32,030 nt of DNA, from IMG/VR virus record IMGVR_UViG_3300043775_001972, positions 1-32,030 of that record. One strand, written 5' to 3'. The notes beneath the pieces were generated by a model. The model saw only the letters and a list, made by a program, of their open reading frames with translations. It did no database searches and was not told where the DNA came from. This document shows positions 1 through 32,030 of the stretch, piece by piece. Origin of the DNA: a virus. Position 1 is the stretch's first letter. Each line of letters starts with the position of its first letter. The position numbers and the translations under genes are program-made.

Positions 1-513
1 CCAGAAGGAACTACTTTAACTTTTAAGGGATTCGGGGATTTTAATCTTAAATTATTAGATAATGTTCAAACTGATGATTATATCTTAGGACATTGTCAAG
101 CACCTACTGGTGGGTTAGTAAAATCATTCGATCGCATACATCCATATGTAAATAATACCATTAAATTACTGCATAATGGTATTATTAAAACACAAGAAGT
201 ACAACGAATAAATGAGATTATAAATAGTAAACATCAATGGGATACGCAATTATTAGGCGAATACATATCAGAAGATTTTAATAAATTATCCGATATCGAA
301 GGATCATTTGCTTGCGTATGCATTAAAAATAATAAATTGTATATGTTTAGAAATGCAATATCTCCATTATATCAGGATATATACTGCAATATCAGCTCTA
401 CTAAATTCGATGATTCGGAGATGATAGATAATAACGTAATATATCAATTAAGGGAGATACATTATTTTAGAGTGGATTCATTTAATAATACGCATAACCC
501 ATATTATTTTTAA
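1..513 (+). CDS. Class II glutamine amidotransferase domain protein (3' end only)
   Basis: The open frame enters from the left edge and ends at TAA 511-513, leaving 170 residues. The order of motifs matches the class II (Ntn-hydrolase) glutamine amidotransferase domain of GFAT, PurF and asparagine synthase: GHCQAP (window residues 30-35, equivalent to GHTRxAT), HNGII (58-62), DTQ (81-83), EGSFA (100-104) and RNAISPLY (117-124). In this family an N-terminal cysteine hydrolyses glutamine and passes ammonia to a partner domain; that cysteine would lie left of the window. The frame stops about 45 residues after the SPLY motif, so no synthetase, isomerase or QueC domain follows: it seems to be a stand-alone amidotransferase domain. 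Its ammonia acceptor is unknown. The next gene starts 11 bases downstream with its own AAGGA ribosome site, suggesting one operon. Confidence 0.8.
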   Translation, partial: PEGTTLTFKGFGDFNLKLLDNVQTDDYILGHCQAPTGGLVKSFDRIHPYVNNTIKLLHNGIIKTQEVQRINEIINSKHQWDTQLLGEYISEDFNKLSDIEGSFACVCIKNNKLYMFRNAISPLYQDIYCNISSTKFDDSEMIDNNVIYQLREIHYFRVDSFNNTHNPYYF

Positions 514-524
514 AAGGAATTAAT

Positions 525-788
525 ATGAATAATGAGGTAATGGATGAATGCGATATTGCATCGGCAGTGGAAGAAGCCGAACGTAATTTTGCGATTCAAA
601 AAATATTAGGTAATCGATCACCGAAAGGTAATATCGAATTACGATTAGACCCAAATAAAGAATGTGACAGCTGTGGTGATATAATTCCACTAGCGAGACA
701 GCGAATAGTTCTATCGATACATAAAAATTGTGATTTATGTGTTGATTGCCAATCCGATCATGATTGGCAAGAACGGATTTACTTATAA
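525..788 (+). CDS. DksA/TraR-family zinc-finger protein
   Basis: An 87-residue protein. The C-terminal half has the DksA/TraR C4 zinc-finger pattern: CDSCG (C47, C50), then IPLARQR, then CVDCQ (C72, C75). This matches the short TraR-like branch (C-x2-CG-x-xIPxAR...C-V-x-CQ). Members of this family bind in the secondary channel of RNA polymerase or have unknown roles; phages and plasmids often encode short versions. The N-terminal part (residues 6-28) is acidic and probably helical, as in TraR. C69 is an extra cysteine next to the zinc site. The start is supported by AAGGA eight bases upstream, and a strong hairpin terminator follows the stop. A role in redirecting host polymerase is inference from the family. 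Confidence 0.85.
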   Translation: MNNEVMDECDIASAVEEAERNFAIQKILGNRSPKGNIELRLDPNKECDSCGDIIPLARQRIVLSIHKNCDLCVDCQSDHDWQERIYL

Positions 789-791
789 AAT

Positions 792-817
792 AAATGCCCT
801 CATATGAGGGCATTTTT
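792..817 (+). terminator. Rho-independent terminator after the DksA-like gene
   Basis: A perfect inverted repeat of 12 bases per arm is centred on CATATG (792-815), with the GCCCTC/GAGGGC core in the stem, and is followed by a T run (813-817). It begins three bases after the stop of the zinc-finger gene and ends before the GGAG ribosome site of the next gene, so downstream expression needs partial read-through or another promoter. Confidence 0.85.
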
Positions 818-828
818 ATGGAGATTAT

Positions 829-1293
829 ATGACTTGTAAAAAATGTCAAAATCAATTAATTACTGTTTTTACAAAATGTGATGATAATATTGAAGTTCGG
901 GGAGCTTGGCCTAAAGCACCAGCTGATATATTAGGATTTAAATACGATGGTTCTATTTTTAGTATATCGTATTGTATATGGTGTGGTACAGTTGATGGAA
1001 CTTTTCCGATTATTAATTATGCAGAAGCAGAAGTCGAACAATCATTACCGCCAGTCGTTTATTTAGGCGATATGGTTGATCAGTTTTATGAACTTGTATT
1101 AAAATCCGAATTTCAAGCGGCGGATTCGATTATGCGCAAATTAAGCGTCCGTATATCGCCGATAGATGGTAATGCGTTATATAATGCTTGGACTACATAC
1201 GAAAGTATTAGACAAATACATCCAGTATATCCGGAATTTGCTGAATTAGTTAAAGATATTATAAAACGATATAAAACAGTTCGATACGTTTAA
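829..1293 (+). CDS. Hypothetical protein with N-terminal zinc-ribbon-like cysteines
   Basis: A 154-residue protein I do not recognise. Two CxxC pairs, C3/C6 and C49/C52 (CIWC), about 43 residues apart look like a zinc ribbon, with a further cysteine at 17. The C-terminal half (from about residue 75) is helical-looking and charged, without cysteines. The ATG is preceded by GGAG at the correct spacing. The gene lies between a hairpin terminator and a large palindromic terminator, so it is the last gene of the rightward group and faces the leftward tail-fibre genes. A nucleic-acid-binding or small regulatory role is possible from the zinc ribbon but is not shown. Confidence 0.7.
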   Translation: MTCKKCQNQLITVFTKCDDNIEVRGAWPKAPADILGFKYDGSIFSISYCIWCGTVDGTFPIINYAEAEVEQSLPPVVYLGDMVDQFYELVLKSEFQAADSIMRKLSVRISPIDGNALYNAWTTYESIRQIHPVYPEFAELVKDIIKRYKTVRYV

Positions 1294-1301
1294 AATGTAA
1301 T

Positions 1302-1337
1302 TATAATACATCATTATAATTATAATGATGTATTATA
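1302..1337. terminator. 36-bp perfect palindrome, bidirectional terminator between convergent genes
   Basis: Every base from 1302 to 1319 pairs with 1337 to 1320, giving an 18-bp perfect stem in principle, AT-rich with an ACATC/GATGT core. It sits in the 54-base gap between the stops of two convergent genes (1293 and 1348) and is flanked by A/T-rich sequence on both sides, as expected of a terminator working in both directions. Confidence 0.75.
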
Positions 1338-1347
1338 TAATTTTATA

Positions 1348-2829
1348 TTATCTTAATTCGAACCACGAATGGATTGAACCGGCACTAGAGCCAGTATGAG
1401 TTATTTTATAATCCGTATTATTTGGAATTATAATCTGGACGCAAAAAGTTGCTGATCCAGAAGCGATATCATAATCTACTGCCGGGATAATAACAAGACC
1501 ACCAACTATTACTTCAACAGTCGACCTACCCATAGTATCAGCAAGAGTAACTATTATTTGTATCGGTTTTCCAGTATTATTAGTATATGTAGTTCCTGAT
1601 ACTCTCGATGCCTTCATATCTTGCCAAGTTTGACCTACACCAATCATACCAGCTAATGAATTTCTCAATGTAGCTATCGAATCAGTTATGGTTTGTAATG
1701 AACTTGCTATAGCGGTTTGAACTGCATCTACGAAGAATACATTACCTTTAAGTTTTCCAGCTACGTAATTTGGGGTCGTTCTATCATAAACATATTTTTT
1801 AGTAGCTGCTTGATATGCTTTAGCTGGGTCGATGGTATTAGCACCATTAACTAAACTAGTTAATGGATCATCAATATTCGAACCATCTTCTACTAATTGA
1901 ATAGTACTATTATTCAATAATGTAAGTGAACCATCTAATTTTAATCCACCAGTTAATGTAGATCGTTTAGCATCGGACGGAACTTTCAATTGCAAATAAA
2001 TTGAACTAGCTGGATCCGTACTGTTGTTATTAATATTACTACCTAAACCACCACCCGTCGATGCAGGAGGTGCAGCTGGGTTCGTCATATCAATACCGAT
2101 ACCCCATTCCTCGACATCATAACCAAGCAATTCAGTGTTTTTAACTACGTCTAAACCAGTACCGAATAAACTACCTTCAAACCCAATATTTAATGCAGTA
2201 GCTGGTGGCATCAATAAACGAGATAATGCATCATCAAAATCAGCTTTAGTTAAATAATTATCTTTTAAGAATTTATAATAAATCGCTTGATAATCATCTA
2301 AGGTTTCATCTACTGGTAAAATTAAGTTACCGGTTAATGTGCCGCCCGTTATTGGTAAATATCCACCATCTAAAAATAAATGTAATCCGCGGGTAAAATC
2401 ATTAACGCCGAATAATTTATCTGGGGTGCTGATATTGCCTAATTCAGTTAATAAATCGCCAGTTTTTAAATAAAGTGATAAACTATTTTTAATACTTTTA
2501 GTATCACATAATGCAACCCAATCTTTAGTCTCATTGTGCGAAGTATCATCGATAAAATTTTTATAAACATGTAATACGTCTGCTGCACTATCATACCATA
2601 TTTGACCGACGGTCGGTTGGGGTGGTTTATCTGGACCGCAGAAATGTTCGAGCATATGAACCAAATTAGTCCATAATCCTTCACCGTAATTAGAATAACC
2701 TCTTCCATACAGTGTTAATGAGGTATGGGTAGTATCGCCGCCAGGACCATCCGTAGTATTAGGATCGATAGTAAATGAAGTTTTACCTACGTCAGATGCG
2801 TGATCAGTAAATTTTATTGTATATGCCAT
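1348..2829 (-). CDS. Tail-fibre-like protein, family member 6 (shared anchor domain, GQTWQD tip)
   Basis: 493 residues. Residues 1-105 carry the domain shared by six neighbouring proteins: an NYGEGLWTN...MLEHF segment and GQIWYD, ending near a W at the edge of the domain. The middle has tail-fibre-type repeats, including LTGNLILP and an AATKKYVYD segment. The last 110 residues contain GVGQTWQDM and TYTNNTGKPI, a C-terminal pattern familiar from many phage tail fibres. The protein is therefore probably a virion-attached fibre whose N-terminus docks on the particle and whose C-terminus contacts the host or the next fibre. It is the only member of the family with its own late promoter (2862-2869). 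AAGTGAA upstream of ATG is a weak ribosome site. Receptor unknown. Confidence 0.75.
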   Translation of the reverse strand: MAYTIKFTDHASDVGKTSFTIDPNTTDGPGGDTTHTSLTLYGRGYSNYGEGLWTNLVHMLEHFCGPDKPPQPTVGQIWYDSAADVLHVYKNFIDDTSHNETKDWVALCDTKSIKNSLSLYLKTGDLLTELGNISTPDKLFGVNDFTRGLHLFLDGGYLPITGGTLTGNLILPVDETLDDYQAIYYKFLKDNYLTKADFDDALSRLLMPPATALNIGFEGSLFGTGLDVVKNTELLGYDVEEWGIGIDMTNPAAPPASTGGGLGSNINNNSTDPASSIYLQLKVPSDAKRSTLTGGLKLDGSLTLLNNSTIQLVEDGSNIDDPLTSLVNGANTIDPAKAYQAATKKYVYDRTTPNYVAGKLKGNVFFVDAVQTAIASSLQTITDSIATLRNSLAGMIGVGQTWQDMKASRVSGTTYTNNTGKPIQIIVTLADTMGRSTVEVIVGGLVIIPAVDYDIASGSATFCVQIIIPNNTDYKITHTGSSAGSIHSWFELR

Positions 2830-2861
2830 ATGTCGAATTCACTTAAAAATAAAATATCAAA

Positions 2862-2869
2862 TATTTATC
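2862..2869 (-). promoter_or_regulatory. Late promoter motif GATAAATA
   Basis: On the minus strand GATAAATA lies 32 bases upstream of the ATG at 2829. It matches the NATAAATA motif found before other transcription units of the window and resembles the T4 late -10 element TATAAATA. It lies in the 61-base gap between the fibre gene stop at 2891 and the next start. Confidence 0.6.
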
Positions 2870-2890
2870 ATGGTCTAGATAATCCAAATC

Positions 2891-3631
2891 CTAAGCCGCA
2901 TAACCAATAACTGTAAAATCAATTTCGCAATTTACTGGTAAAGAAGTATCTACACCAATAGTAAATTCATTAATTGTTTTATTACTTATAAAAAAATGAT
3001 GACCTAATGGTGCATTAGTTGGAATTAAACCATTTGGTGTTGTTGTCGATGGAGATAATATTACCGAATAATTATCATCTTTCATAACAATAGGTAATGT
3101 AACTTTGTATGCACCAGTTGATAACTTACTTTGTGGTATATTACCATTAATGGTTGCATAATTACAAAAACTTAATATATTATATTGATATTTTGAATTA
3201 TCTGATTTTAATTTAACTACACAGTTCGCATCTACATACGATTTCGTAGCCGGGTCATTTTCTGCTACTATATCATTAGTAATAAACAATTCATTATTTA
3301 ATAGGCCGCCACTTAATTTTAAAACTCCGGTTGGTACCGTTTGTTCTTTAGTTCCGACATTAACCCAATCACCCTGACCTAATTGTCTAGAGATATTTAC
3401 TTTTAATTGTTTATTTGAAGTATCATACCAAAATTGACCTTCGGTTGGTCTTAATGGCGGAACTTCATTAGCCCAATTTTCTAATATGCGTAAGACGTCA
3501 GTCCAAACTATTTCACCGTAATTTTCTACGTATCTTCCAACTAAATTGATTGATGTTAAATTATTATATTCATAATCTTTTACGTAAATTGGTGCTTTTG
3601 ATCTGTTAGCAAATTCAATTTTTAATGTCAT
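2891..3631 (-). CDS. Tail-fibre-like protein, family member 5
   Basis: 246 residues from the ATG at 3631. A longer frame to 3655 needs a TTG start and would overlap the previous gene further, so the ATG forming an ATGA overlap with the preceding stop is chosen. Residues 1-95 are the shared anchor domain (NYGEIVWTDVLRILENW, GQFWYD). A short linker has ATKSYVDAN, the usual fibre repeat, and the C-terminal 100 residues form a compact beta-rich tip with YKVTLPIVMKDDNYSV and a final FTVIGYAA. The same tip type ends members 3 and 4. Similar tips end many phage fibres and bind receptors or cap the trimer. The 4-base overlap implies translational coupling. Function as a short fibre is inferred. Confidence 0.75.
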   Translation of the reverse strand: MTLKIEFANRSKAPIYVKDYEYNNLTSINLVGRYVENYGEIVWTDVLRILENWANEVPPLRPTEGQFWYDTSNKQLKVNISRQLGQGDWVNVGTKEQTVPTGVLKLSGGLLNNELFITNDIVAENDPATKSYVDANCVVKLKSDNSKYQYNILSFCNYATINGNIPQSKLSTGAYKVTLPIVMKDDNYSVILSPSTTTPNGLIPTNAPLGHHFFISNKTINEFTIGVDTSLPVNCEIDFTVIGYAA

Positions 3632-4275
3632 TTTGCGAATCCCATTACTATGCAAGATATAGTACCAGTAGTCGAATTACTAGCTACTGTAAAACCAGTC
3701 GTTGTTTTACTATGAGTATTTGTATGAATACCACCTTCGCCGTGTAAAGTAACCAATACTGAATAATTAGTATCTGCCATAACTTTAGGTAATGTAACGA
3801 CTCGATTATTCGGATAAATCATTAAGTTTATAATCACATAATTATTATCGAATAAAACATAATCATTAGTTTCTTCTTTAAACGTGAATTTTTTTAATTC
3901 AATATATTCTCTAGTTACGACCGAATTATCAGTTGTCGGTATTACGGTTAACTCTAATGGACCAGTCATTTGCGAGTTATTAATAGTCGAATAACTAGAC
4001 ATATCCGTAGCTGGGCCGTTAATTGCATCCCAATTAGTTCCATTATAAACTTTAACTAATTTATTATAATTATCATACCATATTTGGCCAGTTATTGGTC
4101 TAGGTGGTGCATGCGGACTACTAAAATTTTCTAAAATATGAACGAAATTACCCCAAAATATTTGACCATAATCGGTATAACCTTGACCGATCATGGTAAT
4201 CGAAGTTGCATCATTTAATGAATTGGCGTAGACTATTAAATTATCGCCATTTGCATGAGTTACTGTATAATTCAT
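3628..4275 (-). CDS. Tail-fibre-like protein, family member 4
   Basis: 215 residues from the ATG at 4275, which overlaps the previous stop as ATGA and has GGATAT upstream; a start further upstream at 4299 would lie inside the preceding gene. The anchor domain covers residues 1-90 (DYGQIFWGNFVHILENF, GQIWYD, then a KVYNGTNW segment). VVTREYIEL matches the fibre linker repeat. The C-terminal tip has VVTLPKVMADTNYSV and ends in IVMGFAK, parallel to the tips of members 3 and 5. Together members 3-5 look like tandem duplicates of one short-fibre gene that have diverged. Receptor unknown. Confidence 0.75.
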   Translation of the reverse strand: MNYTVTHANGDNLIVYANSLNDATSITMIGQGYTDYGQIFWGNFVHILENFSSPHAPPRPITGQIWYDNYNKLVKVYNGTNWDAINGPATDMSSYSTINNSQMTGPLELTVIPTTDNSVVTREYIELKKFTFKEETNDYVLFDNNYVIINLMIYPNNRVVTLPKVMADTNYSVLVTLHGEGGIHTNTHSKTTTGFTVASNSTTGTISCIVMGFAK

Positions 4276-4967
4276 AATGTATATCCTACTAATAACCAAT
4301 TATTTCCATTTGGGGTGAAGGTATCGGGCGCTTTATTAGTAATTGAATAATGCATAGTTTTATCAGTATTGGTACAGACTACTGCATAATCATTATCTTT
4401 CATAGTAAATGGTAACATTACTTTATAACCTGAACTAGTATTAACTCCATTCATAACAACGAACTTATTTGGATATAGTGTATAAGAGTAAGTTATATCG
4501 GAATCACTAAATGTAACGTTTTTAATACCACATGATTTATAATTATCTGCAAATTGTTTCGTTGCCGCATGATTACTATTTTTAGTTTCGCCGGAATAAA
4601 CAGTATCACCCGATTCATCATCAGCTAATTTTAAATTAGTTACTGTATTTGATGTATAGGTAGAAATATAATTTGTGGTATCTATAATATTATCATTCGA
4701 TAAATCAATCCATTCATTTGGTGCTTGGTAAATTAAAACGGAACTATCAGATGATCGATACCACATCTGTCCTATCAATGCATTACTAGGTGCTGTTTTG
4801 GAACTAAAATGTTCCATTATGCGTAAAATATTAGTCCAATATTCGTCGCCATACTCAGTAGTTTCGTATCCAATTAATTGCAGAGGGGTTGATGTATCGA
4901 TAGTATTACTACTTACAGTAATACTATCTGCTTTACTTGGATCTGAAAAATTAATTGTATAATTCAT
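4272..4967 (-). CDS. Tail-fibre-like protein, family member 3
   Basis: 231 residues. The anchor domain is at residues 1-92 (EYGDEYWTNILRIMEHF, GQMWYR). ATKQFADN is the linker repeat. The C-terminal tip has YKVMLPFTMKDNDYAV and ends in LLVGYTL. The start ATG shares one base with the TAA of the preceding gene (TAATG), and the stop overlaps the next start, so members 2-5 are tightly coupled. This is the shortest fibre form: anchor, linker and tip without the long repeat shaft found in members 1, 2 and 6. A role as a short tail fibre or side spike is inferred. Confidence 0.75.
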   Translation of the reverse strand: MNYTINFSDPSKADSITVSSNTIDTSTPLQLIGYETTEYGDEYWTNILRIMEHFSSKTAPSNALIGQMWYRSSDSSVLIYQAPNEWIDLSNDNIIDTTNYISTYTSNTVTNLKLADDESGDTVYSGETKNSNHAATKQFADNYKSCGIKNVTFSDSDITYSYTLYPNKFVVMNGVNTSSGYKVMLPFTMKDNDYAVVCTNTDKTMHYSITNKAPDTFTPNGNNWLLVGYTL

Positions 4968-6634
4968 TATTTCCAGCGCCCAATCGCGGTAAAATTACAA
5001 GAAACCATATTGCGAACATAATCCCACGCTAATGGGCGATAACTCCATCCACCGATATGGAAACTAGTTGTTGTTTTAGCGTGGGATTGATAAACTATTG
5101 GGAATACGTAGAATGATGGATTCATTGTTTTGCCGTTACCATTACCGTTAGTTGCATCGTGAGCATGTTTTGATACTGCCGCTCTTTGTGCTGAGGACCA
5201 AACATTACTAAGATCTTTAGATCCGGAGGTTGTTCTCGAATTATACCAAGCACCATTCCAATTCGGGTAACCTAAATATTTCGTATTTCCGCCCCAACAA
5301 CCACCACGGAAACGCCAAAATGCCGATTTATATAAAACTCCAGCAACTGAAAAATCTTGATTATTATCTGTTAATTGAACCGCGAAATCGTTATTGATAA
5401 ATGGGGGACATCCTGATATATTAGCCCAAGAAACAGGCTCACAAGTCATAATTTCAGTAATTTTATCGTCATAACTACCATAATCAAAATTTCGAACGGT
5501 TCCGTAAACCATTAACGTTCCGTCTTCCATTTTCGTATAAGAAACACTACTAAGTCCAGTTCCTGAAACCGTTGGTGGTGCGATAGCTCCAGCTAAACGC
5601 TCTTCTAGATATTCATGAGTAATAGCTTCATTTGCGACTAAAGTTTTACCTTTCTGATCTCTCAGTTGCAAAACCGCATCGGTATTCATTTTATCGCCCG
5701 ATTTTTTAATAAATGGAGCGGTATCACCTTTAGCTAATTCGATTAATGCATCTAGTGTTTTTTGAGTCGATGATAATTTATCTAATGGATTTGAATTTGC
5801 AGATGATATAGCTGCAACGACGTATGATTTCGAGACTGCTTCATTATCCGAAACTGATTTAAGATCCGATTGGTCTCTTAAAAACAATTCATTACCTTTT
5901 TTCATTGTTCTTTTTGACGGATCTTTATTATCATTAAAGATAAAAGGTAACTCCGTCATATTTTTCAACGCCGCTAATATTGCAGATTGAGTTTGTGATA
6001 AATCAACAAGTTTTAATTGATTATCAATTTCAGTTTTTACTTTAAGATCGACGTATTTTTTTGGAGTGGCATATAAACCAAGATTTGGATCAGTATTGGT
6101 TGTTGATATAGAACCATCTTGATTATACCAAGTTGAATCATCTAATAATATAAGATTACCGGTCATAGTGAATGGCTGTGAATTACCAGCCGAATCGTTA
6201 AACCTACCCGATTTATGCAAATAATCTTTTAATGTATTAGTAAAAACTGCATTAGTAACATTAGCAGCAGCATCGTTTGGATCAACTGCTTGTATATTAC
6301 CATCAAATCCAATAACTGGTGTTATAGCAGTCCATTTATAACCATTAGCCGAACCATCTGGTTTTGTTTTTTTAACGTATAATGATAATTGTTTATTTCT
6401 CGGGTTATACCACAACTGGCCTTCAGTTGCATGCGATGGATCTTGATAAGAACAAAAATTTTCTAATAATTTAACAAAGTTTTCAGTTAAACCCAAACCA
6501 TAATCTTTAGCACCATATCCATATAGAGTAAGAGATGTATTTTCGTTATTAAACTCACCGTAGCGTATAGTAAACGGCGATTTACCTGTATTTGTGTCAC
6601 TATAAGTAACGGTATATAAATGATCTGTTGCCAT
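4967..6634 (-). CDS. Tail-fibre-like protein, family member 2 (long shaft)
   Basis: 555 residues. The anchor domain is at residues 1-110 (DYGLGLTENFVKLLENF, GQLWYN). The shaft has repeated fibre segments: FTMTGNLIL with PKKYVDLKV, then AVSKSYVVAAI, then ITHEYLEERL, each preceded by a hydrophobic beta turn. The C-terminal 200 residues form a distinct tip rich in tryptophan, glycine and tyrosine (FWRFRGGCWGG, YPNWNGAWYN, GGWSYRPLAW) and end in FTAIGRWK. This tip differs from those of members 3-5, suggesting another receptor. The start at 6634 leaves a 13-base gap to the previous gene. Function as a fibre is inferred from the repeat pattern. Confidence 0.75.
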   Translation of the reverse strand: MATDHLYTVTYSDTNTGKSPFTIRYGEFNNENTSLTLYGYGAKDYGLGLTENFVKLLENFCSYQDPSHATEGQLWYNPRNKQLSLYVKKTKPDGSANGYKWTAITPVIGFDGNIQAVDPNDAAANVTNAVFTNTLKDYLHKSGRFNDSAGNSQPFTMTGNLILLDDSTWYNQDGSISTTNTDPNLGLYATPKKYVDLKVKTEIDNQLKLVDLSQTQSAILAALKNMTELPFIFNDNKDPSKRTMKKGNELFLRDQSDLKSVSDNEAVSKSYVVAAISSANSNPLDKLSSTQKTLDALIELAKGDTAPFIKKSGDKMNTDAVLQLRDQKGKTLVANEAITHEYLEERLAGAIAPPTVSGTGLSSVSYTKMEDGTLMVYGTVRNFDYGSYDDKITEIMTCEPVSWANISGCPPFINNDFAVQLTDNNQDFSVAGVLYKSAFWRFRGGCWGGNTKYLGYPNWNGAWYNSRTTSGSKDLSNVWSSAQRAAVSKHAHDATNGNGNGKTMNPSFYVFPIVYQSHAKTTTSFHIGGWSYRPLAWDYVRNMVSCNFTAIGRWK

Positions 6635-6647
6635 TCGTTAATATCCT

Positions 6648-8132
6648 TTATGCTTTAATTCCGGTGATTGTGTAAGTAACTGGGTATTGAATAATTGTTT
6701 CTGTCGTAACCGCGTCGACTATTTTAACATACGTTTTATAAACGAATCGAAGTGATAATGAATTTTTTGTCATATTAGTTGGTTGAACTACACCATCCAC
6801 TTGCCACTGATCCCCTACGCCGTGATTGGTAACTTTATACCCACTACCCCAATCGCCTTGTAATGGGTCATAAGTTTGTTTTGCATACTTGTTAATTTCG
6901 GGGGAGGTATTAGTAATTACATCGGATTTAATAATATAATTCGGGTGTAGATCGAATGGTAATGATATATTCCATTTTCTAAAATATCGTTTCATACCCA
7001 ATGCAGGAAGACCGGATTTTGCTCCCCATGAATTTTCTATAAATGTGGTAGAATCAGCTTCGGTTAATTCTCCGTAGATAGTAACCATTCCATTTGGATA
7101 TTCTATATACCACTGACTAACATTTGGTGCTTTCGTAGCAGCTGTAGTTTTTGAAGCAATTGAATCGTCTACGTATTTGCGAGATGCTGCTTCTAATTCA
7201 TTATCTTTACTACTTAACGGTAAACTATATGTCGGTAAAATTAATTGGTCGATCATTGTTCGATCAACTACGGCAGAGCTTCGTTTCTTAATAAATGGAT
7301 TATTAGCTCCAGTTAATTTTGCTAAAGCTGCAGCTAAATCAGCTTCAGATAAACCCGTATTATTCGGCGTTGCAGCGGCCGGTTTTTTATCGACATAATT
7401 TTTTAATTCACTAACTTGATAATCAACATAAGCTCTAGATGATGCATTTAATCGATTAGCTCTACTAGTCGGCGTTAATAAATTACCACTACTATTAAAT
7501 TCATCAACCAATATCAGAACATTACTCATAGTACGCTGATCATCAGCACTACCGGATGTTTTATATAAGAATGGGAGGTCAGTTAATAACAATAATTTAT
7601 CTTTTAAATTATCTAATGTTATTATCGATGATTCTAATTTTGAAATTTTGCGATCGACGTATTTTCTAGAGGTTGCATGCGTTAATTGAGTCTGCGTCGT
7701 AATTAACGGTAAATCATTCTTATCGTAAGTTTCTAATTCTAAGATTAATGGGGCGACCATCGGAATAGTTCCATTATCTTTAATAAACCCTTTTATTAAA
7801 TCCGGTGGGATTGTTATAGGTTTATTATCGTACGCTAATGCATCCCAAAAATAAGCATTATCTGAATTGCGAGTATAAATGCTTAATTGTTTAGTGCCGG
7901 CATTATACCATAATTGACCTTCAGTTGGATAAATTGGATCATCAGGAGAACAGAAGTTTTCCATAATTTTGATCATATTAGTCCATAAGTCAGATCCGTA
8001 ATTAGGCGAACCTCTACCATGTAACCGCAATGATGTTGATGTCGTATCAACCGAATTTGGTGCTAATGGAATTGTTGCTTTTCTATCTAATGCGTTATTC
8101 GAAAAGTTTACGTATAATGTAGAACTGGTCAT
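6648..8132 (-). CDS. Tail-fibre-like protein, family member 1 (long shaft)
   Basis: 494 residues. The anchor domain is at residues 1-108 (NYGSDLWTNMIKIMENF, GQLWYN). The shaft has three copies of a linker repeat about 90-100 residues apart: ATSRKYVDRKI, ASSRAYVDYQV and AASRKYVDDSI, each following a stretch such as DRTMIDQLILP. The tip begins with WYIEYPNGMVTIYG and contains NISLPFDLHPNYII and a final TYTITGIKA. The first gene of the fibre series, it starts nine bases after the stop of the NlpC/P60-like gene, in the same transcription unit as the terminase genes; I see no promoter between them. Attachment role is inferred. Confidence 0.75.
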   Translation of the reverse strand: MTSSTLYVNFSNNALDRKATIPLAPNSVDTTSTSLRLHGRGSPNYGSDLWTNMIKIMENFCSPDDPIYPTEGQLWYNAGTKQLSIYTRNSDNAYFWDALAYDNKPITIPPDLIKGFIKDNGTIPMVAPLILELETYDKNDLPLITTQTQLTHATSRKYVDRKISKLESSIITLDNLKDKLLLLTDLPFLYKTSGSADDQRTMSNVLILVDEFNSSGNLLTPTSRANRLNASSRAYVDYQVSELKNYVDKKPAAATPNNTGLSEADLAAALAKLTGANNPFIKKRSSAVVDRTMIDQLILPTYSLPLSSKDNELEAASRKYVDDSIASKTTAATKAPNVSQWYIEYPNGMVTIYGELTEADSTTFIENSWGAKSGLPALGMKRYFRKWNISLPFDLHPNYIIKSDVITNTSPEINKYAKQTYDPLQGDWGSGYKVTNHGVGDQWQVDGVVQPTNMTKNSLSLRFVYKTYVKIVDAVTTETIIQYPVTYTITGIKA

Positions 8133-8141
8133 TTAAAAATC

Positions 8142-9716
8142 TCAAAAAGAAAAATATGAACCGCCCGTCGGAGCTCCTATTAGATTTATCGGATTTGTAA
8201 TATGTATTGTAAAATCATCCACATTATATCGTGGAGCATAATAATTTGCTTGTTGATATACCGTTAAATTTAAATCAGCCCCCCATTCACTCAAAGGTGG
8301 GACTCCGCTAATTTCGCCTTTAACTTGGTCTATTTTCATCCAAGATATATCTTCTTTGTTATTACAAACCACATAATACTTATCCGTAGATCCTTTATTT
8401 ATACTTAAAGTACTCTGATAACCTGCTTTCCATGACATATCTTTAATATCGACTAATAACTTAGTATCCACTATTAAATTTATATAATCAGTTACTGATA
8501 AATCTTTTAAAGTCCCAGTTACTGCAATTTTATAAACACCATCTTTCATTGGAGTTAACCCAATTCCTTTAGCCCAATCAGGTAAATTCGAAATGGATAC
8601 CGTAACTTGATCTTCTTTATATCCAGAAATAATAATTCCGTTTTTACTCGGATAAAATAAAGTCATTTGACCTAATGATGTAATATGTTGGCCTGGACCG
8701 AATACTTTATCTGGGACTGGTGATACAGTTATATCCCCATTTTTTCCCGGTATGGTATAATTAATATTTGGTGTATCGGTCATTACAACTTTAGGTTGAA
8801 CTACGGTTTTTGTTATAACTGGTGTTTTAGTTAAACTGCCATTATATGAATATATAAACACTCGATTACTAGGTGAATTATAGATATCCTCAGAACTAAA
8901 TAAATGAGGTTCTGCTATTTTAATATAATTACTATCGATAATGTTATTTTTAGTAATAACGTTATCGATTACCATAGCATTAGGCCCTTTACCGGAAACG
9001 CAAATAGCCCCACCCCCATAATCATTAGTATTACTCATAAAAATAATATCACCTGGGCTAATTAATGATTTCCAATCACCAACCGGTTTAATACCATTAT
9101 ATTTTAAAATCCATTTATCGTTACTTTCCGGCGTTGTAGTATATCCAATACTACTAATTGGTAATGATGATCCGTATAATGATGCGATAGTATTTAATAA
9201 AGTCCAATAACCACCCATACTCCAGACTTTACCGACGAATGATTTAGCGATATCGATTAATGAACTAGCATTAGTTACATTCGATTGATTGATGATAGAA
9301 GCAGTTACTTCAGTTCCTCGTATATCATTTAAATAAACACTAGGCATATCGACTAATGAAGTAAATGTCGGATCTATATAATTTACTGCGCTTAATGAGA
9401 CGACTGCGACGTTATTATTGGTTGTGGTGTTAGCTATTTTAATATCGGTTAATTTCCCGTATTTACTATTAGTATAAATTCCATTTTTATACGTAAAAAT
9501 AACACTAGTACTTTCAGTTCCGGGATAAAAATACGAGGGTTTTATAGTAGAAGAACCAGCTATAATTTCAGCCCCAGATTTAACCGTATTAAAATAATTC
9601 ATATCATTATATAAATTTAAAACTATATATTTCGATGAATCTTTACTAATATCAAAGAGTTCAGTTATATTAATAATTCCACTACTTGCATTTACCGCTG
9701 ATTTTTTAATTTGCAT
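8142..9716 (-). CDS. Putative NlpC/P60-like (possibly inactive) virion protein with C-terminal beta domains
   Basis: 524 residues. Residues 150-260 resemble an NlpC/P60- or CHAP-type segment seen in large secreted proteins: AKSFVGKVWSMGGYW, SLYGSSLP, KWILKYNG, DWKSLISPGDIIFM, then GGGAICVSGKGPNAMVIDN. In the relatives I recall, the first block has GCW (nucleophile Cys) and the fourth GGGH (catalytic His). Here the corresponding positions are Y170 and A237, so peptidase or acyltransferase activity is probably lost. Residues 1-145 are beta-rich and unrecognised; 310-515 look like cadherin/Ig-type domains (GEISGVPP near residue 480). It lies between large terminase and the fibre genes. It may be a structural adhesin or baseplate-associated protein. 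The family match is from memory and needs a profile search. Confidence 0.5.
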   Translation of the reverse strand: MQIKKSAVNASSGIINITELFDISKDSSKYIVLNLYNDMNYFNTVKSGAEIIAGSSTIKPSYFYPGTESTSVIFTYKNGIYTNSKYGKLTDIKIANTTTNNNVAVVSLSAVNYIDPTFTSLVDMPSVYLNDIRGTEVTASIINQSNVTNASSLIDIAKSFVGKVWSMGGYWTLLNTIASLYGSSLPISSIGYTTTPESNDKWILKYNGIKPVGDWKSLISPGDIIFMSNTNDYGGGAICVSGKGPNAMVIDNVITKNNIIDSNYIKIAEPHLFSSEDIYNSPSNRVFIYSYNGSLTKTPVITKTVVQPKVVMTDTPNINYTIPGKNGDITVSPVPDKVFGPGQHITSLGQMTLFYPSKNGIIISGYKEDQVTVSISNLPDWAKGIGLTPMKDGVYKIAVTGTLKDLSVTDYINLIVDTKLLVDIKDMSWKAGYQSTLSINKGSTDKYYVVCNNKEDISWMKIDQVKGEISGVPPLSEWGADLNLTVYQQANYYAPRYNVDDFTIHITNPINLIGAPTGGSYFSF

Positions 9717-9717
9717 G

Positions 9718-9746
9718 ATAATACCCCATAGTAAATGGGGTATTAT
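9718..9746 (-). promoter_or_regulatory. 12-bp hairpin directly against the start codon of the NlpC/P60-like gene
   Basis: Arms 9718-9729 and 9735-9746 are perfectly complementary (12 bp, 5-base loop). In the leftward mRNA the hairpin ends one base before AUG at 9716, and the GGGG of the only plausible ribosome site is inside the stem. No T run follows on either strand, so a terminator is unlikely. It could limit ribosome access or be an RNA-processing or stability element between terminase and fibre genes. Confidence 0.55.
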
Positions 9747-9763
9747 ACTATAATACTAAAGTA

Positions 9764-11329
9764 TTATCGATGATTTTCGTACCAACTCCAAACGTCCATT
9801 TCACTATCACCGGAACTAGTTACTATTGGTGTAGGTTCGATATAATTTGTATCATCATTAAATTCATTGATGAAGTCGGATTCATACATTAGTGCATATG
9901 CATCATCTTCATATCGAACTAATTCATCTAACATGCGCATTAATATAAGATGAGCTGATATTGTATCATCAGTAGACCCAGACCTAGCGGAATATGATCC
10001 ATTTTTACGAACAAAGTTTTTCATCTCGTTTATTGTATTTTTAGATTTGATTTTAATGCGACCGGATTCGAACATCTGTTTAAAAGTGATACATAAAGTA
10101 AGTTTATTTTTACCGGTATTAAATCCTAATCTCCGTTTTCCTTTATCTGAAAGTAATTCGCCGATTTCGACTGGATTTTCATCAATTGATTGTAGACTTA
10201 ACATCCCTTCACCTACGCCATTATTTTCTAAGCTCCAGTAAACATTTTCAACTCCTTTTGATTGTAATAATTTAAGCATATACTTAATAATATTATAAGC
10301 AAGGGGTGATGACATTACATTGCTTCTAAACTCGGCAATTTGCTGTAGATCTGGGAAGTTATATAAAACAATGACTGTATAATCACTACCGCTACCGGTT
10401 GCTGGATCTACGGCGATTAAATAAGTTTTATTACTGTCTATAGTATCGAACCAAACAACACCTCTAGCATCAGGTTCTGGTAATGGATCGGTTTTATATG
10501 TAATTACGTATCTAGAACTAAATAGTAATGGATCATTTGAAATAAACTCACATTCATATTCCTGGGCAAATTTTTCAGGTCCGATAATCGCGATTTCTTT
10601 TTTTCTAAATTCGTCATCTCTACCGGGAACTGAATCCCAAGGAACAAATAATGCATTAAATGCGTTAGTTCCAGCTGACGCACCGCGCCATAATTCGGCA
10701 TATAAATTATCATCGCCATTTGGTGTACTAGCTATAATCGATTTACCGCCAGTTGATAATGTGGGGCGTATACTAGTCCAAAATTCTTCTGCTATAGTTG
10801 GATTTATGAAAGCAAATTCATCACAAAATAATAATGATATAGACATACCACGACCACTATTCGTAGTCGTACTTTCTGATACTATTCTACTACCATTTTC
10901 AAATGAAATTTCTAATTTATTCCAATTTGTTGGATTAATAGCTGGTTTTATCCAATTGGGTAAATTTTCATACATAAACACAATACGATTAACCATATCT
11001 TTAGCATTCTTTGCTTTATTAGATACAATTAATATTTCTTTGTTTTTATGAAAGATAGCATACCATAAAAGGAACGCACATGATGTTTGTGATTTACCTA
11101 CTTGTCGACTAGCACAAACAATAGTATTATGATTAAAAGCGAATGACTCCACCATCTCTCGCTGGAACTCATATAATTCAAAAGGAACGATACCTCTTGC
11201 CGGGTGGGTAATTTTACAAAAATTTAATATGAAAAATATTGGGTCCGTTGCGCATTGAATTAAATTTTGAACCGATTCCGCAGAATATTCACTTAACTCA
11301 CCCGGCATTTTAAGCTGGGTTCTTCTCAT
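9764..11329 (-). CDS. terL: Terminase large subunit (T4 gp17 type)
   Basis: 521 residues. This is the packaging motor ATPase and headful nuclease, which docks on the portal. N-terminal ATPase: Walker A-like ASRQVGKS (73-80, K79), Walker B LLFCDE (166-171, D170/E171), coupling motif STPNG (201-205). C-terminal RNase H-like nuclease: D308 in AVDPATGSGSDYT, E368 in SLENNGVGEG, and D454/D455 in GSTDDTISAH give the acidic triad expected of gp17. Length is shorter than T4 gp17 (610), as in many relatives, mainly at the N-terminus. The start overlaps the small-subunit stop (ATGA), so the two subunits are translationally coupled. The gp17-type motifs suggest headful packaging, hence probably no fixed cos end (inference). 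Confidence 0.95.
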   Translation of the reverse strand: MRRTQLKMPGELSEYSAESVQNLIQCATDPIFFILNFCKITHPARGIVPFELYEFQREMVESFAFNHNTIVCASRQVGKSQTSCAFLLWYAIFHKNKEILIVSNKAKNAKDMVNRIVFMYENLPNWIKPAINPTNWNKLEISFENGSRIVSESTTTNSGRGMSISLLFCDEFAFINPTIAEEFWTSIRPTLSTGGKSIIASTPNGDDNLYAELWRGASAGTNAFNALFVPWDSVPGRDDEFRKKEIAIIGPEKFAQEYECEFISNDPLLFSSRYVITYKTDPLPEPDARGVVWFDTIDSNKTYLIAVDPATGSGSDYTVIVLYNFPDLQQIAEFRSNVMSSPLAYNIIKYMLKLLQSKGVENVYWSLENNGVGEGMLSLQSIDENPVEIGELLSDKGKRRLGFNTGKNKLTLCITFKQMFESGRIKIKSKNTINEMKNFVRKNGSYSARSGSTDDTISAHLILMRMLDELVRYEDDAYALMYESDFINEFNDDTNYIEPTPIVTSSGDSEMDVWSWYENHR

Positions 11330-11739
11330 TTTAGTGTTCCATTTTGAATCATATCTAAGATATCCTTTCTATCCATGATTAAATTATTATTAGTTATATT
11401 TTTAGAACTAACGACTCTATTTTTTTCTTTCTTATGTTTTAAGTCAGCTTTTTCTTTAACTGCATTTAATGCAGTAGTTAAAAATTGATTAGCAACTTCC
11501 ATATTTCTAGGGGTATGCCCTGGATCAGCGCCTCGTTCTACAGCCATACATTGATTAGTAAATGCAGCAAAAGCCGCATTGTAAATTGTTTCGTATTGCT
11601 GCTCTATTTCAATATCTTTATCGTCGAATAGATCAAAATTAGTTAATTTTACTTCTTCTTCTACTAATTCAGGCAATACAGTAGTTCCAGATTCTATATC
11701 GAATAAGTCTTCAAATGGGTGTTCTATTAAATTGTCCAT
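11326..11739 (-). CDS. terS: Terminase small subunit (T4 gp16 type)
   Basis: 137 residues with the layout of T4 gp16: an acidic N-terminal tail (1-50), a helical core (about 50-110) with TPRNMEVANQFL at 76-87, resembling the SPRHMEVF segment of gp16, and a basic lysine-rich stretch (97-108), then an asparagine-rich tail NITNNN. Small terminase forms a ring that recognises DNA and stimulates the large-subunit ATPase. Position immediately before the large subunit with a 4-base overlap strongly supports the call. An exact TATAAATA lies 15 bases upstream of the ATG, so this gene probably begins the terminase-fibre transcription unit with a very short leader. Confidence 0.85.
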   Translation of the reverse strand: MDNLIEHPFEDLFDIESGTTVLPELVEEEVKLTNFDLFDDKDIEIEQQYETIYNAAFAAFTNQCMAVERGADPGHTPRNMEVANQFLTTALNAVKEKADLKHKKEKNRVVSSKNITNNNLIMDRKDILDMIQNGTLK

Positions 11740-11754
11740 GTCTTAAATAAAAAA

Positions 11755-11762
11755 TATTTATA
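11755..11762 (-). promoter_or_regulatory. Late promoter motif TATAAATA for the terminase-fibre operon
   Basis: An exact T4-type late -10 element on the minus strand, 15 bases before the terS ATG, in the 130-base gap after the gp4-like gene. I see no other such motif in intergenic sequence before 2869, so this promoter may drive terS, terL, the NlpC/P60-like gene and fibre members 1-5. Confidence 0.65.
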
Positions 11763-11784
11763 TACCTATATTTTAGGCGTATAT
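11760..11784 (-). terminator. Possible weak terminator overlapping the terminase promoter
   Basis: The bases 11760-11764 pair with 11780-11784 and 11765-11768 with 11774-11777 around a 5-base loop, with a 2-base bulge; on the minus strand the stem runs into AAATATTTTTTATT. It could end transcripts of the gp4-like gene. The stem is short and AT-rich and overlaps the TATAAATA element. The rest of the 11740-11869 gap shows only A/T-rich sequence. Confidence 0.3.
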
Positions 11785-11869
11785 AAAAGGACATGAAATA
11801 CGTCAAAATTAAAGGGTTATATATTATATTATTGTATAATTTTGATTTTATTTTGGGATAACTCGTTGA

Positions 11870-12307
11870 TTAGACTCGAAACATTTGTTTTTCGGTAATA
11901 ATCTTAAATTCGATGTTATTCATATCGCAAAAATGTTTGCATGCATGCCATTTTGCTTGATTTACGGCATATTGAATATCTTCGTATAACTTATTTTTTG
12001 GTTTTTTAGCTCTGGATACTTTAGTTTGTGCGTGGGGTTTAACTTCGATAATACATCTTTTTAATTGATTTTGAGTATTAATATATTCAACGTAATAATC
12101 TGGAAAATATCTATGAATTTTTTGATCGGTTGGTTTAATATATTTAATAGCGATAGTTTCCGAACTCCATCTTACTATTTTGGTATTATTATCTAAAAAT
12201 TTATGCATAGATAATTCCCAAGAAGACATAAATCTAATTTTTTCAATATCACCTATATATTTTTCGGGATTATTCGGCGTATATAAACCCTGAGTAAACC
12301 TTGCCAT
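11870..12307 (-). CDS. gp4: Head completion protein with TnsA-like nuclease fold (T4 gp4/gp50 type)
   Basis: 145 residues. The N-terminus follows the gp4 pattern: GLYTPNNPEKYIGD (7-20), a SSWEL segment (28-32), WSSE (47-50), HRYFPDYYV (65-73) and IIEVKP (86-91). D70 and the E88-x-K90 pair form a PD-(D/E)xK nuclease signature like TnsA, with E31 as a further candidate. In T4, gp4 is needed to finish DNA-filled heads before tail joining; nuclease activity is predicted from the fold. Length is close to T4 gp4. Starts two bases after the previous stop, last gene of the operon that starts with the tail tube. Unlike in T4 it is next to tail genes. Confidence 0.85.
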   Translation of the reverse strand: MARFTQGLYTPNNPEKYIGDIEKIRFMSSWELSMHKFLDNNTKIVRWSSETIAIKYIKPTDQKIHRYFPDYYVEYINTQNQLKRCIIEVKPHAQTKVSRAKKPKNKLYEDIQYAVNQAKWHACKHFCDMNNIEFKIITEKQMFRV

Positions 12308-12309
12308 AA

Positions 12310-13857
12310 TTAAACTAAGTATGATTGGAAGTTTGGTGTTATTCGCTGAGCCCCAGCACTAGTATTTTGATCATAACCAGTAATTGAATTTGGAGTTTTT
12401 AATGGTTCTTTATTTAATGAATTAATTGCACTAGCTACATTAAGTTTAGGAGTTTTTGTATCTTGACTTATTTGATTTAATTGTAATGAATTAGCAAATT
12501 TAGGATTTTCTAAACCTAAATTAATTTGTTCAGGTAATTTACTCGGTATAGGATTAATAATGGAATCACCATTTTTAGCTTTAGATAAAGTAGCCGGATC
12601 ATCATTAGTTTTAGATGATGGATCTCCCGCATCATTCAATAAGTTAGTTAAATCATCAGTTAATTCAGCACCTTTCGATGTTAGAACTTCGGTCCGTGGA
12701 TTTGGTGCTAATTCTGAAACTGATATTACATTAGTTGGTACTTCTGGTGCAATTCCCGTATTTAAGAAATAATTATCATAAACAAATTCTAATACGATAT
12801 TGCTACCATTAGTACCATCAGCCATATCAAAATCACCTAAATTAATTTCTTGAATTTTAGGATTATTGAAAACGTGGATATCCATAGTTCTATTAGCATT
12901 ATATAGATGATAAACTTTAATACTTTCTATAATATTAACATTATTTTGTTGAGTTACTAATGAATACGATGCTGTTGACTTTGAAAAATCTAAACCATTA
13001 GTTTCAAATAATTTAGAACTCTCATGATTAAATATTGGGCTTACTCTTCGCAAGTAAGAAACCAAAAAGTTTAATGATTCATTTCTAATATCATCATGTA
13101 TATCTAAAGATACTGGAGAGTATGTAATATTTTTAGGTATATGCGATTTAAAATTATAAAAATTAACTTCTTCGTGGTTAATTGTTATTTTTGGTTTATC
13201 GAATTTTTTAATTAAAAAAGTAAACGAATCTTCTAATGATGGTTGGTATTCTTGATAAAAAGTAAAATGAACTAAGTAAGTATATTTCGCTTTAGGATAA
13301 AAATTAACTATATCGAATGCATAATAATCATCACCAGTAAGTGTACTGATATTATTATGTTCTTCATATGGACTTCTCGTTAAACTAGGAATACCATCTG
13401 CATTAGCGATAGTCCCGGTAGCTCTTTCATTTAAAATAAGTTGCGAGATTGAACTATCGAATAAACCGGGAGTTAAATATTCCCATCTATCCAATAATCC
13501 AGCCTGCATATCAGTTAAACCGTTAATATGGGACGCTAATAACCCGCTTTGCGACGATAAGTTGCGCCCCATAATTCCGTTACTACTATAACTATTATAA
13601 TTACCATAATTATTAGAATTAAGGTAACCTGAATTGATCGCACCGATAATATGAATCGCCGAATTTAATCCTGCTGTTATCAAAGTATTAGCAACTGGGT
13701 CTTTAACCCCTAATAAAGGACGTCTAACACCAAGAGCGGCTAATAAATTTTGACCATCTCGGGGTATACTACGATGTATAACTTTACCAATCGCAGCATT
13801 AGTTACACCAACGATAGCCCCTTGAATAAAAGAATTAAATACGTTATATGCGCTCAT
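12310..13857 (-). CDS. Tail-tube-related baseplate or tail protein (possibly gp54/gp48 type)
   Basis: 515 residues. Residues 1-70 have two alanine/glycine-rich apolar helices (AIVGVTNAAIGKVI, LITAGLNSAIHIIGAI), as found at the start of the T4 tube-initiator proteins gp48/gp54. The centre (about 170-390) has tube-fold features: KPKITINHEEVNFYN, then a 'YSPVSLDIHDD' strand with an acidic turn, a helix-like SLNFLVSYLRR segment and a final strand pair around VFNNPKIQEINLGDFD and IVLEFVYDNYF. The last 120 residues are low-complexity, asparagine/serine/proline-rich. The location directly after tail tube and the shared fold suggest a protein that starts or caps the tube, but the exact T4 counterpart is uncertain. 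Confidence 0.5.
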   Translation of the reverse strand: MSAYNVFNSFIQGAIVGVTNAAIGKVIHRSIPRDGQNLLAALGVRRPLLGVKDPVANTLITAGLNSAIHIIGAINSGYLNSNNYGNYNSYSSNGIMGRNLSSQSGLLASHINGLTDMQAGLLDRWEYLTPGLFDSSISQLILNERATGTIANADGIPSLTRSPYEEHNNISTLTGDDYYAFDIVNFYPKAKYTYLVHFTFYQEYQPSLEDSFTFLIKKFDKPKITINHEEVNFYNFKSHIPKNITYSPVSLDIHDDIRNESLNFLVSYLRRVSPIFNHESSKLFETNGLDFSKSTASYSLVTQQNNVNIIESIKVYHLYNANRTMDIHVFNNPKIQEINLGDFDMADGTNGSNIVLEFVYDNYFLNTGIAPEVPTNVISVSELAPNPRTEVLTSKGAELTDDLTNLLNDAGDPSSKTNDDPATLSKAKNGDSIINPIPSKLPEQINLGLENPKFANSLQLNQISQDTKTPKLNVASAINSLNKEPLKTPNSITGYDQNTSAGAQRITPNFQSYLV

Positions 13858-13859
13858 AA

Positions 13860-14537
13860 TTATTCGGTATTTCCTGCACCACCCAAAGCATGACCATATT
13901 CGACATTTGGGAATCTTTGAACTGCATGATCAAAACGCATAGTAACTTCAATAGTTACTTTTTCACCGTCAGAATAAGCCAAATCACCCCAGTTAACTGA
14001 TTTAAACCAGCAACCTTGCAAATGCCATCTTTCTAATTCATTAACACCACCATCTAACATCGCAACAGTACATGCGAATTTATATTCAGATGCAGTTGCT
14101 GCAGTGCCTAATAAATTAGCAGTTCCTAAACCAGCACCTAAAATATTCATTTGGCCTGAATCACCAATTAAATATTGTTGACGTTCTAATTGTTCGCGTA
14201 ATTTTCTAGCTGCTTTACTGGTAACGTCATCTTCTAACGTCATAGTACATTCATTCCATGAATGTTTTGAACCCACATATGCAACTGAGTTATATCTGTG
14301 TAATTCTACTTCTTGGAACTGCAATGACGGTCTTTGAAAATTAGTACATTGCATTGTAATTGCATTGGGTTCAGACGATAACATTTCTAATGCATTAGAT
14401 AAAATCGACTCATACCCAATAGCAGTGCTTCTAGGACCACCTAGATTTAAAAACACCGCTTTCCATCTATTTTTAAGCTTCGGCTGATACATACCAATAT
14501 TGGTAGGATCAATACCGATATCCATAATTGTTGCCAT
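13860..14537 (-). CDS. gp19: Tail tube protein (T4 gp19 type)
   Basis: 225 residues, longer than T4 gp19 (163). The tube-fold signature is visible: KNRWKAVFLNLGG at 22-34, the ITMQCTNFQRPSLQFQEVEL strand pair (60-79), WNECTMTLEDDVTSKA (94-109) equivalent to the gp19 'dWTvtvmnD' turn, the LQGCWFKSVNWGDLAYSD region (173-190) equivalent to 'lkGlwPtnvgeL', and EVTMRFDHAV (197-206). The protein forms the inner tube around which the sheath contracts. First gene of a leftward operon; TTAGGAG is a strong ribosome site. It is divergent to the sheath gene, which it must match in amount, and shares a mirrored promoter with it. A 25-residue insert after residue 125 is glycine/alanine-rich. Confidence 0.85.
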   Translation of the reverse strand: MATIMDIGIDPTNIGMYQPKLKNRWKAVFLNLGGPRSTAIGYESILSNALEMLSSEPNAITMQCTNFQRPSLQFQEVELHRYNSVAYVGSKHSWNECTMTLEDDVTSKAARKLREQLERQQYLIGDSGQMNILGAGLGTANLLGTAATASEYKFACTVAMLDGGVNELERWHLQGCWFKSVNWGDLAYSDGEKVTIEVTMRFDHAVQRFPNVEYGHALGGAGNTE

Positions 14538-14571
14538 TTATGACTCCTAAGTGTGCTGTATACATATTTGA

Positions 14572-14579
14572 TATTTATG
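14572..14579 (-). promoter_or_regulatory. Late promoter motif CATAAATA for tail tube operon
   Basis: CATAAATATCAAA on the minus strand, 34 bases before the tail-tube ATG at 14537. Fits the NATAAATA set. It is back to back with the sheath promoter. Confidence 0.7.
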
Positions 14580-14586
14580 TCCTACT

Positions 14587-14594
14587 AATAAATA
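14587..14594 (+). promoter_or_regulatory. Late promoter motif AATAAATA for the tail sheath gene
   Basis: AATAAATATCAAA on the plus strand, 36 bases before the sheath ATG at 14631, with a GGGAG ribosome site in between. It is the mirror image of the tube promoter. Confidence 0.7.
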
Positions 14595-14630
14595 TCAAAA
14601 TACTAAATTACATATTTTGGGAGTTAAAAC

Positions 14631-17546
14631 ATGGCATTACTTAACCCTGGGGTACAAGTAACTGTTAGTGATGAGTCCATTTACTTACCATCAACGGCAT
14701 CTACAGTACCACTTTTTTTTATCGCCACCAAATACGGAAAACTTTTACCAAACACTAACTCGGTTGCCTACGGAACAATCGAAGCTGGCGTCCCACGGTT
14801 AATTACTTCATTACGTGAAAGTATTGAGGCATACGGATTTCCGATTTTTAAACGCGATGTTTACGATCAACCTTTGCACGGCGATTGCAGAAATGAATAT
14901 GGGTTGTTCGCATTAAACCAATTTTTAAAATTGGGAAATCGCGCTTACGTTATCCGCGCAGATATCGATTTAGATGATGATACAGAAACAGCATCTAATA
15001 TCTGGGAATCAAAAACAACACCTAATGTAGTTTCTAATGCAAAATTAGCTGCTACCATTTATTTAAATGCAGTTCAAAATTATAGAACAGCAAATAGAAA
15101 TACTCAATTATTGGGTGGATCTATTCAAATTCCAGTTGATTTATTGGATGATGCTGGTAATATTTTACCGATTCCAACAAATGCATCTCAAGCTTTAATT
15201 GATAAGTATAGCGCTTATTATAAAGAATTGAATGAAATGCAAGCTGAAAATGCACAATTAGAAAAAATTATTAATAATGCGATGGTCGAGTTAGCTAAAA
15301 CAACTAGCACCTTTGCAGACAAATATAGAGATAGTGCATATCTAAGATTTAACATTTCTAATATTTTAAGTGGTAATTTTTATAACGTAGAAAATACAAC
15401 TTTAGATGCAAATGGACATTTACAGTATAGTTATTCCCAATATCTACCAGTAGCTACTAATAAAAACACAAACGGATTAATTTTAAGCACAAACCAATAC
15501 ACTGAATCTACTAAAGAAACAAATTTATTAAGTGCCGCCGCTCGTTTAGTTTACGCATCACCTTATGATCCAGTAACTAGCCAACCACCAGTAGCATCAA
15601 CTCACTTTACTGGTATTCTTGGTCGCCTTAGAGAAATGATTCGCCCAACCGATATCGGTTCAATGCGTAATTCATTTAATAATGGTTCAGTGTTTATTCC
15701 TGCTATTGCAGCTAACCCAGCAGCAACGCCACCAATAACAGGTCGTGCACAACAAACATTCTTTACTGACGGTTCTGGTTCAGTTATTAAAGGTAAATTA
15801 CGTCTACATGGAGCTACAATTGCAGGAACAGTTAATTTAACAACTGGTGAATGTAATTTAACTGCTTCTTATGGTAGTTACACTTTAAATATAGGTAATT
15901 CAACCACTACATCATTAACACCAACACAAATTAATGCTATTCGTGCAGATGCAGTATCAGACGCAGCGAAATTATTAGATTTAGATATTATTAATATCAC
16001 TAATAAAGTTCCAGCGAATGTTGATATTGAACTTTACGTTGATACTGTTGGTAGATTAACTGGTTCGATTCCTCAATTTGTAGTTCAAAATTATCCAAAC
16101 AATCACACAGTAAACGAATTACCATCATCTTCGGCTTCGGCTTCAAAATCGATTACTATTAGACCAATCGTGATTAATGGTTTAGTTGATATTGATTTCA
16201 GACCATCAGTTAATATTTTAGCATCAGATGGATTTACTGTTGATGCCGGTGGTTCATTAGTTGACGGAATCTATACGGGTACTGCATCTAATGTTGGTAG
16301 AAGCACTGTTTTAACTATTTTATCTAAAACATCATCTGGTACTGTTGCTTTATTAACTGGAGCTACATTTACTGGCGATGTTAGTATGGTATTAAATAAC
16401 CGTAAAGTAAATGGTATATCTGTTGAACAATTCGGAAATTTAGTAAAAACTGTTTGTTTACAATACGAACGCACTCAAAGTTGGTTCTTCTCAAAAGAAT
16501 TATCAGCTCATAATGGTTCGGATAATTTAATTGGTAGTGATGATGCATCACGTCGATTAGCAGTCGTAAATAAATTTGTTCAAGTTATTCGCGATAACTC
16601 AAGTGTTAATATGGAAGTTGAACCTTTGATGGGTAGTGATATTACATCTGAGGGTTATGAATTTAACTTAGTATTATGTCCTGGTTTCCCAGAATTAGCT
16701 GACGAAATGTTAAGTTTAGTTGAACAAGTAAAATACGAAGCATTAGTATTAGCTGATACTCCAATGAATATGACACCTCGTGATGTTATTAGTTGGGGCC
16801 AATCAATTGATCAATCAACTATTATATCAATATCTAATAATATTAGATCAGATAATCGTGGTTTGATTGCTTATTATTATCCACATGGATATGCATCAAA
16901 CTTAGATGGATATGATGTAATGTGTGCCGCCTCTGGTATCGCGTTAGCTGCATTAACTAATAGTGATAATACAAGTTATGTTTGGATGGCACCAGCTGGT
17001 CCAAATAGAGGCTTAGTATCAGGAACAATTGGTGTAAATGCGGTTGGTTACGTTGAAGGTTTATTAGGTACGCCAGATGCTATGTTTAAACGAGTTCGTT
17101 TAAATGAAGGTTTACGCGATAGTTTATATTCATTATGTAATATTAACCCAATACATGATTCATTGCAACATGGTGTTATGGTATGGGGTCAAAAAACTCG
17201 CGTTAACTTAGGATTTAATTCGGCATTAGATCGTATTAACGTTGCGCGTTTGATAATGTTTATTAGACGTGGTGTAAGAAAAGCATTATATCGCTTCTTA
17301 ATGGAACCAAATGATGATATTACACGTAAAAACGTAACATCATTGGTTAATTCGTATTTACATGACATTAAAATCAAACGTGGTTTGTATGACTTCGCGG
17401 TATTATGCGATACTAGCAATAATACAGCAGACACGATTGATCGTAATGAATTATATGTTCATATTGCATTAAAACCAACAAAAGCGATCGAGTTTATCTA
17501 CGTACCAATTACGTTAGTAAAAACCGGCGATTCAGTAACCGCATAA
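14631..17546 (+). CDS. gp18: Contractile tail sheath protein (T4 gp18 type), enlarged
   Basis: 971 residues against 659 in T4. Residues 1-120 show the sheath N-terminus: LLNPGVQVTVSDES, ATKYGKLLPN, SLRESIEAYGFPI and NQFLKLGNRAYVIRA. The C-terminal third (about 640-971) holds the conserved subtilisin-like-fold core and handshake region: GYEFNLVLCPGFPEL, DTPMN, WMAPAGPNRGLVSG, MVWGQKTRVNLG, LDRINVARLIMFIRRGVRKAL and IKPTKAIEF-like HIALKPTKAIEFIYV. About 500 residues in between are extra relative to a minimal sheath: a likely coiled coil (about 196-236) and serine/threonine-rich beta domains (about 360-600) that should face outward. GGGAG precedes ATG. It is the only rightward gene between 1348 and the window end, and a strong hairpin follows its stop. 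Confidence 0.95.
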   Translation: MALLNPGVQVTVSDESIYLPSTASTVPLFFIATKYGKLLPNTNSVAYGTIEAGVPRLITSLRESIEAYGFPIFKRDVYDQPLHGDCRNEYGLFALNQFLKLGNRAYVIRADIDLDDDTETASNIWESKTTPNVVSNAKLAATIYLNAVQNYRTANRNTQLLGGSIQIPVDLLDDAGNILPIPTNASQALIDKYSAYYKELNEMQAENAQLEKIINNAMVELAKTTSTFADKYRDSAYLRFNISNILSGNFYNVENTTLDANGHLQYSYSQYLPVATNKNTNGLILSTNQYTESTKETNLLSAAARLVYASPYDPVTSQPPVASTHFTGILGRLREMIRPTDIGSMRNSFNNGSVFIPAIAANPAATPPITGRAQQTFFTDGSGSVIKGKLRLHGATIAGTVNLTTGECNLTASYGSYTLNIGNSTTTSLTPTQINAIRADAVSDAAKLLDLDIINITNKVPANVDIELYVDTVGRLTGSIPQFVVQNYPNNHTVNELPSSSASASKSITIRPIVINGLVDIDFRPSVNILASDGFTVDAGGSLVDGIYTGTASNVGRSTVLTILSKTSSGTVALLTGATFTGDVSMVLNNRKVNGISVEQFGNLVKTVCLQYERTQSWFFSKELSAHNGSDNLIGSDDASRRLAVVNKFVQVIRDNSSVNMEVEPLMGSDITSEGYEFNLVLCPGFPELADEMLSLVEQVKYEALVLADTPMNMTPRDVISWGQSIDQSTIISISNNIRSDNRGLIAYYYPHGYASNLDGYDVMCAASGIALAALTNSDNTSYVWMAPAGPNRGLVSGTIGVNAVGYVEGLLGTPDAMFKRVRLNEGLRDSLYSLCNINPIHDSLQHGVMVWGQKTRVNLGFNSALDRINVARLIMFIRRGVRKALYRFLMEPNDDITRKNVTSLVNSYLHDIKIKRGLYDFAVLCDTSNNTADTIDRNELYVHIALKPTKAIEFIYVPITLVKTGDSVTA

Positions 17547-17557
17547 AGTTACATAGA

Positions 17558-17590
17558 AAAAGCCGTAATTGTTATGATTACGGCTTTTCT
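17558..17590. terminator. Strong terminator, likely bidirectional
   Basis: 12-bp perfect stem (17558-17569 with 17577-17588, 7-base loop) containing AGCCGTAAT, followed on the plus strand by CTTTTCTTTT and on the minus strand by CTTTTTCT. It ends the sheath transcript and can also end the leftward gp13-gp14-gp15 transcript arriving from 17666. A second small hairpin (17594-17598 with 17604-17608, GCCGT/ACGGC) repeats the GCCGT core. The rest of the 17547-17665 gap is A/T-rich without a gene. Confidence 0.9.
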
Positions 17591-17665
17591 TTTGCCGTAT
17601 AAAACGGCTTAAATAATAAATTTATGTAATGATATTGATTTAATTTAAATCGGCATATACCCCAA

Positions 17666-18412
17666 TTATGCCAAGGTATCTAAAACCGATAAATCAAACG
17701 CACTTTTATTCGGATCTAACCTATCATCTAAAACAATATTATCAAAATCCATAGTATCATTTACACTAGCTATTCGTAACTTAATAGTTCTAATTCTATC
17801 GTTTTTAATTTCAGCCGGCGCAGACAAATAAACTATAAATTCAAAATTTAAAGTATGAATAATAGTTCTGCGTTCACCCATTACTGGGAAGTTTTCTTCA
17901 TTGCTAATACTAGTTAATTCAACTGTGGTAATTTTGCCGCCATCGAATAATGCATCTGAAGTTTGAATTTGCAAACTGGGATTAAATAAAATTAAAACTT
18001 GCTCTAATATTTGTAATTGGGAATCCAAATTACTACTATATATTTTTAACTCCATTGATAATTTAAATGGAGTAGGCATAACTTGACTAATCGTTTTAGT
18101 ATCTTCGGGAAAAACACCGCCAACTGGAGTATACGACATTGTTTTTATAGTATCGACACCTTTAAATCGATCTGATGCCATAGTAATATCTCTAAGATAA
18201 GCTGATACTACGGGTAATCTTAATGGTTGATTTTGAGTATTACCTGAGGCAATAGCAGCAGAAACTCTATCCATACTACCATACATAACAGGAACATCGA
18301 TAGATTTGATAGTTCCATCTTTAGTTCGACCAGTCTTTACTTCAAACCCCCTAAAGATTTCCATAAATTGGACTATATGTTTTTTAATCTGATTATTATA
18401 ATAATAATTCAT
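17666..18412 (-). CDS. gp15: Tail terminator / sheath stabiliser (T4 gp15 type)
   Basis: 248 residues, near the T4 length (272). The N-terminus follows gp15: YYNNQIKKHIVQFMEIFRG, then KSIDVPVMYGSMDRV, then LPVVSAYLRDITMASDRF, where T4 has YNSSFRRYATLMGDLF, IRVPITYAS and LPRINLHLVDF. The centre has MPTPFKLSMELKIYSSN and QILEQVLILFNPSLQI, equivalent to SPIKMIYELSIFTR and QIVEQILPYFQP. gp15 forms a hexameric ring that caps tube and sheath and receives the head neck. It is the last gene of a leftward operon whose order 13-14-15 matches T4. The gene starts one base after the preceding stop. Confidence 0.9.
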   Translation of the reverse strand: MNYYYNNQIKKHIVQFMEIFRGFEVKTGRTKDGTIKSIDVPVMYGSMDRVSAAIASGNTQNQPLRLPVVSAYLRDITMASDRFKGVDTIKTMSYTPVGGVFPEDTKTISQVMPTPFKLSMELKIYSSNLDSQLQILEQVLILFNPSLQIQTSDALFDGGKITTVELTSISNEENFPVMGERRTIIHTLNFEFIVYLSAPAEIKNDRIRTIKLRIASVNDTMDFDNIVLDDRLDPNKSAFDLSVLDTLA

Positions 18413-18413
18413 T

Positions 18414-19928
18414 TTAACGGCCTATTTTAGTAATATCGACACCATTATCTTCATAATTTGATATCGTTGGTTTTTTTGAATTAGATCTCATACGTTTATC
18501 TTCTTCCATAAAGATCCATCTTTGTTTTGCTGATGAATATCTATATAATCTAGGTGGAATCGGATCTTCTAAAGTCGAATAAGTTAATCGATGATAATCT
18601 TTATTCTTCGGATTTTTAGGATAATCATCACCTTCAGTATAAGGCAACCCATTTGGTGGCATAGCATCTTCTTGAAAATATTCGTATGGATTAGATGAAC
18701 TATAATTGGCTCCGAATCTAGCACCTTTGCGAATAGTCTCAGCATCGATTTGTTTAGCATCATTAAAGCTACCACCAACTTCAGGAACTAATGTATTAGC
18801 TTCCGCTTTAATTTTTTTAGATGATTTTAATGCAGTAGTATTAAATGACTCACCGATACTATCAAAGAAGTCATTATTTAAATCACCCATTAAGTCCATA
18901 GTTTCTTGACTTGCGATCATTGGTTGAGCTGTAATAGAATATAAGGTTGGTTGCCACCCAGGAGTAAAACCACCACTATCCCAAGTTACATCAGTAACCT
19001 CTAAATATTTTTTAACTGGAGTTAAATTTGTATCATATTGAACTTCGCATAAAACATCAATAATATCACCAATAACAATAGGTCGTTTTAAACGCTGAAC
19101 GACCATATTAAAACCCATTTTAAAATTATATTGGTTATTTAAATTTAAACCCATCGCACTAAATTCTGTCATTACATCAACTTGATTATAAAATGCTTTG
19201 ATAACTATAGGATCAATTGAATAACTTCTATCTCTATTTTCTAAGAAAGCCATATCATCTTGGATATTGCTTATATGAGTTTTCGTATATTCGGAGAATG
19301 ATAATTTTTTGATAATCCATAAATCATCTTCAGTTCCCACATATTGGATAGGAACTATACGCCAAAATCTAGCAGGATAACTTTGTTTAATATCTAACCA
19401 ATGAGCATCAGCATCATTTGGTATAGTTAAAAGAGCAATACCTTTCCAATTAATACCATTTTCTGAATTTTCAACTCGAGCTTTAATTATACGATTTTTA
19501 GGTAATTCGCCTTGCTGTATATAAACTGAAGTAACATGATATTTTACTTCAGTATGAATCGCATACTTATTAATATCTGTATCTTTAATTTTTATCGGCC
19601 CAAAATCATAACCAATATAAGTATTTGGATCTCGCTTACCGCATTTTTTAATAGAACGCCATTCACAAGGATCATCTTGAAAAACATTACTAGCCGGAAA
19701 TTCAGGGTATTCACCGTTAGCAATTACAGTTCCATCTAACGGTAATAAATCTTTTTGTTCATGTATACCTAATAATTTATAAATGAGGACATTAGTACCA
19801 CCGATCATAAGACCTTCGGTTACATATTCATTCATTAACTTATCGGATAATGGTTCATTAAATAATTGAAATGAACCATTCTGCTGAATCATTGGCGGGA
19901 TGATTCTATTCGGATTATAAGTAGCCAT
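18414..19928 (-). CDS. gp14: Neck protein (T4 gp14 type) with discoidin-like insertion
   Basis: 504 residues, about twice T4 gp14 (256). Residues 1-70 (including LMNEYVTEGLMIGGTNVLIYKL) and 238-350 (EFSAMGLNLNN, RPIVIGDIIDV, YLEVTDVTWD) fit the gp14 layout, where a GD-[LI]-I segment precedes an LxEI/V-V strand. Between them, residues 76-215 look like an F5/8 type C (discoidin) galactose-binding-like domain: FPASNVFQDDPCEWRS, TYIGYDFG, VTSVYIQQG, ARVENSENGINWKGI and ARFWRIVPI. The last 130 residues are polar, ending with PPRLYRYSSAKQRW and a basic tail. gp14 with gp13 closes the filled head; the inserted domain may bind saccharides. Order gp13-gp14-gp15 supports the call. Confidence 0.7.
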   Translation of the reverse strand: MATYNPNRIIPPMIQQNGSFQLFNEPLSDKLMNEYVTEGLMIGGTNVLIYKLLGIHEQKDLLPLDGTVIANGEYPEFPASNVFQDDPCEWRSIKKCGKRDPNTYIGYDFGPIKIKDTDINKYAIHTEVKYHVTSVYIQQGELPKNRIIKARVENSENGINWKGIALLTIPNDADAHWLDIKQSYPARFWRIVPIQYVGTEDDLWIIKKLSFSEYTKTHISNIQDDMAFLENRDRSYSIDPIVIKAFYNQVDVMTEFSAMGLNLNNQYNFKMGFNMVVQRLKRPIVIGDIIDVLCEVQYDTNLTPVKKYLEVTDVTWDSGGFTPGWQPTLYSITAQPMIASQETMDLMGDLNNDFFDSIGESFNTTALKSSKKIKAEANTLVPEVGGSFNDAKQIDAETIRKGARFGANYSSSNPYEYFQEDAMPPNGLPYTEGDDYPKNPKNKDYHRLTYSTLEDPIPPRLYRYSSAKQRWIFMEEDKRMRSNSKKPTISNYEDNGVDITKIGR

Positions 19929-19931
19929 ATA

Positions 19932-22724
19932 TTACCCCAATACCATAGTACTTTCCATACCAAATTTTTCTGGTTCACTAGCGAGGTAAGTATTGATTTC
20001 CATTCTGCATTTATCAAACATCTCATCCGCTCTAGCTTGTAAATCACTAGAATTTAAACTAACTGATCCGCCCGCCCCAGGAACTGAACCATATTTACCT
20101 CTGATATTAGCTAACATCACACAAGCTTCACCTAAAGCCCATTGTAATATCCATTTACTAGAAATACGATCCATAATTAATTCTTGCTCCGTTCTTTCGA
20201 CCGAACAATCACACATTACACGCTCACTGAGGCCTATATTTTGAAATATATCTAATTTGCGAGTTCTTTCATTAAATCGATGAACTATTCTAGTAGCAAA
20301 TAATATATCCATTAATTCCGTATATTCACTAATAATATGATAAGAAACTAAATCCATCCCCATAGATGGATTATATAACCATTGCATTAATTGTTGTGCG
20401 TAAATGCCATTTCCTTGAGCTGAACTAACATAAGCACTATTTCTACGATAAACTGCTTGAATACTTACAATTCTATTTAATCCAATATTTTTATCAGTTA
20501 ATAGATAAGATTGTTGATTGGGAACTAAATCTAAAAAGAATATCGAACGATCGTACGCACTACTAGATAATTTTCTAAACATGCCCAATGCTAAATCAAC
20601 ACATAATTCCAATTGAGCTTTGTCTAATTCGACTTGAATTGCCGGATATCCCAATAACATTAAAATGCGTTCTATTAAATTTCTACGTTCATCTAATGAA
20701 CCATCAGTACCAACCCCTAATTGTTTATAGGTTGGTTCAGATTGAATACTATCCGTCCCGATAACGAACGGTAAATATTTACCGCGAGGTGATGTATAAT
20801 AGAATAAGTTATAGTCGTTATTATGTAGTTCTGGCATAACAATTCTAGATTTACTACCTAGTGTATTGCTAGTTATAGTTATATTGCCGTTAATAAATTC
20901 ACAGAGTGCTCTAGGTTGTGTTTCAACCCAAATTCGATTAAATTTAAATAATTTATTATTTGAGGTATTAAACCATAAATCGTTTGTTTTTGGTTTAAGC
21001 GAAGAAGTACTATACATCAAAGTTTGCCAGTTAATACCGTTCCAGGTATATAATGTATTACTCGATGTATTGTACCATAATTGACCGGTCTGGACGATAG
21101 ACGGATCAGTTAAAAGGGAACATCCTTGTACAATAGTCCATGATATACCATCAAACTGACGATACAATTTATTTATCGTATCATACCAAAAATCATTTAT
21201 TGCTAATTTCGGTTCAGTATTTTGTTGAAAGTAATCAACATCAACCCATTGAGAACCGTCCCATTTATGTAGCGTATTATCAAACCAAAAATCATTAGTT
21301 TTGATCGGAGATAATGTAGGGTCGGTTGCATTAGTAATATAAGGAATGTTCACCCATAATAAATTTAAAATATCCCAAGCATATAAATCAGTAGTATCAA
21401 ACCAATACCACTCATCCGGATTAGTTACATCATATGATACATTAATAATATCAATTCCTAATGCAATCCAAGATAAACTCATAACATTATATGTATAAAC
21501 GGTATTAGTTACTTTATCATACCAATTAAGATCAGGAACTGGTGTCGGTCTAGTCGCCGACATATCAATATCAGTTAATACCCATTGTTTATTAATTAAT
21601 TGATAAACATTAGAACCATTATACCAATAATAACCATCTGAAAAAGTTAATGGATCTACATCACTTGTAAAAACAGTAATTGGAGACCAATTATTTTTAC
21701 ATCCGGTATTATATTTTGAAAAGGTTTTATTATTAAACCAAATTTCATTGCATTTAAATTGTTTAGTTAAAGCTGGATCATCAAATGAATAATAAGTTTT
21801 ATGAGCTTTCCAAACTTTATTATTTAACGTATATGTTTTAGTAGGTGCTAACCAATGATCAGAACAAGATAATTCATTAATTGGTTTTATATATTTGAAA
21901 GAATCTTGTATTTCCCAAGCCTCATCCCATTTATATAATTCATCGGAAAGCCAATAATCACCGACGTTTAAAATATTAGCAGATTGAGGTCCAAAAAAAC
22001 ATTCTTGTTCAATTTCATTATAACCATCAAATTTAAACAATTTATTATTAGTTATTCTAAACGCATTCGTATTTTTCTGAGTATCGCCAAGATAAACATT
22101 ATCGATTTGGATTATGTTTAAGTTAATTTGATCTACTAACTCTTGGTAATTAGTTGCTTGAATATTAAATGTATAATCTTTATCATCAATAGTAATGAAT
22201 AAATCATTATCGATATCGATAGTATCAGTAATTAAAGCATTTAATTCAATGGTATGACGACCTTTAGTATCTGCAGATTTTTTATTTAACTGCATTGGAA
22301 TTGAATAGCTAAAAATACCGTCATGATAATACGCAATATTATCAATAGCAAAACCAGCAATATAATAATTCGTATTAGGTAATAAATCAGTTAATTGGAT
22401 ACTAGATGTCGTTTTATCATTATAAAATGCACCGATAACTAAAGTATCGCCGATACCATCACCCATAAATTTATTTACGTCGAGTGTAGTATCAAATTGA
22501 TAATACGTTCCATTAACTGGTTTAACTTCAATTGGTTTAGTATCTAATAATAATAAGATACCATTATAAAAATCAGGTGGTAAGTATGGATTATCAATAT
22601 TCGCAGGTATCCCCCAAATTACATTAGCAGTAGTATCGGAGGTTCTTTCGAATGAAATAGAAATTCTATTGCCGTCATCATTAACTGATGCTGGGGTGTC
22701 ATTATACGGGGAATACGCGCTCAT
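19932..22724 (-). CDS. gp13: Neck protein (T4 gp13 type) fused behind an Fn3-like domain and ~10 W-[YF] repeats
   Basis: 930 residues, about three times T4 gp13 (309). Residues 20-135 resemble a fibronectin III domain (SSIQLTDLLPNTNYYIAGFAI). Residues 255-600 contain ten copies of a 33-40 residue unit of the form [DG]-x-W-[YFL]-[DN]...LY-x-[WF]-[DN]-G-x-x-W, clearest in NDFWFDNTLHKWDGSQWV, NDFWYDTINKLYRQFDG and GQLWYNTSSNTLYTWNG. From about 675 the gp13-type core begins: DERRNLIERILMLLGYPAIQVELDK and LELCVDLALGMFRKL match [28 protein letters not shown] of T4. The C-terminus GGSVSLNSSDLQARADE fits the end of gp13. gp13 binds the portal. The fused repeats would project from the neck, like whiskers or collar (inference). 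Confidence 0.75.
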   Translation of the reverse strand: MSAYSPYNDTPASVNDDGNRISISFERTSDTTANVIWGIPANIDNPYLPPDFYNGILLLLDTKPIEVKPVNGTYYQFDTTLDVNKFMGDGIGDTLVIGAFYNDKTTSSIQLTDLLPNTNYYIAGFAIDNIAYYHDGIFSYSIPMQLNKKSADTKGRHTIELNALITDTIDIDNDLFITIDDKDYTFNIQATNYQELVDQINLNIIQIDNVYLGDTQKNTNAFRITNNKLFKFDGYNEIEQECFFGPQSANILNVGDYWLSDELYKWDEAWEIQDSFKYIKPINELSCSDHWLAPTKTYTLNNKVWKAHKTYYSFDDPALTKQFKCNEIWFNNKTFSKYNTGCKNNWSPITVFTSDVDPLTFSDGYYWYNGSNVYQLINKQWVLTDIDMSATRPTPVPDLNWYDKVTNTVYTYNVMSLSWIALGIDIINVSYDVTNPDEWYWFDTTDLYAWDILNLLWVNIPYITNATDPTLSPIKTNDFWFDNTLHKWDGSQWVDVDYFQQNTEPKLAINDFWYDTINKLYRQFDGISWTIVQGCSLLTDPSIVQTGQLWYNTSSNTLYTWNGINWQTLMYSTSSLKPKTNDLWFNTSNNKLFKFNRIWVETQPRALCEFINGNITITSNTLGSKSRIVMPELHNNDYNLFYYTSPRGKYLPFVIGTDSIQSEPTYKQLGVGTDGSLDERRNLIERILMLLGYPAIQVELDKAQLELCVDLALGMFRKLSSSAYDRSIFFLDLVPNQQSYLLTDKNIGLNRIVSIQAVYRRNSAYVSSAQGNGIYAQQLMQWLYNPSMGMDLVSYHIISEYTELMDILFATRIVHRFNERTRKLDIFQNIGLSERVMCDCSVERTEQELIMDRISSKWILQWALGEACVMLANIRGKYGSVPGAGGSVSLNSSDLQARADEMFDKCRMEINTYLASEPEKFGMESTMVLG
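20919..22046 (-). repeat. Coding region of W-[YF] repeats in the gp13-like protein
   Basis: Encodes residues 227-602, an initial NKLFKFDGYN partial copy plus ten repeats starting near residues 257, 288, 327, 364, 398, 437, 477, 510, 547 and 581. Every copy keeps a W-[YFL] pair near the start and, about 15-20 residues later, a tryptophan after a D/N-x turn. Spacing is 33-40 residues. Sequence between the aromatic positions varies strongly, so the copies are old or under diversification. Confidence 0.8.
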
Positions 22725-22733
22725 AATTATATC

Positions 22734-23096
22734 TTACTCAGCTAAGGTTGAAACGCCTAATGCGTATTCAACAGTAATTGAAGCTTCCGAAGTAGTTAAA
22801 ACACTAATAAGAACTTCGGGCCCATCATATGCAAATAATTTAGTAATAACTGATGATTCATTATTAATTAAAAATTCAACTGGATCCTCGCTAGTAAATA
22901 CGCCAGTTGTTGCAATACCTAATTGCATCGGTTCCATTGATGCATCGATATCAACTGATCCTACACCATAACTATTAAATGGTACTGTGATATTATTGGT
23001 AATGATGCGATTTGCAGTAACTCGACCATTAGCTAATTCAGTTTTGATATCTGCATTAAAATCAATGGATAATTGGGTAGGATTTCGAATAGCCAT
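22734..23096 (-). CDS. Small hypothetical virion-like protein
   Basis: 120 residues, unrecognised. It alternates polar and hydrophobic residues as a beta-sandwich would (ITVPFNSYGVGSVDIDAS, EVLISVLTTSEASITVEYAL) and has no cysteine or basic patch. The first gene of the gp13-14-15 operon, nine bases before the gp13-like gene; GGAG lies 12 bases upstream of ATG and a late promoter 29 bases upstream. Location with connector genes suggests a head or neck accessory protein, but nothing in the sequence proves this. Confidence 0.65.
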   Translation of the reverse strand: MAIRNPTQLSIDFNADIKTELANGRVTANRIITNNITVPFNSYGVGSVDIDASMEPMQLGIATTGVFTSEDPVEFLINNESSVITKLFAYDGPEVLISVLTTSEASITVEYALGVSTLAE

Positions 23097-23125
23097 GCAA
23101 TAAAATCTCCATATTTAAATATGAA

Positions 23126-23133
23126 TATTTATG
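23126..23133 (-). promoter_or_regulatory. Late promoter motif CATAAATA for the gp13-14-15 operon
   Basis: CATAAATATTCATA on the minus strand, 29 bases before the ATG at 23096 and 40 bases after the terminator of the preceding unit. Fits the NATAAATA set. Confidence 0.65.
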
Positions 23134-23148
23134 GTTTTCTTGGAATAA

Positions 23149-23173
23149 TATAAATACTTGATTACTATAAATA
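23149..23173 (+). promoter_or_regulatory. Two rightward TATAAATA elements (23149-23156 and 23166-23173), doubtful
   Basis: Both are exact TATAAATA on the plus strand, 17 bases apart. Rightward transcription from here would be antisense to the two genes to the right. The second one is also the complement of the T-rich tail of the leftward terminator at 23173-23201, so it may exist only as terminator tail. Confidence 0.25.
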
Positions 23174-23201
23174 AAAAGGGATGGATTATTAAATCCATCC
23201 C
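23173..23201 (-). terminator. Rho-independent terminator after the 71-aa gene
   Basis: 10-bp perfect stem (23178-23187 with 23192-23201, 4-base loop) with GGGATGGATT arms, followed on the minus strand by CCCTTTTTATTTATAG. It lies 12 bases after the stop at 23213. Confidence 0.9.
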
Positions 23202-23212
23202 CACTAAAACTA

Positions 23213-23428
23213 CTATGACAATGTACGACCAACTTGAAATAAATCAAGGGGCATACAAATCGGAGTCGTCGTATCCGTCGGGAAAACTAATACGTCGCCT
23301 ACCATTGCATCTCCAGGTACATCAAATCTATTACCATCACTATCAATCGCGACTTTCATTGTTGGAACTTCCAAGCTAGTGATAGTCGTGTATGCGATAG
23401 TTTGGTTAATATTTGTCGCACTTTTCAT
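23213..23428 (-). CDS. Small hypothetical protein
   Basis: 71 residues, unrecognised, no cysteine apart from C58. The C-terminal half (MKVAIDSDGNRFDVPGDAMVG and VLVFPTDTT) suggests a small beta barrel. GGAGAGG lies seven bases before ATG, a strong ribosome site, and a terminator follows the stop, so it is very likely expressed. It shares a two-gene operon with the 130-residue protein. Shadow frames on the other strand in this region lack such signals. Confidence 0.65.
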   Translation of the reverse strand: MKSATNINQTIAYTTITSLEVPTMKVAIDSDGNRFDVPGDAMVGDVLVFPTDTTTPICMPLDLFQVGRTLS

Positions 23429-23449
23429 AACGTCCTCTCCAAGATTAAT

Positions 23450-23842
23450 TTATTTGCCCTCGACATAAGAGCGATATTCAGATAGTAATAAAGAAAAAGC
23501 TTCTTTACCTCTAGCTGATTTGAGGAAAAGTGGGATCCCTTTTAAAACAGTAGAATCACTTAACCAATTTAGGTCTTCTGCTGATAGAACAGAAGCCGCT
23601 AAATCATTGATTTCCTTTATCATCTTCTGATGTTCAGTTAAAGGAATTTCCGGCTCAGGTAATTTCGCCTGAGGTATATATTTTGCAATTTCTTGCTGAA
23701 CCATAAGTTGAATTTGGTCAGGAGTAATATTATTAATAAGAGGGTTGTTAGGCTGAAAATTATAACCGCCTAATTGCTGCTGTTTTAAAACATTAATTTT
23801 GGTTTGCAAATCATCTAACTGGGTTACGGCACTCGTATACAT
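23450..23842 (-). CDS. Small hypothetical protein, helical
   Basis: 130 residues, unrecognised. Residues 5-24 look like a short coiled coil (LDDLQTKINVLKQQQ), followed by a proline/asparagine-rich linker, a helix VQQEIAKYI, a proline-rich segment LPEPEIPLTEH, and two C-terminal helices (MIKEINDLAASVL and KEAFSLLLSEYRSYV). GAGAG precedes ATG and a CATAAATA promoter lies 23 bases upstream. Could be a small scaffold or virion accessory protein; no family signature is visible. Confidence 0.65.
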   Translation of the reverse strand: MYTSAVTQLDDLQTKINVLKQQQLGGYNFQPNNPLINNITPDQIQLMVQQEIAKYIPQAKLPEPEIPLTEHQKMIKEINDLAASVLSAEDLNWLSDSTVLKGIPLFLKSARGKEAFSLLLSEYRSYVEGK

Positions 23843-23865
23843 AATATTCTCTCATTCTCTGCATC

Positions 23866-23873
23866 TATTTATG
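23866..23873 (-). promoter_or_regulatory. Late promoter motif CATAAATA
   Basis: CATAAATAGATG on the minus strand, 23 bases before the ATG at 23842 and eight bases after the hairpin of the preceding unit. Confidence 0.6.
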
Positions 23874-23881
23874 GTTTTTAA

Positions 23882-23906
23882 AAGGAGTGAAGTAAATTCA
23901 CTCCTT
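23882..23906 (-). terminator. Terminator hairpin after the Ala/Asn-rich protein gene
   Basis: 10-bp perfect stem (23882-23891 with 23897-23906, 5-base loop; AAGGAGTGAA arms), followed on the minus strand by TT after the stem's own TT and then an A run, so the U tract is short. It stands 50 bases after the stop at 23957 and directly before the next promoter. A small AAACC/GGTTT hairpin with a T run (around 23921-23936) reads as a terminator for the plus strand only. Confidence 0.65.
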
Positions 23907-23956
23907 CCGTAGTAAGACTAAACCATATGGTTTTTTCTTAGGCTCAATTAAATCAA

Positions 23957-24919
23957 TTACACTTGAACACTGCGCTGAGTATTTGTCCCAGTATTGGTGT
24001 TTGTCAGTGTAATATTCGTTAAATTTGACAATTGAGCTAAAGCAGTAGATAAACCGCCAGCTAATGTAGTAAATTGTTGTTGTTGAGCTTGTAACTGCAT
24101 TGCATTAGAAATAGCCGTCGCATTACTGTTATTGTTGATAATAATATCACTTGTACTTCTAGCATGACGATTATCACCCAATAACTCAGCAACACGATTT
24201 TCAGCAACAACGATCTGACGATTTAAATCAGCTGTATTATATGCATTAATCAAATCACGAGTTTTTGAACCGTCATTGGTAATAGCTGTTTGTAATGCAT
24301 AAGCAGAAGTTAATGTAGCTACTTCATTCGCATGAGACGCTGCTAAATTAGCTAAATTATTGCGATTCATATTATCCGTGATCGCACCAAAACCAGCAGT
24401 TACATTATTAGCTAAACCATGCAAATCAGAATCAAGCATATTAATCGATTGATTAACTGCGTCAATAACTCCATTGCGTGAATTATTTACATTAGCCGTA
24501 ACGTCAGCTGCAGCTGCAGCAACAGTACTAGATAAGGTATTTTGACCTTGCAACATAGCGACAGTAGTATTTAAATTACCAGCAGCAATAGCAGCTTGAG
24601 TATCACCAGCACTTGTAGCAACATCATGACCAATTCTGTTAATATCTTGAATTGTGTTAACTAAACCATTAGAAGACATTGATTGATTCAATGCTTGTAA
24701 GATTTGAGTCGTACCTTGATTGTTTTGTGAAGCAGCTAAAGCTGCAGCGTCGGTACCATTACCAACTAAACGGGGAAGTAAAGAACCTAATAAAACAGCA
24801 CCAAGTGTGCCGCCACCGAACATACCATCTTGCGATGGCTGTGCTATAACTGTATCTACCATTTTCGTATCCTCTATCACTTCTACCTTCGGGGTAGAAT
24901 CGGTTGTTTCCCATGCCAT
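23957..24919 (-). CDS. Ala/Asn-rich virion-like protein
   Basis: 320 residues from the ATG at 24919 (AAGGAT ribosome site nine bases upstream). The frame could extend to a GTG at 24973, but those codons lie in a terminator hairpin, so they are not used. Residues 35-56 are a glycine/leucine-rich hydrophobic segment (TLGAVLLGSLLPRLVGNG), and residues 60-260 are long heptad-like helices rich in A, N, Q and T (NTVQD/NLNTTVAMLQGQ/TAGFGAITDNMNRN), compatible with a coiled coil. The C-terminus is Q/T/N-rich. I recall similar glycine-leucine plus long-helix proteins in other tailed phages, often annotated as structural or hypothetical; function unknown. Confidence 0.7.
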   Translation of the reverse strand: MAWETTDSTPKVEVIEDTKMVDTVIAQPSQDGMFGGGTLGAVLLGSLLPRLVGNGTDAAALAASQNNQGTTQILQALNQSMSSNGLVNTIQDINRIGHDVATSAGDTQAAIAAGNLNTTVAMLQGQNTLSSTVAAAAADVTANVNNSRNGVIDAVNQSINMLDSDLHGLANNVTAGFGAITDNMNRNNLANLAASHANEVATLTSAYALQTAITNDGSKTRDLINAYNTADLNRQIVVAENRVAELLGDNRHARSTSDIIINNNSNATAISNAMQLQAQQQQFTTLAGGLSTALAQLSNLTNITLTNTNTGTNTQRSVQV

Positions 24920-24946
24920 AAATTTTATCCTTATGTTAGGGGTATT

Positions 24947-24973
24947 AAAAAAGTGAATGAAATAATCACTCAC
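24947..24973 (-). terminator. Terminator hairpin after the Fn3/polyglycine gene, or 5' hairpin of the next mRNA
   Basis: 8-bp stem with one G-U pair (24953-24960 with 24966-24973, 5-base loop), then TTTTTT on the minus strand. It comes after the promoter element at 24978-24985, so it would be at the very start of the mRNA made from that promoter while also ending read-through from the upstream gene (stop 25012). Confidence 0.65.
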
Positions 24974-24977
24974 CTTT

Positions 24978-24985
24978 TATTTATA
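24978..24985 (-). promoter_or_regulatory. Late promoter motif TATAAATA
   Basis: Exact TATAAATA on the minus strand, 58 bases before the ATG at 24919 and 27 bases after the stop of the preceding gene. The expected start of transcription lies at the edge of the adjacent hairpin. Confidence 0.6.
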
Positions 24986-25011
24986 GTATTTAAATTTATT
25001 TGGTAAATGTA

Positions 25012-27342
25012 TTATCCGGCATTACCATATCTATTACCGGTAACAGCCCAGGATGCGTAACTACCATTTACTATATATGACCCAGGAGCCCCACCCGCAC
25101 CACCGGTAGCATAATATCCCTGAGAACCCTGAGTTCCATAACCACCCCAGCCCCCACCAGAACCACCGGCAGCACCACCAGAACCTTGACCACCAGCACC
25201 CCCACTATAATTATTTGAAGTTGTGCCACCTCGAGGAATACCAGCTCCAGAACCACCAGAACCACCACCCCCTCCGCCGCCACCACCAACTAAATTACCG
25301 TAATTGTAAATAGTAGTCGTATAGCCAGGTTGAATTATTAAAGCATTCCCGCCTCTACCACCAGCTCCACCATCACCAGGCTCAGGTGCATTTAATCCAG
25401 CCCCACCAACACCACCACCACCCCCAGCTCCACCAATAGTACTATAGTTATATAAAGTAACATTTTTATTGCATGCAATATATAATGCCGGACCACCATC
25501 ATAACCACTTCTTCTCCACCAACCAGAATCATAATAATATGCATAATCAGCGTAAATACCGCGGATCTCACTATTTACATTAATCGTAATAGTCGAACTG
25601 GCATGTAATCCAGTTAACTGAATCATTAATGTATACGTGGAATAATTTGAATTTGTGTTATAGGTTGATGAAGTATTATAATACTGTGATGTACAAGTAC
25701 CCGTTATATTAATGGTGACTTCTGCTGGTTTAGCTTGATTTGCTAATGACCAACCTTGATTTGCAGCCCAAGTACTATTTATTACTAATGGAACCGACGT
25801 CCCAGTAATATTTAATGCGACAGCCGCTTTTGGAATAGTAACACTTACTGAATTAGAATAAACTGAACCGTAAGCATTAGTTGCTCTTACATAAAAGGTA
25901 TATGAACTATCCGGCTCTAATATCGTTGTTCCGTATTGATATAATATAGTAGATCCGGATGTGGTTACGCCAGAAACTTGACCGCCAGTACTCCAAACCG
26001 TATATGTATAACCAGAATTTGTATCCCAATTTAAAACAAATGATTGGGTAGTTGAACTATTAATTGATGTTGCATAAGCTATTGGCGGAACAGGCGGAGC
26101 ACCGACCGGTTTGATACTTAAACTAGTATTACTAACAAGACTATTACCAATCGCATTAGTCGCAAGCATAGTAAACGTATATGATGTATTATTGGTTAAT
26201 CCGGTTACTGTAATTGGTGAGGTCGTACCATTAGCTATTTGACCACCGGAACTAGTTACCCGATAATTAGAAATAATACTACCGCCATTTATCGGGATTC
26301 TAAAGAATACGTTAATCTGAGAATCGCCCGCAGTCACAGACGTAATAACCGGTGTACTAGGTATAGTTGCTGGAACAACAAAGCTACTAACATTACTTTT
26401 ATCACTTATACCAATAGAATTAGCAGCAGTCATAGTAAAAGTATAGGTCACCCCATTTATTAATCCAGTAACTATAATAGGTGATGATAACCCACTTGCA
26501 GTTTTTCCACTAGGTGATGAAGTAATTGTGTATGTGCAAGCAGATCCACCTAAATCGGCTGACGGATTGAAGTAAATCGTAGCTTGAGTATTACCAAAAA
26601 CCGCAGATGTTATAGTCGGACTTGATGGCTTACCCGGTAAAGTTGGAATTACACTATTACTTGGTAAACTAGGCGCACTAGAACCTTGGGTATTGATAGC
26701 AATAACTCTAAATGTATATGATTTTCCAGGAACTAAACCGTATATTGGTATTGAAGTGGTAGTACCAGTATTAACTAATCCATCTGGTGACGATATTACC
26801 CGATAGCTACTAATAGCAGAACTACCAATACTAGAAGGAGTAGTAAATGTTATTAGTGCATAACCACCACCAACACTCGCTGATACATTAGTTGGTTTAC
26901 TCGGAATCGTAGTTCCTAATGTATTAGTTGGTGTAATTGGATATGGAGTCGATTTTAAAGTACTACCGAAAGAATTAGTAGCAGCAACACTTATATAATA
27001 GATTTGATCGTTAGTTAATCCGTATATAGTAATTGGAGATGTAGCAGCAGTCGACGTTATATTACCCGGATTCGCAGTAGCGATATAACCAATTACTGCA
27101 TCTCCACCATTATCCTGAGGTGCAGTAAATGCAATAGTAGCCACCTCATTTCCCGCCGTTACTGAACTTACGGGCGGATCCAATGGTTCTGATATACCTT
27201 TACCTTTAGGCCAAGCATTTAACTGTTTTTGTCGAGCTTGCTGAACTAAATTCCATATACCACTAGCTGAGCCAGTATATGTAGTCCCAGATGTCGTTAT
27301 TTTAGTAGCGGATATTATCCCACCGAAGTATCGATTACTCAT
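25012..27342 (-). CDS. Multi-Fn3 tail fibre/adhesin with polyglycine-rich C-terminal domain
   Basis: 776 residues. Residues 1-48 resemble fibre N-termini in which a GIWNLVQQARQ segment is followed by NAWP. Five fibronectin III domains follow (about 55-138, 147-235, 237-325, 328-412, 415-504), each with the SYTFxVxAxNxxG strand, for example TSYTFTMLATNAIGN. Residues 510-635 are a beta-rich region with tyrosines and WW. Residues 637-776 are glycine-rich, with runs such as VGGGGGGGGGSGG and GGAGGAPG, separated by aromatic residues, like the polyglycine helix bundle of T-even gp38-type adhesins. It is probably a receptor-binding virion protein. AGG precedes ATG; only a degenerate TATAAAATA promoter is seen upstream. 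A terminator follows. Confidence 0.75.
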   Translation of the reverse strand: MSNRYFGGIISATKITTSGTTYTGSASGIWNLVQQARQKQLNAWPKGKGISEPLDPPVSSVTAGNEVATIAFTAPQDNGGDAVIGYIATANPGNITSTAATSPITIYGLTNDQIYYISVAATNSFGSTLKSTPYPITPTNTLGTTIPSKPTNVSASVGGGYALITFTTPSSIGSSAISSYRVISSPDGLVNTGTTTSIPIYGLVPGKSYTFRVIAINTQGSSAPSLPSNSVIPTLPGKPSSPTITSAVFGNTQATIYFNPSADLGGSACTYTITSSPSGKTASGLSSPIIVTGLINGVTYTFTMTAANSIGISDKSNVSSFVVPATIPSTPVITSVTAGDSQINVFFRIPINGGSIISNYRVTSSGGQIANGTTSPITVTGLTNNTSYTFTMLATNAIGNSLVSNTSLSIKPVGAPPVPPIAYATSINSSTTQSFVLNWDTNSGYTYTVWSTGGQVSGVTTSGSTILYQYGTTILEPDSSYTFYVRATNAYGSVYSNSVSVTIPKAAVALNITGTSVPLVINSTWAANQGWSLANQAKPAEVTINITGTCTSQYYNTSSTYNTNSNYSTYTLMIQLTGLHASSTITINVNSEIRGIYADYAYYYDSGWWRRSGYDGGPALYIACNKNVTLYNYSTIGGAGGGGGVGGAGLNAPEPGDGGAGGRGGNALIIQPGYTTTIYNYGNLVGGGGGGGGGSGGSGAGIPRGGTTSNNYSGGAGGQGSGGAAGGSGGGWGGYGTQGSQGYYATGGAGGAPGSYIVNGSYASWAVTGNRYGNAG

Positions 27343-27388
27343 ATAAACCTATATAATTTACATATATGAAATATCACTTATTAAATGT

Positions 27389-27397
27389 TATTTTATA
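27389..27397 (-). promoter_or_regulatory. Degenerate late promoter (TATAAAATA)
   Basis: TATAAAATA on the minus strand, 46 bases before the ATG at 27342. It differs from NATAAATA by one additional A. There is no better candidate in the 27343-27449 gap after the terminator. Confidence 0.35.
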
Positions 27398-27403
27398 TAT
27401 GGC

Positions 27404-27434
27404 AAAAAATAACCCGAGTTAAAACCCGGGTTAT
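27404..27434 (-). terminator. Rho-independent terminator after the 64-aa gene
   Basis: 8-bp stem ATAACCCG/CGGGTTAT (27409-27416 with 27427-27434) with a 10-base loop, followed on the minus strand by TTTTTT. It lies 15 bases after the stop at 27450. Confidence 0.9.
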
Positions 27435-27449
27435 CTCTATTTAAATCTA

Positions 27450-27644
27450 TTAGAATGTTATTGATCCAGGGATCAATAATTTACTAGATAATTTATCAAT
27501 AGGTTCGCTTGTTCCTACGATAGTTTTACCTTCGAGTTCTGACGTATAGTGCGCTATTTTTATCTTAGCTAACTCAGTCGACGTAACATCAGCATAGATG
27601 TAACTTGCACTCGGGAGCAATTCAATTGCATCAATATATCTCAT
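27450..27644 (-). CDS. Small hypothetical protein
   Basis: 64 residues, unrecognised. It is mixed in character (SASYIYADVTSTELAKIKIAHYTSELEG), without cysteines or a membrane segment. GGAG lies eight bases before ATG, and the gene starts three bases after the stop of the upstream gene, so it is translated with the two genes before it. The strong terminator behind it makes it the last gene of the operon from 30112. Possible small fibre-tip or chaperone-like partner of the larger proteins, but this is only position-based. Confidence 0.6.
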   Translation of the reverse strand: MRYIDAIELLPSASYIYADVTSTELAKIKIAHYTSELEGKTIVGTSEPIDKLSSKLLIPGSITF

Positions 27645-27647
27645 TAT

Positions 27648-28073
27648 TTAACTCCAAAATTGAATTATTTGTTCTATTTGTACGTTTGGTCTAGCTGCAT
27701 CAAGCCATTTAATTACTTGAATACCAGACGTTTTTGGTAATAAAAAGCCAGTAGTTATAGTTTTTTCGGATATTGTTGCTCGAGGAACCCCGACCAGCGG
27801 CATAGATTTAATACCGTTAGTACCTTTCGGATTCCATAACATGATACCACTTAAACTAGACTCTACTTTTCTTGATTTACCGACCATAGGTACTTTAAAA
27901 CCGGTCGTCACCAAGAGTGTCGGTTTACCGACACTCTTGGTGCTAGAAAATTTCGGTAATAGAACGCTAGTGATTTTAGTTAATCTGGAAATTGTTTGAT
28001 CCGTTTTACCAATTCTCGGTAAAACAAACCCACTAATTACCAGCGATACTCTAGTGTTCATATTAGCTATCAT
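27648..28073 (-). CDS. Small internally repetitive protein
   Basis: 141 residues. Its sequence is built from about five units of 19-28 residues with the consensus [TS]-[TS]-G-F-x-[LV]-P-x-x-G-K: ISGFVLPRIGK (13-23), TSVLLPKFSS (35-44), TTGFKVPMVGK (56-66), SMPLVGVP (90-97) and TTGFLLPKTSG (107-117). The remaining residues are short basic or serine-rich loops. ATG overlaps the previous stop as ATGA; an inner ATG at 28061 is a possible alternative. A 34-bp near-palindrome lies inside the gene (residues 44-55) without disrupting the frame. Position directly behind a large putative tail protein suggests a partner or tip protein; no known family is recognised. Confidence 0.6.
   Translation of the reverse strand: MIANMNTRVSLVISGFVLPRIGKTDQTISRLTKITSVLLPKFSSTKSVGKPTLLVTTGFKVPMVGKSRKVESSLSGIMLWNPKGTNGIKSMPLVGVPRATISEKTITTGFLLPKTSGIQVIKWLDAARPNVQIEQIIQFWS
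27909..27942. repeat. 16-bp perfect inverted repeat inside a coding sequence
   Basis: Arms 27909-27924 and 27927-27942 are exactly reverse complementary, 16 bp each, with only two bases (TT) between. The arms contain CCAAGAGTGTCGG and are richer in G+C than the surroundings. On the minus strand they encode residues 44-55 of the 141-residue protein in frame. No T run follows on either strand. Confidence 0.95.
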
Positions 28074-30112
28074 ATCGGCAATAAGGTCTGACCAACAGTT
28101 ACTGAAGATTGGACGTTATTACCATTAATACCGGAAAATACACGTAAACCAGAATCATATATACCAACCATACGCGCCCCATCCCAATACATAGCCGCCA
28201 TAGAAGAAACGCCACTAATATTACCAGTGGTACTATACATATCACCAGTTTGAATTGGAGTAATAGGAGTCCAAGTAGTTGTCGCCGAATTGGTTCCTAA
28301 ATTCGTCATATATCCATATGCCGTCGTAGTATTCGATCTACCCATAGACATAATAGTACCCGAAATCTTAATCATCGACGGTTTATAAAAATTCACCGTC
28401 ATGGCAGGGTTAGTTCCAACTGTTAAGTTAGTACTAACTAACGCTAGAGTTAATGGGTGATAGGTATACATATACGTCGCCCCACTAGTAAGATGAGTAA
28501 TTACCAACATAGTATATTCATTAATCATCATAATACCAGCATTAGTCGATACTGAAAAATTATTTAATTGATATATTGGTGATGCTGGCGTAGCGGCGAG
28601 AATTTTACAAACTTTAAAGTTCGCGGCAGTAGCAACAGGAGCGACTAAATGCGCATTACCCGCCATATCCATAGTAATACATGAGATACGAACCGATTCG
28701 TTAAATGTCGCTAAAGTAATACTACCATTAGATGAATCAACCGCAAAAGTAGTTCTTAAAACTCTCCAAATAATAGGTGTAGCTGAAGATGTATACTGAG
28801 CGCAAACTAAATGAGTAGCATTAATATCGAATGCGTAAATACCACCAGCCCCGACTGATAAATCAGTAGTCGTATCATCTCTAGTATCAATACGAGTTAA
28901 TCCAGCAGATGATGAAGCATAAACATAACGTTCACCATCATATTTAACATCATAATATTGTCTATCTGTTTTTATATTAACATACACGCCAGTTAAAATA
29001 TTTACTTTCGTAAGATTATTACCTTGATCACCTGCGGTTATATAATAACTAGAACCAGTAGATGTAAAATATTGAGGTCTAAAACCAACTGGGTATGCAC
29101 TCATTACTAAATTAGTATTAGTAAACCAAGCCGATGTTTGATTTTGGCAAGGTTTATAATGATTATTTAAAATCCAATGATCAGTTAATGTTCCCGACGG
29201 TGAGTAATTACCATCACTATTCACATTTACTTGAATTTTATTCATATTATTGCCGGCCGGACTAATTACTTTAAGTCCGTATATTTGACCATAATTCGAA
29301 ACATAAGAACTAGTAAATTCAAATGATGGTTTTAATGGCATCACTAAACGTTTAGAAGTATCCCAGCTATTAGAAACGTATTTATTAACTTGGTTTCCGA
29401 TATAATAGATAAATGCTGCGGCGGTGGTAGATAAAACATTTGGGTATTGTGCAACCCCATAATCGCAAGCAATAGTTCTAGATGCTGCAAAACCAGTTGC
29501 GCCAGCTCTTGTGCGAGGAATTGATATTAACGTATTACCACCACCTTGGATCGGAACTGCACCTAATGATGTAGCACCTAACATCCATAAACTAGACGAA
29601 ATCCACCCCCAACATGGAAATCCACCAGTATCAGCAACATCTTCGCGTTCCATTTCAAAAACGCCGGCCCAACAAGTTGGTTCATTCGCCATATAAGAAT
29701 GAGCAGCTAACCAACGAGGATTGATGAATAATAATAAATCAGTTGCATCTAGACGATAAGGAATTGGTGAACTATCATAGTAAGTCCATGCTTCATTTTG
29801 TGGGATATGATTTATAATATCCCAAAGTTCGCACGTACTTATATTAAGTTCGCAACTGATAGTATTCCAACGGAAAATAGCATTTTTATAAGTAGTTCCG
29901 TCTTTATTTAAGGCGCGAAAAACTTGAGTGTAGATAATGCCACTGGTAAACGTATCATATACTGTCCATCCAGTAGTAGCTACTGGAGCTACACCAGTAA
30001 CTGCATCAGCAACCGCTTGAGCTAGCTCCGTAAATGTACTATAGACACCACCGGAATTAGTCGTGGTAATCTGTACTGTATCTGCGCCGGGCGCGGAAAT
30101 TATTAAAGCCAT
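28070..30112 (-). CDS. Large putative tail-fibre/virion protein with beta-propeller-like C-terminal half
   Basis: 680 residues. The N-terminal half is aromatic-rich: RWNTISCELNISTCELWDII, NEAWTYYDSS, LDATDLLLFINPRWLAAH, CWAGVFEMERED and GFPCWGWISSSLW. I have an impression of similar virion proteins in large phages but cannot name the family. From about residue 370, repeated units of about 45 residues alternate a short DG/NG turn with hydrophobic strands (YYDVKYDGERYVYASSSAG, GIYAFDINATHLVCAQY, ISCITMDMAGNAHLVAPV, MINEYTMLVITHL, AMYWDGARMVGIYDSG), as in a propeller. First gene of a three-gene operon with two small proteins. RBS GGAG, late promoter 55 bases upstream. A binding role is inferred. 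Confidence 0.6.
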   Translation of the reverse strand: MALIISAPGADTVQITTTNSGGVYSTFTELAQAVADAVTGVAPVATTGWTVYDTFTSGIIYTQVFRALNKDGTTYKNAIFRWNTISCELNISTCELWDIINHIPQNEAWTYYDSSPIPYRLDATDLLLFINPRWLAAHSYMANEPTCWAGVFEMEREDVADTGGFPCWGWISSSLWMLGATSLGAVPIQGGGNTLISIPRTRAGATGFAASRTIACDYGVAQYPNVLSTTAAAFIYYIGNQVNKYVSNSWDTSKRLVMPLKPSFEFTSSYVSNYGQIYGLKVISPAGNNMNKIQVNVNSDGNYSPSGTLTDHWILNNHYKPCQNQTSAWFTNTNLVMSAYPVGFRPQYFTSTGSSYYITAGDQGNNLTKVNILTGVYVNIKTDRQYYDVKYDGERYVYASSSAGLTRIDTRDDTTTDLSVGAGGIYAFDINATHLVCAQYTSSATPIIWRVLRTTFAVDSSNGSITLATFNESVRISCITMDMAGNAHLVAPVATAANFKVCKILAATPASPIYQLNNFSVSTNAGIMMINEYTMLVITHLTSGATYMYTYHPLTLALVSTNLTVGTNPAMTVNFYKPSMIKISGTIMSMGRSNTTTAYGYMTNLGTNSATTTWTPITPIQTGDMYSTTGNISGVSSMAAMYWDGARMVGIYDSGLRVFSGINGNNVQSSVTVGQTLLPI

Positions 30113-30167
30113 TTATAAACTCCAATGATTAAATTATTTTATACTTTTTACTGTATATTGAGTTTAG

Positions 30168-30175
30168 TATTTATC
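30168..30175 (-). promoter_or_regulatory. Late promoter motif GATAAATA
   Basis: TATAGATAAATACT on the minus strand, 55 bases before the ATG at 30112. The same 14 bases recur at 31726-31739, upstream of the fibre gene at 31686. Confidence 0.65.
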
Positions 30176-30188
30176 TATAATCAATATT

Positions 30189-30210
30189 GCCCGATAAAAT
30201 TTTATTAGGC
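30189..30210 (-). terminator. Possible terminator hairpin after the collagen-like gene
   Basis: GCCCGATAAAA pairs with TTTTATTAGGC with one mismatch and one G-U, lying 62 bases after the stop at 30272 and before the next promoter. Without a T run on the minus strand the call is weak. The rest of 30113-30271 is A/T-rich without a gene. Confidence 0.35.
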
Positions 30211-30271
30211 TTATTATCATCGCTATAAACATTTACATTAGATAATAATTAATTTAATAATATAGTAGCTT

Positions 30272-31189
30272 TTAAGTATATTCTAAAACTACCGATAAAT
30301 TCCTACCATCAACAGCCGCAGTGATATTCGCAGTAATATAATCCGATTCGTTAATTACTGTATTTAAATCTGTTAATGTGATTGATCGATATTGATTGTC
30401 ATCTATATTTAAACTCAAGATAACAACACCATTTAATAAAATATCAACAAATATTGATGAAATCGATTTTGAACCTACGGTTAAATGAACTTGTCTTAAT
30501 GTAATTACTCGACTCGGATACCATCTAGAAGAACCAATTATAGGAGTAATTGGGCCGATAAAATTTAGTCTAGATGCAGTTAATGTAATATTATCATGCG
30601 GAAAATATTCAATAACTAAATTTAAATTCGAAGCAACGCCATCAGCCGAAACAATATCTAATGTTAGATAATCATTAATACCTAATGCATAAGTTAAATT
30701 TGAATAGTTTTGTGATTTATATTGATTTGGTAAAATAACCATAGTTTGCAATAACGCACCATTTCGACGAACAACTAATTCAATTTTGGTAGTAGACGGC
30801 TTACCGACATTAGCTGATAAACCAATGATAGATACTGTTTTCATTGGATACCAACGACTAGTACTAACTAATGGTTTTATAGATCCGATTATATTTAGTC
30901 TACTGGATGCACTTACTGTACCGCCCATAGGACCCATAGGACCAGGCATACCATCAATACCATCAACACCATCAACACCATCTCTACCCGCAGCCCCATT
31001 TTGGCCATTTTGGCCATTCGCACCATTCGCACCAATAGAATAAGATAAGTCATTCCAATGTTGAACGCCATTTCCTACTTTACATTTACTGGTATCTAAC
31101 TCTACACATAATTCACCTTCAGCTAATACTGGATTAGCCGTAGCCCATTCTAGTGCGGTACCTCTGCGTAATTGTATAATACTTGCCAT
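30272..31189 (-). CDS. Collagen-like tail fibre with duplicated C-terminal domain
   Basis: 305 residues. Residues 1-50 (ASIIQLRRGTALEWATANP, LAEGELCVELDT, KVGNGVQHWNDL) match the N-terminal unit found in many tail fibres and tropism determinants. Residues 53-88 form 12 uninterrupted Gly-X-Y triplets (for example GRDGVDGVDGIDG), a collagen-like triple-helix stalk. Residues 93-195 and 203-304 are two copies of one domain: SSRLNIIGSIKPLVSTSRWYP against ASRLNFIGPITPIIGSSRWYP, then LPNQYKS against IDDNQYRS. It would be a trimeric fibre with a collagen stalk and two stacked head domains. ATG shares one base with the preceding stop. Target unknown. Confidence 0.8.
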   Translation of the reverse strand: MASIIQLRRGTALEWATANPVLAEGELCVELDTSKCKVGNGVQHWNDLSYSIGANGANGQNGQNGAAGRDGVDGVDGIDGMPGPMGPMGGTVSASSRLNIIGSIKPLVSTSRWYPMKTVSIIGLSANVGKPSTTKIELVVRRNGALLQTMVILPNQYKSQNYSNLTYALGINDYLTLDIVSADGVASNLNLVIEYFPHDNITLTASRLNFIGPITPIIGSSRWYPSRVITLRQVHLTVGSKSISSIFVDILLNGVVILSLNIDDNQYRSITLTDLNTVINESDYITANITAAVDGRNLSVVLEYT

Positions 31190-31686
31190 TAAATACTGCC
31201 TCCATCAACTGCTGATAATCCACCATAATTTGAAAATGGGCCACCTCCGTCGAGATTACCGCCCGCACTACCACCACCCCCACCAGAAACTAAAATATTT
31301 CCTTCTCCATATAAAGAGGTACCATTAATTGTTTTTAATGGAACTGCTTCATTTGAGCCGGCAGTAACGCGACCTTTAGCATCGACGGTTACTTTATTAT
31401 AAGCTCCCGGTACGACGCCAGTATTCGATAATATTAAAGTCGAAGTTCCGGCAGTCGAAGTAACATCACCTTGAAATGCCGGTAATTTAGATAGGCGTAA
31501 TATACCATTACTATCTAATATATTTGATGTACTAGTACTAGAATTTTTATCTTGTTTTGCAAATAATAACCCATCAATAGTATATAATGCATTAATTAAT
31601 CGAGGAATATCGTCAACTATGCGATTTGAAATACTGGGTACTGGTATTGAATAATTGGGGGTCGTTCTATTGATTAGTGTAGTCAT
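31189..31686 (-). CDS. Tail-fibre repeat protein
   Basis: 165 residues from the ATG at 31686; a TTG start at 31698 is possible, but GAG at the right spacing before the ATG supports the shorter form. Residues 65-110 contain the tail-fibre module GDVTSTAGTSTLIL, TGVVPGAYNKVTVDAKGRVTAGS, followed by LKTINGTSLYGEGNI, both widespread in fibre shafts. The C-terminus is glycine-rich with DGGGPFSNYGG and VDGGSI, a pattern common at the end of phage fibres. The N-terminal 60 residues are the probable docking part. Operon with the collagen-like fibre; the two could assemble together (inference). Confidence 0.75.
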   Translation of the reverse strand: MTTLINRTTPNYSIPVPSISNRIVDDIPRLINALYTIDGLLFAKQDKNSSTSTSNILDSNGILRLSKLPAFQGDVTSTAGTSTLILSNTGVVPGAYNKVTVDAKGRVTAGSNEAVPLKTINGTSLYGEGNILVSGGGGGSAGGNLDGGGPFSNYGGLSAVDGGSI

Positions 31687-31725
31687 ATTCAAACTCAATA
31701 TTAATAAAATTAATTAGTTAACAAG

Positions 31726-31733
31726 TATTTATC
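31726..31733 (-). promoter_or_regulatory. Late promoter motif GATAAATA
   Basis: TATAGATAAATACT on the minus strand, 39 bases before ATG 31686, identical over 14 bases to the element at 30168-30181. Fits the NATAAATA set. Confidence 0.65.
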
Positions 31734-31764
31734 TATACTAAATTATCAATCCGATATAGTAATA

Positions 31765-32001
31765 TTATATTTTTTTAAGTTTTATATTGCTATTAATCTT
31801 ACGTAATCGTTTAATAAGTTTACGTTTTAATTTAGATTTTGAGTAATCGTGTAAAATTATATCATCACATTCAATTTTAAAATAAGATCGTAATCGTTTT
31901 TTGGTTTTTGATAATAAGTGTAATACTCTAGTTTCTGATATTTTTTTAAAATCATAAACGTAATGATTATCATACCAAACGTAAAATAATTGTTTATTCA
32001 T
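31765..32001 (-). CDS. Small basic hypothetical protein
   Basis: 78 residues. The C-terminal 30 residues are almost all basic or apolar (KSKLKRKLIKRLRKINS), and the N-terminus has aromatic residues (FYVWYDNHYVYDF). The sequence could bind nucleic acid or be a small internal protein, but no family is visible. The codon content is strongly A/T-rich, like the intergenic regions, so the call rests mainly on the intact frame. No clear ribosome site is visible before the ATG and the window ends 29 bases upstream, so its promoter is unknown. Confidence 0.5.
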   Translation of the reverse strand: MNKQLFYVWYDNHYVYDFKKISETRVLHLLSKTKKRLRSYFKIECDDIILHDYSKSKLKRKLIKRLRKINSNIKLKKI

Positions 32002-32030
32002 ATAAACATGTTGTTCGACTAATTGTATAG

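Follow-up and report, generated by a model that had tools for sequence, protein, structure and literature searches.

The locus and its adaptor core

The window analysed here is a 32,030-base virus record. An open reading frame with an ATG start occupies exactly 19932-22724 of the minus strand; its 930-aa product matches phrog_211 and constitutes a neck adaptor of the gp13/Ad2 type that bears a long arm. From N- to C-terminus the protein comprises an Fn3-fold domain at the N-terminus of the arm (residues 12-145; 22290-22691), a small alpha/beta domain (residues 146-214; 22083-22289), an arm of eleven W/Y beta-modules of about 30 residues each (residues 215-606; 20907-22082), recognised by its repeats, by HMM and in an arm model, a linker from arm to core (residues 607-675; 20700-20906) and the gp13/Ad2-type core (residues 676-930; 19935-20699), all on the minus strand. 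An earlier note on this DNA had put about 670 residues ahead of a gp13-like core; the long extension stands, and its length is corrected to about 675 residues, the core beginning at about residue 676.

Directly downstream of the adaptor gene is a gene for a 504-aa protein (18414-19928, minus strand), which by gene order is probably gp14, and beyond it a gp15-like tail sheath stabiliser (17666-18412, minus strand; Pfam T4-gp15_tss, E 4e-39). The former matches phrog_11591 over its residues 212-366, and homologues of it were found in 47 of 61 loci searched: 41 of them lie within 600 bases on the downstream side of gp13, 4 are farther away and 2 are not comparable. The order of gp13, gp14 position and gp15 conforms to the gp13/Ad2 type.

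Residues 1-920 align with positions 1-966 of the 976-position phrog_211 profile (head-tail adaptor Ad2; E 1.3e-103). Compared with 13 records, this profile gave ORF268 of phage XacN1 as its best match, over the full length, and matched T4 gp13 too; their grouping in one family suggests that the homology was already implicit in PHROGs but the architecture was not. By BLASTP, residues 681-775 match residues 10-104 of T4 gp13 (E 4e-6). The predicted core resembles 9lu7 and 9mkb in Foldseek (E 5.6e-9 to 3.4e-8) and aligns with T4 gp13 (9lu7) in VIA at Z 12.0, with an rmsd of 4.5 over 114 aligned residues (model residues 674-913). The family match and the fold match bear out the gp13-type core proposed in the earlier note.

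An AlphaFold model of the full 930-aa protein, based on 30 aligned sequences, had a mean pLDDT of 77.7 and a pTM of 0.45. Searched whole against predicted viral proteins, it had neck proteins and Orpheovirus collagen-like proteins among its matches; since the VIA rows for the whole model were mostly Fn3, the arm was folded and searched separately. Model residues from about 12 to 145 aligned with many Fn3 structures at Z 9-10 (for example 2gee, Z 9.9, rmsd 2.2, 92 residues aligned within 12-143), so that the Fn3-like domain first suggested is confirmed at the level of a predicted fold. No Pfam family matched the window protein at E ≤ 1, fn3 and Fibritin_C (PF07921) included; fn3 was matched by 5 of 32 family members at E ≤ 0.5 (best 0.004), and NCBIfam gave no match for four proteins at E ≤ 0.1. 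The small domain is modelled with strands within residues 154-190 and a helix at 193-208, and the linker is modelled with lower confidence than most of the arm.

The W/Y modules of the arm

Tryptophan is concentrated in the arm, with 25 of the 29 Trp residues of the protein within residues 227-610. Ten clear two-Trp repeats span residues 250-604; their first Trp falls at residues 258, 291, 329, 367, 401, 441, 480, 513, 550 and 584, a spacing of 33-40, and the second lies 12-18 residues past the first in each. The ten W-[YF] repeats of the earlier note are therefore right in number and spacing, but the first Trp is followed by Y or F in only eight of the ten and by L in the other two, and there is an eleventh module besides. 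The latter, N-terminal and degenerate in the window protein (about residues 215-241), was revealed by comparison with relatives. Module bounds, placed by hand from an HMM trained on the window, are residues 215-241 (degenerate), 250-275, 283-310, 321-351, 359-386 and 393-424 for modules 1-6 and 433-462, 472-498, 505-534, 542-571 and 576-604 for modules 7-11. The consensus of the family-refined HMM reads TTPTVGTYWYNTTTNKLYEWNGTTWVEVTV.

Shuffling of the region 5000 times gave W-[YFL] chains at 33-40 spacing of at most five links, compared with the ten observed. A looser and weaker test, counting all W pairs 33-40 residues apart, gave 21, where the shuffles averaged 11.4 (p 0.006). The refined HMM found 276 modules above 8 bits in 32 proteins and none in 320 shuffled copies, a control that is partly circular as the HMM was trained on the same 32 proteins. 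Trp spacing, shuffles and family HMM together confirm that aromatic positions are conserved in regular repeats. Because 2 of 12 real armless gp13 proteins also gave a single HMM match (T4, 9.8 bits; SCTP-2, 8.0 bits), a lone weak match means little. The T4 match, at gp13 residues 157-174, was considered as a relic module and rejected, as it is an ordinary core hairpin in the core alignment and the likeness is taken to be one of chance; the SCTP-2 match is weaker still.

The arm is acidic (pI 4.7) and 18% W, Y or F. Folded alone by AlphaFold, it gave a mean pLDDT of 87.6 and a pTM of 0.58, with eleven groups of three to four short strands and no helix as long as four residues. The individual beads are predicted with confidence, whereas their relative placing is uncertain, as the pTM indicates; the model depicts separate three-stranded beta-beads on a string, with no coiled coil. 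The beta-solenoid entertained in the earlier note is thus not borne out: the model consists of separate beads, its strand pattern does not support a solenoid, and the nearest solenoid-like fold matches are weak. Foldseek found a weak likeness to the choline-binding module of LytB (E 1.2e-5, but probability 0.57) and VIA one to the dextransucrase DSR-E (Z at most 2.6). All 964 chains stayed below Z 5; according to the notes of the fold-search tool, even models that lack a clear match usually have a best Z of 7-8. Choline- and glucan-binding repeat families were absent from the 20 Pfam families matched by any of the 32 members at E ≤ 0.5. A profile search of PDB sequences matched RBM10 (E 0.03) and RBM5 (E 0.13), in chains that we take to be OCRE domains, and the literature on WW-like repeats in phages yielded nothing relevant.

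The same module occurs outside the adaptor. With the arm HMM, one module above 9 bits was found in five of six tandem fibre-like genes of the window (1348-8132) and in all six XacN1 ORFs from ORF232 to ORF237, compared with none of 2588 shuffled ORFs. In these fibre-like proteins (phrog_15511) the single module stands behind an N-domain of about 80 residues. Distinct ORFs with this fibre N-domain, gp13 being left out of the count, number 6 in XacN1, 6 in RAS14, 13 in G002 (a fragment of the same phage as the window), 2 in G003, 3 in G006 and 2 in G007, all long-arm records. Among armless phages there are 5 in PA5oct, 1 each in 121Q, RaK2, XaC1 and Atu_ph07, and 0 in T4; of the short-arm records, G004 has 1 and G005 has 2, and each also has one match to the module only. 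A link between arm length and the number of one-module fibre genes was considered, and no clean relation emerged.

Relatives, conservation and arm length

The gene contains the ends of two further contigs from this phage, as might be seen if two genes had been fused by an assembly error. One of them (IMG record 3300042343), however, covers residues 1-733 at 100% identity and so crosses the arm-core join; the other (IMG record 3300002835) carries residues 842-930. The whole architecture is repeated in the isolates XacN1 (ORF268, 977 aa) and RAS14 (WAX21693.1, 976 aa), whose proteins are 32 and 31% identical to that of the window over the full length and are annotated 'hypothetical protein', and in dozens of contigs; the match CM1 covers 97% of the query. 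An artefact of assembly is thus exceedingly improbable, and where the earlier note had weighed a sequencing-derived join, the contig over residues 1-733 and the related phages point to a true fusion.

Relatives were sought in viral_contigs with the core alone, to avoid selecting by the arm. At least 599 stretches matched, of which 364 encode relatives, and the best 80 of the 364 were analysed; removal of 17 core ORFs truncated at the 5′ end and of 11 duplicates left 52. Among these 52, drawn from the best 80 of at least 364, Fn3, modules and core lie in a single ORF in 50, and modules above 6 bits number exactly eleven in 38 and 7-11 in 51. In L207, Fn3 lies just upstream in a different frame. 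In L181, Fn3 and eleven modules occupy the preceding ORF, with one in-frame stop before the core; arm and core as separate genes, which the earlier note had held would count against the fusion, were therefore found in one relative of 52. Recoding of the L181 stop was considered and rejected: the codon is TAA, and the two parts stayed separate when TAG was read as Q.

Over 276 pairs of 24 long members, mean identity was 47.9% for Fn3, 46.6% for the core, 32.6% for the linker, 27.5% for the small second domain and 31.1% for the arm, the last of which repeat misalignment may understate. Arm identity was below core identity in all 276 pairs; between XacN1 and RAS14 the values were 80.4% (Fn3), 67.5% (core) and 52.7% (arm). 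Only 44 of 389 arm positions are at least 80% conserved, and all of these are W, P, G, L or D. Modules nevertheless keep their register: in ten proteins the best match of a module lay at the same position in 541 of 990 directed tests, against 90 expected. Modules of the window protein are more divergent and often match those of other long members best out of register, a point against the strut proposed below. A distal Fn3 as conserved as the core, with a diverging arm between them, suggests that the tip has a fixed partner in the virion.

Scans seeded with the N-terminal part, the whole protein or the short form yielded 45 distinct cores, 44 of them without a 5′ cut; the 45 include L076, the only one with a core of two metagenome-assembled contigs from the genome_contigs scan. 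Among the 44, one module was detected in 1, two in 13, three in 4, eight in 3, nine in 4, ten in 9 and eleven in 10. No protein had four to six modules, either among these 44 or among the 52 relatives from the core-only scan (best 80 of at least 364); some one- and three-module proteins may have extra units under the cut-off. In a tree of 44 cores, the long (25), two-module (7) and armless (12) proteins each fell on one side of a branch, with support of 97/99 for armless versus the rest and 85/90 for long. The grouping recurred in another tree, of 40 cores, that took in the five proteins with one or three modules and had 16 long members (armless 99/98; short of all kinds, 12 proteins, 100/98; long 97/95). 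T4, CPt10, Marzo and SCTP-2 lie on long branches in these trees, in which the armless rows were hand-picked from search matches, plus T4. If the root lies among the armless gp13s, the trees fit an arm that was gained once and changed in length in one main step. The sister group of the long proteins manages with one to three detected modules, which speaks against the strut proposed below, and the other gp13s examined are armless.

Possible roles of the arm

The window protein is best explained as the gp13/Ad2-type head-tail adaptor of an XacN1-type phage, the XacN1 type being jumbo myophages. The core would form the usual ring below the portal, in twelve copies if like T4, and with an Fn3 tip, a small domain and eleven beads on each subunit, about twelve covalently anchored arms would project from the neck of each virion. 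With moderate confidence we regard the arm as a covalent strut or appendage of the neck that binds a fixed virion partner by its tip, and prefer this to a host-binding whisker. The Fn3 tip matches the core in conservation, and the beads keep their number and order while most positions within them drift; the arm is therefore probably a strut or tether of set length, and the tip might hold a capsid vertex, the sheath or folded-up fibres. The arm would then perform the structural job of the separate fibritin fibres of T4, which are bound by a gp13 domain III that is mostly missing here.

A host-facing whisker, in which the W/Y beads would bind glycans and give weak multivalent attachment to the cell surface or biofilm with Fn3 as a passive cap, appears unlikely. 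It would suit the aromatic-rich, acidic composition, the distant likeness to choline- and glucan-binding repeats and an arm less conserved than the core in every pair; but the DSR-E score is far below the best typical without a clear match, the conserved Trp look, from the strand pattern, like scaffold positions of the bead, and it is bead number and order that are conserved, with the N-terminal Fn3 tip the most conserved part of all. Somewhat more doubtful is a docking rail, on which the beads would recruit the one-module fibre-like proteins so that the neck arms present an array of adhesins. The shared module in the window and XacN1 genes and the 2-13 fibre N-domain ORFs of long-arm records would accord with this, yet armless and short-arm phages have such ORFs too, and a common bead used by both proteins suffices as an explanation. 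That the arm merely guides portal or neck assembly and is then removed or disordered in the virion is improbable: the L181 stop between arm and core and the less confidently modelled linker are as it would predict, and against it the single frame is kept in all but two of the 52 relatives.

Building on the covalent strut, a wider proposal is offered tentatively, as something that may well not hold in full: the XacN1-type collar would be built from the adaptor itself, about twelve eleven-bead arms gripping a fixed part of the virion by their Fn3 tips to form a covalent cage or strut. It would be an independently evolved alternative to the separate whisker proteins of T4, gained once and existing in discrete length classes (1-3 or 7-11 detected beads).

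Neck adaptors are usually regarded as small ring proteins, whereas here the adaptor is mostly N-terminal arm, in a widespread phage clade that includes jumbo phages. Such an adaptor points to a covalent collar design and suggests a likely role for 'hypothetical' genes of the isolated phages XacN1 and RAS14; a neck-appendage role also becomes testable by truncating one gene rather than by removing separate fibres. The protein is real and conserved, and apparently an undescribed variant of the known gp13/Ad2 protein. Full-text searches, in which subscription papers are mostly uncovered, gave no account of an arm-bearing adaptor among the matches listed, in keeping with the view of the earlier note that such a fusion was undescribed. 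As far as the available text of each source goes, collar or neck-fibre proteins are separate in the Milano and A-1(L) neck papers (PMC10966104 for A-1(L)), domain shuffling is reported for neck passage proteins with no adaptor of the arm-bearing kind (PMC10684548), and the RaK2-like phage CBB has tail whiskers of unassigned gene, again with no such adaptor (PMC5259590). The available portion of the XacN1 paper reports virion proteomics and EM without visible tail fibres, leaves neck fibres unmentioned, both points against the strut, and, in the main text, does not name ORF268.

Comparison with T4 and other known necks

In T4, according to the accessible part of the source, gp13 domain III (residues 190-239) binds fibritin to give twelve neck fibres (PMC12270204). 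T4 gp13 was aligned with 18 other gp13 cores, 12 of the arm-bearing family (the window's included) and 6 armless (121Q, RaK2, PA5oct, Atu_ph07, XaC1 and CPt10); every column at T4 residues 187-205 and 219-241 was a gap in at least 90% of these 18. Domain III has 50 residues, and these columns take in 37 of them; most of the domain is therefore missing from the window core and likewise from the six armless gp13s. In a search of 9 whole records, three armless jumbo phages included, T4 alone had Fibritin_C. Because armless gp13s also lack domain III and Fibritin_C is confined to T4 among these records, the arm is no simple swap with fibritin. Fibritin in place of the arm was also considered, but the three armless jumbo phages searched have no Fibritin_C either, so the comparison is uninformative.

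The window protein resembles T4 gp13 in core sequence, fold, core size and position ahead of the gp14 and gp15 positions; it differs in that T4 has no N-terminal extension, and in lacking T4 residues 112-125 as well as most of domain III. The gp13 proteins of RaK2, 121Q and PA5oct have a homologous core, also without domain III, but are only 250-268 aa long and have no arm. ORF268 of XacN1 and WAX21693.1 of RAS14 have the full architecture in common with the window protein, in divergent sequence. In cyanophage S-CAM9 the neck protein N161109_080 is also enlarged by tandem repeats, as judged by eye, but it is a gp14-position protein with another type of repeat, inside the chain; its gp13-like neighbour (373 aa) has no W/Y module above 5 bits. 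T4 fibritin (wac) whiskers and the neck fibres of A-1(L), as described in the available text of their sources, are appendages fixed to the adaptor ring (PMC12270204, PMC10966104), and the arm of the window protein may work alike; by analogy, it may do the work of a T4 whisker. Fibritin and the A-1(L) fibres, however, are separate trimeric proteins, whereas the window's arm is part of the adaptor chain and is predicted to be built of beta-beads.

Fibre- and adhesin-like genes and the tail sheath and tube

Six tandem fibre- or adhesin-like genes, which have in common an N-terminal domain of about 100 residues, lie on the minus strand of the window (1348-8132). The W/Y module, the modelled three-stranded beta-bead of the adaptor arm, was detected in five of the six, and their C-termini differ. 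On a 133-kb contig of the window's phage, the fibre-type N-terminal domain was found in 13 ORFs, arranged in two clusters. A 776-aa protein (25012-27342, minus strand) contains five Fn3 stretches, and its glycine-rich C-terminus gave a weak match to the GP38 adhesin.

The tail sheath gene (14631-17546, plus strand; 971 aa) and gp13-gp15 are on opposite strands in the window and in L002; other loci, among them the relatives L017, L021 and L024, have them all on one strand. A second tail-tube-like protein of 515 aa (12310-13857, minus strand; phrog_4542) adjoins the 225-aa tube protein.

Variants of the arm-bearing gp13 in relatives

In one relative, L181, a single in-frame stop (4411-4413) separates Fn3 and eleven modules from the gp13 core; this may be a natural split or a sequence error. 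Some two-module proteins of the short-arm sister group (L103, L110, L114 and L117, from the same contigs as L050-L054) span 657-724 aa between stops, rather than some 510, and inspection by eye revealed added glycine- and threonine-rich sequence inside their Fn3 region.

Other neck proteins

The protein encoded in the gp14 position (18414-19928, minus strand) has 504 aa, compared with 256 aa for T4 gp14. Its phrog match is restricted to residues 212-366, and residues 126-196 gave a sub-threshold F5/8 type C match. The 657-aa 'neck protein' of Synechococcus phage S-CAM9 (L069, 3613-5586), in which about eight tandem 'GYxxxPxV'-like repeats were seen by eye, is, besides the arm-bearing gp13, a further example of a neck protein expanded via a repeat array.
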